Below are positions 1 through 61,310 of a stretch of 61,310 nt of DNA, in pieces (the first letter of the stretch is position 1; each line of letters starts with the position of its first letter). The stretch is from the IMG/VR virus record IMGVR_UViG_3300009506_001467, positions 1 to 61,310 of that record; one strand, given 5' to 3'. This stretch comes from a virus. The notes under the pieces are model-generated. The model did no database searches and was not told the DNA's origin. It worked only from the letters and a program-made list of their open reading frames with translations. A program made the translations under genes and the position numbers.

Positions 1-144
1 GTCGTGGTCCGAGATGTGCAGAATAACCAGCGGGTCTTTCCAGAAGGGGTCATAGTCGGGCGACCAGCGGAAGTGCTCGCGGAGCACTTTCTCGATCGCT
101 GCTTTCGAGCTCTTGCCCTTGCCCGAGTAGACCGAGGTTGCGCC
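1..144. repeat. Left copy of 144-bp terminal direct repeat
   Basis: Bases 1-144 are identical to 61167-61310. The repeat lies inside a leftward gene, and joining the two copies restores one continuous reading frame. It is either the overlap left by assembling a circular molecule or a short terminal redundancy; the sequence alone cannot separate these. Confidence 0.97.
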
Positions 145-705
145 GATCGCTTTCGCTGCCGCCTGAAAGTCCCCAAAGAGACTATCCTTCTCTACTGCGA
201 GCATGATGTTACAGCCCCGGAACAGAGTCTGCCAGTTATAGCTCATCATTCTGCTCTGGTCATCGACCCACAGGTCCTTGTACGTGAGTCCCCGGTTGTC
301 TACAAAGTGCGCATAGGTCTGGCTCAGTCTGCCGACCCACACTAGATCGTTCATTTCCTCGATGCCTTGAGCGTTGATCTTGACATCCCCGAGCTGCTTT
401 GCCAGCGGCTGCGCAAAGTGACCCTTCCAGTATGAATACCAGTGTCTACGGATCGCCTTACATTCACCGTCACCCTCTGGCCCTCCTTGAGCGTCAAACA
501 CTTTCATCTGACACACGGTGGCGACCTTGCTCAAGCTCGAGCGAGAAAACCCATCTATATGCTCGTACTTTTCCACAAAGTCTGGGCTCTTGAGTGCTTG
601 AGTGATCGGATTGTACTCACTCGGCAACCCATAGCTTACATCGATCCCCATGGCCCCTAACAGTCTCCGACCGAACGATCCCAGATACTTCTCCCAGTTT
701 GCCAT
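1..705 (-). CDS. Toprim-domain protein, topoisomerase VI-A/Spo11-like, N-terminal part (runs off the left edge)
   Basis: The start ATG is at 703-705 behind an AGAGAGAGAAAC leader. The frame stays open to base 1 (codon 235) and continues in frame from 61166 down to 60330, giving about 513 residues. Residues 170-240 look like a Toprim fold: an acidic residue in LAVEKDS (E172), then ISDHDYDGE with a DxD motif (D233/D235). Toprim Glu and DxD residues bind metal in topoisomerases, primases and OLD nucleases. The order (200-residue N-terminal region, then Toprim) fits the topoisomerase VI A/Spo11 family, but no catalytic Tyr could be assigned. It is the first gene after leftward promoter 769-798. 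OLD-type or primase-type Toprim proteins are alternatives. Confidence 0.72.
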   Translation of the reverse strand, partial: MANWEKYLGSFGRRLLGAMGIDVSYGLPSEYNPITQALKSPDFVEKYEHIDGFSRSSLSKVATVCQMKVFDAQGGPEGDGECKAIRRHWYSYWKGHFAQPLAKQLGDVKINAQGIEEMNDLVWVGRLSQTYAHFVDNRGLTYKDLWVDDQSRMMSYNWQTLFRGCNIMLAVEKDSLFGDFQAAAKAIGATSVYSGKGKSSKAAIEKVLREHFRWSPDYDPFWKDPLVILHISDHD

Positions 706-750
706 TGTTTCTCTCTCTTTCTAGCTTGTCTCCTCTGTCTGTTCTCTGTA

Positions 751-763
751 TGCTCACTGTCAA
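751..763 (-). promoter_or_regulatory. Conserved box TGCTCACTGTCAA, copy A
   Basis: This 13-bp box lies at the expected transcription start of promoter A. Near-identical boxes sit at the same place in promoters B (35214-35226), C (38561-38573), D (46699-46710, last base differs) and E (49992-50004). Another (35359-35371) overlaps the -35 of promoter F. A shared operator is inferred. Confidence 0.7.
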
Positions 764-768
764 CTGCC

Positions 769-798
769 ATTATATCATAACCGCCTATAGCCTGTCAA
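769..798 (-). promoter_or_regulatory. Leftward sigma70-type promoter (copy A)
   Basis: On the minus strand TTGACA (793-798) is followed by an 18-bp spacer and TATAAT (769-774). It faces the Toprim gene starting at 705. The box TGCTCACTGTCAA (751-763) lies just downstream of the -10. Confidence 0.85.
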
Positions 799-802
799 GT
801 AC

Positions 803-829
803 CAATTCTGACAATTCTCATAATTCTCC
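803..829. repeat. Three tandem 9-bp repeats between divergent promoters
   Basis: CAATTCTGA, CAATTCTCA and TAATTCTCC follow each other without a gap and abut the rightward -35 box at 830. A matching set of three lies at 50044-50070 before the rightward promoter that serves the parM-like operon. Candidate binding site for a shared regulator or for the ParR-like protein. Confidence 0.75.
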
Positions 830-859
830 TTGACAAACTCATGCCGCATATGGTACAAT
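830..859 (+). promoter_or_regulatory. Rightward sigma70-type promoter
   Basis: TTGACA (830-835), 18-bp spacer, TACAAT (854-859). The ATG at 858 lies inside the -10, so the ParB-like gene must start downstream, at 957. Confidence 0.85.
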
Positions 860-903
860 GATCTCGATCCCAGATCCCTCTCTTTCTGACCTTTGGGTCA
901 GGC

Positions 904-935
904 GGGCCGGGGCGACCAGACGGGTCCCCCGGCCC
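904..935 (+). promoter_or_regulatory. GC-rich leader hairpin before the ParB-like gene
   Basis: Arms 904-912 (GGGCCGGGG) and 927-935 (CCCCGGCCC) pair perfectly. An inner 4-bp stem (914-917 with 923-926) follows after one bulged C. It lies in the leader between promoter 830-859 and the ATG at 957. There is no U-tract, so it is more likely an attenuating or translational element than a full terminator. Confidence 0.7.
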
Positions 936-956
936 GATCTCACACTCGGGGAGAAC

Positions 957-1619
957 ATGGTCAAACCCTATCACAAGAACCCACGCAAGATCTCGGACGT
1001 GCAGCTCGAGCAGCTCGAGCAGTGGCTCAGCGAGCTGGGCGATCTCTCGGGTATCGTTCATAACATCCGCACAGATGAGATCATCGGCGGCAACCAGCGC
1101 AACCGTATCTTCGATCTCGAGCAGTGCGAGATCGAGATCGAGCAAGAGCTCGAGTCCCCCGACGATCAGGGGACCGTTGCTCTCGGGTACATTGTCTGGA
1201 ACGACCACCGCTATACCTACCGCCGAGTGGACTGGGACGATCGCACAGCAGAACAGGCGAACATCGTTGCCAACAAATCGGGTGGAGACTGGGACTGGGA
1301 GACGCTGATCGAGTCGTTCGATCTGTCCGATCTGCTGGAGTGGGGATTCAGTGAGTTTGAGCTACATGTTGGGGCCTATGGTGATACGTCCACCGATCGT
1401 GATGGACAGGGTGTCCATTCCACCTGGGACCAGGTGAAAGGCGCAGATGCTGGACGTGTTATCATTGGTGAGATCGAAACGAAATTACCGCAAGAGGTGA
1501 TTGATTCGTTGATAGGCTTACTCACAAGCGAGTACGAGACTAATGACCGTCCTATTTTTGAAACATTAGAGACGGTCATGGTAGCAGGGATACGGGCCTT
1601 TGAAGCTAGCGATTGTTGA
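957..1619 (+). CDS. ParB/sulfiredoxin-fold protein
   Basis: 220 residues. The N-terminus (VKPYHKNPRKISDVQLEQL, then GIVHNIRTDEIIGGNQRNRI at about 25-55) is the ParB N-terminal fold, with the GGNQR motif that matches the GGxxR nucleotide-binding box. Phage members often sit beside small terminase and methylase genes and are called ParB-like nucleases. Residues 56-140 resemble the usual tail of these proteins; the C-terminal 80 residues are unassigned. An upstream ATG (858) lies in the promoter -10 and is rejected; the chosen ATG has GGGGAG just before it. Its end overlaps the radical SAM start by 20 bases. Confidence 0.75.
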   Translation: MVKPYHKNPRKISDVQLEQLEQWLSELGDLSGIVHNIRTDEIIGGNQRNRIFDLEQCEIEIEQELESPDDQGTVALGYIVWNDHRYTYRRVDWDDRTAEQANIVANKSGGDWDWETLIESFDLSDLLEWGFSEFELHVGAYGDTSTDRDGQGVHSTWDQVKGADAGRVIIGEIETKLPQEVIDSLIGLLTSEYETNDRPIFETLETVMVAGIRAFEASDC

Positions 1620-2850
1620 CACTAACTATGCAAAACCCGAATACAAAGGATTAGCTGCATCCTGGCTTCAGTGGGAGTGTGAGCGGGCTGGAGCGAAACT
1701 TGTAGTGCCAGAGCATGCCGAGTTTCTATTGTGTACGATCTCCAGCCAACAGGGAATATCCCGCTTACGTGGTGAGTTGAAACGTATTAACAACAGAACA
1801 GCACGTATAATCTTGGGCGGAGGAGGATGTTATGCACCGGCAGTGTTTGACGATCTGATTGATGTGGCGTGTGTTGGCGAGGGATCACGATTCATTCGGA
1901 CATTGCTGAATGACGGATATGAGGCAGCTTGTGAATTGCCCGAATCGTGGATTCCAGGCGAGACACGTCAGGTAGTGCCGTATGGTGGGTTTCCCTGGGA
2001 ATGTCCCCCGTTGCGGCATCCAGACGGGACGGTGCGCGTGTTTGGTGCTAGGGGATGCAAGTACAAATGCCTGTTTTGCCAGACAGGATGGGAAATCGCC
2101 TATCGCACGAACCCAGAACCAGAGCGGTTACAGGCCCAAATAGATGCCCTGACACAATCAGGGGAGCGCATTGCATTGATCACCAATGATGGCGGCCAAG
2201 AGCCAGTACAGCTGCGCGGGCAACAAGAATTCTTGTCAATGAGGCTGGACAATCTAAAGCAGATGTTACCTATTACACGGCGAGTGACCAAATCTGTTCG
2301 CATCGGAGTAGAGGGTATATCTGAACGATTGAGGAAAGCCGTCAAGAAACCTGTGACCAATGCCGATCTGCTCAATGTGACATTCTCACTATTGGCTAAT
2401 GGTGTGGGCGTTAGATGGTTTTTCATTCCGGGTCTACCGGGTGAGCTAGATGACGATTACGGCGATCTGCGGTTTCTAGTACGTGAGCTGCACAAACTGC
2501 CGAAGGGTTGTGTGATGATGAACTTCCATTCATTCATCCCGCAGCCAGCAACACCTTTGGGCGTACTTCCCCTAGTTGATGCTTACTGGGAGAAATTTGA
2601 TGAGTTCCGTAGGTGGTTTTTTCACGGGCCTGGATTCACCCGCCGTGTGCAGATTGTAGCACCAAACCAATACAAAAGTCGATTACGTCGAGCCACGCAG
2701 AGTATGGCAGCAACAGAAACACAATTGCGGCACGGATGGTTTGATAAGGATAATCCCAATTGGCGCGTGAGGTATTTGCTTACTCCTGACCAGATGAGGC
2801 GTTCAGCAAAAACCTACTTGCGAAAACTGACCAAGGGCAACAATGACTGA
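1600..2850 (+). CDS. Radical SAM enzyme
   Basis: 416 residues from a TTG start at 1600 inside the end of the ParB-like gene. The CKYKCLFC motif (residues about 153-160) is the CxxxCxxC site for the 4Fe-4S cluster that cleaves S-adenosylmethionine. Residues 1-120 resemble the Rossmann-like domain of B12-binding-type radical SAM proteins (IILGGGGCYAP, VACVGEGSRF), but no DxHxxG cobalamin motif is visible, so B12 binding is doubtful. The substrate is unknown. It sits between a ParB-like gene and the small terminase. The DNA from about 1380 to 2900 has fewer of the GAGCTC/CTCGAG words common elsewhere, hinting at separate acquisition. Roles could include nucleic-acid or peptide modification. Confidence 0.85.
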   Translation: MKLAIVDTNYAKPEYKGLAASWLQWECERAGAKLVVPEHAEFLLCTISSQQGISRLRGELKRINNRTARIILGGGGCYAPAVFDDLIDVACVGEGSRFIRTLLNDGYEAACELPESWIPGETRQVVPYGGFPWECPPLRHPDGTVRVFGARGCKYKCLFCQTGWEIAYRTNPEPERLQAQIDALTQSGERIALITNDGGQEPVQLRGQQEFLSMRLDNLKQMLPITRRVTKSVRIGVEGISERLRKAVKKPVTNADLLNVTFSLLANGVGVRWFFIPGLPGELDDDYGDLRFLVRELHKLPKGCVMMNFHSFIPQPATPLGVLPLVDAYWEKFDEFRRWFFHGPGFTRRVQIVAPNQYKSRLRRATQSMAATETQLRHGWFDKDNPNWRVRYLLTPDQMRRSAKTYLRKLTKGNND

Positions 2851-2871
2851 AACTGGTACTTGGGATAGACT

Positions 2872-3396
2872 GTGAATACGACACACGACCGTAAACCTAG
2901 GCGTTCAGCAGCGCAGCTTGCGCGTGATAGACGGCGTATTGCTGAACTGTACCTTGAGGGCAAGCTGCAGGTCGAGATTGCAGAGGTTGTCAATCTGTCC
3001 CAGTCCACTGTATCGAATGACATCAAGGCGCTGCAAAAGCAGTGGATCGAGTCGGCGCTGATCGATTTCAACGAAGCCAAGTCACAGGAACTTGCACGGA
3101 TCGACAAGCTAGAGCGGGAATACTATCAAGCGTGGCATCGATCTTGTGAAGATGCTGAGACGATCAAGCAAAAGGGAGAACCCGGCGAAGGCACAAAGGT
3201 CAAGACGGAAAGCGTGGAACGAACCGTCAAGGGACAGGCAGGTGATCCTCGGTTCTTGCAAGGCGTGCAGTGGTGCATCGATCGACGCTGCAAGATCCTG
3301 GGAATAGACGCCGCGATCGAGCTCAAGCACACAGGGGTAGGTAGAGATGGTGCGATCCTTGTCATGTCAGGAAACGTCCAGCCGAAGGATTTTTGA
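2872..3396 (+). CDS. Terminase small subunit (putative)
   Basis: 174 residues from a GTG start. Residues 12-55 form a helix-turn-helix (RRRIAELYLEGKLQVEIAEV, then LSQSTVSNDIKALQKQW), followed by a helical region with a conserved-looking PRFLQGVQWCIDRRCKILGI. This matches the general plan of small terminases, which recognise viral DNA and load the large subunit. The large subunit follows at 4226. No clear Shine-Dalgarno site precedes the GTG. Confidence 0.7.
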   Translation: MNTTHDRKPRRSAAQLARDRRRIAELYLEGKLQVEIAEVVNLSQSTVSNDIKALQKQWIESALIDFNEAKSQELARIDKLEREYYQAWHRSCEDAETIKQKGEPGEGTKVKTESVERTVKGQAGDPRFLQGVQWCIDRRCKILGIDAAIELKHTGVGRDGAILVMSGNVQPKDF

Positions 3397-3532
3397 TGTA
3401 GAGATCATACTCTGCCCAGAGCTCGAGCATGGAGAATGGTATCTCATTGGACAGACACCGGATGATGGGATGTGTGTCAACGGTGAGATCTTGGGCAAGA
3501 TCGATGAGTACGATCCCATATCCAGAGGTTAG
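3347..3532 (+). CDS. Small hypothetical protein
   Basis: 61 residues. GGTAGGTAGAG precedes the ATG, which overlaps the end of the small terminase gene by 50 bases. After residue 18 the sequence has a phage-like codon pattern (VEIILCPELEHGEWYLIG). No family recognised. The overlapping N-terminus is uncertain; a TTG at 3359 is an alternative start. Confidence 0.5.
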   Translation: MVRSLSCQETSSRRIFDVEIILCPELEHGEWYLIGQTPDDGMCVNGEILGKIDEYDPISRG

Positions 3533-3542
3533 ACGCACGATC

Positions 3543-3914
3543 ATGCTCGCTGTGACGATCGCGATCGGTCTGTACATCTGGTCGTATATGCTGCTCAGAG
3601 CGAGCAGTCTAAAAGGGGGATTCTCGATGTCAAACAAACCAGAGCTCAAGGACGTCCATCTATTCTGCTCAAAGCTCATCATAGACGGCGAAGAGATCGA
3701 GCAGCCCAAAGAGCACAACCCGCTCATGCTCTCGATCGGCAGCCTGGGACGTGCATATGGGCTCGGGGCAATCCTCTATGCCGGGATTGTGTATATGCAC
3801 CCAGAGCTCACACAGATGCAGCTCTTGATCGCAAAGTGGCCCATGTTTCTCTCGGGCCTGATCTGTACTCTTGGCGGCTATGCTATCCTCATCTCCCAGT
3901 TGGAGCACAAGTGA
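3543..3914 (+). CDS. Small multi-pass membrane protein
   Basis: 123 residues with three hydrophobic segments: about residues 2-18 (LAVTIAIGLYIWSYMLL), 72-88 and 103-119. A second in-frame ATG at 3627 has a better ribosome site (GGGGGA) and would make a 95-residue form without the first helix; both may be made. It lies between the terminase subunit genes. A holin-like function is possible but unsupported. Its stop overlaps the next ATG (TGATG). Confidence 0.6.
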   Translation: MLAVTIAIGLYIWSYMLLRASSLKGGFSMSNKPELKDVHLFCSKLIIDGEEIEQPKEHNPLMLSIGSLGRAYGLGAILYAGIVYMHPELTQMQLLIAKWPMFLSGLICTLGGYAILISQLEHK

Positions 3915-4222
3915 TGTTCCAGATCGTTGAGAGTACTGAGCTCACGATCACAGAGAGCGAGATCGTCCCCCGCACTTGGCGAGAGCGTTTGTTCTCGTGG
4001 CCCTGGCGACCGTGGGTCAAGACCAAGCTCATAGTGCGCACTATGCCCGATCCAAACACCTATCTCATGTTGAGTCTCTACGGTGAGCAAGTGGCCATCT
4101 GTCACCCGGCGATCGCCACAGCTCTGCGAGAGCGCATGGGCAGTGTGTGGGAACAGAACAGGATGGGCGAGTGGATCGATCCGAGCATACACTGTCCCCG
4201 AGTAGATCGACCCGGTGCATGA
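3914..4222 (+). CDS. Hypothetical protein upstream of the large terminase
   Basis: 102 residues, ATG overlapping the previous stop. A hydrophobic/tryptophan stretch (LFSWPWRPWVKTKLIV) sits near residues 26-41. No family recognised. It is tightly packed with the large terminase gene (3-base gap), so it is co-translated in the packaging operon. Confidence 0.65.
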   Translation: MFQIVESTELTITESEIVPRTWRERLFSWPWRPWVKTKLIVRTMPDPNTYLMLSLYGEQVAICHPAIATALRERMGSVWEQNRMGEWIDPSIHCPRVDRPGA

Positions 4223-4225
4223 TGG

Positions 4226-5530
4226 ATGAGCGAGCTTGCCTACTCATTCTATGGCAACGTGCTCAACGGGATGCTCTGCCGCGATCCAGAGGTCATGCTC
4301 TCGGGCCCGGCAGACACGGGCAAGACCCTTGCTCTCTTGTACAAGCTCCACGTGTGTGCGAGCAAGTATCCAGACTCGCAGATCTCGATCATCCGCAAGA
4401 TCAAGGCAGACATCCATGGCACCGTGCTGCGCACTTGGGAGAGAGACGTTCTACCGAGCTCACCATACGTGGAGGCCTACGGCGGCAAGATCCCACAGTG
4501 GTACGACTACCCCAACGGATCGCGCATCTGGCTCGGCGGCCTAGACAGCCCCGGCAAAACGCTCTCCGGCGAGCGTGACCTGATCTATGTCGTACAGGCT
4601 GAGGAGCTCACTGTCTCGGACTGGGAATACCTCACCCGTATGGTCACGGGTCGTGGCGCTGTGATGCCCTATACTCAACTGGTCGGGGACTGCAACCCGG
4701 GCCCACCCTCACACTGGATCATGACTCGCAGCAAGAGCGGCACTCTGACCCGCTTTGACACCGTACACAGAGACAACCCGACGATCTATGATCCAGAGAC
4801 GGGCGAGCTTACAGAGAGCGGGAAGCAGAGACTTGCCCGTCTCGCCAGACTGACCGGGCACAGGTACAAGCGTCTATTCCTCGGTCAGTGGGTTGCGCCA
4901 GAAGGGGCGATCTACACGGCCTACGATGAGGACACGCACAAGATCCACGCGATCGAGATCCCCCGCATGTGGCCCCGCTTTGTGGGCATCGACCCATACG
5001 GCGCACAGATCGGGGCGCTCTGGGTCGCGTGGGATGCGGAGGCAAGGCAGCTCCACGTGTATCGTGAGTACGAGCAGCCGTTCGGTGTGACGACTCCGCA
5101 GCACGTTTCCCAGATTCTCGAGATGTCGGGATACAGCACAGATCGCATCCCGACGAACCGCGCGGAGCCGATCTATGCGTGGGTCGGCGGCGGGCCATCA
5201 GAGCGCCAGCAGAGGGTAGACTTTGCGGGAGCTGGAATACCCCTGATCGCCCCGCCGATCACAGACGTGTGGACGCAGATCGATCGCGTCCAGCAGCTCC
5301 TGACAGAGGGGCGCATTGTGATCCACGATTGCTGCGTGGCGCTGCTCAGTGAGATCACAGACTATCACCGCAAGCAGAACAAGAGGACGGGCGAGTTCGA
5401 GAACACGATCGAGAACAAGGACGCCTATCACATGCTGGACGCTCTGCGCTATGTGATCGCGTTCTTGACCTCGCCGCAGGACGATGTACAGGTGGTCAAC
5501 GTGTCGGCTCAGATCGGGCCGAGTCTCTAA
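4226..5530 (+). CDS. terL: Terminase large subunit
   Basis: 434 residues. The N-terminal ATPase has a Walker A-like GPADTGKT (residues 27-34) and a Walker B-like LIYVVQAEEL (about 119-128) ending in the acidic pair. The C-terminal RNase H-like nuclease shows FVGIDPYG (about 251-258) and a late acidic motif DAYHMLDALRY. The enzyme drives DNA into the procapsid and cuts it. Length and motif order fit PBSX-type large terminases. Confidence 0.93.
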   Translation: MSELAYSFYGNVLNGMLCRDPEVMLSGPADTGKTLALLYKLHVCASKYPDSQISIIRKIKADIHGTVLRTWERDVLPSSPYVEAYGGKIPQWYDYPNGSRIWLGGLDSPGKTLSGERDLIYVVQAEELTVSDWEYLTRMVTGRGAVMPYTQLVGDCNPGPPSHWIMTRSKSGTLTRFDTVHRDNPTIYDPETGELTESGKQRLARLARLTGHRYKRLFLGQWVAPEGAIYTAYDEDTHKIHAIEIPRMWPRFVGIDPYGAQIGALWVAWDAEARQLHVYREYEQPFGVTTPQHVSQILEMSGYSTDRIPTNRAEPIYAWVGGGPSERQQRVDFAGAGIPLIAPPITDVWTQIDRVQQLLTEGRIVIHDCCVALLSEITDYHRKQNKRTGEFENTIENKDAYHMLDALRYVIAFLTSPQDDVQVVNVSAQIGPSL

Positions 5531-5575
5531 GTGCTCGCTGGTCCGATCTGTGGTATAATGAGATGGGAGGGAATA

Positions 5576-5752
5576 ATGGTTACACTGAGCGTACCGATCT
5601 GGCTGATCACTCTAGTGATCGGGCTCGTTGTAGGGGCCGGGGGTGTTCTCGCTCTCTCGTTTGTGCAGTACAGGCGCACCCAGAGAGAGCTGTGTGAGAT
5701 CATCAAGAGAGAGGAGATCACAGATGAGCAAAACGACGGAAGCGATCTATAG
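5576..5752 (+). CDS. Small single-pass membrane protein
   Basis: 58 residues. GGGAGGG precedes the ATG at 5576. Residues 3-30 form one hydrophobic helix (PIWLITLVIGLVVGAGGVLA), followed by a charged cytoplasmic tail. It overlaps the portal start by 29 bases. No family recognised. Confidence 0.6.
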   Translation: MVTLSVPIWLITLVIGLVVGAGGVLALSFVQYRRTQRELCEIIKREEITDEQNDGSDL

Positions 5753-7616
5753 GCTGCTCTACCCCCGCAAGGCAGAGCTGCTGGACACGGTAGAGCGGCT
5801 CAACCAATCAGAGACCAAGAGGTATGCTGCTCTGCTCGACCTATCTAGAGAGCAGCAGGAGCAGATCACATACCTCGAGCGAGACAAGCAGTTCCTGCAG
5901 GACGAGTCGGACACGACGATCGCAGCTCTGCGAGACTCGATCAGCGTGCTTGGCCTGTACCTACAGGACTACGGCCTCGAGCAAGCGCCGAGAGATGCGC
6001 TCCGCTCACTACAAGAGAGCGGAGTAGACGAGGCCCTGCTGCTCGACCTGACGACCCAGATCGGCTGGGACCAGATCGCAACGATGGGCGCGAGCCAAGC
6101 GGGCTCACAGCAGAGAGGGCTCGCCATGAGCCAGAGCGAGCGGCTCTGGATGTACAGCCCGATCTACCAGTGGTCCGTCTGGTTGTGGACGGGCTGGGGA
6201 CTTGGCGAGAACGTCACCGCCACGCTGCCGGACGAGAACGCACAGCAGTGGTGGGACGAGTTCTTTTTTGCTCGGCGCAACCGGGCCGTTCTGGGACGTG
6301 AAAAGATCCACAGCCTCTCGGACTGGCTGCTAGTCAAGGGTAACCGCTTTCTCGTCCTGTTCACTGCGACCGCAGGAGAGAACGCCGGGCGCACGACGAT
6401 CAGGACGATCTCGGGCGCAGACCCGGAGCCGATCTACAACCCGGGCGACAAGGCAGAGGTCTGGTTCTGGAAGCGAGCATACACAGAGAACGGCAAGCCG
6501 GAAAAGACCCTGTACTACCCATCCTGGGAGACGTCGCTCAGTCCAGAGCTCGAGGAACGCTGGCGGGTGCTGATCGAGGGCAAGAAAGTGCCGGGCGATG
6601 CAAAGAGAGCGGATCTCAGGCAAGCGGGAACAACGGTCTGCATCCAGCACGTTGCGCACAACAGAAAAGTGGAGGACTCGCCGCTGGGCTGGCCTCTCTC
6701 TACAACCGCCGCCCCGTGGATCCGCGGGCACAAGAGGTTTGCAGAGAGCCGACTGGGCGTGGCGCTTGCGATCGCCCAGTTTGTGCGCAGGACACAGGTC
6801 TCAGGCGGCTCGAGGGCGGTAGAGTCTGTGATCAATACGATCGCCTCTACCCTCTCACAGAGCAGCCTCTCCGATCGCAACCCGCCCGGAGCTGCCGGGT
6901 CGTGGCACGTTGAGAACAAGGCCTCGGACACGACCGAGCTGCCCATGCGCACCGGGGCGAGCGATGCAAAGGCAGACAACGAGACATTCTCATGGATGGC
7001 GCTGCTCGGCGCGGGCCTGTTCCCGACGTCGGCGGGTCTGGATACGTCTCGCTGGGCCACTGCGCTCGAGATGGACAAGGCGCAGAGCATGATCTTTGAG
7101 CGTTACCAGGACCTGTGGATCGAGAGTATGGAAACGCTCTGTTATGCTGTACTCTCGCTTGCCGACAAGTACGGGGACGCCTCGATCGAGGAGAAAAACA
7201 GGGTCGCACAGATCTCGATCGACTCCTTCTCTCTCTCGGACTTCCCATCGGTCGCCAAGGCGATCGGTTCGTTCGCTTCCCAGATGCTCACCCCGATGGT
7301 CCAAAACGGCGTGATCGATCTCGATGCCGCTGCGCAGCTCACTGCCGAGCTCTGGCGCATCTCGCTGCAAGCTCTCGGGGTCAACAATGCCGCCGATCTC
7401 GCAGCGCCCGAACTATTTCGACCAGAGCAGCCAGAGGAACCGCCGCCGCCAGCAGACACCGGGCTGCCCGATGAGGACGAGGAGATCATACCCGCCGAGG
7501 AGATGCTGGGCAAGCTCTATGAGCGAGCTCTCGATCGATACAGGCGGGGCGAGATCACATCCGATCAGCTCGCTCAGTTTGTGCTCTCTAGTGAACTGGA
7601 CAAGGCCAATGGATGA
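5724..7616 (+). CDS. Portal protein
   Basis: 630 residues. The start at 5724 has GAGAGGAG upstream and fits the gene order. The first 100 residues are helical and coiled-coil-like; the core from about 130 onward (SERLWMYSPIYQWSVWLWTG, later ALEMDKAQSMIFERYQDLW) matches the usual portal pattern. The C-terminus is acidic and proline-rich. The portal forms the dodecameric DNA channel to which the terminase docks. Position between the large terminase and the MuF-like gene supports the call. Confidence 0.85.
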   Translation: MSKTTEAIYRLLYPRKAELLDTVERLNQSETKRYAALLDLSREQQEQITYLERDKQFLQDESDTTIAALRDSISVLGLYLQDYGLEQAPRDALRSLQESGVDEALLLDLTTQIGWDQIATMGASQAGSQQRGLAMSQSERLWMYSPIYQWSVWLWTGWGLGENVTATLPDENAQQWWDEFFFARRNRAVLGREKIHSLSDWLLVKGNRFLVLFTATAGENAGRTTIRTISGADPEPIYNPGDKAEVWFWKRAYTENGKPEKTLYYPSWETSLSPELEERWRVLIEGKKVPGDAKRADLRQAGTTVCIQHVAHNRKVEDSPLGWPLSTTAAPWIRGHKRFAESRLGVALAIAQFVRRTQVSGGSRAVESVINTIASTLSQSSLSDRNPPGAAGSWHVENKASDTTELPMRTGASDAKADNETFSWMALLGAGLFPTSAGLDTSRWATALEMDKAQSMIFERYQDLWIESMETLCYAVLSLADKYGDASIEEKNRVAQISIDSFSLSDFPSVAKAIGSFASQMLTPMVQNGVIDLDAAAQLTAELWRISLQALGVNNAADLAAPELFRPEQPEEPPPPADTGLPDEDEEIIPAEEMLGKLYERALDRYRRGEITSDQLAQFVLSSELDKANG

Positions 7617-8343
7617 CAGAGCGATCTACATAGTCCACAGCACACAGATTCCTCTCGAGTACGTCCACTCTGGTGCTGTGATCGTGCTCGAGGATGAGCA
7701 GCTCTCAGAGGTCAAGTTCTACAGTGACGGTCACACCGTCACCAAGGGCGAGCGGGCATACATCAAGCAGATCCGTGCTCTTGTGCGCGGCTATGTGACC
7801 GACGTTCTGGATACCCCTGGCTTTGTAGAGTCCATGTACGAGTCTATCACCTGGGGACTGACAAACGCCTGGCACGAGGGCGCAAAAAAGGCGGGCCTGT
7901 CTCCGCAAGATCTGAGCGCCGCAGAGCTCGCAGCTCTACAGCAGGACATCATGAGCGAGCACATGCATGTGTACGGGTTCACTACGTTTCTTGCGACTCG
8001 GGCGGCGATGTACGCAGCGGGTCAAAAACAGCTTGCTCTGGCCCAGTCCTACAACCGGGCCGTGCAGTGGACCAACCGCTATGATGCTGTGAGGGTCGAG
8101 GCGTACACGATGGCGGCGGGCGATCAGAAACTCATCTGGACGCTGGGCGCAACAAAAGATCACTGCCAGTCTTGTCTCACGTTCAATGGGCGGGTCTACC
8201 GAGCAAGCACGTGGCAGCAGTACAATGCTCTGCCAAAGAGCCCGCGCCTGTGCTGCTTTGGTCGGCACTGCGATTGTAACCTGACCCCGACCGATCAGCG
8301 CATCACACCGGGCCGTTTCCCGGAGGGTGCGCTGTGCAATTGA
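7609..8343 (+). CDS. MuF-like minor head protein
   Basis: 244 residues, overlapping the portal by 8 bases. The C-terminal half carries the MuF-like signature: WTLGATKDHCQSCLTFNGRV followed by a cysteine-rich CCFGRHCDC. Proteins of this family enter the capsid next to the portal in SPP1- and Mu-type phages and may leave with the DNA. Length and position fit. Confidence 0.85.
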   Translation: MDDRAIYIVHSTQIPLEYVHSGAVIVLEDEQLSEVKFYSDGHTVTKGERAYIKQIRALVRGYVTDVLDTPGFVESMYESITWGLTNAWHEGAKKAGLSPQDLSAAELAALQQDIMSEHMHVYGFTTFLATRAAMYAAGQKQLALAQSYNRAVQWTNRYDAVRVEAYTMAAGDQKLIWTLGATKDHCQSCLTFNGRVYRASTWQQYNALPKSPRLCCFGRHCDCNLTPTDQRITPGRFPEGALCN

Positions 8344-8549
8344 CCAGCCTACCCACACAGCCGTGGGACGCGATCTTGCGCAGACTACGCCAGATCTCAT
8401 CACAGCAGATTCCCACGGGCTGCGCGATCGTCTCGCTGCACATCGTTGTCCAGAGTGGTCGACCAGTGGCGTGGTGGGAACCAACAGTACGCAAGCTCGA
8501 GCCGAAAGACATCATGAGCGAGTTTCTGGAGGTAGCACTCAATGAATGA
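8334..8549 (+). CDS. Small hypothetical protein
   Basis: 71 residues from a GTG overlapping the MuF-like gene by 10 bases. A short aromatic segment (VAWWEPTVRKLEPKDIM) lies in the middle. No family recognised; tight overlaps on both sides support translation. Confidence 0.65.
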   Translation: MQLTSLPTQPWDAILRRLRQISSQQIPTGCAIVSLHIVVQSGRPVAWWEPTVRKLEPKDIMSEFLEVALNE

Positions 8550-8979
8550 GCACTGGGACACGTCAAGCGATCGCGATCCGATCCAACGACCAGAGTGGTA
8601 TGAGGACACCGGCTCTCTGTGGGACGCTGCGTACTGGCCCGGCTTTACTCGTGAGATGATCGATCGGCTCAAGCATGTTGCCGATCTGTGGTCTATCCCA
8701 GCGAACAAAGCGATCTCTGAGCTCCCCACTCTGTTCTCTGCTTTCGCTGGCTCGCTGGACGATCTGATCATCCGTCTCCAAGAGCTCATTGAGCAGTACG
8801 GCGACGTGTTCACTATGCGTCTTGTGCCCGCCAAGCAGCGAGTGCTCATGCTCGGTCCTCGTCTCTGCACTCGGCGCGCCTACACTACAGAGCGAGCAAC
8901 GACCTATCCAGCACAGCCGCACATGTGGGGCAGATACAACCCGGCGACGGTCCCACGCATACGCAGCTCAACGAGGTAG
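8542..8979 (+). CDS. Hypothetical head-region protein
   Basis: 145 residues. The first 90 are helical (TREMIDRLKHVADLW, then LIIRLQELIEQYGDVF); the last 50 are basic and Pro/Thr-rich. No family recognised. It is the last gene before the 340-bp non-coding stretch that separates this block from the next structural block. Confidence 0.65.
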   Translation: MNEHWDTSSDRDPIQRPEWYEDTGSLWDAAYWPGFTREMIDRLKHVADLWSIPANKAISELPTLFSAFAGSLDDLIIRLQELIEQYGDVFTMRLVPAKQRVLMLGPRLCTRRAYTTERATTYPAQPHMWGRYNPATVPRIRSSTR

Positions 8980-9036
8980 GTCCCCAGCCCTACCTTTTTG
9001 ATAACGCCCCGCGGCATCGGGGCAATCCTCTCACCA

Positions 9037-9071
9037 TAGAGCAGAGCGACCTCACCCACCGCTCTGCTCTA
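9037..9071 (+). terminator. Hairpin terminator after the packaging block
   Basis: Perfect 12-bp stem (TAGAGCAGAGCG at 9037-9048 with its complement at 9060-9071) and an 11-base loop, followed by a modest pyrimidine run. The non-coding stretch 8980-9319 holds this hairpin, a weaker one near 9006-9023, promoter 9205-9232 and terminator 9267-9307; no gene is seen. Confidence 0.65.
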
Positions 9072-9204
9072 CCTCTTTGCCCAGCGAACACAAAACACTC
9101 TCGGGGCAGAGAGTGCTCACTGCTCGAGAGTGCTTTGGCTTGTGCGATCGGCTGCGGTTTATGCCCACATTCTACCACAATTCACGTCCTTACGTCAAGA
9201 GTCC

Positions 9205-9232
9205 TTGACAATGCTCTCAGATCTGGTATAAT
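9205..9232 (+). promoter_or_regulatory. Promoter of the capsid/tail operon, with a dyad around the -10
   Basis: TTGACA (9205-9210), 16-bp spacer, TATAAT (9227-9232). A perfect 9-bp dyad (ATGCTCTCA at 9211-9219 and its complement at 9232-9240) brackets the -10 and looks like an operator. Confidence 0.85.
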
Positions 9233-9238
9233 GAGAGC

Positions 9239-9307
9239 ATACTCATAACACGATCGCGGGACACACGAGCCGCTTGCCTCTCACTGAGGGGAAGCGGCTC
9301 TTTTGTT
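9239..9307 (+). ncRNA. Predicted ~70-nt RNA / attenuated leader (promoter-terminator unit 4)
   Basis: From promoter 9205-9232 to terminator 9267-9307. Either a short RNA in its own right or the terminated form of the capsid operon message. Confidence 0.5.
9267..9307 (+). terminator. Intrinsic terminator in the leader of the capsid operon
   Basis: GAGCCGCTT (9267-9275) pairs with AAGCGGCTC (9292-9300); an inner CCTC/GAGG extends the stem and TTTTGTT follows. It starts about 28 bases after the predicted transcription start and ends 13 bases before the ATG at 9320. The operon therefore needs read-through, or the promoter makes a short RNA. Confidence 0.85.
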
Positions 9308-9319
9308 ACAGGAGACGAC

Positions 9320-9796
9320 ATGAGTCAAGTGCAGAGTCCTCTATGGTCACAACCAACAGGCTGGGCGAATCCGCAGACTGTGAGGGCGTCCGCAGCTCTG
9401 CCAGCAGCAGGAGCGTGGGACACACCCACAGAGCTCAAGTGTGCATATGCACACGTTCTACATCTCCACTTCACCTACACCCGCGGTGGTGTGGGCGGTG
9501 CGTTTGACTGGATGATCGAGCTCTCGCCTTTTTCCGTCGCTGCTCTCGCTCCTGCTGGCGCACAAGAGTGGAACCGCCAGCCGATCTATGCTGCTGGCGC
9601 AGTAGTCCCCGGCGCAGACACGCAGAGCGATCTTGCCACCGAGTACTACACCTACCAAGCTCAAGGCGCAACAGCCGAGGACTTTGTTGTTGACGTACCG
9701 CTCTCTGGAAACGTCGAGCGGTACCGGGTCACTGCTCGAGAGTCGGGGGCTGTCGGCACGCCCGGAACCCTCGCAGTAGTAGGAGAGCTCTCATGA
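9320..9796 (+). CDS. Hypothetical structural protein
   Basis: 158 residues; AGGAGA precedes the ATG. Beta-rich and alanine-rich (SALPAAGAW, FDWMIELSPF, EYYTYQAQG). No family recognised. It opens the block running to the capsid gene and overlaps the next start by ATGA, so a virion component is likely. Confidence 0.65.
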   Translation: MSQVQSPLWSQPTGWANPQTVRASAALPAAGAWDTPTELKCAYAHVLHLHFTYTRGGVGGAFDWMIELSPFSVAALAPAGAQEWNRQPIYAAGAVVPGADTQSDLATEYYTYQAQGATAEDFVVDVPLSGNVERYRVTARESGAVGTPGTLAVVGELS

Positions 9797-10182
9797 AAAA
9801 GACATCCTCGGTAGTCAACCAGTCCCCGGCTGCTGCCGGTGGCGTACTGCTTGGAGATCTCCCCGCTACAGCCGGGACGTTCGAGTATGATGAGACAAGT
9901 GCGCTTGAGCAGACCTTGCTCGACCAGACGATCGCTGCGCCCGTGCGCATCGGCTCGATCTGGCTCGATATGACCAACGTCACCCAGAACACGACGATCA
10001 GCCTATACCACAAGGTCGATGGAACGAACTACCGAAAGTTCCAAGAGAACACCTGGACCTTTGGCGTAGACGACCCCGGCGTGCTGGTCGACCAGTTCAC
10101 GGCGTACAGCGACGTCAAGATCACCCTACAGTGCGGCGGTGGTGGGGCGGGCGACGTCGATGTCCCATATGCGGTGGTGTAG
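9793..10182 (+). CDS. Hypothetical structural protein
   Basis: 129 residues, ATGA overlap with the previous gene. Thr/Val-rich and beta-predicted (IGSIWLDMTNVTQNTTISLY). Ends in a Gly-run plus DVDVPYAVV. No family recognised. Confidence 0.65.
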   Translation: MKKTSSVVNQSPAAAGGVLLGDLPATAGTFEYDETSALEQTLLDQTIAAPVRIGSIWLDMTNVTQNTTISLYHKVDGTNYRKFQENTWTFGVDDPGVLVDQFTAYSDVKITLQCGGGGAGDVDVPYAVV

Positions 10183-10184
10183 AC

Positions 10185-10745
10185 ATGCCAAGATTCAACC
10201 AGACTTCCACAGAGCTGCTTGACCGTAAGGCAATCGAGGGTCTGTCCGGCGTCGAGGATAGCCTTGGCTACGAGGTCGAGGAGATCGAGCACCACCTACA
10301 CGGTCGGGGGCGCTTTTGGGGATCGAATGGAGCAGCCACAGAGACAAACGCGATCGAGGCAAACGTGGACACGCCGTTTGTCGCCACGTCCGGCAACGAT
10401 ACGTGGGGAACCGCAATCCCGATCTGTGGGACAGCAGACGACCCGACCGACTCTCTCGGTACAAAGTTTGACCCGCACCGCATCCTGGTCACAGACACGG
10501 ACCACACGACCCCTTACCGCATCCGTCTGATCTACGGTACCGGGACGAGTGGCGAGGCCATCGCCGCAGGGCAGTGGTCTGAGGAGATGTTCATCACGAG
10601 CGGCGGGCCGTTTCTGTCAGGCTCGCCTGTAGACTTTATTATGCGGCGCGTGGATGTGGGCTCAAAGCTCTGGGTTCAAGTGTGGAACGCAACGAACGGC
10701 TCAACCGTCTCCTTTTTCTGGGGCGGTCACCCATACGCAGGATAG
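10185..10745 (+). CDS. Hypothetical structural protein
   Basis: 186 residues, two bases after the previous stop. Thr/Gly/aromatic-rich beta-sandwich-like composition (TPYRIRLIYGTGTSGEAIAA). No family recognised; possibly a head fibre or decoration, given its position before the protease-scaffold gene. Confidence 0.65.
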   Translation: MPRFNQTSTELLDRKAIEGLSGVEDSLGYEVEEIEHHLHGRGRFWGSNGAATETNAIEANVDTPFVATSGNDTWGTAIPICGTADDPTDSLGTKFDPHRILVTDTDHTTPYRIRLIYGTGTSGEAIAAGQWSEEMFITSGGPFLSGSPVDFIMRRVDVGSKLWVQVWNATNGSTVSFFWGGHPYAG

Positions 10746-10749
10746 ACCT

Positions 10750-12537
10750 ATGCCCTGGAACGCGAGCGATGCTACCAAGTTCACGAAAAAGGCCCGCACT
10801 CGCAAACAAAAGCGAGACTGGGCAGCAGCAGCCAACAGAGTGCTCAAGAGCTGCCTAGCAAGCGGGGGCTCAAGCAAAGAGTGCGAGAGCAAAGCGATCC
10901 GCACTGCCAACTCTACATTGGAGGAAACAATGCCAGCACTGCAAGAGGCAGACACAAAAAAGATCGGCAATCGCACACACGATCGCGGGGACTTTCTCAT
11001 TGTTGAGGACCCAGACTCGATCTCCACCTGGCACTTGCCCGTCAAGGTTAGGGGCAAACCAAACAGAGCTCTCGCTGGTGCAGCGTGGGCCGCTCTGTTC
11101 TCTGCTGGTGGCTTTCGCGGCAAAAAGTACAGTGGTCCAGATCCAGCAGGAGCAAAGCGCAAGCTCAAAGCTCTGTACAAGGCACAGGACTGGGATCTGC
11201 CGACGACCGAGGCAGAGGTCGAGGAGATGCTCGCAGAGCTTGAGCTCGAGCTCTCAGAGTATGAGGGCTATCTCTACCCCGATCGCTACTCGTGGTCGGC
11301 AACGTCCTTTGCCCAACTCGATGCGGAGGAGGAAGCAGCCGAGCGAGTTGAGAACGTACAGGAGCGCATGGCCCAGCTCTGGATGCTGTTCGGCAACGTG
11401 CTGCACAGCCCAGAGATCACAGACAAGAGCACTGCTCTGCGCTCGATCTTTGATGAGTTTCTAGAGGTTGCCGGGTTTGCTCTCTCGGGCAACGAGCAGC
11501 CCAGCGAGCCGATGGAGGAGCATGCCGCACTGCTCTCTCTCTCAGAGCTCGATTCCGCAGAGCTCGCAGAGCTTGACGTGAGCTCTCGATCTCCGCGCCG
11601 TCTGCCTGTGCTCGTGGACTTTTCGATCATCAAGCCGGGCTTCGGCAACAAGAGAGACAAACGCTACTACTCGGAGGCAGTGCTCTCTAGAGATGGGCAA
11701 GTGTTCTCAGGAGTCGATGTCTTTGCGACCAACCATCTCGAGGAGGAAAAGAGCGAGCGCACAAAGGTCGGCAAAGTGCGCTCTGTGCGCGGTCTCACCG
11801 AGAGTGGTCTTGTTGGACAGTTCTTGATCTACGACCCGGACATGGCAGAAAAGACCCGCAACCGCGCCGATGCTGGCGAGCTCTCTACACTAGAGTGCTC
11901 GATCTATGCGACGGGCATGGGGCGTGAGGGCACCATTGAGGGTCGTGAGGCTTTCATAGTGGAACAGATCACCTCGGCGGCGAGCGTTGATCTGGTGTCA
12001 AAAGCAGGAGCGGGAGGGCATGCTCTATCCCTCTCTGAGATGGAAGGAGAAACGAACATGACAGGCAAGACCAAGGAACCCATTGTGGAGGGGGAACAGG
12101 AGGAAGTACAGATCGAGGAACAGGACGCAGAGACACCCGATGCTCAGGCCGACGCACAGGACGAGCCGGAAACACAGGCAGACGACGTGCAGGACGAGCA
12201 GCAGACCGAAGGAGAAGAGGAAGCGGCAGAGAGCGCCGATCTGTTCACAAGTGAGCAGATCAAGGACGTGCTCGATGAGACTGACCTCTCGCCCGAGGCG
12301 CAAACCTGGATCAAGCGTGGGACGTATGCAAGCAAGGAGGAGCTGGACCAAGCGATCGCAGAGATGAAAGCCCTACTCCTGTCTCAAGGCGGTGGTGCTG
12401 GTCGCCCGTTTGGTCTGGGCGAGAGTGAGACGGCTCCGAACGAGCAGCAGAGTCCCGCAGAGATCGAGGAAGGAAAGCGAGTACGGTTCAACGAGATCAT
12501 GGCGAGGGTCGATCCGTCCTACGCACAGCGCATCTAG
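10750..12537 (+). CDS. ChaB-like / prohead protease / scaffold fusion protein
   Basis: 595 residues in three modules. Residues 1-55 (MPWNASDATKFTKKA, RDWAAAANRVLKSCL) are ChaB-like, followed by a GGFRGKKYSGPD element. Residues about 280-430 look like a Ser maturation protease with a candidate His in FATNHLEEEK and a Ser in LSTLECSIYA. From 437 the chain is very acidic (EEQDAETPDAQADAQDE), like an internal scaffold. Proteases cleave scaffold during capsid maturation, and fused or nested forms are known. In-frame ATGs with strong ribosome sites occur at 10930 (GGAGG) and 12058 (AAGGAG), at the module borders. The capsid gene is two genes downstream. Confidence 0.8.
   Translation: MPWNASDATKFTKKARTRKQKRDWAAAANRVLKSCLASGGSSKECESKAIRTANSTLEETMPALQEADTKKIGNRTHDRGDFLIVEDPDSISTWHLPVKVRGKPNRALAGAAWAALFSAGGFRGKKYSGPDPAGAKRKLKALYKAQDWDLPTTEAEVEEMLAELELELSEYEGYLYPDRYSWSATSFAQLDAEEEAAERVENVQERMAQLWMLFGNVLHSPEITDKSTALRSIFDEFLEVAGFALSGNEQPSEPMEEHAALLSLSELDSAELAELDVSSRSPRRLPVLVDFSIIKPGFGNKRDKRYYSEAVLSRDGQVFSGVDVFATNHLEEEKSERTKVGKVRSVRGLTESGLVGQFLIYDPDMAEKTRNRADAGELSTLECSIYATGMGREGTIEGREAFIVEQITSAASVDLVSKAGAGGHALSLSEMEGETNMTGKTKEPIVEGEQEEVQIEEQDAETPDAQADAQDEPETQADDVQDEQQTEGEEEAAESADLFTSEQIKDVLDETDLSPEAQTWIKRGTYASKEELDQAIAEMKALLLSQGGGAGRPFGLGESETAPNEQQSPAEIEEGKRVRFNEIMARVDPSYAQRI
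12058..12537 (+). CDS. Possible nested scaffold made from an internal start
   Basis: The ATG at 12058 is in frame with the fusion gene and has AAGGAG eight bases upstream. It would yield the acidic 159-residue scaffold module alone, like lambda Nu3 inside the protease gene C. Inferred only from the ribosome site and module border; the AAGGAG also encodes ordinary residues, so chance is possible. Confidence 0.45.
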   Translation: MTGKTKEPIVEGEQEEVQIEEQDAETPDAQADAQDEPETQADDVQDEQQTEGEEEAAESADLFTSEQIKDVLDETDLSPEAQTWIKRGTYASKEELDQAIAEMKALLLSQGGGAGRPFGLGESETAPNEQQSPAEIEEGKRVRFNEIMARVDPSYAQRI

Positions 12538-12574
12538 GACGATTGTCTCGCTGTAGACACAGGAGGAAATACCA

Positions 12575-13174
12575 ATGCCGGACACATTTCGTACCGGAAC
12601 AGACTGGGAGCAGAGCTCTGGGCCGCTGATCCCTGTGGACGTTCTCGAGAGCGATGTATGGCCCATCTCGGACAACAGCCGATCGGGTACCAAGGACGAG
12701 CTCGACCCCGGTCACCACCCCGTTATCGCCATCGGTGAGCGTACCCACGCCGCACGAGGCCAGCAGCTCACGGGCGTGGTCGTCTCTGTGCTCGAGGACA
12801 GCGTTACCCCGGCCAACGATCGGATCGTGGTCAACATCGCGCCGGGTATGATCATCCGCGACTATGTGGCAAACGTCTTGACGTACAGCGGTGGCGCTGC
12901 CAACACTTTTGAGACGTCCCCGTATATGGGCCAGCCCGTCTACGTTGACGACTCGGACGATCTGGGTGAAGGCGTGACCCTCTCGCTCTCTGAGCTCAAC
13001 GAGAACGACGACGACAACCCGCTGGCGGGCTACTTGTGGTACTGCCAGGATGAGATCGCAGACAGCCTGGCGGGTGGCGCTCGCTCGAGCTCTACCTTTG
13101 ACACCTCGCTGCCCGACGAGTTCACCGAGCAGGTGTTCTGTGTTCTGCTGACCAACGCGACCAGGGACATCTAG
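12575..13174 (+). CDS. Putative head decoration protein
   Basis: 199 residues; AGGAGG before the ATG. Beta-rich with acidic loops (SPYMGQPVYVDDSDDLGEGV). It lies between the scaffold and major capsid genes, the usual place for a capsid-stabilising or decoration protein, and it has its own strong ribosome site. Family not recognised; function inferred from position. Confidence 0.6.
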   Translation: MPDTFRTGTDWEQSSGPLIPVDVLESDVWPISDNSRSGTKDELDPGHHPVIAIGERTHAARGQQLTGVVVSVLEDSVTPANDRIVVNIAPGMIIRDYVANVLTYSGGAANTFETSPYMGQPVYVDDSDDLGEGVTLSLSELNENDDDNPLAGYLWYCQDEIADSLAGGARSSSTFDTSLPDEFTEQVFCVLLTNATRDI

Positions 13175-13213
13175 GCTCATCACTAGATCAGGAATAACGA
13201 TCAGGAGGAAACA

Positions 13214-14347
13214 ATGATCACACGCAAACTGCTCCGGGCGATGTGCGAGACTTGGAAAGGCGAGCTCTCGGACGCCGGAGCGACACCACAACGGCTCGCA
13301 GAGTGCCAGAGTCTCTTTGAGGACATCGATCGCAACCTGTCGGGCGTCACCCCGACCAGCACGAATAACCTGCTGCTCCAAGAGGTGATGACGAGCGCCG
13401 ACTTCAACAACGCGATCCAGACCTTTGTGAGCAGGCTCTCGATCCCAGGCTACGAGCGCAAGGTATTCGCCTTTGAGCCCCTGGTGTGGATCGATACGCT
13501 CACAAACTTTTTGACCCATGACCGCTTGCAGAACCGCGGCTCGCTCGATGACCTCGAGCTCGTGGGCGAAAAGGGCGCGGCTCGCCCAGGCTCTGTGGAC
13601 GACGCCACCAAGCGATCGTACCGGGTCTACCTCTGGCAAAAGCAGTTCGATTTTTCCTGGGAGGCGATTCGCAACGATGACCTCTCGTACTTTGAGGACA
13701 CCGCCATGCGCATGGGCGAGGCCGCGCGCCGGACCCTGGAAAAGTTCGTCTCCCGCATGTACACCAACGCAACCTCGATCGCTCGTCTCACGGGCCTGGG
13801 CGCTCTCTATGCGCAGAATGGGCGCTTGACCTCTGCTCGAGTGAGCGAGTCCCGCATGGCGTACAACCAGCGCACAGACGCACGGGCAGAGCCGATCAAC
13901 GCCAGCATGCGCTACATCGTCCATCACACCGGGCTGGCAGACACCGTTGCACAGATCTTGGCCTCTGAGCTCGTCCCAGAGCTCGCGACCAACGCGGTCA
14001 ACGTCGCCCGAAACTTTATTCCCATCGAGGACCCGTACATCACGGGCACTGCCCCCAACCTACCGTGGTACGCATTCCCAGACTATCGCGAGAACAACAT
14101 CCGACCGTTTGTTCTGGCGCGTATGTCCGGCTGGGCGGGACCGCGCATCGTGCGCAAGCGATCGGACATCGAGGCCGTGACCTCAATGCTCGGCGCTGGT
14201 GCTCCTGTTGAGCCGATGATGGGAGACTTTGAGACGGGCAACGTGGTGCTCAAGGTCATGGACGTGTTCGGCACCTATGTCGATGGGACAGAGGGTAACT
14301 GGTTTGACTTCCGGGGTGGCTACTACTCTAGTGGCACCGTCGCGTAG
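13214..14347 (+). CDS. Major capsid protein (HK97-type fold, putative)
   Basis: 377 residues; AGGAGG before the ATG. The order of an N-terminal helix, a spine-helix-like region (MRMGEAARRTLEKFVSRMYT, about 165-185) and a C-terminal beta region (NVVLKVMDVFGTYVDGTEG) fits HK97-fold major capsid proteins. It follows the protease/scaffold and decoration genes and is followed by connector-type genes. Confidence 0.82.
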   Translation: MITRKLLRAMCETWKGELSDAGATPQRLAECQSLFEDIDRNLSGVTPTSTNNLLLQEVMTSADFNNAIQTFVSRLSIPGYERKVFAFEPLVWIDTLTNFLTHDRLQNRGSLDDLELVGEKGAARPGSVDDATKRSYRVYLWQKQFDFSWEAIRNDDLSYFEDTAMRMGEAARRTLEKFVSRMYTNATSIARLTGLGALYAQNGRLTSARVSESRMAYNQRTDARAEPINASMRYIVHHTGLADTVAQILASELVPELATNAVNVARNFIPIEDPYITGTAPNLPWYAFPDYRENNIRPFVLARMSGWAGPRIVRKRSDIEAVTSMLGAGAPVEPMMGDFETGNVVLKVMDVFGTYVDGTEGNWFDFRGGYYSSGTVA

Positions 14348-14399
14348 CTTGACATAACTCCGAGGCTTGCTCTCGGGGGAATGGGGAGGACTTTCTATC

Positions 14400-14810
14400 A
14401 TGGCAACAAAAGCGCAAGAACTTACAGACCGGGTCGCACAGCTCGAGGCAGCACTCGAGGCACTGGGGGCCATCATACCGAGCGAGCCCGTAGAAGATAC
14501 GGATCGCCCGGACTACATCGCCTTTGGCTCTCCGCGCCACATGGCCTTTCTGGGCATTGAGACGGTAGAGGACGTGAGCGCAGCAAAAGAGAGCGGGTAC
14601 ACCGTTCTCAAAGGACGAGAGTCCGACGTACAGTACAGGCTCGTTGATGAGATGTCCGCGGTACAGCTCATGCGACCGATGGACCCTGACAAGGCAATCC
14701 TGCTTGTACTGCGACAAAAGATCAACGCCTTTGAGTCGGGCAAGCCCCAGCCGCCCGAGAACGCTCCAAAGATCTTTTCGCCACCCGGCATGCAGCTCTA
14801 CAGACCATAA
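14400..14810 (+). CDS. Hypothetical protein after capsid
   Basis: 136 residues; GGGGAGGA before the ATG at 14400, preceded by a small CCGAG/CTCGG hairpin. An N-terminal coiled-coil helix (QELTDRVAQLEAALEALGAI) is followed by a globular part. No family recognised. A CCCCGC/GCGGGG hairpin sits just after its stop, before the next ribosome site. Confidence 0.65.
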   Translation: MATKAQELTDRVAQLEAALEALGAIIPSEPVEDTDRPDYIAFGSPRHMAFLGIETVEDVSAAKESGYTVLKGRESDVQYRLVDEMSAVQLMRPMDPDKAILLVLRQKINAFESGKPQPPENAPKIFSPPGMQLYRP

Positions 14811-14838
14811 CCCCGCATGGCGGGGAAAGGAGAAAACC

Positions 14839-15765
14839 ATGCTCGGATTTTTGCCGCTTCGCAAGCTGCCGCCCTGGTTTGGGGGGCAGTTTGGGGTGCC
14901 TGGATCATCGAGCCCGGAGGGTCTGCGTACTGCGCCGCAGGGTGTCGTCTACTACGTCGATGGATCGCACCCGGACGCAGACGATAACGCGGACGGTACC
15001 GATCCAGACTCGCCGCTCGAGACGATCCAAGAGGCCATCGACAAGAGCAACGCAACCATTGACTGGACCGCAACACCACCCTACAAGGGCATGAATTGGA
15101 TCATCGTCTCGCCGGGTGAGTACGCCGAGAACTTGACCCCGCCCTACTACTGCCGGATCGTCGGCCTGGGCCTAGCGACCGGGAACACCACAGATGTCTG
15201 TGTGGACGTGCACCCGGCGTCTGGATCGCCCCTTGCCGGGACCGGGCTCGGCGCTCACTGGTACAACATCCGGTTTACCTGTGACACCGCAGTACCCGTG
15301 ATCGACATGGGGGTCATGAACTCCTGTATCTTTCAGGACTGCGCGATCACAGATGGCAACCCGGGGCTAGCAACCGTGGGCATCGACACCACGGACGCAA
15401 ACTCGAGCTGGATCATCGGTTGTCTGTTCAAGGGCAACACCAACCCGCTCACGATCGGCATCCGCTCAACCGGGAACTTTTACTCTTGCCGGGTGATCGA
15501 TTGCGAGATCTGCGCAGTGACCACAGGTATCGATCTCTCTGGCGCAGCTCTGTGCGGCAATGCTGTGGCGAGGGGAAACTTGATCTGGGGCGGCGGTGGC
15601 GTGCTTCTCGGTACTGGGATCGATGACTCTGTTGTCGGTGACCTGCTGTGCGTACATAACTGGATCACCGCTACGGACGCGATCAACCATGCCGACGCGG
15701 CCATGACGATCGATAACCACGTCCAGAACGCGGGTGTGGGAGCGATCGAAACAGCCGGGACGTAG
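14839..15765 (+). CDS. Right-handed beta-helix protein 1
   Basis: 308 residues; AAAGGAG before the ATG. The shared head GGQFGVPGSSSPEGLR leads to YYVDGSHPDADDNADGTDPD and ETIQEAIDK, then repeated short beta rungs (NSCIFQDCAITDGN, SWIIGCLFKGN, NFYSCRVIDCEI), as in pectate-lyase-like beta-helices. Such folds occur in phage fibres and spikes. A paralogue follows directly. No catalytic residues were assigned. Confidence 0.75.
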   Translation: MLGFLPLRKLPPWFGGQFGVPGSSSPEGLRTAPQGVVYYVDGSHPDADDNADGTDPDSPLETIQEAIDKSNATIDWTATPPYKGMNWIIVSPGEYAENLTPPYYCRIVGLGLATGNTTDVCVDVHPASGSPLAGTGLGAHWYNIRFTCDTAVPVIDMGVMNSCIFQDCAITDGNPGLATVGIDTTDANSSWIIGCLFKGNTNPLTIGIRSTGNFYSCRVIDCEICAVTTGIDLSGAALCGNAVARGNLIWGGGGVLLGTGIDDSVVGDLLCVHNWITATDAINHADAAMTIDNHVQNAGVGAIETAGT

Positions 15766-15779
15766 ACGAGGAGGAGCCA

Positions 15780-16760
15780 ATGCCATCGAGCAACGTACAA
15801 TGGGCTCTACCCCTGATCAGGCAAAAGATCTTCTACCCCGGTCAGTTCGGTGTGCCGGGGACAGACAACGATCGTGGTCTGCGATCGGACGTCAACGGGA
15901 ATGTTCTCTACGTTGACCCGAACGCGACTGGGGTCACAGATCAGCGAGACGGGACCGATCCAGAGTGCCCCTTGCAGACGGTAGCCAAGGCGCTCACTCT
16001 CTGCCGACCCTACAAAAACGATGTGATCGCGGTCATGCCAAACGGAGCGTGGCAGTACAGCTCCGGGCTCTATCGTGCGACCCCGATCACAGAGCAGGTG
16101 ACCGTTACAGTGCCCGGAGTCAGGATCGTCGGCATCTACCCTCCGGGCTCTGTTGGCATCCCGTGGGTGCCTACTGCGAACGGTGGAGTGATGATCACTG
16201 TTGAGGCTCTCGATGTTCTGATCGAGGGCTTTGCGTTCACCTCGGGCACGTACTCGGGGGACGCGATCTACGCAGAATGGGACGGGCTCACCAAGTTCGC
16301 AGACAACCTCACCGTCCGAAACTGCGTTTTTGACGACTCTGTGGACAAAGCGATCCAGCTCGAGTATGCGTGGCTTTGCGACATCCACCACAACTGGTTC
16401 CTCGAGTGTGATGAGCATGCGATCTACCTGGACCCAGCGGGCAGTGCTGCAAAGTACGTACACATCCACGACAACATCCTCCACGATTGCGCAGTGGCGA
16501 TGGCCCTCACAGGACTAGAGGACTCGTGGATTCAGAGGAACAAGATCTACAACTCGAACGCACAGGGCGGCGCAGCCGCTACGAATGAGGGGATCTTCAC
16601 CACAGGTGGAGCGCGGAACATCGTTGAGGATAACTCATTCTCGTGCTTGCTTCCAGTGCCCGCCAATGGGGACTACAACGACCTCTGTACAGCGGCGGCA
16701 ACGGACGCCTGGATCAACAACCACTGTATCGACGGGCCGACCGTCACCAACCCGACGTAG
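15780..16760 (+). CDS. Right-handed beta-helix protein 2 (paralogue)
   Basis: 326 residues; GAGGAGG before the ATG. It shares with its neighbour PGQFGVPG, YVDPNATG, DGTDPECPLQTVAKAL and rung-like repeats (NLTVRNCVFDDS, CDIHHNWFLEC, KYVHIHDNILHDC). Tandem duplication is likely. Placed right after the capsid gene rather than among the distal tail genes, the pair may decorate the capsid. Confidence 0.75.
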   Translation: MPSSNVQWALPLIRQKIFYPGQFGVPGTDNDRGLRSDVNGNVLYVDPNATGVTDQRDGTDPECPLQTVAKALTLCRPYKNDVIAVMPNGAWQYSSGLYRATPITEQVTVTVPGVRIVGIYPPGSVGIPWVPTANGGVMITVEALDVLIEGFAFTSGTYSGDAIYAEWDGLTKFADNLTVRNCVFDDSVDKAIQLEYAWLCDIHHNWFLECDEHAIYLDPAGSAAKYVHIHDNILHDCAVAMALTGLEDSWIQRNKIYNSNAQGGAAATNEGIFTTGGARNIVEDNSFSCLLPVPANGDYNDLCTAAATDAWINNHCIDGPTVTNPT

Positions 16761-16771
16761 GAGAGATCAGG

Positions 16772-16957
16772 ATGCACACTAGAGAGCAGAAACTTGCAGC
16801 AGTCCTGGGTGATGCCGATCTCGCATCGTCCTTGTCTGCTGCTGGCTTTGACCTTCCGAGCAAGATCAAGGCGGCAACGGACAAAGAGCTCAAAGAGGTT
16901 GCGGGCCTGACGACCGCAGAGGTCAAAAAGGTTCGAGGACGGATCAAGAGAGCATGA
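16772..16957 (+). CDS. Small helix-hairpin-helix-like protein
   Basis: 61 residues; the frame LSAAGFDLPSKIKAATDKEL followed by VAGLTTAEVKKVRGRIKR resembles a helix-hairpin-helix module, which often binds DNA. Weak match, but good composition. Its stop overlaps an ATG at 16954 (ATGA), marking the original start of the next operon gene. Confidence 0.65.
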   Translation: MHTREQKLAAVLGDADLASSLSAAGFDLPSKIKAATDKELKEVAGLTTAEVKKVRGRIKRA

Positions 16958-17070
16958 CCACGTGCTCAGGAGGACGCTTTGCAGAGGCGTGGGAGTGCTA
17001 CATCAGGAGCAGTCGTGCCGCCAATTGTCGACCCTCTGGGCTGGCCTGGCGCAGACAGGTGACACCATAA
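16954..17070 (+). pseudogene. Displaced 5' end of the 17498 gene
   Basis: The ATG overlaps the previous stop (ATGA), as is usual for coupled genes. It encodes MTTCSGGRFAEAWECY and then runs into the antisense HNH gene, stopping at 17068. CSGGRFAEAWE is repeated as CSGGRFAESWE at the start of the intact gene at 17498, with different codons. It looks like the remnant left when the HNH cassette split the gene start. Confidence 0.7.
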
Positions 17071-17447
17071 TGACAATATCGACACAGCGTTATCAAGTTC
17101 TCTGGATCGTCGTTGGGATTGTCGCTTGTCTCGCCGTTGATGTTGTTCTTGCGGGTGCGCTCGTCAGCACATGTTTGACAGGTCTCACGTGGCTTGTCTT
17201 GGTAAGTTCCCTCTGCTGGTGGGCGTTCGCCACAGAGCACACACAGTCCTGCGGCCTTCCGTTTTTGGGCGGTCGTGTTATGGCGATTACGGAGATACTG
17301 AGCATGTTGTCTATCGGAGCATTCCTGGCAAACTGGACGCTCTGGCAGAGGGGGACGTTTTCCACACCGCACGCACAGTCCTGCGGCTCGGTTGCGCTCC
17401 CTCCACGCCTTGACCTGGGCAGCACGTTCGGCCTTCGTTTTTGGCAT
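16998..17447 (-). CDS. HNH-type homing endonuclease, antisense insertion in the structural operon
   Basis: 149 residues from ATG at 17447, behind AGGAGGTG and its own promoter. Two paired CxxC units (CVRCGKRPP...CQEC and CVLCGERPP...CQTC) precede an HNH-like end NDDPENLITLCRYCHYG. The first His expected in the motif appears as Asn (RTRKNNINGE), so activity may be lost. It is the only leftward gene in the 33-kb structural block. Its stop codon lies in the remnant of the split gene. Confidence 0.8.
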   Translation of the reverse strand: MPKTKAERAAQVKAWRERNRAAGLCVRCGKRPPLPERPVCQECSDRQHAQYLRNRHNTTAQKRKAAGLCVLCGERPPAEGTYQDKPRETCQTCADERTRKNNINGETSDNPNDDPENLITLCRYCHYGVTCLRQASPEGRQLAARLLLM

Positions 17448-17465
17448 GATACACCTCCTGACCGT

Positions 17466-17495
17466 ATTATATACCAAAAGGTATGGGGGTGTAAA
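17466..17495 (-). promoter_or_regulatory. Leftward promoter of the HNH cassette
   Basis: On the minus strand TTTACA (17490-17495), 18-bp spacer, TATAAT (17466-17471), then the ribosome site and ATG at 17447. It gives the endonuclease expression independent of the rightward operon. Confidence 0.7.
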
Positions 17496-17497
17496 AT

Positions 17498-18187
17498 ATG
17501 GTAACGGCGACGAGTTGCAGTGGAGGCAGGTTTGCGGAAAGTTGGGAATTTGCTTCCTTCTGGTGCTACGGCCAATTGATCTCTGGCGCTCATGAGGGTG
17601 CGAACGCATCGCCTACACTCACAGACTCTCAAGGTCAGTTCACGACTCGGGGAGTTCGTGCGAACGTGGGCATGATCTTGTATAACCTGACTCAAGGAAC
17701 ATCTGGCGCAGTGAGTGCGGTCACACCTACCGTGCTCACTGCGGTAGGTGTGACTTGGGACACGGGCGATCTCTACCGCATCTGTTTGATCGATGGCATC
17801 GAGATCTCAACGATCGAGCACTACCTCAACGTTGCCGCGGGGGACATCATTATCGCCCTCGCAGCATCGGACCAGTGCAATTGTAATTGGGCGTCCTGGG
17901 CGCTCTCTACGGGCTCAAACGTGGGACTGCTCGCAAAGCTCAACATTATAGACGCCGCGGCCTACTACCAGTGCAAGTGCGGCCAACCTCAGTTCTCTGC
18001 TGGCGAGCGAGATCGCTACCTAAAGTGGATGAGCTCGCAGCTCGAGCAGCTCAGAGACGGGGACCTGGACATCTGCTCCGGCGCGACGGGTACGAACTTC
18101 CCGGCGATGGGCTGGGCGCAGCAAGGGCACAGCGAATTTCAGATGGCGCAGATCATCTGGAACGACATTCTCAGGAACAGCTCGTGA
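17498..18187 (+). CDS. Hypothetical head-tail region protein, target of the HNH insertion
   Basis: 229 residues. The N-terminus ATSCSGGRFAESWEF repeats the remnant at 16954. Later parts include an NCNWASWALS stretch and a Cys-rich segment (YYQCKCGQPQFSAGERDRYL) and end in a helical region. A GGGGG run lies about 10 bases before the ATG. Position between capsid and tail-completion genes suggests a head-tail adaptor; no family recognised. Its stop overlaps the next GTG. Confidence 0.75.
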   Translation: MVTATSCSGGRFAESWEFASFWCYGQLISGAHEGANASPTLTDSQGQFTTRGVRANVGMILYNLTQGTSGAVSAVTPTVLTAVGVTWDTGDLYRICLIDGIEISTIEHYLNVAAGDIIIALAASDQCNCNWASWALSTGSNVGLLAKLNIIDAAAYYQCKCGQPQFSAGERDRYLKWMSSQLEQLRDGDLDICSGATGTNFPAMGWAQQGHSEFQMAQIIWNDILRNSS

Positions 18188-18525
18188 TCCACTACTTTGA
18201 CGATCTGAGAGCGATCGCGCCACATGCCCGTTTCTGAAACGGCCCACCAGTAGGATCGGGCCGATTCTCACAACAACAGAAACAGGGACCGCCGCCCCCG
18301 TTTCCCGGGGAAAATGGGTTCATACTGCTCGAGTACGTAGGGGCAGCCCCAGGCGTCAAGCACTGGCGGGGGGCACTCACTAGAGTGCTCTACCCATTCG
18401 GCAGAGCTCACACTGTAAACTATGTGGACGCTCGAGATGCGATCAAGTTCTTGACTCAGATCGTCGGCACAGGCGCGCAGCCCATATGGAGAGTCCATGA
18501 GAGTCGCCGTAAAGCGAGTGAGTAA
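18184..18525 (+). pseudogene. Head-tail connector-like gene with an in-frame TGA
   Basis: The GTG at 18184 overlaps the previous stop (GTGA). After VIHYFDDLRAIAPHARF a TGA (18235-18237) occurs, but the same frame stays open to 18525 and clearly looks coding: LEYVGAAPGVKHWRGALTRV, then YPFGRAHTVNYVDARDAIKF, a pattern seen in small phage proteins near head-tail completion genes. Downstream there is no good start until a GTG at 18391. TGA is an ordinary stop elsewhere in this genome, so this is a nonsense mutation, a sequence error or read-through. Confidence 0.7.
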
Positions 18526-19045
18526 AGGGGACGCTCTCGCTCATCTCGATCCTCAGAACTACCTGAGAGAGATCGCAGCGGAGACTAGAGACGTTGTAGT
18601 GCCAGAGGTCATGAATGAGCTGGACAAGTGGCAAGAGGACTGGGATCACAAGACAGACTTTGGCTCTCGAGTCTCTGCTCGCGGTGATGAGATCGTGACA
18701 TACATCTGGCCCAAGGGACCAAACGCCAAGTACTGGACGTGGACGTCTCGAGGAACGCCGAGACATGACATCCCAGTGGGCTCAAAGGGCTTTCTTGCTT
18801 TTCCCTGGGATGGGGTGCGGGGCAACTATAACCCGAACCCAAAAACGCTGCCGCAGGGCGCGGTAGTGGGCAGCGGCCCAGTGGACTGGGTGTACACACA
18901 GAAAACAGTAGATCACCCTGGTACGACTCCCCGGCTCTTTGAGGAGCGCACCATGAAGGCGTACAAAGGCACATACAAGAAACATGTCCGGCTGGCGATC
19001 GAGACGGTGAGAGATCGAAAGGTGAGACAATGGCAAAGCGCATAG
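18497..19045 (+). CDS. Tail-completion protein (HK97 gp10-like, tentative)
   Basis: 182 residues, overlapping the previous frame by 29 bases. The pattern of an N-terminal helix (YLREIAAETRDVVVPEVMNE), central beta region and C-terminal SRGTPRHDIPVGSKGFLAF fits minor tail/connector proteins at this position. Confidence 0.6.
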   Translation: MRVAVKRVSKGDALAHLDPQNYLREIAAETRDVVVPEVMNELDKWQEDWDHKTDFGSRVSARGDEIVTYIWPKGPNAKYWTWTSRGTPRHDIPVGSKGFLAFPWDGVRGNYNPNPKTLPQGAVVGSGPVDWVYTQKTVDHPGTTPRLFEERTMKAYKGTYKKHVRLAIETVRDRKVRQWQSA

Positions 19046-19368
19046 TGATCAAGGTTCTCAAGATGAGCGGGGACTCTGCTTTGATCGAGTACGAGCAGAA
19101 AGGAAAGATCAAGCGGGCCTATCTGCCCATCTCTGACATACAGGACGATCGGGTCGATCCAGAGGCTCTCGATCTCGCGATCCCTTATGGCGTACCCTGG
19201 GCGGCGCTGCTTGATCTCTCTGACCTCACTCCAGAGAGAGTTGAGCTCGAGCTGCACAAGTATGGCATTTGGACTCTGCAAGATCTAGAGAACAAAGATC
19301 GCATCCTGATCCGAATTGGGACAGATCTCATAACAAAGGCTGTACGGGCAGCCTCAGAGAAAGGATAG
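19030..19368 (+). CDS. Hypothetical tail-region protein
   Basis: 112 residues, overlapping the previous gene by 16 bases. N-terminal beta strand pair (IVIKVLKMSGDSALIEYEQK) and a helical end. No family recognised; it immediately precedes the tail tube gene. Confidence 0.65.
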   Translation: MAKRIVIKVLKMSGDSALIEYEQKGKIKRAYLPISDIQDDRVDPEALDLAIPYGVPWAALLDLSDLTPERVELELHKYGIWTLQDLENKDRILIRIGTDLITKAVRAASEKG

Positions 19369-19374
19369 ACAACC

Positions 19375-20958
19375 ATGAGTGAGTACTTTGATGAGTTTGA
19401 GGGTGTTATCTGGGTGCAGCCCAACGGCCCGAATACCGAACCTGTGCCGTTGCTCTGTGCAACGATCGACGGGCTCGATCAGCCCCTTGGAGACGTTACC
19501 CGGCGTTTCTGCCGTACCGGGTCGGGCGGCATCCGAAGGGCCAAGACGTTGCAGGCAACCCCCGGCTCGATCACCGGGGACATCATGCTCTGGAAGTCCA
19601 GAACGCGCAACGTCCTACAGTATATGGTGGAGAACAGAGCAAACGGCGGGGTCTGTCCCGGCGCTCTCTACATCCACCACGGGCTCTGCGGTCGGGATGA
19701 TGTGTTCTTGAACTTTATTACCACGCAAGTGGTCATGGACCTGATCCTGACCAACAAGTCAAGCGGCAATCTCGCTCGCGGGCAGCGAGAGGAGAACGAT
19801 ACTCCCGAGATGGTCGGGCAGACCTACTCGGCATCTGCCGATCCGTTCTCGCCAGAGATCTATGCGGAGCTGCTCAACACCTACCTCGCATGCGTCGCAG
19901 AGGACGAGCCGTTTCGCGCTCTGGCGATCTGCTCTGAAACAGTCTGCCAGAGCTCTGCTTGCGGCACATACGCATCTCGCTGTGATGAGGTGCACGTCGC
20001 TGCCGATGCTGCGGGCGCAGCGATCGCGGATGGGTACGTCTCTGCCGACGCTCTGAGCTCTTGTGCAGCGTGGGCCGCGCAGCCCTTTGCCGCCGATGAG
20101 CACATCTCTGCTCTCGCCTGTTTCAAGGAGGGACCGACCACAGAGGTCTTGATCGCTGCTCGAGGCACCACAGACGGAGCGAACCCAGCAGAGATCGCTC
20201 GTTCCATCGACGGTGGCGCAACGTGGACCGCTTATGATGTTGGCTCTACCAACGGCGAGTTTGTTGAGCACTCGCAAGCTCTCTTTGCGCTCGATCATCG
20301 CCACATCTGGCTTGCAACCGATCTCGCCAACATATACTTCTCCAAGGACGGTGGGCGCACCTGGACCGATCAGAACGCACCAACCCCCGGTGCATCTGAG
20401 GGACTGTTCGGCATTCACTTTGTTGACGAGAACTATGGAATGGCGGTCGGCGGGTTCCGCACGACTCCCACGGGACTGTTCTTGCAGACCACGGACGGCG
20501 GCGAGCACTGGAACCTCATGGCGACCGAGCCAGAGGTAGAGCGTGGAAACTGGGTGCAAGTGCTTGATGGTTCTCGAGCGTGGGTCGGCATGGACGATGG
20601 CACGATCTGGTATACTCTAAACTGGGGCACGACCTGGACGCAGCGTGTCCTTCCAGAGACTCTGATCAACACCGGGGTCGGCGTATTCTACAATGAGTAT
20701 ATCGGCGCGGTTGCTGGCTACAAGACGGGCTCTGGAAACGGAATCCTTGTTGTCTATGTGACCCCCGATGGTGGCTGGTCGTGGGAGCAGTTCAACCCCA
20801 CAGAGGAGGGCGAGCTCAACGCGGCGGCGGCGTACTTTGGGATCAACGATCTCAAGTTCTGCGATCCTAACCATCTCATCGCCGCGACCGAGGCACTGAC
20901 AACGACCGGGGACTCGCTGATCTGGTCGATCATGCCAGCAGGGTGGACCGCATTCTAG
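19375..20958 (+). CDS. Major tail protein fused to a BNR/YCF48-like beta-propeller
   Basis: 527 residues. Residues 1-170 look like a tail tube protein: EFEGVIWVQPNG, then a globular part with SITGDIMLWKSR. An Ala/Cys-rich linker (about 171-250) leads to repeated DGGxTW-type blades: SIDGGATW, SKDGGRTW, TTDGGEHW, TLNWGTTW, TPDGGWSW. Such Asp-box repeats form sialidase or YCF48-like propellers, and on a tail tube would project outward. It lies two genes before the tape measure, where the tube gene is expected. Confidence 0.8.
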   Translation: MSEYFDEFEGVIWVQPNGPNTEPVPLLCATIDGLDQPLGDVTRRFCRTGSGGIRRAKTLQATPGSITGDIMLWKSRTRNVLQYMVENRANGGVCPGALYIHHGLCGRDDVFLNFITTQVVMDLILTNKSSGNLARGQREENDTPEMVGQTYSASADPFSPEIYAELLNTYLACVAEDEPFRALAICSETVCQSSACGTYASRCDEVHVAADAAGAAIADGYVSADALSSCAAWAAQPFAADEHISALACFKEGPTTEVLIAARGTTDGANPAEIARSIDGGATWTAYDVGSTNGEFVEHSQALFALDHRHIWLATDLANIYFSKDGGRTWTDQNAPTPGASEGLFGIHFVDENYGMAVGGFRTTPTGLFLQTTDGGEHWNLMATEPEVERGNWVQVLDGSRAWVGMDDGTIWYTLNWGTTWTQRVLPETLINTGVGVFYNEYIGAVAGYKTGSGNGILVVYVTPDGGWSWEQFNPTEEGELNAAAAYFGINDLKFCDPNHLIAATEALTTTGDSLIWSIMPAGWTAF

Positions 20959-20974
20959 TCCATCGCAACTAGGT

Positions 20975-21033
20975 GCAACCGATCGGGGGTGTATCTGGTA
21001 TCACCCTCCCCGCCAGAACCCCCCGATCGTTGC
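20975..21033 (+). promoter_or_regulatory. Stem-loop after the tail tube gene
   Basis: The arms GCAAC plus GATCGGGGG (20975-20989, one bulge) pair with CCCCCGATC plus GTTGC (21020-21033) around a 30-base loop. A second hairpin (21040-21060, CCTCGCGC/GCGCGAGG) follows just before the ribosome site of 21077. No U-tract; likely RNA-stability or partial-termination elements that adjust tube versus chaperone levels. Confidence 0.6.
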
Positions 21034-21076
21034 CAATAACCTCGCGCTCAGAGCGCGAGGTCAGGGGAGGAATACT

Positions 21077-21700
21077 GTGCCAAAGCTCTACGCGGTCAAG
21101 GACGGGAAAGTTTACGTTACCACGTCCACAGGTACTACAGTACAGTGCTTGCCGTACTGGAACGAGGTTATGCTCGCCGGGTCCTCTCTTTCATTCCCAG
21201 ACAAGCCAGACGTTCCAACGTATGAGGTTGAGGATGCAGACGGTGACAAGTTCACTAGAGAGCATACTCAGGAGTCCATAGATGACTCAAAGACATCCGA
21301 CGCTGATCGTGAGCTCTGGGCGTCATATCTCGCAGAGCTCGAGCAGTACAATGAGCAAGTGAGAGAGCTCAACGCTCAGAAAGAACTCATGCGCACTCGG
21401 ATGATCGCTCTCAAGGCAACCCGTATTGTCCCAGAGCCCGATCTCGACCTGTGGGCCAGAGAGTCTCTCGAGCTCTATGGGCTCGAGATGCCAAGCGATC
21501 CGAGAGAGCGCAAGCTCATGTACTTTGCCTCAGAGGTTATCAAGGTAGAACTCGATGGAGCGGCGATCATGGCGGGCATTGCCAGGGCAAGCGGCATGAC
21601 CGAGGATCAGCTCGATTCCATCGAGGAGTTGTTTCCAGATCCGCTGGGGAGCGGCAGACGGACGGACGCTCAAGCAGATCAGGACGAGGCTGCAACGTAA
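21077..21700 (+). CDS. Tail assembly chaperone (lambda G-like position)
   Basis: 207 residues from GTG at 21077 behind GGGGAGG. Mostly helical with an acidic C-terminus (DAQADQDEAAT). It sits between the tube and tape-measure genes, the standard place of the frameshifted chaperone pair. A second reading frame (+1 relative) opens before its stop and continues to 21893. Confidence 0.7.
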   Translation: MPKLYAVKDGKVYVTTSTGTTVQCLPYWNEVMLAGSSLSFPDKPDVPTYEVEDADGDKFTREHTQESIDDSKTSDADRELWASYLAELEQYNEQVRELNAQKELMRTRMIALKATRIVPEPDLDLWARESLELYGLEMPSDPRERKLMYFASEVIKVELDGAAIMAGIARASGMTEDQLDSIEELFPDPLGSGRRTDAQADQDEAAT

Positions 21701-21728
21701 GAACAGGTACCGCAAGCAGGGCTGGTGG

Positions 21729-21893
21729 ATGTCTCTGTGGTGGAACGAGCTGGACACTATGATCGAGCTCGATCTACTGCAAGAATGGCAAGAGCTCTCT
21801 CCCGATCTGCGCACTGTACTGCTCGCTCGAGCTCGAGCAAAGGATACTATGAGAGCGTGGGAGGACTACATCTTGAATAGGAGAGCGCAATGA
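21729..21893 (+). CDS. Second part of the tail chaperone, probably reached by frameshift
   Basis: In this frame the sequence RNRYRKQGWWMSLWWNELDT and QEWQELSPDLRTVLLARARA continues to 21893 and looks coding, as expected for the T extension of a G/GT pair. It lies in the +1 (equivalently -2) frame relative to the 21077 gene and is already open before the 21700 stop. The ATG at 21729 lacks a good ribosome site. The stop overlaps the tape-measure ATG. Confidence 0.6.
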   Translation: MSLWWNELDTMIELDLLQEWQELSPDLRTVLLARARAKDTMRAWEDYILNRRAQ

Positions 21894-24682
21894 GCCAGCA
21901 ATTGCCACAGGACGGGGTGCGCCTTGTTGTGGAGGGTGTGTCTCAATTCATAGACAACATGAACAAGGCGGGTGTTGCTTGGGACAGGGTATCTGCCTCG
22001 TTCACGGATGCAAGCGGCAAGACCAGAACCTTAAGCGTCAGCACAGACAAGGTTGCCAGTTCTGTTGCAAAAGCGGGATCTGCGGCGAGCCAAGCCCTTA
22101 GCCCGTTTGATCAAATGATCAAGGGGTTCGGCCAGGGGGCGATCGGCGCGACCGGAATGAATGGCGCCTTGTCTGCCCTCTCTGGCGGTGTTGCGGGCGT
22201 CTCTGTCATGCTCGGTCAAGTGCTCGTTGCGGCGCTCAAGAAGGTTGGCGAGGCCCTCAAAACGATCTTTATAGATCTCCCCAAGGAAGCGGCCCCGCTC
22301 GAGGGCATCTCTGCTCAGTTCTCTACACTGACTCAAAACATCGAGGGCGGCTCCCGTAAAATGATGGCTGCGCTACAAGCGGGATCATCGGGTATGATCC
22401 CCATGCGCGATCTCATGACCCAGTTCAACAACGCCTCCGCTCTCGTGTCCGACCAGTTCGCTCAGAACCTACCGCAAGCACTGGGTCTCCTGGGGAAAGT
22501 CTCTGCCGCCACGGGCAAGGATATGAATTACCTCATGGAGTCTCTGGTCAACGGCGTTGGTCGTGTGACTCCTCTGGTCATTGATAACCTGACGGTTCAG
22601 GTCTCGCAAGCAGAGGCCACCGCCCGCGCCACGGAGATGTTCAACAAGCAAAAGGAGGCGCTCTCCAAGCTCGAGCAGCAAACCGCGCTCAACACTCTAG
22701 TGATGGAGAAACTAGAGGCCAAGTACGGCGCACTGCCTGACATCGGTGCGACAACCTCCGCGCAGCTCGCGGTCATGTCGGCGCACTTTCAGAACATCAA
22801 GGACATACTCGGGCAAGCAATGCTGCCCGCTTTCAATACTCTACTGACCACGCTCAATACTCTGGTGGGTACGATCTCGAGCATGCTCTCTGAGGGCGGC
22901 GAGCTCGAGCCCTGGCTGATCCGCATCGGGGCGCTGACGTCTCTATGGGCAGACGGTATAGCTATTCTGGGCGAGGCCCTTGGTCTCATAGCGCCCAAGG
23001 CGGCGGGCATGTACGACAACATTGCCAAGAGCGTATTTGGGATCATCGAGGACGCCCTCACATGGGGCGTTGAGCTGATCGCCCAGTTCGCAGCAGGAAT
23101 GGCAGAGGCAGCGAGCAGCATCCTGATCCAGGCACTTAACTTTATAGGCGGTATACTCGAGCAGTGGCTGCTGGGCGCATCGCCGCCCAAGATCGCGCCC
23201 GGCATCGAGCAATGGGGGATCAAGACCTTTGAGCGATACCTCACGGGCATGACTGAGGCAGACTTTGGCATACTCGAGGGCATCCAGAAGCCACTGCAAA
23301 AGATCCTCGAGGGTCCAGCTCTCGCCAACGTCTCCAAGATCATCTCAGGCGCCCTCGCTGGCGGCGATCGGGCTACGATCTTTGATACCGTCTCAAAGTC
23401 TGCCGGGATCTTTGGCAGTGCGATCAATAAAATGATCGGTCTGCAATTCGAGCTCGCGGACTCTACAAAAGCAGTAGAGGAGGCAGAGCTTGCTCTCGAG
23501 CAAGCACGCAACAAACTGCTCGGCCAGCAGGACGATGTGAACAAGGCCACCGTTGAGTACAACCGCTTGCTCAGAGAGGGCGCAGATCCAGCAGTTCTCA
23601 AGGAGAAACTGGCACAGATCAACGCAGCGGAGGAGGCCATGCGCCTGACTCAAGATCAGGTGCAGACCCAGGATGAGTTTATCTCGAGCGAGAAGCAGAG
23701 GATCGAGGGCATCAAGACAGAGGCAGAGCTGCAAAAGAAACTGGTGGATCAGCTCCTCGGGGTCAATGATGCGCTCCAAGTACAAGAGGAAAAAGGCAAG
23801 AAAGGCGCAGCGGGTGTCCCCACGATAGCCCCTGAGGTATCTGGCCTTACGGGCACGCTCGGCACGAGACTGGGCACAGCGATCGAGGGCATGAAAGAGA
23901 AGCTCAAGGAAAAGTTCAGAGACATCTTTGCTCCTCTGAGCGAGGCGTGGGACAAGATCGTGCTCAAGGTCGGGGACATCGGCACTGCCTGGGAAAAGTT
24001 CAAGGCCAAGGTCGGCTCTGTCTGGGATGATCTCAAGCTCAAGTACCCGGTGCTGCAAGACATCGAGGACCTGATCCAGAACCTCAAGACGTCGATCCCA
24101 GAGCTGGCAACAGAGCTTTCGGACAAGTTTCATAGTGCGTGGTCCAAGATCTGGGGCATTCTCTCAGGTCAAGAGGACGGGGGCATCCTAGGCGCACTGA
24201 CCGCAGTGTGGGATTTTCTCAAAGACTCATGGGGCACGATTATGGAGTCGGACGCAGCGAAAGCGATCAAGACCTTCACTACCGATGTGATCGAGAGACT
24301 CAAGACAGGCGTGGAGGGCATTGTAACCGCTGTGGGCAACATGATTGCAAAGATCGGGGAGCTCGCCCGCCTGCCGCTTGACAAGATCAGAGAGGCGCTC
24401 GGCTGGGGTATCGCAGAGTCGCCCGCGCCGCTTGCGCTTGGTCTGCAACAGATCAACAGAGAGCTTGTCAAGATGAGCGGATCGAGCTTGCCGAGTCTGG
24501 GGGGCTCTATGCGTATGATGCCCGCCATGGCTCCTGTGTCAAGCTCATCTATGACAACGAACAACAACAGTCCGATCCAGATCACTTTCTCTGGCCCGGT
24601 GACGATCGGCAGCACAAACGACATGCGCCAGTTTACGGCACAGCTCGAGCGCACTGTGCGCAATGTGATGGAGAGGCGATAA
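21890..24682 (+). CDS. Tape measure protein
   Basis: 930 residues, starting at ATGA with the chaperone stop. Mostly helical, with Ala/Gly-rich hydrophobic segments near 80-110 and 360-420 (AQFAAGMAEAASSILIQALN), long coiled coil at about 515-625 (ELALEQARNKLL, EEAMRLTQDQVQTQDEFISS), and a Met/Ser-rich end. It sets tail length. At about 0.15 nm per residue it implies a tail near 140 nm, a siphovirus-like value. Confidence 0.9.
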   Translation: MSQQLPQDGVRLVVEGVSQFIDNMNKAGVAWDRVSASFTDASGKTRTLSVSTDKVASSVAKAGSAASQALSPFDQMIKGFGQGAIGATGMNGALSALSGGVAGVSVMLGQVLVAALKKVGEALKTIFIDLPKEAAPLEGISAQFSTLTQNIEGGSRKMMAALQAGSSGMIPMRDLMTQFNNASALVSDQFAQNLPQALGLLGKVSAATGKDMNYLMESLVNGVGRVTPLVIDNLTVQVSQAEATARATEMFNKQKEALSKLEQQTALNTLVMEKLEAKYGALPDIGATTSAQLAVMSAHFQNIKDILGQAMLPAFNTLLTTLNTLVGTISSMLSEGGELEPWLIRIGALTSLWADGIAILGEALGLIAPKAAGMYDNIAKSVFGIIEDALTWGVELIAQFAAGMAEAASSILIQALNFIGGILEQWLLGASPPKIAPGIEQWGIKTFERYLTGMTEADFGILEGIQKPLQKILEGPALANVSKIISGALAGGDRATIFDTVSKSAGIFGSAINKMIGLQFELADSTKAVEEAELALEQARNKLLGQQDDVNKATVEYNRLLREGADPAVLKEKLAQINAAEEAMRLTQDQVQTQDEFISSEKQRIEGIKTEAELQKKLVDQLLGVNDALQVQEEKGKKGAAGVPTIAPEVSGLTGTLGTRLGTAIEGMKEKLKEKFRDIFAPLSEAWDKIVLKVGDIGTAWEKFKAKVGSVWDDLKLKYPVLQDIEDLIQNLKTSIPELATELSDKFHSAWSKIWGILSGQEDGGILGALTAVWDFLKDSWGTIMESDAAKAIKTFTTDVIERLKTGVEGIVTAVGNMIAKIGELARLPLDKIREALGWGIAESPAPLALGLQQINRELVKMSGSSLPSLGGSMRMMPAMAPVSSSSMTTNNNSPIQITFSGPVTIGSTNDMRQFTAQLERTVRNVMERR

Positions 24683-27600
24683 TGAGCGAGGCAAGAAACT
24701 ATTACACGATGTTCTCCAAGTTTTTGATCACAAACGGAACGATCGAGGTCGATCTGCTCTCGCTCTCATCCACAACAGGCCTTCACCTTGTCACGTGGGA
24801 GCCGAGCATCGCCCAGCCAAAGAGCTCTAGTGTGTGGTCTGATCCCGCGCTCTCAGATGGCGGCGATCCACACACAGAGGCGCTCGCTAACGTCGAGGAG
24901 GCCATGACCTTTGACGTTGCAGCGTGGAACGATCCCGATCTCTACAAGATGGTACAGGATCTACGCTACCTTCTCAGAGAAGCAAAGCGATACTGGATGA
25001 CCGGGTATCAGGTAGACCCCGTGTGGATTGTGCGCCAGGGGATCTGTGAGGACAACCCCGGTTACTCGATGGTCAAGGCGGGGCTCACCCCGACAGATGA
25101 CGATCCGTTCCACGACCCGGTAGCGCCTGAGTTCGGCAGCGTTGCCTACATAGACTGGCCCATGACTCTGATCAGAGAGCCGCTCTGGCGAGACGTTGAG
25201 CCGGGGGATACAGAGTGCCTCCCCGCCTATGGTAGCAAGGAATACTGCTACCCCTGCCACGTGGAGTTCGATGGTGACTCGGGTGATATTACGATACCAG
25301 ACGTTGCTGCGGTTCAAGATCTTGCTGATAACGCGATGACTGTAGAAGCATGGGTCAGAGCAGATGGCTACGGCCTGGACAATGAGGGCTGGATCGCCGC
25401 AAAGTATAGCAGCACTGGCTGGTTGCTTATCCTGCATGGTACTGTGGGCCTTTGGGCACAAATAGAGTGCGCGGTCACTGATAGCTACGCCAGGTCATTC
25501 TCGCTTACTCCGGATGGGGAATGGCACCATGTCGCATTCACCTGGGATGATAGTTCATACAGGCATCCTAGATTGTGGGTGGATGGAAAAGAAGCAGATT
25601 ATGCGGATGTGCAGGAAAGAAGCGGTGCGATTGTCTCCGATGTTGGGAGTGTTCTAACGATTGGAGAGAGACTAACAGGAATCAACACCTGGGAAGGTGG
25701 AATCGGCTGGTCGCGCATCTCAGACATCGTGCGCTATGACCGGGACTTTACGCCTCCCTCACGGTGCCGCTTGCCAGAGGATGATGGTAACACGGTTGGC
25801 GCGTGGATTGGCTATGAATGCTCTGGTTCTACCATCGTGGACCACAACGACCCCACGGCTGGCACATTGGACGGAACCCTGACCAGTGGCACGTTCGATT
25901 GCGATTGCTGGACCCTTGCAGGGCAGATCGGGGATGAGGGAATCGGGTATCTTGAGTACCGCAACCTGGACACCGTCGCACAGGTGACGGACGATGCTGC
26001 ACTCCAAGACCTTGCCGACGCGGCGATGACCATTGACGGTTGGTTCAGGGCGCGCTTTGCAACATCCTCTGGAAACCTGCTCATTGAAAAGGGACAGGCA
26101 GGTGGAGCAGGCTGGCAGGTCTGGATCACTGCTAGCGGCTCACTACTCGTGCGCATTGAGTGCGCCGTTACGGATGCTGTGTCCTATGCGTCCGCGGCGA
26201 TTACCTGGGGTGAGTGGCAACATTGGGCCATCACCTGGGACGATGCATCGTACACGGTAGCACGGGTATGGATCAACGGGGTGGAGGACACAAACACGAG
26301 CACGGCACGCAACGGCGCGATTGTCTCGGATGTCGGACGAGACATGTACATCGGCGTGCGCCTCGGTTCTGCCAACGAGTTTGACGGGGATATCGGTTGG
26401 GTTCGCATCTCGGACGAGGTTCTCTGGACGTCAGACTTTGACGACGATCTACCCGAACGCTGCGAACTGCCCGTGGTCGATGCGAACACGATCTGGCTCG
26501 GCATACAGGAGGGTGAGGGTGTCGTGGCCTACGATCACAGCGGCAACGACAACCACGCCGCTCTCTCTGCGCTCAATTGGGGCAAGGACTGTTGCGGTGA
26601 CATCGCAAGTGTGGACGTCACAGAGATCAAGAACGCCTATGTGATCTGTGATGGCGCGGATACGATCATCACCTACACCGACGCCGCGCAGATCCAGGAC
26701 TTGCATGATGCGGCGATGACCGTGGAGGCTTGGATACGGGCCGACTCGGCGGGAGAGTCAAACCAGGGGCACATCATTGGCAAGGATGCAAATGAGACAC
26801 TGGGCTGGTTCGTTCGCATGACGGCAACGGGATTCTACGCCGAGATCGTGTGTGCTGTGGCTAGTGGGACGGTTGCAACAACCTTTGTGGCTGCTGGCGT
26901 CTCTTTCGGGGAGTGGCTGCATATCGCCGTCACCTGGGATGATGCTACATATAACTACCCGCGCCTGTGGATCAATGGAACAGAGTACTCAACGACAACG
27001 AACAACAGGAACGGTGCGGTGGCTACAGATGTTGGATCAGATCTCGTTGTCGCAAACCAGCAAGACCTTGCAGCGACCTTTGACGGGGACATCGGGTGGG
27101 TGCGTGTCTCTCCCTCTATCCTCTACACGGGTACGTTCACCCCTCCCGACCGATGCACGGCTTGGTGGGATCTAGTTCTGGGTGGTGTCGCACTGCTCAC
27201 GATCTTTGATGAGCATGGCGAGGTTGCCCTGGATTACACTCCCTACTACAACCACGGCATCATCGCGGATGGGGACTGGGGATCATCCTGTGCGGTCGAG
27301 CAGGACATCTCATGTGCCTACTCACTCGGGGCGAGCTTGCCAGCGGAAGTGTCGGCAACATGTCTAGAGATCAACTATGTGATCAACTCACACGTCCGAA
27401 GGCAGTTTACTCACATGTTCATTGCGGACTGGGCGGGTGGAGCAGTTTGGAACTATAGCGGAAACCTGATCGGAACAGAGGGAGAGATCATACTGCTCCC
27501 GGCTGCGCCAGCGGTCAACGATCGGATCTTTATAGGGATCGCGAGCGGCCACCCAGCAGCTCAGAGAATGGGAAACATTGTCTGGGATATTGCCACGCCA

Positions 27601-28842
27601 GCAGAGGACATAGACTTTGCTGTGAGAGTGCTGCAAACAGGTGGTGCCTCACAATCCGTGTACGCAACGTATCACAGGGACAACACATCGACCGATCCGA
27701 CCACGATCGTATCGCCCAAGGATGCGCTTTCGGTAGAGGGAATCAATGCTCTTGTGTGGACCGCTGGCGCTTGGGCAACCCCAGAGACGATCAACGGCAT
27801 TCTCGGTTACTGGCTGCGCTATGAGGTTGGGGCGCTGGGCGGCAGTCCCGTGGTCCCGATCGCTGCAAGTGCGCCCTATACGGTGACGTGGCCTTATGTG
27901 ACCGTACACACGGACGATCTCGGCGGTGATGAGCTCTTGCTGATCAAGGCGACTCTGCACAACCAGTCCGATCTTGACTATCAAGGGTATGGCTCAACGA
28001 CCAAGCTCCTTGTAGGCTCAAGAGAGCTTGATCGAGGAGAGGACTTTACAGCCTATCTGCTCTGTGGCTCAGAGGAGCTGCCCCCTGGACAGACCAACAC
28101 AGCGGGAACCAATGCTGCACTGAACACAAACGGCACAGGCGATCCAAACTCGCCCAAGTCCGAATGTCGCTATACTCCCGTGGCAACGCCCGAGGCGCTG
28201 GCAACTCGTCTCACGATCTCTCTAGACTCTACACTTGGTCCACAGTTTCATGGCAACTACCACTGTTATGCTCGTTTTGGTTCATTCAACGGCGGCACAT
28301 GGCAAAGCAGAATAGCAGTTCGGAATGGGAGCAGCGGCCAAGTACTCTACGGAGAAACTGTAACACACGGAAATGGCCTTCGGTTCGCAACCTTCGATCT
28401 AGGAAGCATTACCCTGGGAGAAGCAAACCCGGACACTGAGTTTGATCAGATCAACATATACTGGCAAGCGGGACGGGTGACAGGCGGCACATATCTCGAG
28501 CTCGTTGATCTGTTCATTCTGCCCGTGGACGAGTGCTCTGGGATCTTTGACATGCTGGGCACAAGTAGTTTCCTCACGCCCGACTATGCAGAGCTGGATA
28601 GTGCAACGTTTCCACGAGAGCAGATCATCGCAGTGGTGAGGGATGAGAACGATCTGCAAGTCGGCAGAATGCTCGCGAATGCCACGATCCTGGGCTTGCA
28701 GCCCAAGAGAACGCAGCGACTATGGTTTTTCTCATATGGCCTGGACGCGTCGAGCAACGAGCTCGCCTATCCCTACATCATGTACACGGTCGGGCTCGAG
28801 CGGGTGCAACGCTATTGGTCTATGCGGGGAGATGAGACATGA
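24682..28842 (+). CDS. Distal tail protein with three LamG-like domains
   Basis: 1,386 residues. The first 185 resemble a distal tail protein N-terminus. Three tandem laminin-G/concanavalin-type jellyroll domains follow (about 195-395, 425-620, 650-860), each with the markers AMTVEAW or AMTIDGW, a GEWHHVAFTWDD-like motif, and DGDIGWVRIS or EGGIGWSRIS. After about 940 the chain returns to a tail-like beta region. LamG-type domains bind sugars or proteins, so these may contact the cell surface. Codon usage in the first repeat is less like the flanks. Confidence 0.82.
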   Translation: MSEARNYYTMFSKFLITNGTIEVDLLSLSSTTGLHLVTWEPSIAQPKSSSVWSDPALSDGGDPHTEALANVEEAMTFDVAAWNDPDLYKMVQDLRYLLREAKRYWMTGYQVDPVWIVRQGICEDNPGYSMVKAGLTPTDDDPFHDPVAPEFGSVAYIDWPMTLIREPLWRDVEPGDTECLPAYGSKEYCYPCHVEFDGDSGDITIPDVAAVQDLADNAMTVEAWVRADGYGLDNEGWIAAKYSSTGWLLILHGTVGLWAQIECAVTDSYARSFSLTPDGEWHHVAFTWDDSSYRHPRLWVDGKEADYADVQERSGAIVSDVGSVLTIGERLTGINTWEGGIGWSRISDIVRYDRDFTPPSRCRLPEDDGNTVGAWIGYECSGSTIVDHNDPTAGTLDGTLTSGTFDCDCWTLAGQIGDEGIGYLEYRNLDTVAQVTDDAALQDLADAAMTIDGWFRARFATSSGNLLIEKGQAGGAGWQVWITASGSLLVRIECAVTDAVSYASAAITWGEWQHWAITWDDASYTVARVWINGVEDTNTSTARNGAIVSDVGRDMYIGVRLGSANEFDGDIGWVRISDEVLWTSDFDDDLPERCELPVVDANTIWLGIQEGEGVVAYDHSGNDNHAALSALNWGKDCCGDIASVDVTEIKNAYVICDGADTIITYTDAAQIQDLHDAAMTVEAWIRADSAGESNQGHIIGKDANETLGWFVRMTATGFYAEIVCAVASGTVATTFVAAGVSFGEWLHIAVTWDDATYNYPRLWINGTEYSTTTNNRNGAVATDVGSDLVVANQQDLAATFDGDIGWVRVSPSILYTGTFTPPDRCTAWWDLVLGGVALLTIFDEHGEVALDYTPYYNHGIIADGDWGSSCAVEQDISCAYSLGASLPAEVSATCLEINYVINSHVRRQFTHMFIADWAGGAVWNYSGNLIGTEGEIILLPAAPAVNDRIFIGIASGHPAAQRMGNIVWDIATPAEDIDFAVRVLQTGGASQSVYATYHRDNTSTDPTTIVSPKDALSVEGINALVWTAGAWATPETINGILGYWLRYEVGALGGSPVVPIAASAPYTVTWPYVTVHTDDLGGDELLLIKATLHNQSDLDYQGYGSTTKLLVGSRELDRGEDFTAYLLCGSEELPPGQTNTAGTNAALNTNGTGDPNSPKSECRYTPVATPEALATRLTISLDSTLGPQFHGNYHCYARFGSFNGGTWQSRIAVRNGSSGQVLYGETVTHGNGLRFATFDLGSITLGEANPDTEFDQINIYWQAGRVTGGTYLELVDLFILPVDECSGIFDMLGTSSFLTPDYAELDSATFPREQIIAVVRDENDLQVGRMLANATILGLQPKRTQRLWFFSYGLDASSNELAYPYIMYTVGLERVQRYWSMRGDET

Positions 28843-30020
28843 TCCCGGCACACAACATCTGTATCCACGTCTGGAAGCCCCTGATCGTCGCCGGGACATC
28901 ATACGTTCCCCGCGGCTCTCTGATCACCGACTCGCTGATCGAGCGCATCGGGCCGGGAGACTATTCTCACACGACTCAAGCAGACGGCTGGTGGTGGAGC
29001 GCATCGCTGCGACTCTCGGGATCTATCTCCTACATAGACTGGTGGACGCTCAACGGTCTGGGTCTGCACATCGAGACGTACTCTCCCGATCGCACCTTGA
29101 TCTTTGCGGGCTTTGTCAATTCTCTAGATGCAAGCGGCGGCACGTTCTCAGGTCGTCAGGGAGCTCTGCTTGACATCGGCAACCGCATCGAAGTACAGTA
29201 CTCCCCCATTCTCGATGCAACGCTTGCCCAGCCCCTAGTCGGACCGCAACGGGTAACAACGATCGCAGAGGACACGGACTCACAAGATCGTTATGGGATT
29301 TTTGATCAGACCGTGAGCGGCGGCGAGCTGCTGGACGATGGCGTAACAGACCACGCCACACAGTACAGAGATCTCTATCTCTATGAGAACACATGGCCTC
29401 AACACTCTGAGCAGTTCTCCCTAGAGGGCTCTGCGCCCGCCTCGATCACACTAGAGATTCTAGGCTACGGACACATGTTCGATGCGATCAACTATTCCGA
29501 TCTGAACACAAACACGGTCACGATCACGACCAAGCTCGGTTACGTACTCGCAGCGGATCCCAATGGTCTGTTCAACACCTCAACCAGTTACATTGCCACC
29601 AACGCAGTGCTCGCGCCTCGGTATGATGACAAGGGACGCTCTGGGCTCACTGTGATCGAGAACTTGATCAAGCTCGGGGATGTCTCAAGCAACCGCTACC
29701 TGTGGGGGGTCAAAGCAGATCAGACCCTACACTACTGGCAAGCGCCCACGGATCCATACTATGAGCACAGAATCAGAGATCGTGTTCCTCGAGTGCTGCG
29801 CTACGGCACGTCTCAAGAGATCTACCCGTGGGACATCGAGCCGGGACGAATCGTGTTCCTGTCTGACTACCTGCTGGGTCAGAGCATACCAAGTGATCGC
29901 CGTCGCGATCCCAGATCTGTGTTCATCGAGCAGGTGCAGTATACCTATCCCTGGGACGTCTCGATCAGCGGAGCGCAGCAGTTCAAGCTCCCACAATTCC
30001 TAGCCAACGTGAGGGGATGA
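28839..30020 (+). CDS. Tail hub-like protein
   Basis: 393 residues, ATGA overlap with the upstream gene. Beta-rich (WWWSASLRLSGSISYIDWWT; LLDIGNRIEVQYSP), with a stretch like the hub/Tal N-terminal domain of siphovirus tails. It follows the distal tail gene, where the hub is expected. No peptidase motif seen. Confidence 0.65.
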   Translation: MIPAHNICIHVWKPLIVAGTSYVPRGSLITDSLIERIGPGDYSHTTQADGWWWSASLRLSGSISYIDWWTLNGLGLHIETYSPDRTLIFAGFVNSLDASGGTFSGRQGALLDIGNRIEVQYSPILDATLAQPLVGPQRVTTIAEDTDSQDRYGIFDQTVSGGELLDDGVTDHATQYRDLYLYENTWPQHSEQFSLEGSAPASITLEILGYGHMFDAINYSDLNTNTVTITTKLGYVLAADPNGLFNTSTSYIATNAVLAPRYDDKGRSGLTVIENLIKLGDVSSNRYLWGVKADQTLHYWQAPTDPYYEHRIRDRVPRVLRYGTSQEIYPWDIEPGRIVFLSDYLLGQSIPSDRRRDPRSVFIEQVQYTYPWDVSISGAQQFKLPQFLANVRG

Positions 30021-30021
30021 G

Positions 30022-30804
30022 ATGAAACGAGCGCAGCTCAACGATCCACGAATAGACGATCTCACCACCTCGTTTTTCAACAAGCAAGACGATGTGTGGC
30101 TGCAGGATGGAAACGATGTTCACCCGGATGATGACGATTATGGTCTGTTCGATCGCCTGATCAACTATGGTTACGATCCGATCGAGCACTGGCGCTATGG
30201 CACGGATGATGACGCGGGCTGGACGGGTTGGGCTGCCTATGCGGGCTTTGTGACTCCAACGTCACGAGTGCGAAACTACTCAACCTTGAGTATAGCCCAC
30301 GGTTCGGCAACCAGAATGTTCTACTATCGTACTCTTGCTGGAGCACCAACGACCCTAAAAACTCGTTGCCGAGCGTACTGCTGGCGTACTCTTGACATGG
30401 GCATGATGTGGGATGATGGCGTAGACGCGGGCGATAACCTAGGGGCCAATAACTTTTTTCGCTATATGGTCCACGTGAGCGCAACGAACACAAACGCCCG
30501 CTTGCGTACGGAATACAGACTTGCCGCTGGCGCAATCACGACAACCGACTACCTTGTATCGACCGTAGCCAAACAAGACGGCACAGGAATCACTATGCAA
30601 GCGACCGGGACATTATGGACCGCTTGGAGCGTGTTCATCTTTCTGGAAGGCGAAAAAACGCTTCCAACAACACCTCTCTTGATCGGTACAGTAGGCGGCG
30701 CTGGACTGAACTTCACACCCACTAGGATAGGTGTGTATGCACAGTCGCCCGGCGGCCTGGCGATCGTCGGCGGTTGGGATTGGTATGATGAGGAGATCAC
30801 ATGA
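30022..30804 (+). CDS. Tail tip protein, possible receptor-binding jellyroll
   Basis: 260 residues, one base after the hub stop. Aromatic- and Asp-rich N-terminus (DDAGWTGWAAYAGF), then a beta-sandwich-like region ending GGLAIVGGWDWYDEEIT, which resembles the end of carbohydrate-binding jellyrolls. Function inferred from position and pattern. Confidence 0.6.
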   Translation: MKRAQLNDPRIDDLTTSFFNKQDDVWLQDGNDVHPDDDDYGLFDRLINYGYDPIEHWRYGTDDDAGWTGWAAYAGFVTPTSRVRNYSTLSIAHGSATRMFYYRTLAGAPTTLKTRCRAYCWRTLDMGMMWDDGVDAGDNLGANNFFRYMVHVSATNTNARLRTEYRLAAGAITTTDYLVSTVAKQDGTGITMQATGTLWTAWSVFIFLEGEKTLPTTPLLIGTVGGAGLNFTPTRIGVYAQSPGGLAIVGGWDWYDEEIT

Positions 30805-32486
30805 GCGATAACCCCTACATCTGCGCTATACACGAGCCCCCGCCTGATCCGTGGCTCGAGCAGTACATGACAGTGAGCGGCAGAGCCGCAGGTTGGATCG
30901 TGCACACTCACGGACTCGGGCACAATCCAGCAGACTTGAGCGGGTACGACTACTCGAGCTGGTCGACCAGAGGATACGGCAACATAGCACGACTCAACAA
31001 CGGCTATGGACCGACGCAAGGAACGATCCCGATCGATCCTGCTCAGTATGCGAACTTTGCCATGCGAGTGCAGAACTGGGTCAAGAGCTCGAGCGGTTGT
31101 CGGCACTGGGTCATCGGCAACGAGCCGAATGCCGGAGTGGAGGGCAAGCACTCAAAAGAGCATTATGCGCAGTGTTTCAAGCTCTGCTATGCGATGATCA
31201 AAGAGGTACAGCCAGACTCGGTTGTGATGGCTGCACCCGTCGCCATGTGGAACGTTGAGACAGAGGACTGGCTCGTGTACTACTCACAGGGGCTCGAGCT
31301 CTGCGCTCCTGTGGATGCGCTCTGCTGGCACACGTACACACATGGATCAGACTCGAGCCTGATCACAGACATGACGACCATGAACGTACCCTATCAAGAT
31401 CGCCTGTACCACTTTCGAGCGTACCAGGATCTCTGGGCGTGGACGCCTGACAGATACAAGAGCTATGATGTCTACCTCACAGAGATGGATCAAGGTGACG
31501 TCGGCGGTGTGCGCAACCCCTGGCGCAACGAGCAAGGGGTGAACTGGCTGCAAGCCGCCTATGCAGAGCTCAACGAGTGGAATGAGCAGCACAGCGGGCA
31601 GATCAAGTGTGGTGCTGCGTACAGGTGGCCCAAGATAGATGAGTGGTACATTGAGAGCAAGGAACACGTCTACACAGACATGCGCCTTGCTGTGGACAGA
31701 GCATACAGAACAGAGGAGGAAACAGACATGATCTTGATCGGCAGTGAATCATTCAATGGTCCCTATGTCCCGAGAGACGATCCGAACCCGCCATACGATC
31801 AGAACGTGGGCGAGCTCAAGATCCAGCAGGGATGGGAAGGGTTCTGGGTATGGCAGGGTGTGAACCCACCCGATCCAACGCAGATGAGGCGCCCTGAGTT
31901 CTTTGTCTCTCACGGGGACGATCCGGACGATCAGCTCGATCTCTGTCAGGCGGTACAAACCACGTTCTCCACATCGGATAACTGTGTGTGGAAAAAGTTC
32001 ACGACCGCCCCCGGCGCAGAGCTGCTGGTCAACGTGCGAGCAATGATCGACAGTGATCCGCTTGCGCAGCATGCTCTAGTGATGGGCATAGACCCCCTGG
32101 GCGGCGAGGATATGTTCTCGAGCTCTGTGCAGTGGAGCGAGTGGCTCAACCAGTCTGTGCCCATGAAAAAGTGGCACGATCTGACCATAGACGGAGTGAT
32201 CGCACAGGCAAACAGGTGTACTGTGTTCTTGCGCAGCAAGACGGACTATGCCAAGAACTCGGCGGGGCACTGGGACGATCTCGAACTGTACGCAGATCTA
32301 GAGAGCCCGCCCGACCCGCCCGACCCAGGAGAGGGACATACGATCACAACCGTCTCGATCACCTATCTGGACGGAAAAGAGATCGCCCGCTCAGAGTCTA
32401 CGGCACAGATCACATGCGGTGACGTGGACCCTCAGGCATGCGCTCTGGCACAGCAGCTCGCCGCGATGCTCTGCTTGAGTGCATAA
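30801..32486 (+). CDS. Glycoside hydrolase-like tail protein with C-terminal binding domain
   Basis: 561 residues, ATGA overlap. Residues 1-300 look like a TIM-barrel glycosidase of clan A type: HWVIGNEPNAG (candidate acid Glu, about 106) and YLTEMDQGD (candidate nucleophile Glu, about 229). It might degrade host polysaccharide or capsule. Residues 310-500 resemble a carbohydrate-binding beta-sandwich (GWEGFWVWQGVNPP), then a Pro/Asp linker (SPPDPPDPGEG). An in-frame ATG at 31728 with GAGGAGG sits at the domain border. Confidence 0.72.
   Translation: MSDNPYICAIHEPPPDPWLEQYMTVSGRAAGWIVHTHGLGHNPADLSGYDYSSWSTRGYGNIARLNNGYGPTQGTIPIDPAQYANFAMRVQNWVKSSSGCRHWVIGNEPNAGVEGKHSKEHYAQCFKLCYAMIKEVQPDSVVMAAPVAMWNVETEDWLVYYSQGLELCAPVDALCWHTYTHGSDSSLITDMTTMNVPYQDRLYHFRAYQDLWAWTPDRYKSYDVYLTEMDQGDVGGVRNPWRNEQGVNWLQAAYAELNEWNEQHSGQIKCGAAYRWPKIDEWYIESKEHVYTDMRLAVDRAYRTEEETDMILIGSESFNGPYVPRDDPNPPYDQNVGELKIQQGWEGFWVWQGVNPPDPTQMRRPEFFVSHGDDPDDQLDLCQAVQTTFSTSDNCVWKKFTTAPGAELLVNVRAMIDSDPLAQHALVMGIDPLGGEDMFSSSVQWSEWLNQSVPMKKWHDLTIDGVIAQANRCTVFLRSKTDYAKNSAGHWDDLELYADLESPPDPPDPGEGHTITTVSITYLDGKEIARSESTAQITCGDVDPQACALAQQLAAMLCLSA
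31728..32486 (+). CDS. Possible separate binding-domain product from an internal start
   Basis: The ATG is in frame (codon 310) and follows GAGGAGGAAACAGAC, an excellent ribosome site, exactly where the barrel ends. It would give a free 252-residue binding domain, as internal starts do in some phage endolysins. The GAGGAGGAA also encodes Glu-Glu-Glu, so chance is possible. Confidence 0.45.
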   Translation: MILIGSESFNGPYVPRDDPNPPYDQNVGELKIQQGWEGFWVWQGVNPPDPTQMRRPEFFVSHGDDPDDQLDLCQAVQTTFSTSDNCVWKKFTTAPGAELLVNVRAMIDSDPLAQHALVMGIDPLGGEDMFSSSVQWSEWLNQSVPMKKWHDLTIDGVIAQANRCTVFLRSKTDYAKNSAGHWDDLELYADLESPPDPPDPGEGHTITTVSITYLDGKEIARSESTAQITCGDVDPQACALAQQLAAMLCLSA

Positions 32487-32503
32487 AAAAAGAAGGTGGA
32501 CAC

Positions 32504-33031
32504 GTGTTCTCTGATATAAAAGTTCTGGTCGTGGATGATGACTATGACATAAGACAGGTCACCCGCAAGGTGCTTGCCTCCATGTCGTTCACTGTGGATG
32601 TGTCGGACACACTGAGCGGGGGACTGGACAAGATCGAGGAAGCGGACATCTTGCTGCTTGATCTGCGACTCAAGAACGGCATGGGGGACACATTGCTGCA
32701 ACGATGGCGGGACGAGAAGCGGGGGCCAGTGATCGTCATGTCGGGGTACGTCGATCAAGCTCTCGAGAATGAGCTGCTTGAGAGCTATGTGGATAACGTA
32801 CTGCACAAGCCAGTACCGCCCTCAGTGCTGCGCTCCGTGTTCTTTCGGATCGGCTGTCTTGTGCGAGACGCAAAGAAACTGTCCGAGCTCACTTGTGAGA
32901 TCTCAGAGCTCAGTGAGAAGATCTCGCGGCTGCAAAGGCGGGTCTGGATCTTGACGGGGGCAGCGGTCGGGTTCGGAATCGCCGCGGGGGTCAGTGTGTC
33001 CCCGCTTCTCTCTCTGATCGGGGTCGGTTGA
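32504..33031 (+). CDS. Membrane-anchored response-regulator receiver (REC) protein
   Basis: 175 residues. GTG start at 32504 behind AAAGAAGG; an ATG at 32438 would overlap the previous gene and lacks a site. Residues 1-120 are a full REC domain: acidic pocket VDDDYD, phosphoacceptor Asp in LLLDLRL, Ser in VIVMSGY, Lys in LHKPVPP. A coiled-coil helix (KLSELTCEISELSEKISRLQ) and one hydrophobic segment (VWILTGAAVGFGIAAGVSV) end the chain. REC domains take phosphate from histidine kinases; no DNA-binding output is present. It lies next to a holin-like gene, so it may link host signalling to lysis. Confidence 0.85.
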   Translation: MFSDIKVLVVDDDYDIRQVTRKVLASMSFTVDVSDTLSGGLDKIEEADILLLDLRLKNGMGDTLLQRWRDEKRGPVIVMSGYVDQALENELLESYVDNVLHKPVPPSVLRSVFFRIGCLVRDAKKLSELTCEISELSEKISRLQRRVWILTGAAVGFGIAAGVSVSPLLSLIGVG

Positions 33032-33059
33032 TCATGATCATCATGATCATGTACATGAT
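33029..33059. repeat. TGATCATGATCA cluster before the holin-like gene
   Basis: Overlapping TGATCA/ATGATC units form a self-complementary tract starting at the stop of the REC gene and ending about 20 bases before the ATG at 33081. Similar GATCATGATC tracts lie at 42510-42531 and 54144-54215. Candidate operator. Confidence 0.7.
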
Positions 33060-33080
33060 ACACTAGAAAAGGAGATCAAC

Positions 33081-33467
33081 ATGTTGTCAACAGTAGTACC
33101 GCTGGTAGGCTGGGTCTCTCTCGTACTGCTCATGGCGCAGCCTGTGGACTGGACATCTCCCGCCGAGGTGCTGATCTGGATCGTCTCTGGGGCGGGTGCT
33201 GGCGCGATCGCGTTTGGGCTCTGGGAGCTCTTTGAGCGATGGTGGCCCAAGCTCGCAGAGCTCTCCGCTTTCGTTGAGCGAGTGATCACACTTGCGCTCA
33301 CCGTGCTCGTGGCGCTCATTGCTTACGGGTTGCAGCTCGCGGCGAGCTATAGAACGGTCCCAGAGACGTGGATGGGAGCAATAGAGGAGATCTTTGCGAT
33401 CGCAGCGATGGCGATCATGACCGCTCTCACCATACACGGGGTCAAGCACGAGATCCAGCACTCTTGA
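33081..33467 (+). CDS. Holin-like membrane protein
   Basis: 128 residues; AAAGGAG before the ATG. Four hydrophobic stretches: about 3-19, 31-47, 70-88 and 103-121 (IFAIAAMAIMTALTI), with short charged loops and a basic C-terminus (HGVKHEIQHS). Holins have this size and layout and make the pore that starts lysis. Last gene of the rightward structural block; the SleB-like hydrolase is far away at 53090. Confidence 0.65.
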   Translation: MLSTVVPLVGWVSLVLLMAQPVDWTSPAEVLIWIVSGAGAGAIAFGLWELFERWWPKLAELSAFVERVITLALTVLVALIAYGLQLAASYRTVPETWMGAIEEIFAIAAMAIMTALTIHGVKHEIQHS

Positions 33468-33493
33468 CAGAGCCCCCCGGCTCGTGCTACAAT
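33464..33493 (+). promoter_or_regulatory. Rightward promoter at the end of the structural block
   Basis: TTGACA (33464-33469), 18-bp spacer, TACAAT (33488-33493). The dyad GTGCTAC/GTAGCAC (33484-33490, 33495-33501) is centred on the -10. No ORF follows before the terminator at 33531-33568. Confidence 0.75.
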
Positions 33494-33497
33494 GGTA

Positions 33498-33568
33498 GCA
33501 CTATAGGGGAGGGCACACAGCCCAACAAGAAAAGAGACCCGCTCCCGAGAGGGCGTGAGTCTCTTTTT
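33498..33568 (+). ncRNA. Predicted ~70-nt RNA (promoter-terminator unit 1)
   Basis: Starts about 6 bases after the -10 at 33488-33493 and ends at the terminator. It contains a small GGG/CCC hairpin and the terminator stem. No coding capacity. A similar unit lies at 9239-9307, and two leftward units at 35387-35457 and 35266-35335. Confidence 0.5.
33531..33568. terminator. Bidirectional terminator between convergent operons
   Basis: AAAGAGAC...GTCTCTTT with an inner CCC/GGG stem and U-tracts on both strands. It ends the rightward block (33467) and the leftward block (33685). Confidence 0.85.
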
Positions 33569-33684
33569 CTGTGTGAGCTGATCTGTGTGCTACAGATCGC
33601 CCCACGTTCTGTACCAGTGTGCAGAGCTGCCTTCTCCTTCCGCATCATCCCACAGCTCTGCATCCAGAGCGGACCCGGCCTCAA

Positions 33685-33963
33685 CTATGAGCTCTGGGCA
33701 ATCGTACTTTGCGAGAGCTCGCCCCCGCATTCTGGACATGTCGCTGCGCAGCTCTCGCTCTCCCAGTCCTCTCTAGTCTCTACCGTCTCAAATTGAGCGC
33801 CGCACTCGCTGGGCTCATAGCCGTTGTTGGTCCACTCCCAACCGCGCCCGAGTCCACAGTACCAGCCTACTTTTACAGTCTCGCACTCTCTGGGCAGACC
33901 GTGCACAGGATCAGCTCGCGGCTCGATCGTCCCTTCCCATGAGATGTTCTCGAGATCGCTCAT
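33685..33963 (-). CDS. Small zinc-ribbon-like protein
   Basis: 92 residues. Cys pairs (WYCGLGRGWEW, ECGAQF and CAATCPECGGEL) suggest a zinc site. Acidic, with no family recognised. Last gene of the leftward block. Overlaps the upstream gene by 4 bases (ATGA). Confidence 0.6.
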   Translation of the reverse strand: MSDLENISWEGTIEPRADPVHGLPRECETVKVGWYCGLGRGWEWTNNGYEPSECGAQFETVETREDWESESCAATCPECGGELSQSTIAQSS

Positions 33964-34454
33964 TGCTTGAGATCCAGTATAGACTTGCCCCGGTAGATGT
34001 GAAAGTGCTCTGAGATCTGCGCCTCGGGCAAGATGACATCACAGCGATCAACCTCTACAGGCAGACGACTATAGCCGACCGTGCCGTTCTCAGTGTAGAC
34101 GACATAGAACCGATGTGCCGCTGCTCTGCGCTCAATGAGCACGTCCCCGACCTCGGGCAGTGCGGGCTCTTTGAGTCTGCGCATGTGCTGGATCGCGGTC
34201 TGGTTGGTGAGCAGTTTCCAGTACCCAGCATAGGCGAGCTCAACCTCAACGAGATCGCCCTCAGTGAGCTCGAGCGGGACCTGTGTCGCCCACTTGCCCA
34301 TCTCCCAGCAGAACGTCCTCGTCCTCGCGTTGTGCAGGATCTGTGGCTCATCCGTCTCGATGTCCACATCATAGATCGAGTGCTCGACCTCGAGCATACA
34401 GATCTTGCGATTATGGGCTTCCCACGTTGCTGTGATCGTTGCAAGTGATCTCAT
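33960..34454 (-). CDS. Hypothetical protein
   Basis: 164 residues from ATG at 34454. Beta-rich (HNRKICMLEVEHSIYDVDIE, YRGKSILDLKQ). No family recognised. Coupled to its neighbours by ATGA overlaps. Confidence 0.6.
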   Translation of the reverse strand: MRSLATITATWEAHNRKICMLEVEHSIYDVDIETDEPQILHNARTRTFCWEMGKWATQVPLELTEGDLVEVELAYAGYWKLLTNQTAIQHMRRLKEPALPEVGDVLIERRAAAHRFYVVYTENGTVGYSRLPVEVDRCDVILPEAQISEHFHIYRGKSILDLKQ

Positions 34455-34738
34455 GAGAGCTCCTCCTGTGCGTTGAGTGCTGCGTTGATCAGTCTCTGCG
34501 CCATCCATCGGATCTGACCTTGCAGAGCTTGATCGACGGACTCGGGATCTCTGCCGATCTCGAGCTGCGAGCGCATGATCTTGATCTGCTCAACGATCTC
34601 GCTCGCAAACTGAGCGCAGATCTGCTCATTGTACTGCTCTCGAGCCTCTCGGGCAGCTCGCTGCGCTTGCTTGAGCTGATCCTTGATCTGGTACGTCTCT
34701 GTGTGTACGCTGTACAAGCTATAGTCCCCGTTCCCCAT
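34451..34738 (-). CDS. Small helical protein
   Basis: 95 residues from ATG at 34738, behind a GGAG site. Coiled-coil composition (IKDQLKQAQRAAREAREQYN). No family recognised. Its leader holds the long-stem element at 34774-34911. Confidence 0.6.
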   Translation of the reverse strand: MGNGDYSLYSVHTETYQIKDQLKQAQRAAREAREQYNEQICAQFASEIVEQIKIMRSQLEIGRDPESVDQALQGQIRWMAQRLINAALNAQEELS

Positions 34739-34773
34739 TGTAGATCTCCTCTCTGTCCTGCTTGTGTGTGTAC

Positions 34774-34911
34774 TGCTCCCCTGATCTTTGACTCTCGGAT
34801 GCTGCGCTTGAGTACTTGCTCCGTAGAGCTTGCAGGTTTTCCCCAACCCTCTAGGTCGGATGCCTCTGTACTCGAGCGAGTTCTCCCCGAGAGTCAAAGA
34901 TCAGGGGAGCA
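34774..34911 (-). ncRNA. Long-stem structured RNA element 1
   Basis: A perfect 25-bp inverted repeat (34774-34798 with 34887-34911) encloses 88 bases that also nest: 34807-34815 with 34868-34876, TAGAG/CTCTA (34824-34828, 34849-34853) and GGTT/AACC (34835-34838, 34845-34848). It lies 5 bases after the stop of the upstream gene, inside a leftward operon. There is no U-tract or coding capacity. Element 2 (48808-48927) has the same placement. A structured RNA, or an RNA-processing site, is inferred. Confidence 0.6.
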
Positions 34912-34916
34912 GTGTA

Positions 34917-35186
34917 CTAGTCCAGTCCCGTTGCCTCAACAAACGTGAGCATGTGCTTTGTCAGTGCGATCAACGTGTGCGGTGTGTGTGAGAGCTGCTC
35001 TCCCGTGAACCCGCTGGTCTGCTTGTCGTATCCCTCAGTGCCATCGCTGCTCTGTGACGTGCTCTCTACAGATACGAGCTCAAAGCTCTCGAAAGTCTGC
35101 GTCCAGGTGTACGTGTGCCAACTATGCAGTGTGTACTCGTTGACTCTGTGTACCGTCTCGTATGTGACCGTGACTTGCTTGCTCAT
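34917..35186 (-). CDS. Hypothetical protein
   Basis: 89 residues. Thr/Ser/His-rich (YTLHSWHTYTWTQTF). No family recognised. First gene behind promoter B. Confidence 0.6.
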   Translation of the reverse strand: MSKQVTVTYETVHRVNEYTLHSWHTYTWTQTFESFELVSVESTSQSSDGTEGYDKQTSGFTGEQLSHTPHTLIALTKHMLTFVEATGLD

Positions 35187-35231
35187 CTGTGCTCTCTCCT
35201 CTGTCGTATTGTTTACTCACTGTCAAGAGCC

Positions 35232-35260
35232 ATTGTATCATAACACAGAGAACTTGTCAA
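35232..35260 (-). promoter_or_regulatory. Leftward promoter B with conserved box
   Basis: Minus strand TTGACA (35255-35260), 17-bp spacer, TACAAT (35232-35237), then the box TACTCACTGTCAA (35214-35226) at the start site. Serves the gene at 35186. Confidence 0.8.
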
Positions 35261-35265
35261 GGCCC

Positions 35266-35306
35266 AAAAAAGAAAGCGAGCGCATGGGGGGATAATATGC
35301 GCTCGC
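35266..35306 (-). terminator. Leftward intrinsic terminator
   Basis: Perfect 10-bp stem GCGAGCGCAT/ATGCGCTCGC (35276-35285, 35297-35306) followed on the minus strand by TTTCTTTTTT. It ends the short transcript from promoter F. Confidence 0.9.
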
Positions 35307-35335
35307 TTCTCGGCCCAGTAGAGCCACTCGGTTGT
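35266..35335 (-). ncRNA. Predicted ~70-nt RNA (promoter-terminator unit 2)
   Basis: From promoter F (35342-35371) to the terminator at 35266-35306. The predicted 5' end GAGCATACAAC resembles the start of the next unit (GAGCGTACACA). No ORF. Confidence 0.55.
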
Positions 35336-35341
35336 ATGCTC

Positions 35342-35371
35342 ATTGTACCACGTCTCACTGCTCACTGTCAA
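35342..35371 (-). promoter_or_regulatory. Leftward promoter F with the conserved box over its -35
   Basis: Minus strand TTGACA (35366-35371), 18-bp spacer, TACAAT (35342-35347). Here the box TGCTCACTGTCAA (35359-35371) includes the -35 itself instead of lying downstream. Confidence 0.75.
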
Positions 35372-35386
35372 GACCCCCGGCACAGC

Positions 35387-35428
35387 AAAAGGACCGAGCG
35401 GTCCCGGTGCGGGGTTCTCGATCCTTTT
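35387..35428. terminator. Bidirectional hairpin between promoters G and F
   Basis: Arms 35387-35398 and 35417-35428 pair over 12 bases with one mismatch, with an inner GGACC/GGTCC option. A-runs and U-runs occur on both strands. Confidence 0.75.
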
Positions 35429-35457
35429 TCTGCGGGTAGAGCTATAGGAGTCTGTGT
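35387..35457 (-). ncRNA. Predicted ~70-nt RNA (promoter-terminator unit 3)
   Basis: From promoter G (35464-35493) to the hairpin at 35387-35428. No ORF. The stretch 35187-35497 holds promoters B, F and G, two terminators and no gene. Confidence 0.55.
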
Positions 35458-35463
35458 ACGCTC

Positions 35464-35493
35464 ATTCTACCACGTTCTGTGTGCTCTTGTCAA
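35464..35493 (-). promoter_or_regulatory. Leftward promoter G
   Basis: Minus strand TTGACA (35488-35493), 18-bp spacer, TAGAAT (35464-35469). Directly after the stop of the 35498 gene. Confidence 0.75.
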
Positions 35494-35497
35494 CAGA

Positions 35498-35722
35498 TCA
35501 GGTCAGTGCGTCCAGCTCCTCAGGTGTGAGCTCTAGACCAAGCGATCTCGCATGCTTCTCTGCAAGATACCGACTCACTTGCCTGTCTGTGGGCTCTAGA
35601 GCTTTCTGTATGAGTCGCCGCAGCTCTTGCAGCTCGTCCACTGTTAGACCTACAACGATCCGAGATCCAATGGTCAGCCTGTGCAGTCCCTCACTCTTGC
35701 GCTCGAGCTTGATCACTCTCAC
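35498..35722 (-). CDS. Small hypothetical protein
   Basis: 74 residues, helical (VDELQELRRLIQKALEPTDR). No family recognised. ATGA overlap with the upstream gene. Confidence 0.6.
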   Translation of the reverse strand: MRVIKLERKSEGLHRLTIGSRIVVGLTVDELQELRRLIQKALEPTDRQVSRYLAEKHARSLGLELTPEELDALT

Positions 35723-36135
35723 TTGATCGTCTCACTCTCAGGAGAGCTCATCTCGATGCCCCAGATCCGATGCACCGCTCTGCTCACTCGCTCAACGTCT
35801 CCGAGCGTATGGCGGGTCAAGCTCTCGGCGCAAGGGAACACGTACTCAAAGAACTGTGCCAGCAAGATCGCCCTGTTCTCGTGCTCGATGTGCTGCTCGA
35901 GCTGCTCGATGCTCATATTGTGGCCCATGATGTGCGCGTCCCCATGCGCAAGACCGATCCTGATCTCTACTGGTTTGATCTTGAGCTCGCCGTGCGCAAG
36001 TGCATCCGGATCGATCTCTTTGATCACAAAGATCTCAGCCCAGCCCTTCTCTAGTACAATCGTTGCCTTGACAAAGGTCTGCGAGCTCTCAACTCTGATC
36101 TCTGGGTATGTTCTCTCGCTCACATTGCCCTCCAT
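35719..36135 (-). CDS. Hypothetical protein
   Basis: 138 residues. Beta strand then helix pattern (WAEIFVIKEIDPDALAHGEL, then SIEQLEQHIEHENRAILLAQ). No family recognised. Confidence 0.6.
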   Translation of the reverse strand: MEGNVSERTYPEIRVESSQTFVKATIVLEKGWAEIFVIKEIDPDALAHGELKIKPVEIRIGLAHGDAHIMGHNMSIEQLEQHIEHENRAILLAQFFEYVFPCAESLTRHTLGDVERVSRAVHRIWGIEMSSPESETIK

Positions 36136-36443
36136 AACGCATCACTGACCATCTGCAACGATCTGGCGTCGGCTTTCGCAAAGTCTCCCGGTTCCGAGAT
36201 CTCTGCGTTGAGTACAGAGCCGATCAGTGCGCACGTCTCGAGCTCTGCCGCCCGTTCTCGAGCTGCGGACACGCTCATGGGAAGGCTTGCTATGTTGACA
36301 TCGATCACAGCATCCAGCACCTTGCGCGATCCGCTCACCACCGCCAGACTCTTTCGGATGATGATATCCGCGCCGCCTCTGTACTGTACTCTGATCTCCG
36401 CATCTGTTGAGCTCGTTTTCACTGAGATCTCCACGTCGTTCAT
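36120..36443 (-). CDS. Hypothetical protein
   Basis: 107 residues. Beta-rich start (MNDVEISVKTSSTDAEIRVQ), helical end. No family recognised. Overlaps the downstream gene by 16 bases. Confidence 0.6.
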   Translation of the reverse strand: MNDVEISVKTSSTDAEIRVQYRGGADIIIRKSLAVVSGSRKVLDAVIDVNIASLPMSVSAARERAAELETCALIGSVLNAEISEPGDFAKADARSLQMVSDALWRAM

Positions 36444-36467
36444 GATCCCTCTCTTTCAGTGTGTGTG

Positions 36468-36496
36468 AGAGAGCTCTGCCCAGTGCAGAGCTCTCT
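36468..36496 (-). terminator. Hairpin between the helicase and small genes
   Basis: AGAGAGCTCTGC pairs with its complement around a short loop, in the 36444-36514 gap. No clear U-tract on the minus strand; partial terminator or mRNA 3' structure. Confidence 0.5.
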
Positions 36497-36514
36497 AGTC
36501 TCGATGCTAGTACA

Positions 36515-38536
36515 CTAGCCTCTCTTTACAAAGTACAGCTCACTCTTGCTCCGTGTTAGTGCTACATAGAGGATGTTCCGCTCTTGCTGCACATCCTCGG
36601 GGCGGGTCGCTTTCGGGTGCGGCATCAGCCCGGGCTCGAGAATCCAAACTCGCTCGCTCTCTGCGCCTTTCGCTTTATGCACACTCGAGAACGTGACACC
36701 CTCCTGCTCATCTGAGAATACGCTCTGGATCTTGCGCTCGAGCTCTCGTACCGTCTCGCAGCCATCGCTCAGAGCGTAGATCGTCTCCGCATTGTCCTCT
36801 AGGTTCTGCGCTCGCAGCTCTGCGCCTCTCTTGATGAGCTTGGCAACCTCGTGCCTCGTGTAGACAACCATCTGCTCGAGCGTATCCTCTAGAGTGTGGA
36901 CTCTGTACTTTTTCTGCACCCTGTAAACCATCTGCAGGAGCCCCTTGCCGATGTCTCGCCCGAGTATAACTGCTTTCTTGCCTTGTCGGATCAGGTCGAA
37001 CGCTGGCTTAACTAGTGGAGCATTGCAGCGGCAGAGCACCATGTCCCCTTGCTTGACGTCTCTCTGGAACTTGAACTCTCCGACCGTCTCAACCGTGCCT
37101 TCCGCTGCGCCCTCTCTCGCCTCGATGTGCGGGACCAGCTCTTGTGCGAGCTTGACGTGTGAGCTCGGGCAGCGGTAGGTGATGCTCAGTGGCAGTACTT
37201 TTGCGCCTGTTGCCTTGATCAGCCCTGGGATAGCGTTGATATCCGCGCCCCTGAACCCGTATATGCTTTGCCAGCGATCCCCGACCCCGATGATCCTTCC
37301 CGACTCTTTCACACTGCGCAGCGCCATCTTGATCTGGGCTGCGTTCCAGTCCTGTACCTCATCCCCGAACAAGATGTCAAACTGCTCGCAAGGAACTCTC
37401 CCGGTCGCGCAAAAGTCTATCATGTCGTCAAAGTCTACGATCTTTGTCTCTGCTCTACTGAGTGCAAGCACCTTGCGAGCGATGTCAAAGATTGTATCCT
37501 GAGAGTCGTTGATCTCGATGTTATAGCTTGAGCAGAGCTGCCAGAGCGTGCTATCATCTGACCCGCTCATGGTCGCCTTGATCAGGCTTACCAGTTTCTG
37601 GATGCTTGTCTTGTTGAGCATAACGATCTCGTACCCATCGGTGGGGAGTTTCTCTGCGAGGTTCGCGATCAGGTCTTGCACCTTGTTGGGCTCGACCTTG
37701 ACTCTGCCCAGAGCTGCTCTGATATTCGAGAGCCCGAGGCTGTGCAGCGTGCTGACCGAGACGTGCTCTGGCGCCCTGCGGCTCAGCTCTTTTGCGATGT
37801 GCGTATTGAACGCAACGAAAGCGACCTTGGCATCCTTTGGGGTGTACTCGAGCCCGTGGACGATCGTTGTCGTCTTGCCGCTGCCCGCTACCGCCTCGAT
37901 GACCAGGTTTCCTGTACCGTGCTCGATCTCTGTAAAGATCGCTCTCTGGTACTCGCTCCACTTGATCTCTTTTTTCTCTGCTCTCTCTGTGCTCTCTGCT
38001 TGCTCAACGTTGCGGGTTCCTCTGCACTTTGGAAAGTCGGAGCAGCCCCAGAACTGGGAGCCCGCGTTCTGACCCTTGCGAGCTGTGCGCAGAACCATCT
38101 CAGCCCCGCACTTTGGGCAGCTCGGTGACTCGCTCTCGAGCTCTGTGCTCTCTCCGCTCTCGATCTTTGGTGCGGGGGTCAACCCAGCGGTCGCAACGAG
38201 CGCCCCGAACTTTTCAACAAAGCGATCGTCCCATCCTTCTGTTCGCTGTGTGTACGACTCTTTGCCCATCGGGACCCATTCTCTGCGATCGTTGAGGTAC
38301 GAGATCCAGAGTCGGATCGAGTCCTTGCCGGCCTCTGCGCTCACCCCGCTCGCCTTGACACTCGAGCGCACCCAGATGGCTTTTCCTGACTCCCCGATCA
38401 GCACTGCGTATGTGTGCTCATTGAACTGTAGGCCCTGGTACGAGATGCGAGAGCCCTCTCGCTCAGAGAGATGCTCTCGAGCTGCTCTCACTAGTACTTG
38501 CTCGAACTCTTGCTTGCTGAACGTCTGTACTGTCAT
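36515..38536 (-). CDS. UvrD/Rep-type superfamily 1 DNA helicase with topoisomerase-like zinc ribbon
   Basis: 673 residues from ATG at 38536. The N-terminal 130 residues are a separate domain, followed by a zinc ribbon CPKCGAEMVLRTARKG...GCSDFPKCRGT, as at topoisomerase I tails. The helicase has Walker A AVAGSGKTTTIV (about 216), a DEXX-box-like GDEVQDWN, QSIYGFRGAD, and C-terminal VHKAKGAESERVW and YVALTRSKSELY motifs. It unwinds DNA in a 3'-5' sense in this family. Behind promoter C. Confidence 0.9.
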   Translation of the reverse strand: MTVQTFSKQEFEQVLVRAAREHLSEREGSRISYQGLQFNEHTYAVLIGESGKAIWVRSSVKASGVSAEAGKDSIRLWISYLNDRREWVPMGKESYTQRTEGWDDRFVEKFGALVATAGLTPAPKIESGESTELESESPSCPKCGAEMVLRTARKGQNAGSQFWGCSDFPKCRGTRNVEQAESTERAEKKEIKWSEYQRAIFTEIEHGTGNLVIEAVAGSGKTTTIVHGLEYTPKDAKVAFVAFNTHIAKELSRRAPEHVSVSTLHSLGLSNIRAALGRVKVEPNKVQDLIANLAEKLPTDGYEIVMLNKTSIQKLVSLIKATMSGSDDSTLWQLCSSYNIEINDSQDTIFDIARKVLALSRAETKIVDFDDMIDFCATGRVPCEQFDILFGDEVQDWNAAQIKMALRSVKESGRIIGVGDRWQSIYGFRGADINAIPGLIKATGAKVLPLSITYRCPSSHVKLAQELVPHIEAREGAAEGTVETVGEFKFQRDVKQGDMVLCRCNAPLVKPAFDLIRQGKKAVILGRDIGKGLLQMVYRVQKKYRVHTLEDTLEQMVVYTRHEVAKLIKRGAELRAQNLEDNAETIYALSDGCETVRELERKIQSVFSDEQEGVTFSSVHKAKGAESERVWILEPGLMPHPKATRPEDVQQERNILYVALTRSKSELYFVKRG

Positions 38537-38578
38537 CTTGTGATCTCCTTTATGTTCGTATGCTCACTGTCAAGAGCC

Positions 38579-38607
38579 ATTATATCACAAGACAGAACCA
38601 TTGTCAA
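38579..38607 (-). promoter_or_regulatory. Leftward promoter C with conserved box
   Basis: Minus strand TTGACA (38602-38607), 17-bp spacer, TATAAT (38579-38584), box TGCTCACTGTCAA (38561-38573). Serves the SF1 helicase. Confidence 0.85.
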
Positions 38608-38621
38608 GGCCCAAACTATAC

Positions 38622-38654
38622 AAAAAAAGAGCACGATCTCTTGTGCTCTTTTTT
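38622..38654. terminator. Bidirectional intrinsic terminator upstream of promoter C
   Basis: AAGAGCAC/GTGCTCTT stem with A- and U-runs on both sides. It ends the recombination operon above the SF1 helicase promoter. Confidence 0.9.
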
Positions 38655-38665
38655 CTGGCTCGAGC

Positions 38666-38845
38666 TCAACCAGCGATCTCGTGCTCTTTTATCCACTTTC
38701 TCACTGTGGCCCACGCTGGCGGTTTGCTCAACCCCATGCGCTCTGCGTACATCTTGCGGCACTGGTCGACGTATCCCGTACTCTCCCAGCACTCTCTCAG
38801 CACCTGTACCTCTTGCTCACTGAGCTTGATCGGCGGTCTGCTCAT
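38666..38845 (-). CDS. Small HTH-like protein
   Basis: 59 residues from ATG at 38845, behind GGAGGG. Sequence LSEQEVQVLRECWESTGYVD, then PPAWATVRKWIKEHE, suggests a helix-turn-helix. It starts two bases from the stop of the Sak4-like gene and ends before the terminator. Confidence 0.65.
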   Translation of the reverse strand: MSRPPIKLSEQEVQVLRECWESTGYVDQCRKMYAERMGLSKPPAWATVRKWIKEHEIAG

Positions 38846-38846
38846 C

Positions 38847-39974
38847 TTACCCTCCCAGGCTCATGAACGCGGCGACCACAGCGGGAAGCGGGTACGTCTT
38901 GATGAGCTCCGCTCTGATCTCCTCATCATCCCGATCTGTTCTCATACTTACGATCGTCTTGACGATCTCGGGGTCTGCCACTGGCCCGCTCTGCTCTGTG
39001 CTTGGCATCTCGCTGCCGCCCATGATGCTCGTTGTCTCTGCAAGCTCCTTTTTGGCATCGAGCAGCATGAGCTCCATCTGCTTGTCACTGAGCAGCGGAG
39101 AGATCATCTCGAGCTCTGATTCCGAGGGCAGCTCGCCCGGCGCGGGGTTCGCAAGATCGCAGCCCTCTCTCAAGTACCTGTTGATCTCTGTCCACGTACA
39201 CACAGGCAGACGTCTCGGGAGCATCCGTCTCGGCTCCCAGAGATCGCCATCGATCGTGAGCGTCCCCATGCGCTCTTTGAGCACTAACCCCGCTGGCGCG
39301 CCATTCGAGTTGCTTGGCTCGTTGACCAGCCAGATCATGAGCTGCGCAAGGGGCTTGAGGATCTTTTTTCCACTCATCACGACCTTGTTCACGACCGGGT
39401 GACCGTTCTCCCACGGCGTCTTGAGATGGAACGTCAGGATGATCGTGTCCACGCCGCGATCCCAGATCGCTGCAAACAGGTTTTCATAGAGCGGGTACAC
39501 ACCCTGGGACCAGAACTTGCCAAAACCCGCTTTCTCAGAGACCCCGATCTTGCTTGGGTTCGCTGCACACCACGCAGCCATACCCGCCTCGAGTTTCTCG
39601 CCGGGATCCATCACATACGTGCTATACTTGCCCGGGGTCAAGTTCTCTGTGATGTCTTGCATAATGAACTCATAGAACTCGATCAGAGCTGCGCCCTTGC
39701 GAGCATCATGCCACGGGAGATCGCCCCGCTCGATGCTCTCGAGCAAGTCTGTGCCCTTGGGCAGCCTATCTCCAAACCTCATTCTACAGTCCACGTACCG
39801 CCCGATCTCGAGACCGTTCTGCTCGAGCTGATCGATCAGGTTGTTCATAGACCCTTCTGGATCTTGCCAGTACACCCGCTTGACCTCGCTGGGTGGCGTA
39901 GCAGTGAGTGCCCATGTCGTCTTGCCGATGCCGAACGGCCCGGTTGCAATGTACAGCCTTCTCTTGCTTTTCAT
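38847..39974 (-). CDS. Sak4-like RecA-fold ATPase
   Basis: 375 residues. Walker A ATGPFGIGKTTWAL (about 10-23) and a beta strand with acidic end TYVMDPGEKLE fit the AAA_24/Sak4 type of single-strand annealing or recombination ATPases common in phages. The C-terminal 120 residues are acidic and helical. The neighbouring ERCC4 nuclease and SF1 helicase complete a recombination set. Confidence 0.75.
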   Translation of the reverse strand: MKSKRRLYIATGPFGIGKTTWALTATPPSEVKRVYWQDPEGSMNNLIDQLEQNGLEIGRYVDCRMRFGDRLPKGTDLLESIERGDLPWHDARKGAALIEFYEFIMQDITENLTPGKYSTYVMDPGEKLEAGMAAWCAANPSKIGVSEKAGFGKFWSQGVYPLYENLFAAIWDRGVDTIILTFHLKTPWENGHPVVNKVVMSGKKILKPLAQLMIWLVNEPSNSNGAPAGLVLKERMGTLTIDGDLWEPRRMLPRRLPVCTWTEINRYLREGCDLANPAPGELPSESELEMISPLLSDKQMELMLLDAKKELAETTSIMGGSEMPSTEQSGPVADPEIVKTIVSMRTDRDDEEIRAELIKTYPLPAVVAAFMSLGG

Positions 39975-40975
39975 GTGTCCCTCTCTTTCCCCGGCTCGCC
40001 GGGGGACTTGTTCATAGCGGACAAGACCAGCGCCACGCTCTCGAGTGCGCTATACTCTGAGAATGTGTACTGAGCTCGCCCATCCGGTAGCACGGTGAGC
40101 TTGATCCCCTCCCCGCTCACCTGTATGGGTAGATCTTTGGGAAACGCGATCGAGATCTCGGAGAATCCTAGCACATCTCTGATCACTTGTCTACCCCTGA
40201 TCCCGCAGTACTCTCTCATTCTGTCCAGCAGTGTGCGCCCCCAGCCTTGCGCTTGCTTGAGTCGCCCCGAGGTCGTGTAGAGCAGCACTTGACCGAGTGA
40301 GGGCGGGCTCTCGATCGCATCGCACTCTGGATCGATCTGCCTTGCGAGCGCCTCTCTCTTTTTGCGTCCTACTCCTCTAGGAAACAGACTCCCCGTGGTC
40401 ACCCAGTTATCCGGTTCGCTGCTCAGTTTCTGCAAGGGGTGCTCTGGCGCAGTGGTTACACTTGGGTTCTCTGCGCACTTGCTCAAGATCTCGCTCATAG
40501 CTGTGAGCCAGCCCCCGATCTGATCGTCGTCCGTCAGTATGTCATACCACCCGCCGCGCACACACCACCACCTGAGCTTGCCCCGTATGCTCTCGAGCGT
40601 CCACCCTGTTGATCTGCCGCCCGCTATGGCGTACCCATTGCGATCGAACTCGAGATCAGTGATCAGGAGCACGCATCTCTCTGGACTTGCCCATTCTCTC
40701 ATGCGCCTGTGGATGTCTGCCAGATCTGGGATCGAGTTTACAAAGTCCCCGCCGCTCTTTCGCTGTATGAGCAACCCGCTCTCAAGGTACTTGCGCAGAG
40801 TCGCACGGACAAGGGCGTTGTCCTGCCGCATGTCTTGCAGTAGGATGCGCTCACTAGTGAGCAGCATGTCCGCTCCTGTGCGCTCCTCGAACCCGGCGAT
40901 CTCTACTGCACAGCTCTGCACAGCCTCTGGCAGCCTCGAGCCCTCTCTGCTCTCTGTTGGGTCTATACCGATCAT
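39971..40975 (-). CDS. ERCC4-type nuclease
   Basis: 334 residues. The N-terminus MIGIDPTESREGSRLPE and LIQRKSGGDFVNSIPD (about 91-106) match the ERCC4/XPF nuclease core (acidic ID..E, then xRKxxxDF). C-terminal half unknown but HhH-like pieces (REYCGIRGRQVIRDVLGF) may bind DNA. Cleaves branched DNA in this family. Confidence 0.75.
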   Translation of the reverse strand: MIGIDPTESREGSRLPEAVQSCAVEIAGFEERTGADMLLTSERILLQDMRQDNALVRATLRKYLESGLLIQRKSGGDFVNSIPDLADIHRRMREWASPERCVLLITDLEFDRNGYAIAGGRSTGWTLESIRGKLRWWCVRGGWYDILTDDDQIGGWLTAMSEILSKCAENPSVTTAPEHPLQKLSSEPDNWVTTGSLFPRGVGRKKREALARQIDPECDAIESPPSLGQVLLYTTSGRLKQAQGWGRTLLDRMREYCGIRGRQVIRDVLGFSEISIAFPKDLPIQVSGEGIKLTVLPDGRAQYTFSEYSALESVALVLSAMNKSPGEPGKERDT

Positions 40976-40993
40976 GATAACCCTCTCTCAGAG

Positions 40994-41029
40994 AAAAGAG
41001 GAGAGAGCACTGTGCTCTCTCCTCCTCTA
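40994..41029 (-). terminator. Hairpin between the ERCC4 nuclease and the upstream gene
   Basis: GGAGAGAGCAC with its complement around a T-centred loop in the 40976-41044 gap. U-tract weak; probably a partial terminator. Confidence 0.55.
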
Positions 41030-41044
41030 CTCAGTGCGCTTGCT

Positions 41045-42343
41045 CTACTTGCTCCGAGATGCGATCCAGCTCCTGAAAGCCTCCACATCGTCCACGGTAC
41101 ATTGCAGCTCTGCCGCAGCGTCTGCCGCTGGCTTGCCGTTATGCTGTGAGACTTGAGCGGCAAACGTCTCGGGGGTAAATCCTGCCGCCTTCCACGCCAC
41201 GGGCACTGTGGGCACCGCGATCTTTGGCGCTGCGCTCACTGCGTCCTCGCTGCTCTCGCTCTCGATCGCTGCTCGAGCTGCGCTCTCATCGGCAAAGATC
41301 TCGGCGAGCGCCACGATGTTACGCCGACGATCGCCAGAGTCCGTCTCAAAGACCTCATCCACCTTTGGGTTGTTCAAGTACATGGCGCGGCACCACACGG
41401 GGGTTTCCCACGCACTCGTTGCGAACTTGATGCAAAAGTCCAGCAAGGGGCTTGTGGTCGCGCCCTTGGGCTGCTCGCTCTCGGGCAGCACCTGACCGTT
41501 CTCTCCGCGGGCGATGGGCAAGCTCTTTTCTGGATCGTTCTCGCCCAGTGCAGCCCACAGAGCTGTGCGCCGCTCGTAGGCGATCGAGTACACATATGGT
41601 ACCTTGGCGAGTCCTTTCTCTCGCACAGAGACGATCGCAGCTCTCTGCTCCAACCCCTCACGGTCCATGAGCTCTTTGACAAACTCATCAAACTCATCCC
41701 GCTCTGCTTTCTTTGCGTCGGGGTGACCGTACATGAGCTCAAAGAACCGATCGTCATAGACCGTATTCTGGTCGAGCAGCTCATCATATGAGAACACAGG
41801 GCGATCGATCATCCCCAGGTACAGAGCTGCCGCCTGTACGGCGATCGGGAGGGTAATGAGCTGGTACTCGTGCCTGTACTTTCTGCTCGCCATCGTTTTG
41901 ACCCGGACATCGTTGCTCATTATCTCGGGCCACTTGAGACGGTTCTCGTCCGACGACCAGTTCAAGATCCTGTCCCGCTTGATCTCGAGATGCCATCTCA
42001 TCTCTGGCGCGATCTTTTTGCCTTGCTCGTTCTCGCTGCCGATCAGCTCGGTTGCCTTGAGGGCATCCGCTTTGCTCTTGTAGTAGTAGCGGTATCCCCA
42101 TTGCCCCATAGGCTGCAAATACTGAGGGGTCGGTACCTGATCGTCATCGCCAACGCTCTCGTTGTACTTTTTATAGTTGTCCTCAGAGCTCAACGTCCAG
42201 AACATTGCCGCCATCACTGGCGCAATGAATCCAGACGGCTGGAAGTCTCCCCCAGCCGGGACCTCTGCTTGCTCGCCGCTCACCTTGACGCCGAGAGCTT
42301 CCATCTTGCGTTGATATGCTGTAAGATCTGCTTGCTGTGTCAT
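41045..42343 (-). CDS. Hypothetical recombination-associated protein
   Basis: 432 residues from ATG at 42343. Helical with acidic C-terminus, then an SAP-like or HTH-like end (AELQCTVDDVEAFRSWI). First gene of the Sak4/ERCC4 operon behind promoter 42477-42506. No family recognised; a recombination function is inferred from neighbours only. Confidence 0.6.
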   Translation of the reverse strand: MTQQADLTAYQRKMEALGVKVSGEQAEVPAGGDFQPSGFIAPVMAAMFWTLSSEDNYKKYNESVGDDDQVPTPQYLQPMGQWGYRYYYKSKADALKATELIGSENEQGKKIAPEMRWHLEIKRDRILNWSSDENRLKWPEIMSNDVRVKTMASRKYRHEYQLITLPIAVQAAALYLGMIDRPVFSYDELLDQNTVYDDRFFELMYGHPDAKKAERDEFDEFVKELMDREGLEQRAAIVSVREKGLAKVPYVYSIAYERRTALWAALGENDPEKSLPIARGENGQVLPESEQPKGATTSPLLDFCIKFATSAWETPVWCRAMYLNNPKVDEVFETDSGDRRRNIVALAEIFADESAARAAIESESSEDAVSAAPKIAVPTVPVAWKAAGFTPETFAAQVSQHNGKPAADAAAELQCTVDDVEAFRSWIASRSK

Positions 42344-42476
42344 TGTTTGTCCCTCTCAGAAAGTTTGTTGGTAGGCTTTGATACCGGGCTCGACCACGCT
42401 CGAGCTGCGACAAGGTAGCGACCCTTGACCGATGCGCTTGACCCTCCATCTCATATACTCTCATAATCTCGCACTT

Positions 42477-42506
42477 ATTCTATCACACTTGCCACGGGTA
42501 CGTCAA
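42477..42506 (-). promoter_or_regulatory. Leftward promoter of the recombination operon
   Basis: Minus strand TTGACG (42501-42506), 18-bp spacer, TAGAAT (42477-42482). The GATCATGATC pair (42510-42531) abuts its upstream edge. The leader 42344-42476 holds no other feature seen. Confidence 0.65.
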
Positions 42507-42509
42507 GGA

Positions 42510-42531
42510 GATCATGATCAGGATCATGATC
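42510..42531. repeat. Two GATCATGATC units
   Basis: Direct copies at 42510-42519 and 42522-42531, overlapping the stop of the Dam-like methylase gene and adjoining the -35 of the recombination promoter. Each unit holds two GATC sites. Confidence 0.7.
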
Positions 42532-43294
42532 AAAACGGGAGCTGCCCTCTCAGTCTATAGTCCTTGACACACACATACACATCCCCGATCTCGTTGTATG
42601 CTCTGTCAAAGTCTCCCACGTCGATTCCCAGCCCAAAGATCGCACTCGGGAACGTCGCCGGGCCGATCTCTGTGCTGCCATCTGTTGTAGGTTTTAGAAA
42701 CTTGAGACGACCCCAGACGTTACACCGGGGGAACTCTCTGAGCTCTCTATACCACGCCGTGTCTGTCCGCGATGCGATCAAGATCACAGCTTGCCTGACT
42801 CGCTTGGCCTCGTACTCTGCGAGCAGCTTGTCCACAAACTTTGCCTGGACGTTGCTCTTGTTATACGGCGGGTTCATGAACACCCGAGACGGGATCGCGC
42901 CCATGTTCCCCGGCAGCTCGATGTGCCACTCTCTAGTGAGCGAGTCGTCCTCTACAGTCCAGTGAACGAGAGCAGGAATGTTGTAGCTCCTACCCTCTGG
43001 CGTCGTCTCTGAGCACGGGTCGAGATCGATCCCGCTCATGAGCTGCTCTGCTGGACCCCACACAGCCTGGGGTGAGAGCCAGATCACAGAGCCAGAGCTC
43101 TGCGTGATGTTCTCCTTTTTGACGAACCCGGCGATCTCTACCTCTGCTGTGTTCCGCTCGTGCTCTGCGCCACAGTCTGGGCATATCGCCTCTACCTCGT
43201 TGTCGCCCATCCACTGCTTGTGCGTCGTCTCTGTATCCCAGATCGCTGCGCACTTGCGGCAAACCCATGTGAGCCGTATGTTGTACTCAGCCAT
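42530..43294 (-). CDS. Dam-like N6-adenine DNA methyltransferase with zinc ribbon
   Basis: 254 residues from ATG at 43294. A zinc ribbon (CRKCAAIW, then CPDCGAEH) starts the chain. Catalytic motif FMNPPYNKS (NPPY) with IDLDPCSE before it matches phage Dam (DNA N-6-adenine methyltransferase) enzymes. The likely target GATC is inferred from the family; the genome is rich in GATC, including the promoter-linked GATC clusters. The methylated site is untested. Confidence 0.82.
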   Translation of the reverse strand: MAEYNIRLTWVCRKCAAIWDTETTHKQWMGDNEVEAICPDCGAEHERNTAEVEIAGFVKKENITQSSGSVIWLSPQAVWGPAEQLMSGIDLDPCSETTPEGRSYNIPALVHWTVEDDSLTREWHIELPGNMGAIPSRVFMNPPYNKSNVQAKFVDKLLAEYEAKRVRQAVILIASRTDTAWYRELREFPRCNVWGRLKFLKPTTDGSTEIGPATFPSAIFGLGIDVGDFDRAYNEIGDVYVCVKDYRLRGQLPF

Positions 43295-43478
43295 GTTCCC
43301 CCTCCACTCTCTTTTTGATCTCTGCCCATCGCTCGAGCGCAACGAGCGAGAGAGCGTACACCTGCCCATATCCCCCATGTCTCAGCCCCCTGGTGATGTC
43401 TCGCAGCACCTTGAGGGTGAGCTCTACTACTTGATCGTCGCTCATCTCTGCGATCTGCTCAGAACTTGGTAATGGCAT
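43287..43478 (-). CDS. Small hypothetical protein
   Basis: 63 residues, helical (QIAEMSDDQVVELTLKVLRD). Overlaps the methylase start by 8 bases. No family recognised. Confidence 0.6.
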   Translation of the reverse strand: MPLPSSEQIAEMSDDQVVELTLKVLRDITRGLRHGGYGQVYALSLVALERWAEIKKRVEGEHG

Positions 43479-43479
43479 C

Positions 43480-44004
43480 TCATTCCGTCCAGATCTTGTT
43501 TTTCAGAATACGGCACACTGTAGACAAGCAAACAGGATAGATCTCTGAGAGCTTACTCGGAGCGATCCCGCTCTTGTGCTGCGCTCTCATCTCTCGCACG
43601 AGATCCCAGGTCATCTTGGATTGTGGGTGTCTCTCTCCTGCTGGCAACCCCCGAGATCTGCCCTTCTCTGTCTTGTCTCTGTTGTTGTCTTGTATGGTTC
43701 CCAGAAACAAGTGATCTGGGTTCACACAGGACGGGTTATCGCAGTGGTGGCAGATACACATCCCGGTTGGAATACTTCCCTTGAACAGAGCCCAGGCAAG
43801 TCTATGCGCTCTCCAACGAACATAGTCAACAGTGATCCTGCCGTATCCGTCATGCTCTGTGTATCCTGTCCACAGCCAGCAGTCCCCCGATCGGTCAACG
43901 TTCTCGAGGAACCGCCCAAGCTCTCGCCCTGCACTGCTAAAACTTGACAAGACTTTCTTGCAGTGCTTGGGACAAGTACTTTCTGACCCGTGTATAATTC
44001 CCAT
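43480..44004 (-). CDS. HNH homing endonuclease (HNH_3 type)
   Basis: 174 residues if started at ATG 44004. The core DCWLWTGYTEHDGYGRITV followed by AHRLAWALFKG, CHHCDNPSCVNPDHLFLGT is complete, with both His and Asn present. A C-terminal HTH (GIAPSKLSEIYPVCLSTVCR) follows. It overlaps the 3' end of the XPD-like helicase gene. The start is uncertain: a TTG at about 43950 just outside the helicase stop is an alternative. Confidence 0.82.
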   Translation of the reverse strand: MGIIHGSESTCPKHCKKVLSSFSSAGRELGRFLENVDRSGDCWLWTGYTEHDGYGRITVDYVRWRAHRLAWALFKGSIPTGMCICHHCDNPSCVNPDHLFLGTIQDNNRDKTEKGRSRGLPAGERHPQSKMTWDLVREMRAQHKSGIAPSKLSEIYPVCLSTVCRILKNKIWTE

Positions 44005-45682
44005 CAGCAATAGCGACAAGTCCCCGCCTTTCTGTTGGTGTATCATAGTCAAAGTCCCTTCCTCTACGTGTTCTACCGAGTGACTGTTCAAGTGTCCAGG
44101 CCGCACGTTGCAGATAGAATTTCCCACTATACCTTTGGCGTGCTCTCTCGTACGGATCCCCGAGATATGGGAACGGCACTTTTGCAGATATACAGATCTT
44201 TTCGTCAAGCTCCGGGTAATAGACACCGTTGATCATTCCCGATCCGTCCATCCCCTCTGCGAACTGCCAGCAGATCATGATCGCGCCCGGTGACATCTTG
44301 CGCCGCAGCAGCCAGAGCTCTGCTTGCTCATCTGTTCCCAAATATCCCCTTGTACAGTTTGGGCCATACAGGCAGAGCTTGCAGTCCAGATCGCAGTGCT
44401 GCGCACTGGTCGGCGGGATCCACACTCTACCCTTGAGACCGAGCTCGATCAAGCGTCCGGCAAGCAACGGGGCCTCACTCTTTCTTGTGACGTGGATCAT
44501 ACCGCACCAACTCGAGGGCGCAGACTCGATCGCCGCAGCGATCACCTCCGCTTGCTTTTCATACTCTGCACTGCCTGACTTGTGTCCCATCCTCGGCGCA
44601 TCGAGCACAAAAACGGGACGCGCCTCTGGCGGGTACGGGTTCTGCATCCTGCGGTGGTCAAACGTACTCAGCCCGAGTTCCTCTCCAAACGTCTCAAAGT
44701 CCCCGATCGTTGCGGACATGATCACTGTACTCTTTGAGCTCGTGAACAACCTGGGAAAGTGATGTCTTGCTGTGAGCGGTCGGATCACCAAGCCCGGCGT
44801 CGGCTCGTACACTCCCGATCTCCTGTTGAGTCTCTGTAGAGCTCGAGGGCCAGACTCAATGTACCACGCATCCTCACACAGATCGATCGCTGTGCGGGTC
44901 GTCTCTAGTTTGTGCTGCAAGTGAGACGCTTTTCGAGCTTGCTCTCTAGAGTCCGCACTCTGTAGAGCGGCAACGTGCTTGCCCATGACCCTGATCGCTC
45001 TCTCGAGCCACTCTCTCACGAGATCGATCGGGTCGTCTTGCTCTACAACGTCCATTACCGTGAGGTTCCCGAACGCGGAGATCATTCTCGGCAGATCGTC
45101 CGATCTGCTCGCTGCAATGCGTGGAAACTCGGGTAGCCACCATCTCTGTTGTGTGCTTGCGTCTATTGTACAGCCCGACCACTCGAGCACGAGATCCGAG
45201 AGCTGGTGGCCCTCATCGAGGAACATCACATCATGCGGGCACTCTCGGAAGAACTTTGATCGCAGATAATACGCATAATTGAGGCTCGCCTTTCTGCTTG
45301 CTCTCACGATGTCTCTCTGTACGATGTACGGGCAATCACTGTAGACCTCGCATCTTGACATGCGATCTGAGTACAGGCACTCCCCCGCGGTCGCGCCGTA
45401 CTCTGCGTCCTCGTGTATGCACTCATAGTTATCCTTGCCAAAGAGCGGATCGAACCCGTACTCCTCGGAATAGTTCTTGACTTGCAGCACTTTGGTCCTG
45501 CACACTGCAAGCACGCTTTTCTCACTCGCAGAGCCCGCGGCGATCGCGGTCTTGCCACTGCCTGTCGGTGCCTCGAGCACACCGACGCCCTCTACACGCA
45601 TTGCCCAGAGCAGAGACTCCTCTTGCCCATCTCTGAACTCATCATGATTGCTCGGCAACCCATAGTCCTGCGGGCTAGACAT
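43937..45682 (-). CDS. XPD/DinG-type superfamily 2 helicase
   Basis: 581 residues. Walker A APTGSGKTAIA (about 38-48), DEGH box FLDEGHQ, and C-terminal QSLGRTRRG motif. Between motifs I and II a cluster CIHED...ECLYSDRMSRCEVYSDC supplies four Cys positioned like the XPD/DinG 4Fe-4S site. A second Cys group (HCDLDCKLC) lies later. Helicases of this type unwind DNA 5'-3' and process forks, R-loops or repair intermediates. Confidence 0.88.
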   Translation of the reverse strand: MSSPQDYGLPSNHDEFRDGQEESLLWAMRVEGVGVLEAPTGSGKTAIAAGSASEKSVLAVCRTKVLQVKNYSEEYGFDPLFGKDNYECIHEDAEYGATAGECLYSDRMSRCEVYSDCPYIVQRDIVRASRKASLNYAYYLRSKFFRECPHDVMFLDEGHQLSDLVLEWSGCTIDASTQQRWWLPEFPRIAASRSDDLPRMISAFGNLTVMDVVEQDDPIDLVREWLERAIRVMGKHVAALQSADSREQARKASHLQHKLETTRTAIDLCEDAWYIESGPRALQRLNRRSGVYEPTPGLVIRPLTARHHFPRLFTSSKSTVIMSATIGDFETFGEELGLSTFDHRRMQNPYPPEARPVFVLDAPRMGHKSGSAEYEKQAEVIAAAIESAPSSWCGMIHVTRKSEAPLLAGRLIELGLKGRVWIPPTSAQHCDLDCKLCLYGPNCTRGYLGTDEQAELWLLRRKMSPGAIMICWQFAEGMDGSGMINGVYYPELDEKICISAKVPFPYLGDPYERARQRYSGKFYLQRAAWTLEQSLGRTRRGRDFDYDTPTERRGLVAIADGNYTRVRKYLSQALQESLVKF

Positions 45683-46343
45683 GGACGTGCTCCTCTCTCT
45701 TGATCGGCTCCTGTGTCGCCTTGTCTATCATCACCCATGCCCAGTGCGCGCCTCTTTTCTCGGACAAGATCTCTACCGTGCTCTCCCGATCGTCTCGGAT
45801 GTACGCCTTTGCTTTGTTGACCATCGCCCAGGCGAACCCCTCCACCATTGCGAGTTGCTGTAGGTCTCTCACAGCGATCTCTGGTCCGATCTGTCGGAAC
45901 GTGCTCGCCAGCCAGCCCATGCACTGCGAGAACTTTGTGCCCTCTCTGCTCTGAGCGATGATACTAGAGAGCGGGTCGCGCGCCACGTCCTGGTGCATTG
46001 CCTGTAGGTCAGACGGGCTGATCCCGGCGATCTCGCACTGCTGTTCTATCAAGTCTGCAAGCTCCTCAGATTCATCGAGCTGCTGGTACAAGCTCACCAT
46101 CTGGTAGATCATGTCCCTCAGTCTCTTTTTGCGCCGCATCTCTACCCAGTTCCAGAACAGGGCGCGTGCCGACCTCTTTTTCTGTGGGGGTTCCCATACT
46201 AGAGACCATTCGTCTGCAAGCAGACCCAAGAACTCATTGACCTTGATCCCTTGCTGGTTCGCGAGCTCAACCAGGATCGAGTGCGTCTCCTCCTCAACAG
46301 GTACAAAGTTCAGTACTCGCTTGTCGTCCTGTGCTTGAGGCAT
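45675..46343 (-). CDS. Hypothetical protein, helical
   Basis: 222 residues from ATG at 46343. MPQAQDDKRVLNFVPVEEE, then long helices (MRRKKRLRDMIYQMVSLYQQ). It overlaps the helicase start by 8 bases and the GIY-YIG gene by 50. No family recognised. Confidence 0.6.
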   Translation of the reverse strand: MPQAQDDKRVLNFVPVEEETHSILVELANQQGIKVNEFLGLLADEWSLVWEPPQKKRSARALFWNWVEMRRKKRLRDMIYQMVSLYQQLDESEELADLIEQQCEIAGISPSDLQAMHQDVARDPLSSIIAQSREGTKFSQCMGWLASTFRQIGPEIAVRDLQQLAMVEGFAWAMVNKAKAYIRDDRESTVEILSEKRGAHWAWVMIDKATQEPIKREEHVHV

Positions 46344-46680
46344 GTTCCCTCTCTCTCTTTTGCACAAACTGATCCCAAACGCGAGCCGCCCCATGACTGT
46401 TACACATGGGGCAGAGCTGTGGTGTGTTCTTGTATGTCGTCTTGAGGTACTGCTCAAAGTCCCGGCCCGCGTCCTCCCAGACAAACGCGAGCTTGATCTT
46501 GATGCCTTGCTGCTTTGCGACTCTGCACAAGTGACCGCCGCTTCCCGATCTGTGCTGCTTGAGTCGCCTCTCGATGTTTTCTGTATAGCCAACATAGTGC
46601 CGGGCGTGGGCTGTGTAGCCGTTGCCCTTGTGTCTCGATACACCGATCGGCTCTGAAAAGTGCAGAATATAGACCGCCAA
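46294..46680 (-). CDS. Stand-alone GIY-YIG endonuclease
   Basis: 128 residues. VYILHF...HYVGYTENIERRLKQH matches the GIY-YIG core (Y.., YVGxTxxxxxRxxxH), with a later Glu in DFEQYL. A basic C-terminus has a Cys-pair ending (LCPMCN). Probably a homing or repair nuclease. First gene behind promoter D. Confidence 0.8.
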   Translation of the reverse strand: MAVYILHFSEPIGVSRHKGNGYTAHARHYVGYTENIERRLKQHRSGSGGHLCRVAKQQGIKIKLAFVWEDAGRDFEQYLKTTYKNTPQLCPMCNSHGAARVWDQFVQKREREHASSTGRQASTELCTC

Positions 46681-46720
46681 GATCCCTCTCTCTCAGTATG
46701 CTCACTGTCATGGGGACTCC

Positions 46721-46750
46721 ATCGTATCATGGTCCCCGTTGGTCTGTCAA
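46721..46750 (-). promoter_or_regulatory. Leftward promoter D with conserved box
   Basis: Minus strand TTGACA (46745-46750), 18-bp spacer, TACGAT (46721-46726), box TGCTCACTGTCA (46699-46710). A GGGGAC/GTCCCC dyad lies around the -10 region. Upstream AGAGAGCAC/GTGCTCTCT hairpin lies near 46756-46780. Confidence 0.75.
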
Positions 46751-46797
46751 GAACTAGAGAGCACGATCCCAGTGCTCTCTAGAACTAGATCTAGTAG

Positions 46798-47091
46798 TTA
46801 GTGTGAGCTGTACGCTTGCTCCTCGTGAGTATGTGAGAACTCCCAGCCGCAAGCAGTGCAGCGGCAGCTATACTTGACGTGAAACACACCATCCTGAAAC
46901 GTCCTGATCTCATAGTCCTCTCTGAGCGTGGGCTCTGAGTGTACCTTCTCTTGTGCTTTCTTGACAAGGCGCATATACTCCTCTGCGCTCACCTTGCCGT
47001 ATGCATCTCGAGCCGCCTGCTCTCGTTCTGCTTTGAGCTGCTCACTGTTCTTGCCGCACTGTGGACAGATCGTCCAGTTATCCGCGCTCAT
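46798..47091 (-). CDS. Zinc-ribbon-like protein
   Basis: 97 residues. Cys pairs CPQCGKN near the start and CRCTACGW near the end frame a helix. No family recognised. Confidence 0.6.
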   Translation of the reverse strand: MSADNWTICPQCGKNSEQLKAEREQAARDAYGKVSAEEYMRLVKKAQEKVHSEPTLREDYEIRTFQDGVFHVKYSCRCTACGWEFSHTHEEQAYSSH

Positions 47092-47411
47092 TGCTCGCTC
47101 CTATACTGGCAGTACTTGCAGACCTGATCGCCCTCACCTGAACCGTACAGCTCGCAGCGATCATGTGAGCACACAGGCCTGATCTGCTTGTCTCTGGTCC
47201 TGACGCCCAGTACAAAGCAATCATCATTGAGATCGATTCCATACCAGTAGTACTCTATCACCTCTTGCCCATCCTCGAGCTCCTCGAGCACTGCGCCGTC
47301 ATCGATCGCATCCCATGCGGTGACGGAAAACCCGTACTTGTTGGAGAGAGCTCTGAGCTCTTGCGCAAACATCTCGAGCCGCTGCTCTCTAGACATCTGA
47401 TCTCTGATCAC
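47088..47411 (-). CDS. Hypothetical protein
   Basis: 107 residues. Acidic, ends with Cys/His cluster (VCSHDRCELYGSGEGDQVCK) that may bind zinc. ATGA overlap. Confidence 0.6.
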   Translation of the reverse strand: MIRDQMSREQRLEMFAQELRALSNKYGFSVTAWDAIDDGAVLEELEDGQEVIEYYWYGIDLNDDCFVLGVRTRDKQIRPVCSHDRCELYGSGEGDQVCKYCQYRSEQ

Positions 47412-47626
47412 TGTTCCTCCAGTGCTTTCTGGTGTGCATTGACCAGACCTAGAATCCCACCGCGAATAGAGGCGGCCTCTGGCATCGCCAGAACGTTGAT
47501 CGTATGGTTCTTTGCCAACCGAAAACTCTCGACCAAGATCTTGCCGTTCTCATCCCTAAGTCTCTCAACGGTTCTATACACGATCTCACAACTCGTGATC
47601 TCTGTTGTCCACGTTGTTTTACTCAT
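47408..47626 (-). CDS. Small hypothetical protein
   Basis: 72 residues from ATG at 47626 behind GAGAGGGA. Alpha/beta composition (ITSCEIVYRTVERLRDENGK). No family recognised. Confidence 0.6.
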   Translation of the reverse strand: MSKTTWTTEITSCEIVYRTVERLRDENGKILVESFRLAKNHTINVLAMPEAASIRGGILGLVNAHQKALEEQ

Positions 47627-47678
47627 ATATTTCCCTCTCTTTCTACCCCGAGATCTCGGGGTTACTTGTCTGGTCCGA

Positions 47679-47864
47679 TTATGCGTACTCTGTGCAGCCT
47701 GATCCCTTTCCGTTTGAGCTTGAATTGGGTCCACTCGTTCCACGCTGCGCAGACTCCTCCCGGTGTGCAGAGGATTGCATGAGACAAACGATAACCACCC
47801 CGAGGTTCGTTCCGAGAAACATCCCGACCACTACTCCGATGAACAGAGCAACCCAGACCCTCAT
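47679..47864 (-). CDS. Small membrane or exported protein
   Basis: 61 residues; AGGAGGA before the ATG. Residues 3-27 form a hydrophobic helix (VALFIGVVVGMFLGTNLGVV), then a Ser/Gly-rich tail. No lipobox. Confidence 0.6.
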   Translation of the reverse strand: MRVWVALFIGVVVGMFLGTNLGVVIVCLMQSSAHREESAQRGTSGPNSSSNGKGSGCTEYA

Positions 47865-47872
47865 CGTTCCTC

Positions 47873-48352
47873 CTAGTCATGAAACTCTCTCCACCTCTCG
47901 TTTCTCCATATAGCGAGAATGAGACGGTGCCCAGAACTGTATCTACGCCCAACCTCTCGGGCAGAGAGACCGGACTCCCTGAGATCCCAGATCTCTTGTA
48001 CTTGATCAGTCTCTAGATACATAGGCTGTGAAAACCACTTTCTATGGTGCTCTTTTCTGTCTTGCGCGTTCTCTTGAGGAGATCCCCATGCTAGGTTCTC
48101 GAGAGAGTTATTGGATGGATCGCCATCAAGATGACGGCACACCTGACCGTCACCCCTTGCACGCACAAACGTGCTCAGAACTAGTACATGAACTTTACAA
48201 GGACACTTTTTGAGTGTGCTATCGTAGAGAATGAGTCTATGATACCCTTTTGGATCGACCTGCGGTTTTAGGACCCTCTTTGTTTTCCTGTTTCTAATCA
48301 TGCCATTCTGTGAGGCTTCATACTTGCTGAACTCTGGAATCTGCTTCCACAT
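47873..48352 (-). CDS. NUMOD4/HNH homing endonuclease
   Basis: 159 residues. N-terminal MWKQIPEFSKYEASQNGMIR is the NUMOD4 pattern; HVLVLSTFV...CRHLDGDPSNNSLENLAWGSPQEN is the HNH core. A C-terminal HTH (DLRESGLSAREVGRRYS) follows. Typical stand-alone homing nuclease. Confidence 0.85.
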   Translation of the reverse strand: MWKQIPEFSKYEASQNGMIRNRKTKRVLKPQVDPKGYHRLILYDSTLKKCPCKVHVLVLSTFVRARGDGQVCRHLDGDPSNNSLENLAWGSPQENAQDRKEHHRKWFSQPMYLETDQVQEIWDLRESGLSAREVGRRYSSGHRLILAIWRNERWREFHD

Positions 48353-48370
48353 TGATCTGCTCCTCTTTTT

Positions 48371-48568
48371 TTAATCGCGATCATGGAATGGGCATGAACC
48401 AAAGATCACCCACCCGTAGGGCTCGCAGTGATGACAGAAACAACCGTACCGCGAGCGCAGCCACTCGGGGACAAGTCTCGGCGCGATCTTGATCGTCATG
48501 CGTATGAGCACGTCAAGCGCAAGGATCAAGATGAGCAGTAGAACCAAGAACGGTATACCGTAGGTCAT
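48371..48568 (-). CDS. Small membrane protein
   Basis: 65 residues. Residues 6-26 hydrophobic (PFLVLLLILILALDVLI), then a basic Cys/His-rich tail (CFCHHCEPYG). No family recognised. Confidence 0.6.
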   Translation of the reverse strand: MTYGIPFLVLLLILILALDVLIRMTIKIAPRLVPEWLRSRYGCFCHHCEPYGWVIFGSCPFHDRD

Positions 48569-48792
48569 TGAGCTTGCCTTTCTAGTCTCTCGAGAACCCA
48601 GATCAGATCGTTTCTATGACACATCCCATGCCGTGTATCTGCAAGCGCCCACATGAGATCGCTCAAGTTCTCATCTGCTTGCACCTCGGGCCAGTCTCTC
48701 ATCATATACGCAAGCAGATCGGGCTCTCTATACCCTTGATCGCTCTCTAGTCTCTTTCTCATGTCCGCTATGCGCTCGCCCAGTGTGCTCAT
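48565..48792 (-). CDS. Small hypothetical protein
   Basis: 75 residues from ATG at 48792. Helical, acidic (GERIADMRKRLESDQGYREP). No family recognised. Its leader holds structured element 2. Confidence 0.6.
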   Translation of the reverse strand: MSTLGERIADMRKRLESDQGYREPDLLAYMMRDWPEVQADENLSDLMWALADTRHGMCHRNDLIWVLERLERQAQ

Positions 48793-48807
48793 TGCTCTCT
48801 CCAAAAG

Positions 48808-48927
48808 AACTGTCCCTGGAAAGGGAGCTCGAGTGACAGTGAGCTCAGAGGAGATCGGGCGTTGCCGTTTGAGGACGGTTAGCCAGAGGTCGTCTTGCTC
48901 TCTCGAGCGCCCATTCCAGGGACAGTT
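48808..48927 (-). ncRNA. Long-stem structured RNA element 2
   Basis: A perfect 14-bp inverted repeat (48808-48821 with 48914-48927) encloses 92 bases with further pairing: GCTCGAG/CTCGAGC near the ends and ACCGT/ACGG hairpin in the middle. It begins 5 bases after the stop of the upstream gene, as element 1 does at 34911. No ORF. Both share the words CTCGAG and CGACCT in the same order. Confidence 0.55.
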
Positions 48928-48932
48928 ATAGT

Positions 48933-49121
48933 CTACCACATCGGTACTGGACTCGGGGTCGGGGTCGGTGCGCTCTCATACCGCTCAACGTTCGGCGGGT
49001 TGCCCTTGCTACCGTCCCAGCCCCAACCACTACGATCAATGTCAAGTGTACAGGAAATGGACAAAAAGGTCAATAGGACAATGCAGCTCAATAGGATGAT
49101 CTTTCGTGTTCTCTCGCTCAT
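48933..49121 (-). CDS. Small lipoprotein-like protein
   Basis: 62 residues. A hydrophobic signal (IILLSCIVLLTFLSISC) ends in a Cys that could be lipidated, though the lipobox is imperfect. The C-terminus is Pro-rich (APTPTPSPVPMW). Small Pro-rich lipoproteins include Rz1-type outer spanins; no inner partner was found nearby. Confidence 0.55.
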   Translation of the reverse strand: MSERTRKIILLSCIVLLTFLSISCTLDIDRSGWGWDGSKGNPPNVERYESAPTPTPSPVPMW

Positions 49122-49351
49122 CTCCTGTACCTCAGATGCCCACAGTACGGTGCAACCGCTCGCCCCGCATCCTCGAGCATCTTGTCCCCTTCCGCGGCAA
49201 CCCGCTCATCTGACCAATCGCTAGGACCAGAATACACTGCAAAGTCCCCGTTCCAGCCGATGACGGTAACGCACTTGACCGCTACCATGTCGTCAGGGTT
49301 CAAGATGTGCCCGCCCTCCATGTACACTCGAGCTCTACTCACGTTTGCCAT
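49118..49351 (-). CDS. Small hypothetical protein
   Basis: 77 residues. Beta-rich (ARVYMEGGHILNPDDMVAVK). No family recognised. ATGA overlap. Confidence 0.6.
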   Translation of the reverse strand: MANVSRARVYMEGGHILNPDDMVAVKCVTVIGWNGDFAVYSGPSDWSDERVAAEGDKMLEDAGRAVAPYCGHLRYRR

Positions 49352-49382
49352 GTCTAGTTCTCCCTCTCTTTCTCAGTGTGAT

Positions 49383-49412
49383 GAGCAGAGAGAGCACAGT
49401 GCTCTCTCTGCT
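49383..49412 (-). terminator. Perfect hairpin between two leftward genes
   Basis: GCAGAGAGAGCAC pairs with its complement around a short loop. No strong U-tract; acts as terminator or 3' structure between 49423 and 49351. Confidence 0.6.
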
Positions 49413-49422
49413 CTCTATTCAA

Positions 49423-49962
49423 CTAGGCAACCTTGTTGTGCGCTGCCTGTACTGCCTCGCTCTTGCTGCGACCGTGATCCCTGTACCATCTGTAGAGCAG
49501 TGACCACTCTGCGAGCTTGCGCTCGTTCCAGCCCAGCTCAACGCCCTTGCTCAAGTTCAAGATCGCGGTTGCGTGGCGGGGACTCTTGGCGATGCGCTTT
49601 TGCAGCATCCACGAGATGAGCTCTGCCTTGTACCCATAGCTCTTGTGCTTGACCTCAACGACCTCGCCCCTCAGAGTCGCATCGATCAGATCGATGAGCT
49701 CGATCAGCGTGTCGGCGTTCTCGAGTCGTTTCTCTGCCTCGTACTCTCGGGGCTCGCGAGCTGCCCATTTTGCTTGGTGTTCTGCCTCGCGCAAGAGCTC
49801 GTGACGTTTCTGTGCGAGCTGTGCGTCCGATTCCTCAACAGATGCGATCCACGCCTCTGCTCGCTCGCCTCGAGCAGCAAAACGATCAACGTTCTGCTGT
49901 GCCCACTGTCGGTTGCTGACCAGTGCCTTGATCTCGCTCTCTACACTCATGATACTCTGCAT
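49423..49962 (-). CDS. Hypothetical helical protein, early leftward gene
   Basis: 179 residues from ATG at 49962 behind AGGAGG. Long charged helices (EYEAEKRLENADTLIELIDL) and a C-terminal HTH-like end (HGRSKSEAVQAAHNKV). No family recognised. Directly under promoter E. Confidence 0.65.
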   Translation of the reverse strand: MQSIMSVESEIKALVSNRQWAQQNVDRFAARGERAEAWIASVEESDAQLAQKRHELLREAEHQAKWAAREPREYEAEKRLENADTLIELIDLIDATLRGEVVEVKHKSYGYKAELISWMLQKRIAKSPRHATAILNLSKGVELGWNERKLAEWSLLYRWYRDHGRSKSEAVQAAHNKVA

Positions 49963-50009
49963 TGTAGCCTCCTCTGTGTGTCGTTTCTGTTTGCTCACTG
50001 TCAAGAGCC

Positions 50010-50038
50010 ATTATATCATATCTGAGATCCTTTGTCAA
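50010..50038 (-). promoter_or_regulatory. Leftward promoter E with conserved box
   Basis: Minus strand TTGACA (50033-50038), 17-bp spacer, TATAAT (50010-50015), box TGCTCACTGTCAA (49992-50004). Divergent from the rightward promoter at 50070-50099. Confidence 0.85.
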
Positions 50039-50043
50039 GACCC

Positions 50044-50070
50044 AAATTGAGACAATTCGGACAATTCCCT
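50044..50070. repeat. Three 9-bp repeats upstream of the parM-like operon
   Basis: AAATTGAGA, CAATTCGGA and CAATTCCCT run into the rightward -35. The set matches 803-829; the distance between the divergent -35 boxes is 37 bp at both sites. Candidate centromere-like or operator site. Confidence 0.7.
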
Positions 50071-50099
50071 TGACAAGAGGATCAGTGATGTGGTACAAT
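50070..50099 (+). promoter_or_regulatory. Rightward promoter of the parM-like operon
   Basis: TTGACA (50070-50075), 18-bp spacer, TACAAT (50094-50099). First ATG at 50132 behind AGGAG. Confidence 0.85.
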
Positions 50100-50131
50100 G
50101 AGCTCACTCATATACAGATAGGAGCTCAAAG

Positions 50132-50347
50132 ATGGATCAAGTACATGTCGGAGAGATCACGGTAACACGGATTCTAGGTATCACCGAGCCGCTGGCCTTG
50201 ATCTATCACCGCACAAAAAAGATCGTAGGCTACATTCTACCCGCCACCCAGGAGACTAGAGAGCTCTTGGGCATCGACCCCGAGACGGGGCAAGAGCAAG
50301 GGGAGGGACCATGCTCGCAGCACTTGACATCGGATACGGAGCAGTAA
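50132..50347 (+). CDS. Small hypothetical protein
   Basis: 71 residues; TAGGAG before the ATG. Beta-rich start (VHVGEITVTRILGITEPLAL). Overlaps the ParM-like gene by 37 bases. No family recognised. Confidence 0.6.
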   Translation: MDQVHVGEITVTRILGITEPLALIYHRTKKIVGYILPATQETRELLGIDPETGQEQGEGPCSQHLTSDTEQ

Positions 50348-51303
50348 AGATCGCATGCGGGGGCGAGCGCAGGACGTTCCCAAGTGTGACGGGATCGCCG
50401 GACTTGCATCGTTTTGGACTGAGCGCAGCGGACGAGATCATTATCTCGAACCACATCGGTCGCACGCTGATCGGGAGTGCAGCCGTGGAGCAGTCCCGGT
50501 TTGTGAGACGTGAGGAGGATCGGCGCTGGATACGTTCTGAGCAGTACACTGCTCTCTACTACGCCGCCCTCACAGAGATCAGCAGGGAACCGGCAGAGAT
50601 CACCCTGATCTCGGGTCTGCCCCTCGCGTACTTTGACGACAAGGACGAGCTGAAAGAGATCTTGTCCGGTGCGCACAGGGTCACTAGAGAGTACGCGGAC
50701 GGAGTGCGCTCGAGCTCATACGACGTACAGGCGCACATCATTCCCCAGCCGTTCGGGACGCTCTGCTCGATGGCGTTTGACAAGAGCGGATCGCCCAAAG
50801 ATACATCGTGGCTCTCGGGGACCGTGGGAATTCTTGACGTCGGCTCTCACACAACCAACATCCTCACGACCTCGAGGGGGCGAGAAGTCCCGCACGGCAC
50901 GACCTCTGTGCCTACGGGCTGCTGGGACATCGTGAGGGCGATCTCCGCTCGAGTCTCTGAGCTCTTTCCACAGCTCGAGCGCAGAGATCATGATCTGGTC
51001 AACGACATCATTGCCAAGCGAGTTACCTACCTCGGTCGAGAGTACAGCATCGAGAAGGCGATCGCAGAGGTCTGCACACCGATGGCGGCAGAGATCATCG
51101 CCACCGCCTCACAGTACTGGAACGGCGGCGCAGCTCTGGACAAGATCGTGATAACAGGAGGCGGCGCACACCTGATCGGTGAGCACGTCTCGCTACACTT
51201 TGCGCAGCACGAGCAGGTGTACATCGCTCCCGATCCTGTGTTCGCAAACGTGGACGGGTACTTGCGCTATGGGTTCTACTTGCAGAGTCAAGGAGAGGTC
51301 TAG
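50311..51303 (+). CDS. ParM/Alp-like actin-fold ATPase
   Basis: 330 residues; AGGGGAGG before the ATG. Actin-fold phosphate loops: LDIGYGAVKIACGG (residues 5-18) and ILDVGSHTTNI (about 172-182), and adenosine motif KIVITGGGAHLIG (about 277-289). This is the layout of plasmid ParM and phage Alp proteins, which form filaments that push or position DNA. A ParR-like gene follows at 51846. Confidence 0.85.
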   Translation: MLAALDIGYGAVKIACGGERRTFPSVTGSPDLHRFGLSAADEIIISNHIGRTLIGSAAVEQSRFVRREEDRRWIRSEQYTALYYAALTEISREPAEITLISGLPLAYFDDKDELKEILSGAHRVTREYADGVRSSSYDVQAHIIPQPFGTLCSMAFDKSGSPKDTSWLSGTVGILDVGSHTTNILTTSRGREVPHGTTSVPTGCWDIVRAISARVSELFPQLERRDHDLVNDIIAKRVTYLGREYSIEKAIAEVCTPMAAEIIATASQYWNGGAALDKIVITGGGAHLIGEHVSLHFAQHEQVYIAPDPVFANVDGYLRYGFYLQSQGEV

Positions 51304-51849
51304 GTGCTGGAGCTCGTCTTGCAGTGGCTTTATATGTTCGAGAAAGACCACATCAAGGTCATGAACTTTATACGGACGCTCTCAGCCTCAGATCTAGAGG
51401 AGTATGAGAGTGCTCTGCACAGAGTCTCATACCTCACAGATCTGCTCAAGACCTACCAGCAGAGGGAACTAGATCTCGAGTGGGTGAGAAAGGCGAGCTC
51501 CGAACTGAGGAATGGTTTTGTCTATCTGCTAGATCTCGGAGGGGGTCTGTACAAGATCGGGAGAAGTGATGTTCCCTATGCCCGCCTGAAAACCATGCGA
51601 AAAGAGGGAATAATCCCAGCAATAGGCACACCCGGCAAGATGGATCTGGTTCACCTCTTGTCTACCGGGGATATGGTTCAAGCAGAGACAGAGCTGCATG
51701 TCAAGTATGGAGATCAAAGGGTTGACGGAGTACCCTCTCGGGAGATCTTTGCTCTCTCTCTAGAACATGTGCGATCGTTCTGCGAAAAGGACAATTACCA
51801 GACACACAGAGAGCAAAAGATCCTACAGATCGCTATGGAGAGAGAATGA
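51304..51849 (+). CDS. T5orf172/GIY-YIG-like protein
   Basis: 181 residues from GTG directly after the ParM stop. Residues 75-150 show GFVYLLDLGGGLYKIGRSDV, then AETELHVKYGDQRVDG...SREIFALS, the T5orf172-type GIY-YIG domain. The N-terminal 70 residues are helical. Its place between parM-like and parR-like genes is unusual. Nuclease activity is uncertain. Confidence 0.75.
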   Translation: MLELVLQWLYMFEKDHIKVMNFIRTLSASDLEEYESALHRVSYLTDLLKTYQQRELDLEWVRKASSELRNGFVYLLDLGGGLYKIGRSDVPYARLKTMRKEGIIPAIGTPGKMDLVHLLSTGDMVQAETELHVKYGDQRVDGVPSREIFALSLEHVRSFCEKDNYQTHREQKILQIAMERE

Positions 51850-52133
51850 ACACGACCAAGACTCTCTACCTCAACACAGACACAGACTCCGACATTCTCG
51901 AGTGGCTCGAGTCCCAGGAGGGCAGCGTATCGAACTCGATCCGGCGCGCAATCCGCTACCTGCTCAACGCGGAGCAGCGCCAGCTCAGAATGCTCGAGCG
52001 CATCCTCAGAGAGATCAAAGAGATCAAAGAGCAAGGAATACAGATCGCTGCTCAAGAGGTAGAGCGTCCCATGGCTATAGAGATCGATCTCCCAGACGAC
52101 ATCGCCCAGGGGCTCAAGGGGCTGATCAAGTGA
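51846..52133 (+). CDS. ParR-like ribbon-helix-helix protein
   Basis: 95 residues. The segment TLYLNTDTDSDILEWLESQE and NSIRRAIRYLL fits ParR/StbB-type ribbon-helix-helix proteins that bind repeats in parC and cap ParM filaments. The remaining 50 residues are a coiled coil and an acidic tail. ATGA overlap with the preceding gene. Candidate targets are the 9-bp repeats. Confidence 0.65.
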   Translation: MNTTKTLYLNTDTDSDILEWLESQEGSVSNSIRRAIRYLLNAEQRQLRMLERILREIKEIKEQGIQIAAQEVERPMAIEIDLPDDIAQGLKGLIK

Positions 52134-52339
52134 GCGAGATGCAGAGCTTGACCATCAAGCAGATCGAGAGCTTGCTCGCAGAGCTGCGCGGTGGTAAACT
52201 TGAGGCAAGAGCGTACATGTCCAGGTATCTCACGACTCGCAGGAAACCAAACGGACAGATCGAGGTTACGATCTTGCTGTACAGCGAGGCAAGAGATCAA
52301 ACGAGATTCGAGCAGCGAGAGCTGCCACTGAGGGACTAG
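52130..52339 (+). CDS. Small hypothetical protein
   Basis: 69 residues from a GTG overlapping the ParR-like stop (GTGA); an ATG nine bases later is possible. Helix then beta (SLTIKQIESLLAELRGGKLE; GQIEVTILLYSEA). No family recognised. Confidence 0.6.
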   Translation: MSEMQSLTIKQIESLLAELRGGKLEARAYMSRYLTTRRKPNGQIEVTILLYSEARDQTRFEQRELPLRD

Positions 52340-52341
52340 AG

Positions 52342-53097
52342 ATGAGAGCACAGCAGACTAGACCACCAGCAGTATATGGACCCACAACGGGCGACGTCTC
52401 GCTCCAACAAGACAAGTTTGACCAGGTCAAGACGGTGTGGCGTCTCACCATACGCTACGCATCCGGCCGAACGATCGCCTACATCTGTGTGCTGGGCATC
52501 GTCGCCTTGCTGCTCTCTCTGTGGCGGGGCTGGGCCTTTGTGTGGTGGCTCGTACAGTGGACATACGAGGTTCTGATCTGCGTTCTGCTCGCCATCTGGG
52601 CGCACTCGTTCCGAAAGGTCTCTAGAGAGTACTACGCTGTGGCGATACGCAACCCGGCGTGGCCTCTGCCTTACAGCCAGGTGGACCCGCACCTTGCGGG
52701 TGTCACGGGGGCAAGAGACTTTCCAACGCTCGATGGGCCGATGGAGCAGCAAGAGGTCGTACACAGGTTCAAGGGCACCGTTGTGCTGCCAAACGGGGGC
52801 AGCAGGCTTGCAGAGATCGAGACGACAACGCCCGATCTCTGGCTGCGCTATGCGCAAGCACTGACGAGGCGGCTGTTTCCCGTCAAGTTCTCGGGCAACG
52901 TGGCAGAGCATGTGTTCCACATCTATCGTCCCGAGTGGCAGAGGATAGCAGACTCGATGTGCTCAAACCAGATGGCCTACAAGACGTCCTATGCAGAGAA
53001 TGCTCACGTGCACTTGAGAGAGAGCGGCAAAGAGTGGTTCCGCTCTATGTTGCGGGGAGAGATCGGGTTCAAGATACCGGAGGGTGAGAATGAGTAA
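52342..53097 (+). CDS. Two-pass membrane protein
   Basis: 251 residues. Hydrophobic segments at about 46-62 (IAYICVLGIVALLLSLW) and 66-88 (AFVWWLVQWTYEVLICVLLA). The soluble C-terminal 160 residues include TRRLFPVKFSGNVAEHVFHI. No family recognised. Overlaps the hydrolase start by 8 bases. Confidence 0.65.
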   Translation: MRAQQTRPPAVYGPTTGDVSLQQDKFDQVKTVWRLTIRYASGRTIAYICVLGIVALLLSLWRGWAFVWWLVQWTYEVLICVLLAIWAHSFRKVSREYYAVAIRNPAWPLPYSQVDPHLAGVTGARDFPTLDGPMEQQEVVHRFKGTVVLPNGGSRLAEIETTTPDLWLRYAQALTRRLFPVKFSGNVAEHVFHIYRPEWQRIADSMCSNQMAYKTSYAENAHVHLRESGKEWFRSMLRGEIGFKIPEGENE

Positions 53098-53560
53098 AGC
53101 CATCGCTCTTGCGATCGTGCTCACACTGGGCAGCTCTCGAGCAGCTCAACAGGTACAGCTTGACGATCGCTACTACATGGCGAAAGCAGTACAAGGGGAG
53201 GTAGGTGTCATGGGCGATCTGCGCTTGCAGACCGGGACGTGGATCGTCCATGTCATCCTGAACAGACAAGCGAGCAGGTGGTTCCCATCACAGATCAAAG
53301 ACGTTGTAGATCAGGGGTTCTATGGCGCAGCGACGATCGCAGAGCCCGACCCGTGGGCCTACGAGGTCGTGGACTTTGCGCTCTTGGAGCGATCCTGGGG
53401 GCTCGATCCCACACGTGGGGCACTCTTTGTCTTTGGGGGCATCGACCTGCTCGAGTGTATGGACTACTCTCTACGAGTCGGGTACGCAGAGCGAGAGGGT
53501 ACAGACTTTTCGGTCCACGTGTTCTCTACGTGGCCTTACCCAGCGGGGTGTGCGAGATGA
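53090..53560 (+). CDS. SleB-like cell-wall hydrolase with signal peptide
   Basis: 156 residues from ATG 53090 behind GGAGGGTG. Signal peptide MSKAIALAIVLTLGSSRA. The core YYMAKAVQGEVGVMG, VIHVILNRQ-like IVHVILNRQASRWFPSQIKD, DQGFYG matches cell wall hydrolases of the SleB type, with the catalytic Glu in QGEVG. Likely the endolysin; it would reach the wall through the signal peptide. Confidence 0.72.
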   Translation: MSKAIALAIVLTLGSSRAAQQVQLDDRYYMAKAVQGEVGVMGDLRLQTGTWIVHVILNRQASRWFPSQIKDVVDQGFYGAATIAEPDPWAYEVVDFALLERSWGLDPTRGALFVFGGIDLLECMDYSLRVGYAEREGTDFSVHVFSTWPYPAGCAR

Positions 53561-53724
53561 ACGATCTAATACTGCTCAGAAACACCAGCGCCTTTATGAT
53601 CCGGGTAGCAAACAAGGGCCTGATCGCACTCGGCTGCCACGATGTCATTGCCTCGAGGCGCTGGGGCCGGATCTTTGATCTCGCTGCAAAGAGGTACTAC
53701 AGAATAGCACGGCGGGTAGTGTAG
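53557..53724 (+). CDS. Small basic protein
   Basis: 55 residues, ATGA overlap with the hydrolase. Basic helical end (LAAKRYYRIARRVV). No family recognised. Confidence 0.55.
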   Translation: MNDLILLRNTSAFMIRVANKGLIALGCHDVIASRRWGRIFDLAAKRYYRIARRVV

Positions 53725-53731
53725 TATCTAT

Positions 53732-53785
53732 CCCCCGCCCCGTGTGGGACACTTTTTTCTCTCCAGGCGGGGTGGGGGAGTACCA
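53732..53785 (+). promoter_or_regulatory. Hairpin with C-/G-run arms
   Basis: CCCCCGCCCCG and CGGGGTGGGGG pair (11 bp) around about 25 bases containing CTTTTTTCTC. It lies between the small basic protein gene and the 53813 gene. Confidence 0.55.
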
Positions 53786-53812
53786 GAAACGCTCACACAG
53801 AAAGTGGTACAC

Positions 53813-54079
53813 GTGTCCGACGACTACGCAGCAGGAACGCCCGATCTGTGGCAGTACTACAACCAAGATCTCGATCTGGGAGATCTGCACGGCACCACAC
53901 AGTTCTGGAATGCCCCCGAGCCGGAGGAGACGGGGTACAACTACACGGACGGAAACGCATGCAAGATCTGCGGTTGTCGCATATCGAACGGATCGACCAC
54001 TTGCCCGGAACACGTGCGAGAGTGGCGACAAATACAGGACAGGATACACGAGCTCATCCGCAGGGCTCGATCGGGATGA
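53813..54079 (+). CDS. Small zinc-knuckle protein
   Basis: 88 residues from GTG 53813; an ATG at 53744 would add 23 residues that come from the hairpin region. Cys cluster ACKICGCRISNGSTTCPEH likely binds zinc. No family recognised. Confidence 0.6.
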   Translation: MSDDYAAGTPDLWQYYNQDLDLGDLHGTTQFWNAPEPEETGYNYTDGNACKICGCRISNGSTTCPEHVREWRQIQDRIHELIRRARSG

Positions 54080-54143
54080 TGTTGTCAGTGCTACACTAAC
54101 AGCATGTTGGCAGCTCTCGGGGGTCGATTTTACGCCTGGGGAA

Positions 54144-54215
54144 CATGATCATGATCATGATCATACCCCATAGTAGAGAACCCCCTTATGGGGTATGATC
54201 ATGATCATGATCATG
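54144..54215. repeat. 29-bp inverted repeat made of GATCAT units
   Basis: Arms 54144-54172 and 54187-54215 are perfect complements, each carrying several overlapping TGATCA units plus ATACCCCATA. The loop is 14 bases. It lies between the 54079 stop and the 54285 start and could be an operator, a cruciform or a transcript hairpin. Confidence 0.85.
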
Positions 54216-54219
54216 ATCT

Positions 54220-54252
54220 TTTGAGCTCAGAGTCCCCGCTCTCGGGGAGAAA
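54220..54252 (+). other. Small hairpin before the 54285 gene
   Basis: CCCCG-CTCT-CGGGG near 54234-54247, just upstream of the 54285 ribosome site; resembles other small hairpins placed before start sites in this genome (14811-14826, 21040-21060). Confidence 0.5.
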
Positions 54253-54284
54253 AGGCGCACAGAATGAAAAGGGGAGACAGTACA

Positions 54285-54737
54285 ATGCTACTACTCAAAG
54301 GCACAGCGATCGCGGTTCTGCTCGCTCTCGTGGGCTCTGGTCTGCTTGCGGGTGCGGGTCTGGTCATGGGCAGCAAGGGCGAGCTGCTACAGCAGCCCGA
54401 CTCAAGCACAGAGCTGATCCAGGCGCTCGTGGACGCACAGCGAGATCAAGAGATCGCTGCCGCACAGATCGCAGCGATTCAAGCCAACGCAGAGGTCCAA
54501 AAGATCGTGGAGTCGGGCCGCGCCGATGTGAACATCACAAACGCACAGACCGACGCCTACATACGAAAGCTCTACGCAGAGGGGCGGGTGGACATTGCTC
54601 TCGAGGGCCTCGAGGCGCGCCGCTCTTGGCGCACATACTTCCAGCTCTTGTTCATGCTGATCTGTATTGCAGGTGCTTTCGGACTCTGCCTGGGATTCGG
54701 CTATGCGCATGTACAGAGAGGGAAGAATCATGTGTAG
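54285..54737 (+). CDS. Membrane protein with N- and C-terminal helices
   Basis: 150 residues from ATG 54285 (GGGGAG upstream; the ATG at 54264 lacks a site). Hydrophobic segments at about 3-26 (LLLKGTAIAVLLALVGSGLL) and 122-143 (LLFMLICIAGAFGLCLGFGY), with an alpha-helical middle (QEIAAAQIAAIQANAEVQKI). Coiled-coil plus two anchors. No family recognised. Confidence 0.65.
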   Translation: MLLLKGTAIAVLLALVGSGLLAGAGLVMGSKGELLQQPDSSTELIQALVDAQRDQEIAAAQIAAIQANAEVQKIVESGRADVNITNAQTDAYIRKLYAEGRVDIALEGLEARRSWRTYFQLLFMLICIAGAFGLCLGFGYAHVQRGKNHV

Positions 54738-54876
54738 ACTAGAGATCTTGAATGCGGAGGACAAAAGGCGCTTGATCATACGGATGCGATCTTATGCGAT
54801 CGCACTCTCCGATCTACAGAATGCACACATGGCAGTACAGCGTGGAAACATATGGAGGCTGAATGATGGATGCTGA
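54730..54876 (+). CDS. Very small hypothetical protein
   Basis: 48 residues, helical (LIIRMRSYAIALSDLQNAHM). GGAAG precedes the ATG at 54730. Overlaps both neighbours. No family recognised. Confidence 0.5.
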   Translation: MCRLEILNAEDKRRLIIRMRSYAIALSDLQNAHMAVQRGNIWRLNDGC

Positions 54877-55177
54877 GACACTGGAGCGAATTGAACGAAT
54901 CACAGCTAAGGCTGACGAGCTGCGCATACAGATCCGAGATCTAGAGGCTGATCTAGAAAACGTGTACGAAGAGGATGAAGAGTACGCTGGCTATTTGCAG
55001 GCGTATCGGTCCTATTACACAGACGAACCGCTGACCATCCGTCGCTACTATGAACTGAGCGAGGAACTGGAAGTGCTCAACGGGCAATTCAAGCATTGTC
55101 CCCCGGCTCAATTCGAGGATTTGTATCAAAGATACGAACGTCGGATTCAGTACCTCGAGCGGGTACTAGCTGCGTAG
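54863..55177 (+). CDS. Coiled-coil protein
   Basis: 104 residues, a heptad-like helix (LERIERITAKADELRIQIRD) and acidic middle. The codon pattern is less like the neighbours, as in the adjoining foreign-looking stretch. No family recognised. Confidence 0.6.
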   Translation: MMDAETLERIERITAKADELRIQIRDLEADLENVYEEDEEYAGYLQAYRSYYTDEPLTIRRYYELSEELEVLNGQFKHCPPAQFEDLYQRYERRIQYLERVLAA

Positions 55178-55183
55178 CCCGGG

Positions 55184-55230
55184 TAAGACACATTATGCAC
55201 GCTGGCGCAGTGACGGTTTCTGCGGTGGGC
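55184..55230. repeat. Left copy of an imperfect direct repeat flanking a cassette
   Basis: AAGACACATTATGCACGCTG followed by GGTTTCTGCGGTGGG; the same elements recur at 56246-56287 with small changes. They bracket about 1 kb of DNA that lacks the common GAGCTC/CTCGAG words. Confidence 0.65.
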
Positions 55231-55383
55231 TGGTGGGGGCTGGTTTTGAGGTGCCCTATGGTGCCAGGTAGGGCGACGCATAGGGTGCCCTATGGGGTGG
55301 CCGGACCGGGCGTGTGGGCATACCAGAGGCCGGGGAAGTGGTTTTTCAGCTCAGAGAGCTTTCTGGAGGCTTGCGAGACATAG
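55195..55383 (+). CDS. Small ORF at the left edge of the cassette (doubtful)
   Basis: 62 residues starting with the repeated ATGCACGCTG. The middle spans repeated GTGCCCTATGG words (55250-55300); the end (GVWAYQRPGKWFFSSESFLE) looks protein-like. It stops just before the terminator at 55387. May be a gene or an accident of the repeat. Confidence 0.35.
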   Translation: MHAGAVTVSAVGWWGLVLRCPMVPGRATHRVPYGVAGPGVWAYQRPGKWFFSSESFLEACET

Positions 55384-55386
55384 AAA

Positions 55387-55411
55387 CACCCCATCCGGCG
55401 TAGGTGGGGTG
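55387..55411. terminator. Bidirectional terminator
   Basis: CACCCCA/TGGGGTG stem, with CTCTTT rightward and TTTCT leftward. It ends the rightward operon and the leftward RHH cassette. Confidence 0.7.
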
Positions 55412-55438
55412 CTCTTTAACAACACAGACAGGAGGGGG

Positions 55439-55807
55439 TTACTCTAGATTCTCAGCGACCCACTCGATCAGTTTCCCTCGGTCGTGGTCGTCAAACCACG
55501 ACGGGAGCTCGATGTCCCAGGATTCGCGGCCCTCGTCGGAGAGAGCATATTCTACCAGCTCCTCTGCGGTGCCCTCGCCTAGATTCTGGCTAATGTTGTA
55601 CGCCAGTTCGCGGAGCCAGTTGACCTGCTGTACGCGGTCGTCTGTGTCCAGTCGCCAGTCTCGATCTATTACAGTGCCCTCCTCTCGATACATCCGGTCT
55701 ACTGCCAGACGTACAATGTCGGTGCGGTTTCCGAAACCGAGTGACGAGAGCGCGTGGATTTGTCTCTCTGTGGCCTCGGTGAGCTGCATACTGACCTGTT
55801 TCGGCAT
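55439..55807 (-). CDS. Ribbon-helix-helix (CopG/Arc-like) protein
   Basis: 122 residues. The N-terminus VSMQLTEATERQIHALSSLG and RTDIVRLAVDRMYREE matches RHH regulators; the C-terminal 70 residues are acidic and Trp-rich (ESWDIELPSWFDDHDRGKLI). It may regulate promoter 56119-56147 or act as an antitoxin, but no toxin is recognisable. Confidence 0.7.
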   Translation of the reverse strand: MPKQVSMQLTEATERQIHALSSLGFGNRTDIVRLAVDRMYREEGTVIDRDWRLDTDDRVQQVNWLRELAYNISQNLGEGTAEELVEYALSDEGRESWDIELPSWFDDHDRGKLIEWVAENLE

Positions 55808-55855
55808 TGTGTTCTCCTGGCCGGGATTGCGGCTCCCGGCGGGCCGTTGGGTGAG

Positions 55856-56077
55856 TTAGTTGTCTCGAAATGCGATGAGCAGCTCCTCGTTGGTGACTCC
55901 GTGGAGGACATCTGTGTTCTCGATGATGGCAATCTGTCCGTCCACAATTTTGCCTACCGGGAATGAGTGGTTTTTGGTGCGGCTGCTCTGACCCCCGACG
56001 AATACCCAGCCCGTCTGTCCGTTCTGGAACATTTTGTAGCTCGTGTACCGGATTTTGATCGTTTTGTTCGTGTTCAT
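55856..56077 (-). CDS. Small hypothetical protein of the RHH cassette
   Basis: 73 residues; AGGAG in its leader. Beta-rich (IKIRYTSYKMFQNGQTGWVF), SH3-like composition. No family recognised. First gene under promoter 56119-56147. Confidence 0.65.
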   Translation of the reverse strand: MNTNKTIKIRYTSYKMFQNGQTGWVFVGGQSSRTKNHSFPVGKIVDGQIAIIENTDVLHGVTNEELLIAFRDN

Positions 56078-56118
56078 TGTTTTCTCCTGTCTGTGTAGTG
56101 GTTGTTTATCCTGACTGT

Positions 56119-56147
56119 ATTATATACGATTTTCGTACATTTGACAA
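56119..56147 (-). promoter_or_regulatory. Promoter of the RHH cassette with dyad operator
   Basis: Minus strand TTGTCA (56142-56147), 17-bp spacer, TATAAT (56119-56124). The dyad TACGA-TTT-TCGTA lies between the two boxes, a likely autoregulation site. Confidence 0.8.
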
Positions 56148-56245
56148 TATACAATTCTGCACGTTTCCATGAGTTTTCTTTGAGTTTACGCATAGAGGAT
56201 TGAACAATTCTACAACGTTTGGATTGACCTGCGTTTTAGGCAGGA

Positions 56246-56287
56246 TAAGACACACATTATGCACGCTGATGGTTTCTGCGGTGGGGC
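56246..56287. repeat. Right copy of the imperfect direct repeat
   Basis: Matches 55184-55230, including the in-frame ATGCACGCTG. The familiar base pattern of the phage resumes just after it, near 56300. Confidence 0.65.
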
Positions 56288-56579
56288 TCTGCGGGTTTTT
56301 CTGCACTTGTGCGCAGAGACGATCGAGTTCAACGATCGCCCCGATCACTGGGAGAGCTCGATCATCCCTCATGCGGCTCGCTACAACATTCAAGAGATGC
56401 GCCACGCTCTCGCACACGTTCAGCTCTCTCTACTCTGTATGGCGCAGCTCATGGGCGAGATGGCGGGCAAGCCCTATAACATAGTAGAATGGGCGCTCAC
56501 TCTCTCCTCAGGAGAGGACGTCTCTCGAGGTGTGCGAGTGCGCAGAGAGATCGAGGACACATGCCAAGAAAGCTCTTGA
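56259..56579 (+). CDS. Hypothetical protein, possibly with a replaced N-terminus
   Basis: 106 residues. The first 12 come from the repeat; from about 18 on, composition is like the rest of the phage (HWESSIIPHAARYNIQEMRH, AQLMGEMAGKPYNIVEWA). Its original 5' end may have been lost or swapped in the cassette insertion. No family recognised. Confidence 0.55.
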   Translation: MHADGFCGGALRVFLHLCAETIEFNDRPDHWESSIIPHAARYNIQEMRHALAHVQLSLLCMAQLMGEMAGKPYNIVEWALTLSSGEDVSRGVRVRREIEDTCQESS

Positions 56580-56779
56580 TCGTTGAGGAGGTCACGGACG
56601 ACGATCTCATGCAGCCTTACAAGCTCCAGCAGAGATGGTGGATGGAGCAAGCTCTCAATGCAGTGCTCGATCAGAACAGTCCCAAAGCTCGAGAGCTGCT
56701 CAAGCGTCTCGACCACATGCACCTACAGGATCTCTCTCAAGCTCTGCGAGTACTAGAGAGCATTATCCAGCTCATCTGA
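56561..56779 (+). CDS. Small hypothetical protein
   Basis: 72 residues from ATG 56561, overlapping the previous gene by 19 bases. Helical (LQQRWWMEQALNAVLDQNSP). No family recognised. Last rightward gene. Confidence 0.6.
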   Translation: MPRKLLIVEEVTDDDLMQPYKLQQRWWMEQALNAVLDQNSPKARELLKRLDHMHLQDLSQALRVLESIIQLI

Positions 56780-56816
56780 GCTCACAGCTCGCTCTCACAG
56801 CTCAGCCCCACAGACA

Positions 56817-56836
56817 CAAAAAGCCCCGGAGGGCTC
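56817..56836 (-). terminator. Terminator for the leftward block
   Basis: AGCCC-CGGA-GGGCT hairpin preceded on the plus strand by a run of A, giving a U-tract on the minus strand. It stops leftward transcripts from 57405. The gap 56837-56949 has no other feature seen. Confidence 0.75.
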
Positions 56837-56949
56837 TGTGCTACACTTGCTCCCGGGACTCTTTGATCCTGCTTGCTATAGTACCACCATTATACTGCTA
56901 CACCCCTACCCCTGTCAACCGCATGACCTAGTATGCCAACCCTCACCCC

Positions 56950-57405
56950 CTACCTGCACCACTGGGGCGCATTGTAGAAGCACATGCAGCTTGGTGAGCC
57001 GTTCTCGTACACTTGATCGCACGGCAACCCGTACACGGGCACCCACACACCGTTGACCTTGCCCGACGTCGGCGCGATCGTCGTCTCTCTCACCTCAACC
57101 GCCTCGCTCGCCTTGACGACGGTCAGCGGCGACTTGAGGGGCAGCGGAGAGTCAAACGTCGGCATGGGGTCGCTTTCGTTCCACCTGCACATCCACCACT
57201 GAGCACCAGACCAGTGCTCGATGAACGAGCACTCAGCCGCCTCGGGCATGCCGCACGTCGGGTACTGCGCACCATCGTGCTTGTAGTATACCGTCCCGTC
57301 GTCTCTGTACTGTAACGGGCTGCACGGTCCTACGGGTCCATCCGCACTGCTCTGTACTGCGAGCAGAAGCAGAGCTATGAGTAGAACTACCGACAACCTT
57401 TTCAC
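56950..57405 (-). CDS. Exported Cys-rich protein
   Basis: 151 residues from GTG 57405 (GGAGATGCAAA before it). Signal peptide-like start KRLSVVLLIALLLLAVQSSA. Mature part is rich in Cys and Trp (PSCMCFYNAPQWCR; WSGAQWWMCRW), suggesting disulfides outside the cytoplasm. No family recognised; could alter the cell surface, e.g. superinfection exclusion. Confidence 0.65.
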   Translation of the reverse strand: MKRLSVVLLIALLLLAVQSSADGPVGPCSPLQYRDDGTVYYKHDGAQYPTCGMPEAAECSFIEHWSGAQWWMCRWNESDPMPTFDSPLPLKSPLTVVKASEAVEVRETTIAPTSGKVNGVWVPVYGLPCDQVYENGSPSCMCFYNAPQWCR

Positions 57406-57415
57406 TTTGCATCTC

Positions 57416-57658
57416 CTAGCGTGTCTCGATGTACACAAGATTGCTCGCGCCCGGCTCGAGCAGTAGGGAGCCGTCTGTCGCAGAGATCCCGAGCCTGATC
57501 CCGCTGCCATCTCTGGTTCTGTACTCTTTGATCCTGTACTCTATGCCGCCGATCTCTATTCTGACAAAGTGAGCATTATGGATCTCTACCTTCTCGTCCT
57601 TCTCGCTCACGTTCACAGAGACCCAGGGCTTTGAGAGGTGCTCTACCTTGATTCTCAC
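57416..57658 (-). CDS. Small beta-rich protein
   Basis: 80 residues (VSVNVSEKDEKVEIHNAHFV, RLGISATDGSLLLEPGA). No family recognised. Between the exported protein and the methyltransferase. Confidence 0.6.
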   Translation of the reverse strand: MRIKVEHLSKPWVSVNVSEKDEKVEIHNAHFVRIEIGGIEYRIKEYRTRDGSGIRLGISATDGSLLLEPGASNLVYIETR

Positions 57659-57659
57659 T

Positions 57660-59369
57660 CTACCCCTCCTTCTCGATCACTACGATCGATGTCTCGATCT
57701 GCGTACCCTCAAACACACTGCCCAGATCGATCTGCTCTGCATCCAGCAGATCCAGGTAGTGCTCGATCTGGTACAGTGCGCCCGTGGGCAGCAGGGCAAC
57801 GAGACGACCGCCGACCGCGAGAACGTGCATAGCCTTTTTGAGATGGGCGATCCACGCTCGCTTTGAGTATGGCGGGTTCATGACGATCCCACTATACAGC
57901 TCTCTGGGCTCGTACTCTAGAAAGTCTGCACACACGAGCTTGCCGCCCGCCTTCTCGCTCAACCTCTGACCCGTCGCGTTGAGCTCGCAAAAGTCTACCT
58001 TGAGACCGGGCCACTGCTCTTGCAGCCAGCGGATGAGACGCCCGTCTCCGCTGCTCGGCTCGAGAAACTGGGAGAACAGACCAAAGCGAGCGAGCAGATC
58101 GGGAACGTTGAGCAAGTCTACCATCCTGCCCGCAACGTCCCCGGGCGTGGGATGGTAGTCGTTGTCATACGTGACGACCGTCTCGACCTGCTCCACTTTG
58201 TCGACCAGCTCTTTGGCCTCCTCTTTCTCCTCGTCCACTGCTTTCTGAGCTCTCGGCCCGCAATTCTCTCGCCCGAGTTTCTCCGTCTCTGTGAGCTGCT
58301 GGTACTGCTTTTCACTGAGCACCTGGGCGATGTTCTCATAGTCCCACTTGCGGATACAGAACCGCTGTGTGTACGTGTTCATGTCTACGCTCACAGTAGA
58401 GATCAGGCCCGTCTCTCTAGACTTGTTGACCCTGACCACTCTCGCCCAGCCGCCCCACCGTCTGTTTCTGATCCAGTCTCCTTTCCTGATCTCTCTCTGC
58501 TCGTTCGTGCTGCCCTCGAGCCCATCGGTGCGCACGACCTCATAGATGGATTCCCAGTAAAAGATCTGGCCCTCGAGGTGATCGATCCACCTGTCGTACC
58601 AGGGACGTCTCTCGAGCACGTTCTCGATGTACTCGGTTCTGAGCTCGAGCTGGTCCTCTCTGCTCAGATCTGCAAAACGCATGTGCCGATGGTTCTCGAG
58701 CACAAATTGACCGTCCTCGTCCTCTCTGCGCTCTGCGACCCACCACCAGACGAAACTCCGAAAGCTCTCGGGCGTTCTCTTTCTATCCCTTTTCATCTTG
58801 CGCAGCTCTGTGCGCAGACTCTTGATCCGTCTGTACGTGGTACCGGGTGCGAACTTGTGCGCCGCGTTCCTGATCACCCCTTGCGCTCGCCACTTCCAGT
58901 AGTCCCGGCGATCGAACTCCTCAACGGTCTTGCTTGCAGCTCGCTGCGCTTTCTCGATCGCCTTTCTGTGCTTGCGCTCAGAGTGATGACCTACCAGAAT
59001 CGGTTGCCCAAACGGTATGCCCTCGATCGCTTGCCGACTCCTCTCTGCTTGCTCGTGAGCTCTGCTCGCTGCGTTGTCTCTGTACCCGGCGAACCTGATA
59101 TACCGATCCTCTGCTCGCTCTGCGAGAGTCGTGCCCTCCGTCTCGATCTCATCGCACAGAGCAAGAGCAACGTCCTCCCGCTCTGGCGTCCAGACCTGAA
59201 AGAAACAACCCTGGACTGGCGCTCGACCGAACCCGGCATCTCTCAGAGCAAGATACATCGATCGCGGCACATACCCAGTATAGATCCTGATCTCGTCATC
59301 GCTTGGATCATACGTTGCGCTCTCTGCCTCATCCCTATACTGATCCCAGAATCCGCTCTCTACTTTCAC
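57660..59369 (-). CDS. DUF3560-like / N6-adenine methyltransferase fusion
   Basis: 569 residues from GTG 59369, overlapping the previous stop (GTGA), with AGGAG upstream. Residues 1-200 (IYTGYVPRSMYLALRDAGFG, RAEDRYIRFAGYRDNAASRA, GHHSERKHRKAIEKA) match DUF3560. Residues 400-569 form a methyltransferase: FLEPSSGDGRLIRWL (SAM site) and GIVMNPPYSKRAWI (NPPY). Likely methylates DNA; target unknown. Linker with a helicase-like or zinc site was not found. Confidence 0.8.
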   Translation of the reverse strand: MKVESGFWDQYRDEAESATYDPSDDEIRIYTGYVPRSMYLALRDAGFGRAPVQGCFFQVWTPEREDVALALCDEIETEGTTLAERAEDRYIRFAGYRDNAASRAHEQAERSRQAIEGIPFGQPILVGHHSERKHRKAIEKAQRAASKTVEEFDRRDYWKWRAQGVIRNAAHKFAPGTTYRRIKSLRTELRKMKRDRKRTPESFRSFVWWWVAERREDEDGQFVLENHRHMRFADLSREDQLELRTEYIENVLERRPWYDRWIDHLEGQIFYWESIYEVVRTDGLEGSTNEQREIRKGDWIRNRRWGGWARVVRVNKSRETGLISTVSVDMNTYTQRFCIRKWDYENIAQVLSEKQYQQLTETEKLGRENCGPRAQKAVDEEKEEAKELVDKVEQVETVVTYDNDYHPTPGDVAGRMVDLLNVPDLLARFGLFSQFLEPSSGDGRLIRWLQEQWPGLKVDFCELNATGQRLSEKAGGKLVCADFLEYEPRELYSGIVMNPPYSKRAWIAHLKKAMHVLAVGGRLVALLPTGALYQIEHYLDLLDAEQIDLGSVFEGTQIETSIVVIEKEG

Positions 59370-59836
59370 AGACCATGCTCCTCTCTTTGTATTCTCTCGA
59401 GTGCTTGCTCGACCCTGACCTTTGGCACAGTGTTCTTGACCACGAGCAGCTCTCTCGCTGTTCTCTCGCTGCAAGTGGTTGTCCGCAGCTCTGGGCGATC
59501 TCTATGCCAGTATCTGACCCAAACAATATTTCCTTGCTGTGATGTCACGAACCCACGCTCGCAGTCTGGGTGGCTGGTGTCGCCCAGTGCATGACTCGGC
59601 ACATAGATCACCTGTGTTCCTCTCTTGAGCAGTCTGTGCCTCCTGCCATGTTCGTATTCTACCGCCCGGGCGATCTTGTCGATAGGTACAGCATACCCGT
59701 AACCTTCTACCATGATCACCGGGCTGCTTGATGTGTTCTCTATGTAGATCATCGTCCCGCTCTTGAGCTCGCCCACATAGCTCTTTTCTGAGCACTCGCC
59801 CGTCACATCCTGCAGCTCGATCTCGATCTTGATCAT
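59366..59836 (-). CDS. Hypothetical protein
   Basis: 156 residues from ATG 59836. Beta-rich (YVGELKSGTMIYIENTSSSP) with a helical end. No family recognised. Overlaps the methyltransferase start by 4 bases. Confidence 0.6.
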   Translation of the reverse strand: MIKIEIELQDVTGECSEKSYVGELKSGTMIYIENTSSSPVIMVEGYGYAVPIDKIARAVEYEHGRRHRLLKRGTQVIYVPSHALGDTSHPDCERGFVTSQQGNIVWVRYWHRDRPELRTTTCSERTARELLVVKNTVPKVRVEQALERIQREEHGL

Positions 59837-60270
59837 GACTCTTGCTCCCTGTATAGCAAGAACCCGCCGCCGACAAAGCGATCGTACACTGGCCCACGAT
59901 ATGACCACTGTATCGCGTTTGGCCCCATGAGCTCATATGCTCGCTCTGCCGCTCTCACGTCTCGCTCTGGCACGAGAAAGCGCACAAGATGGTGCCGCCC
60001 AGCGAGCAGTCCCATGCTCTCTGCTTGCTCGAGATCGTCTGGATCGCTCAAGTCCAGCGAGTGCGGAAACACCTTCCAGCTCTTGCGCATCCACTGCTGG
60101 ACCTTGCGCACTGAGCAGCCTAGTCGCTCTGCGATCTCAGGCTGGGTGAGCCAGCGATCGCTTTCGAGTCCCTCAGAGCTCAGATCCTCAGCCATACCGA
60201 ACTCGCACTCAATGCACTGCTCTCGAGTCTCATACGTCTTGCCGCACCAACACTTCCATACCTGTTGCAT
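59833..60270 (-). CDS. Zinc-ribbon and MerR/excisionase-like HTH protein
   Basis: 145 residues. Cys pairs WKCWCGKTYETREQCIECEF bind zinc; then LTQPEIAERLGCSVRKVQQW is a helix-turn-helix of the MerR/excisionase type. Candidate regulator or terminase-like DNA-binding protein. First gene of its block, behind the hairpin 60294-60319. Confidence 0.65.
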   Translation of the reverse strand: MQQVWKCWCGKTYETREQCIECEFGMAEDLSSEGLESDRWLTQPEIAERLGCSVRKVQQWMRKSWKVFPHSLDLSDPDDLEQAESMGLLAGRHHLVRFLVPERDVRAAERAYELMGPNAIQWSYRGPVYDRFVGGGFLLYREQES

Positions 60271-60293
60271 TGCTTGCCTCCTAGTCTAAAATG

Positions 60294-60319
60294 GGGGAGA
60301 GAGCTTGAGCTCTCTCCCC
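60294..60319 (-). terminator. Hairpin after the Toprim gene
   Basis: GGGGAGAGAGC pairs with its complement around TTGA. Lies in the 60271-60329 gap between the Toprim stop and the HTH gene. Minus-strand U-tract is weak. Confidence 0.6.
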
Positions 60320-60329
60320 TTGCTCACTG

Positions 60330-61310
60330 CTACCATTCTACTCTCTTTGTAGCAAACGCTGCGATCTCGTTGTAGCGCCACTCGAGCAGCTCAACGAGCT
60401 CTTGGGTGCGCTCCTCCTCAGAGAATGAGCGCCAGGGACTCGCATAGTTTCCCGCTCGCTCAACGTGCTCCACAAAGTCTACATACTCGGGCTCCTCTCC
60501 GACGTCTACAAAGTGATCGCGCAGTGGATCGCCCACCTTGACCAGCCACTGCTTGACCTCATCCTCGAACTCTCGCTTGATGTCCTCGAGACGGTCAAAC
60601 TCGCTCAACAGAGCCTGGTAGTCCCGGTTGCGCTCTAGAATCTTTCTAGTGATCTCCTCCGCTGCGCTCTCTGCGCTTGCTCTGCACTCTTTGCGCAGTC
60701 TCTCAACGATGTACTCAAAGGGGTATGCCTTGCAGAGCGCATCCACGATCAGACTGTAATAGTCTCGAGTGCGCATTGCCTCGACCTCGAACCCGTGCGG
60801 TGTATCCTCGTTTGGATCAATGTTGTAGGCATCTGCCCCGCACTTTGGGCAGCGGTGAGAGTGCATATAGTACTCCGGGTCCTCGTCCTCGTTCAGAAAC
60901 TCTAGATCCTCTGGGTTCTCCCAGATCGAGAGCACGGGCCAGATGTGGTTGCAGCTCGAGCACTGAGCGAGAAAAAGAGCCTGCTTTTCTGCCCAGCTCT
61001 GATACCCTTTATTGCTCACCTTGACGTTGTACCAGCTCTCGTCCCAGGTGTACCCCTTCTCGAGCACGCTCTCTGGCTTGATTCCCACCCGCACCTCGAT
61101 GATATTATCTGTGTACCGTCTCGCCTGTTCTGCAAAGGTCGGGCCGATCACTGCCTCACCATCATAGTCGTGGTCCGAGATGTGCAGAATAACCAGCGGG
61201 TCTTTCCAGAAGGGGTCATAGTCGGGCGACCAGCGGAAGTGCTCGCGGAGCACTTTCTCGATCGCTGCTTTCGAGCTCTTGCCCTTGCCCGAGTAGACCG
61301 AGGTTGCGCC
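60330..61310 (-). CDS. Toprim-domain protein, C-terminal part (continues at base 705-1)
   Basis: This is the same gene as 1-705 across the circular junction; a GTG at 61253 opens the frame here but is internal. After the DxD motif comes a Cys4 zinc ribbon (CSSCNHIW, then CPKCGADAY) set into the Toprim-distal half, then a Glu/Lys/Arg-rich helical region probably forming a coiled coil, ending in RVEW. An inserted ribbon is unusual for this fold and may be a DNA-binding addition. A strong hairpin (60294-60319) lies just past the stop. The role could be decatenation, recombination initiation or nucleic-acid cleavage; no family member was matched directly. Confidence 0.72.
   Translation of the reverse strand, partial: GATSVYSGKGKSSKAAIEKVLREHFRWSPDYDPFWKDPLVILHISDHDYDGEAVIGPTFAEQARRYTDNIIEVRVGIKPESVLEKGYTWDESWYNVKVSNKGYQSWAEKQALFLAQCSSCNHIWPVLSIWENPEDLEFLNEDEDPEYYMHSHRCPKCGADAYNIDPNEDTPHGFEVEAMRTRDYYSLIVDALCKAYPFEYIVERLRKECRASAESAAEEITRKILERNRDYQALLSEFDRLEDIKREFEDEVKQWLVKVGDPLRDHFVDVGEEPEYVDFVEHVERAGNYASPWRSFSEEERTQELVELLEWRYNEIAAFATKRVEW
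61167..61310. repeat. Right copy of 144-bp terminal direct repeat
   Basis: Exact copy of bases 1-144. The unique genome length is therefore about 61,166 bp. Confidence 0.97.

Follow-up and report, generated by a model that had tools for sequence, protein, structure and literature searches.

The 61,310-base IMG/VR record analysed here (the window) encodes a protein, termed REC-TM, that consists of a response-regulator receiver followed by a helix and one hydrophobic C-terminal segment, without an output domain. The same gene is present in one related phage, and comparison of the two copies indicates strong purifying selection. From the pattern of conservation, the C-terminal segment is a probable membrane anchor. 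In both phages, REC-TM and a small protein with up to four predicted membrane segments (4-TM protein) are the last two genes of a presumed late cluster. Our tentative reading is a late-expressed, membrane-tethered phospho-receiver that times lysis jointly with the 4-TM protein. This reading was ranked first because of the position of the gene, the pairing, the Gly-rich helix and the precedents for paired lysis proteins with one and with several membrane segments.

Receiver domain and its conservation

The window carries terminase, capsid, tape measure, tail, helicase and ParM-like genes; the ParM-like actin gene is at 50311-51303. A second record, IMGVR_UViG_3300028840_002618 (64,290 bases), is syntenic with the window over most of its length and has REC-TM in the same place, 68% identical (the relative). 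Contamination or a stray host gene was ruled out by the occurrence of the gene in the same place in a separate phage contig, together with the whole-genome synteny, and REC-TM is phage-encoded, as the initial annotation had it. The GTG start is supported, as similarity to the relative begins exactly at that codon and a purine-rich, ribosome-site-like sequence lies 5' of it in both phages. The features of the region are given in Table 1.

Table 1. Coordinates of REC-TM, its neighbours and the endolysin candidate in the window.
Feature	Position	Strand	Description
Upstream neighbour	30801..32486	+	561 aa; motifs WVIGNEPN and TEMDQGD; WDD-containing C-terminal part; 63% identity to copy in relative; 17 bases separate it from the REC-TM start
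REC-TM gene	32504..33031	+	175 aa, GTG start; evidence: Response_reg profile, relative, hydropathy, dN/dS
REC-TM parts			Receiver, residues 5-111; helical linker, ~106-146; C-terminal membrane segment, ~147-165; short tail
Membrane-segment codons	32942..32998	+	Gly/Ala-rich VWILTGAAVGFGIAAGVSV, residues 147-165; GxxxG spacing at G152/G156 and G158/G162
Gap between REC-TM and 4-TM	33032..33068	+	ATGATCA palindrome/hairpin, -12.5 and -17.8 kcal/mol; similar element in relative's gap
4-TM protein	33081..33467	+	128 aa; N-in/C-in by prediction; resemblance to holins limited to size, topology and position
Promoter, sigma-70-like	33464..33493	+	TTGACA-N18-TACAAT, overlaps 4-TM stop; same motif in relative
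Intrinsic terminator	33530..33567	+	Closes rightward late cluster; hairpin, T runs on both strands; -20.4 kcal/mol (relative -18.8)
Endolysin candidate, only one found	53084..53560	+	SleB/Hydrolase_2-like; N-terminal signal-like segment; different cluster

The Pfam Response_reg profile (PF00072) matches residues 7-111 with an E-value of 2.7e-15 and 56.9 bits, and the copy of the relative with 3e-16 and 60 bits, for a curated cut-off of 30.2 bits. A PDB profile search at 1e-6 returned receiver proteins only, such as 3q9s and 3crn. All receiver residues had been claimed to be present, and the active site is indeed complete in both phages, with the acidic pair D11/D12, the phospho-acceptor D53, S80 and K102. 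The Asp and the Lys, the loss of which in relatives was to count against the claim, are both kept in the sole relative found. At the position of S80, Thr is commoner than Ser in receivers. The 'switch' position, which is aromatic in most receivers, is occupied by V99 in both phages, and given this residue the coupling in REC-TM may be unusual.

Past residue 111, no domain was found at the curated cut-offs of Pfam and NCBIfam and none was significant in PHROGs, in keeping with the output-less protein described initially. The receiver is followed by a predicted helix (residues 106-160, low-confidence model) with a predicted coiled-coil-like spacing, and then by the hydrophobic segment. An AlphaFold2 model from the two-row alignment (pLDDT 51, pTM 0.36) was too poor to judge the (beta-alpha)5 fold of a receiver. 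A coiled coil with a membrane segment of the XhlA type was searched for in Pfam and not found. A match of the C-terminal 66 residues to DUF7201 (0.0039) stayed below the cut-off and was not obtained with the relative.

Between the two phages, identity is 77% in the receiver, 50% in the linker and 64% in the membrane segment. Receiver codons differ by 63 third-position and 9 second-position changes. The dN/dS (NG86) is 0.055, a value to be read as strong constraint and not as a number, dS being saturated. All 25 receiver substitutions lie more than one residue away from the active-site residues (P 0.03). That the five active-site residues themselves are kept is unsurprising (P 0.27). The profile E-value and the selection exclude chance.

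The fold could instead serve only to bind proteins, without being phosphorylated, in membrane assembly for lysis or virion exit. The atypical V99 and the lack of an output domain would suit such a scaffold, and single-domain receivers that work through protein binding are common. Pseudo-receivers, however, usually lose some catalytic residues, whereas REC-TM keeps all of them, including D53 and K102, in immediate surroundings that are more conserved than the rest. Since the active site is kept, this alternative is considered quite unlikely.

Probable C-terminal membrane segment

The segment formed by residues 147-165 is only moderately hydrophobic, with scores of 1.87 (Kyte-Doolittle) and 1.96 (GES) in the window and 1.83 and 1.92 in the relative. 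The Kyte-Doolittle threshold for a membrane segment (1.6) is exceeded in both phages. The single membrane segment of the initial annotation, which was to be abandoned if none was predicted, is recovered in both copies by the hydropathy scales. In the window copy it is followed by 10 uncharged residues.

When the composition was shuffled, about 30% of the sequences reached an equal 19-residue hydropathy peak. Only 0.2% reached the 29-residue uncharged run of REC-TM, and 6% the 19-residue uncharged run of the relative. The Gly and Ala of residues 147-168 are all identical between the phages (8/8), compared with 6/14 of the other positions, and the substitutions at residues 147-163 are I/L, V/L or F/L. 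As shuffles often reach the same peak, the conservation of Gly and Ala is better evidence for a membrane segment than the hydropathy. This retention would fit a Gly-zipper helix packing against other helices. In pinholin helices, GxxxG motifs are believed to be important, according to PMC13056207.

By the hydropathy scales, REC-TM has the features of a tail-anchored protein, namely one C-terminal hydrophobic segment, a short tail and preceding positive charges. The latter are provided in both phages by a basic RLQRR stretch just before the segment, which places them on the presumed cytoplasmic side.

Neighbouring genes and candidate roles

The rightward cluster consists, in order, of the tape measure gene (21890-24682), tail protein genes (24682-30020), a gene for a 260-residue protein (30022-30804), the upstream neighbour, REC-TM, the hairpin gap, the 4-TM gene, the promoter and the terminator, past which the genes run leftward. 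We infer late expression from the structural genes in the cluster. The product of the upstream neighbour appears glycosidase-like by eye from its motifs; it has no significant match in Pfam, the PDB or phage records.

REC-TM and the 4-TM gene are kept together in the relative, where the initial annotation had proposed looking for the pair in other phages. Their conservation as a pair is read from a single comparison, with one relative. The 4-TM protein is 50% identical between the phages and has four hydrophobic segments in the window copy, of which three are above the threshold in the relative. Its AlphaFold2 model is a helical bundle (pLDDT 75.8, pTM 0.70) without a significant fold match, PDB included; the best viral match is a 110-residue protein (E 0.012, 34% identity). 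It is a small protein with several predicted membrane segments, encoded by the last gene of the late cluster before the terminator. The initial annotation placed REC-TM beside a holin-like gene. An open reading frame of this kind does adjoin it, but no holin family was recognised in Pfam, NCBIfam or PHROGs, the best match being the holin family phrog_1299 with an E-value of 0.37.

The gap between the two genes is also readable as a Met/Ile-rich mini-frame, MIIMIMYMIH followed by a stop. Clusters of the ATGATCA palindromic repeat are found in the window at 33034-33049, 42514-42532 and 54145-54213, the last of which flanks a CCCCATA...TATGGGG hairpin. In the relative they are found at 12067-12094, 13647-13720 and 33371-33451 (reverse-complement coordinates), two positions being common to both phages. 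Possible roles of these clusters are those of an operator, a transcript hairpin or a partition site.

Downstream of the 4-TM gene, the strong promoter-like site, a GGGAGGGcacacaGCCC hairpin and the terminator (33464-33567; 12620-12717 on the reverse complement of the relative) form a conserved candidate for a short RNA of about 75 nucleotides, which has no Rfam match at the gathering score.

No endolysin gene is present in the REC-TM cluster, which in this respect is not a lysis cassette. The candidate listed in Table 1 lies about 20 kb away. It scores below the cut-offs for Hydrolase_2 (E 0.0013) and spore_SleB (E 0.00023), and matches the endolysin family phrog_12490 with an E-value of 0.0014. 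Other membrane proteins are encoded nearby, at 52342-53097 and 54264-54737. As the sole endolysin candidate is found there, beside a protein with two membrane segments, the lysis genes proper may lie around 53084-53560. No direct support was gained for a holin identity of the neighbour or for the suggestion that the phage tunes lysis through the pair; for a role in entry, also suggested initially, no support at all was obtained.

The 260-residue protein is 33% identical between the phages, while neighbouring tail genes are 64-85% identical, and it is likely to be a receptor-binding protein. The fast evolution of this nearby protein, as expected of receptor-binding proteins, is a point for superinfection exclusion or modification of the host envelope, in which REC-TM and the 4-TM protein would protect the infected cell or block the entry of other phages. 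They are two small conserved membrane proteins that match no membrane family, and their genes adjoin the end of the tail cluster concerned with receptor interaction. Yet they close a late cluster, whereas expression of exclusion genes typically occurs early or from a prophage, and no similarity to exclusion proteins was found in Pfam or PHROGs. This role is regarded as very unlikely.

The receiver of REC-TM is the only one in each of the two phages. Histidine kinase (HATPase_c) or Hpt domains were not detectable in the window or the relative, although these families were found in most control genomes, and the phosphodonor would therefore have to be that of the host. The main rival of the lysis reading is a decoy, which we regard as somewhat unlikely. 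A receiver tethered near the membrane kinases of the host would drain phosphate or compete with host regulators, for example those of envelope stress, without making any hole. An output-less receiver at the membrane, with an intact active site and no phage kinase, is what such a sink needs, and the decoy explains the receiver and the anchor as simply as a lysis switch does. Interference of a phage with host two-component systems is known from PIT4 of phage LSL4, as described in passages of PMC10714779. Against the decoy, the position in the late cluster places it at the end of infection, with little time for reprogramming, and neither the pairing with the 4-TM protein nor a Gly-zipper is needed for a sink.

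For the preferred role in lysis timing, the topology, oligomerisation, phosphorylation, partnership with the 4-TM protein and lysis function that we infer are as follows. REC-TM would be a late-expressed, tail-anchored, single-domain response regulator, with its receiver in the cytoplasm and its last helix continuing as a probable coiled coil. The Gly-zipper membrane helix would anchor the protein, in an N-in/C-out orientation, and probably oligomerise it. D53 would probably be phosphorylatable by a host histidine kinase or a small phosphodonor. Phosphorylation would change the state of the dimer and thereby the packing of the membrane helix, either by itself or together with the 4-TM protein, and this packing change would set the time of membrane opening at the end of infection. 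Membrane energy is a known input to the timing of lysis. The full version of this scheme, a phosphorylation-gated switch in which the receiver reads the phospho-state of the host (kinase or acetyl phosphate) and the Gly-zipper helix and its 4-TM partner decide on membrane opening, is judged unlikely.

If phosphorylation of D53 shifts the time of lysis, this would be a direct test of host two-component signalling as an input to a phage. As a decoy, REC-TM would instead offer phages a compact means of silencing envelope-stress responses of the host. Either would be new; what stands is the anatomy of the protein and its conservation.

Known systems, database searches and other elements

REC-TM resembles the single-domain regulators CheY, DivK and Spo0F and the receivers of OmpR and FixJ in its profile and its Asp-Asp/Asp/Ser/Lys site, and CheY and Spo0F also lack an output domain. 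It differs from the CheY/DivK/Spo0F type by the helical linker, the C-terminal anchor, the Val switch residue and its place in a phage late cluster.

A phage-encoded receiver is not new, as illustrated by phrog_731 and by the cREC of jumbo phages (PMC7824862). REC-TM matches positions 2-135 of phrog_731 (7.2e-17), a family of phage receiver proteins of 227 positions and unknown function, but the remaining 90 or so positions are unmatched and REC-TM has a membrane anchor instead. Like REC-TM, cREC is a receiver fold in a phage without a kinase (PMC7824862). It is divergent and tied to NAD/ADP-ribose enzymes, whereas REC-TM is conventional and lies beside tail and membrane genes. Phage-borne receivers never linked to kinases having been described in jumbo phages (PMC7824862), REC-TM might be a divergent enzyme of this type, whose targets would be NAD-derived or cyclic nucleotide signals, in line with the proposal made there. 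This is extremely improbable: REC-TM scores as an ordinary Response_reg (56.9 bits), and none of the surrounding elements (tail, glycosidase-like and 4-TM genes, terminator) was recognised as NAD-processing.

Precedents for paired proteins with one and with several membrane segments in phage lysis are given in passages of PMC13056207 and PMC9671378. In the holin-like actinophage pairs LysF1a/LysF1b (Girr/NBJ), the two proteins are encoded next to each other after the tail genes, like REC-TM and the 4-TM protein. LysF1b, unlike REC-TM, is N-out/C-in, has a charged tail and lacks a receiver, and the actinophage cassettes contain the endolysin gene that the REC-TM cluster lacks. The four-segment proteins of Gordonia phages match the 4-TM protein of the window in size and predicted topology. 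No sequence similarity is shown for any of these actinophage proteins. By description, REC-TM may also be likened to the type IIIb holin of PhiKZ, cited in PMC13056207 as having a single membrane segment, N-in/C-out, and a globular cytoplasmic domain; no receiver domain is mentioned in the passages of PMC13056207 that describe this holin.

The collections and literature searched yielded no membrane-anchored, output-less receiver closing a phage late cluster, and the literature yielded no phage lysis protein carrying a phospho-receiver. No paper on phage-encoded or membrane-anchored response regulators was retrieved by strict phrase matching, which is weak evidence of absence.

IMG/VR was scanned with REC-TM, its alignment, the 4-TM protein, TerL, the MCP, the glycosidase-like protein and a tail protein, and yielded one phage with the gene. 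The other matches were a 22.9-kb fragment, a 10-kb fragment without a match, neither of which reaches the region, and a distant TerL. Scans of GTDB genomes with the C-terminal half of REC-TM and with TerL gave nothing confirmed. Both types of scan need short exact peptide matches, so that distant relatives can escape. For the whole REC-TM architecture, no homologue was found besides IMGVR_UViG_3300028840_002618.

Receivers of named phages are 25-32% identical to REC-TM, two of them being annotated as KdpE. The matches in MT838547 and MT836352, faecal scaffolds labelled 'Bacteriophage sp.', were rejected as ordinary receiver and DNA-binding genes with a histidine kinase gene behind each of them; these scaffolds look bacterial. 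Plasmid matches were annotated as ordinary response regulators, and the best-covered one has, past the receiver, a FixJ/LuxR-like helix-turn-helix region and no membrane anchor. P1312_040 of Thermobifida phage P1312 (25530-25973), annotated as 'sensory protein kinase CreC' and located beside an amidase, was also rejected, as it has one membrane segment and a coiled coil and is not a receiver; it is probably a misannotated lysis membrane protein. The nearest named TerL, also from phage P1312, is 37.5% identical, too distant for host assignment.

Elsewhere in the window, the stretch 9205-9295 (53244-53340 on the reverse complement of the relative), which immediately precedes a gene, combines a promoter-like site with a terminator-like hairpin no more than about 75 bases behind it. 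This element is a candidate attenuator or short RNA. A radical-SAM protein is encoded near the left end of the record (1600-2850, E 1.3e-10). Promoter-like sites on the minus strand near 798, 35260, 38607 and 50038 have a common downstream box like GGCTCTTGACAGTGAGCATAC, which is possibly an operator or a second promoter element of the phage.
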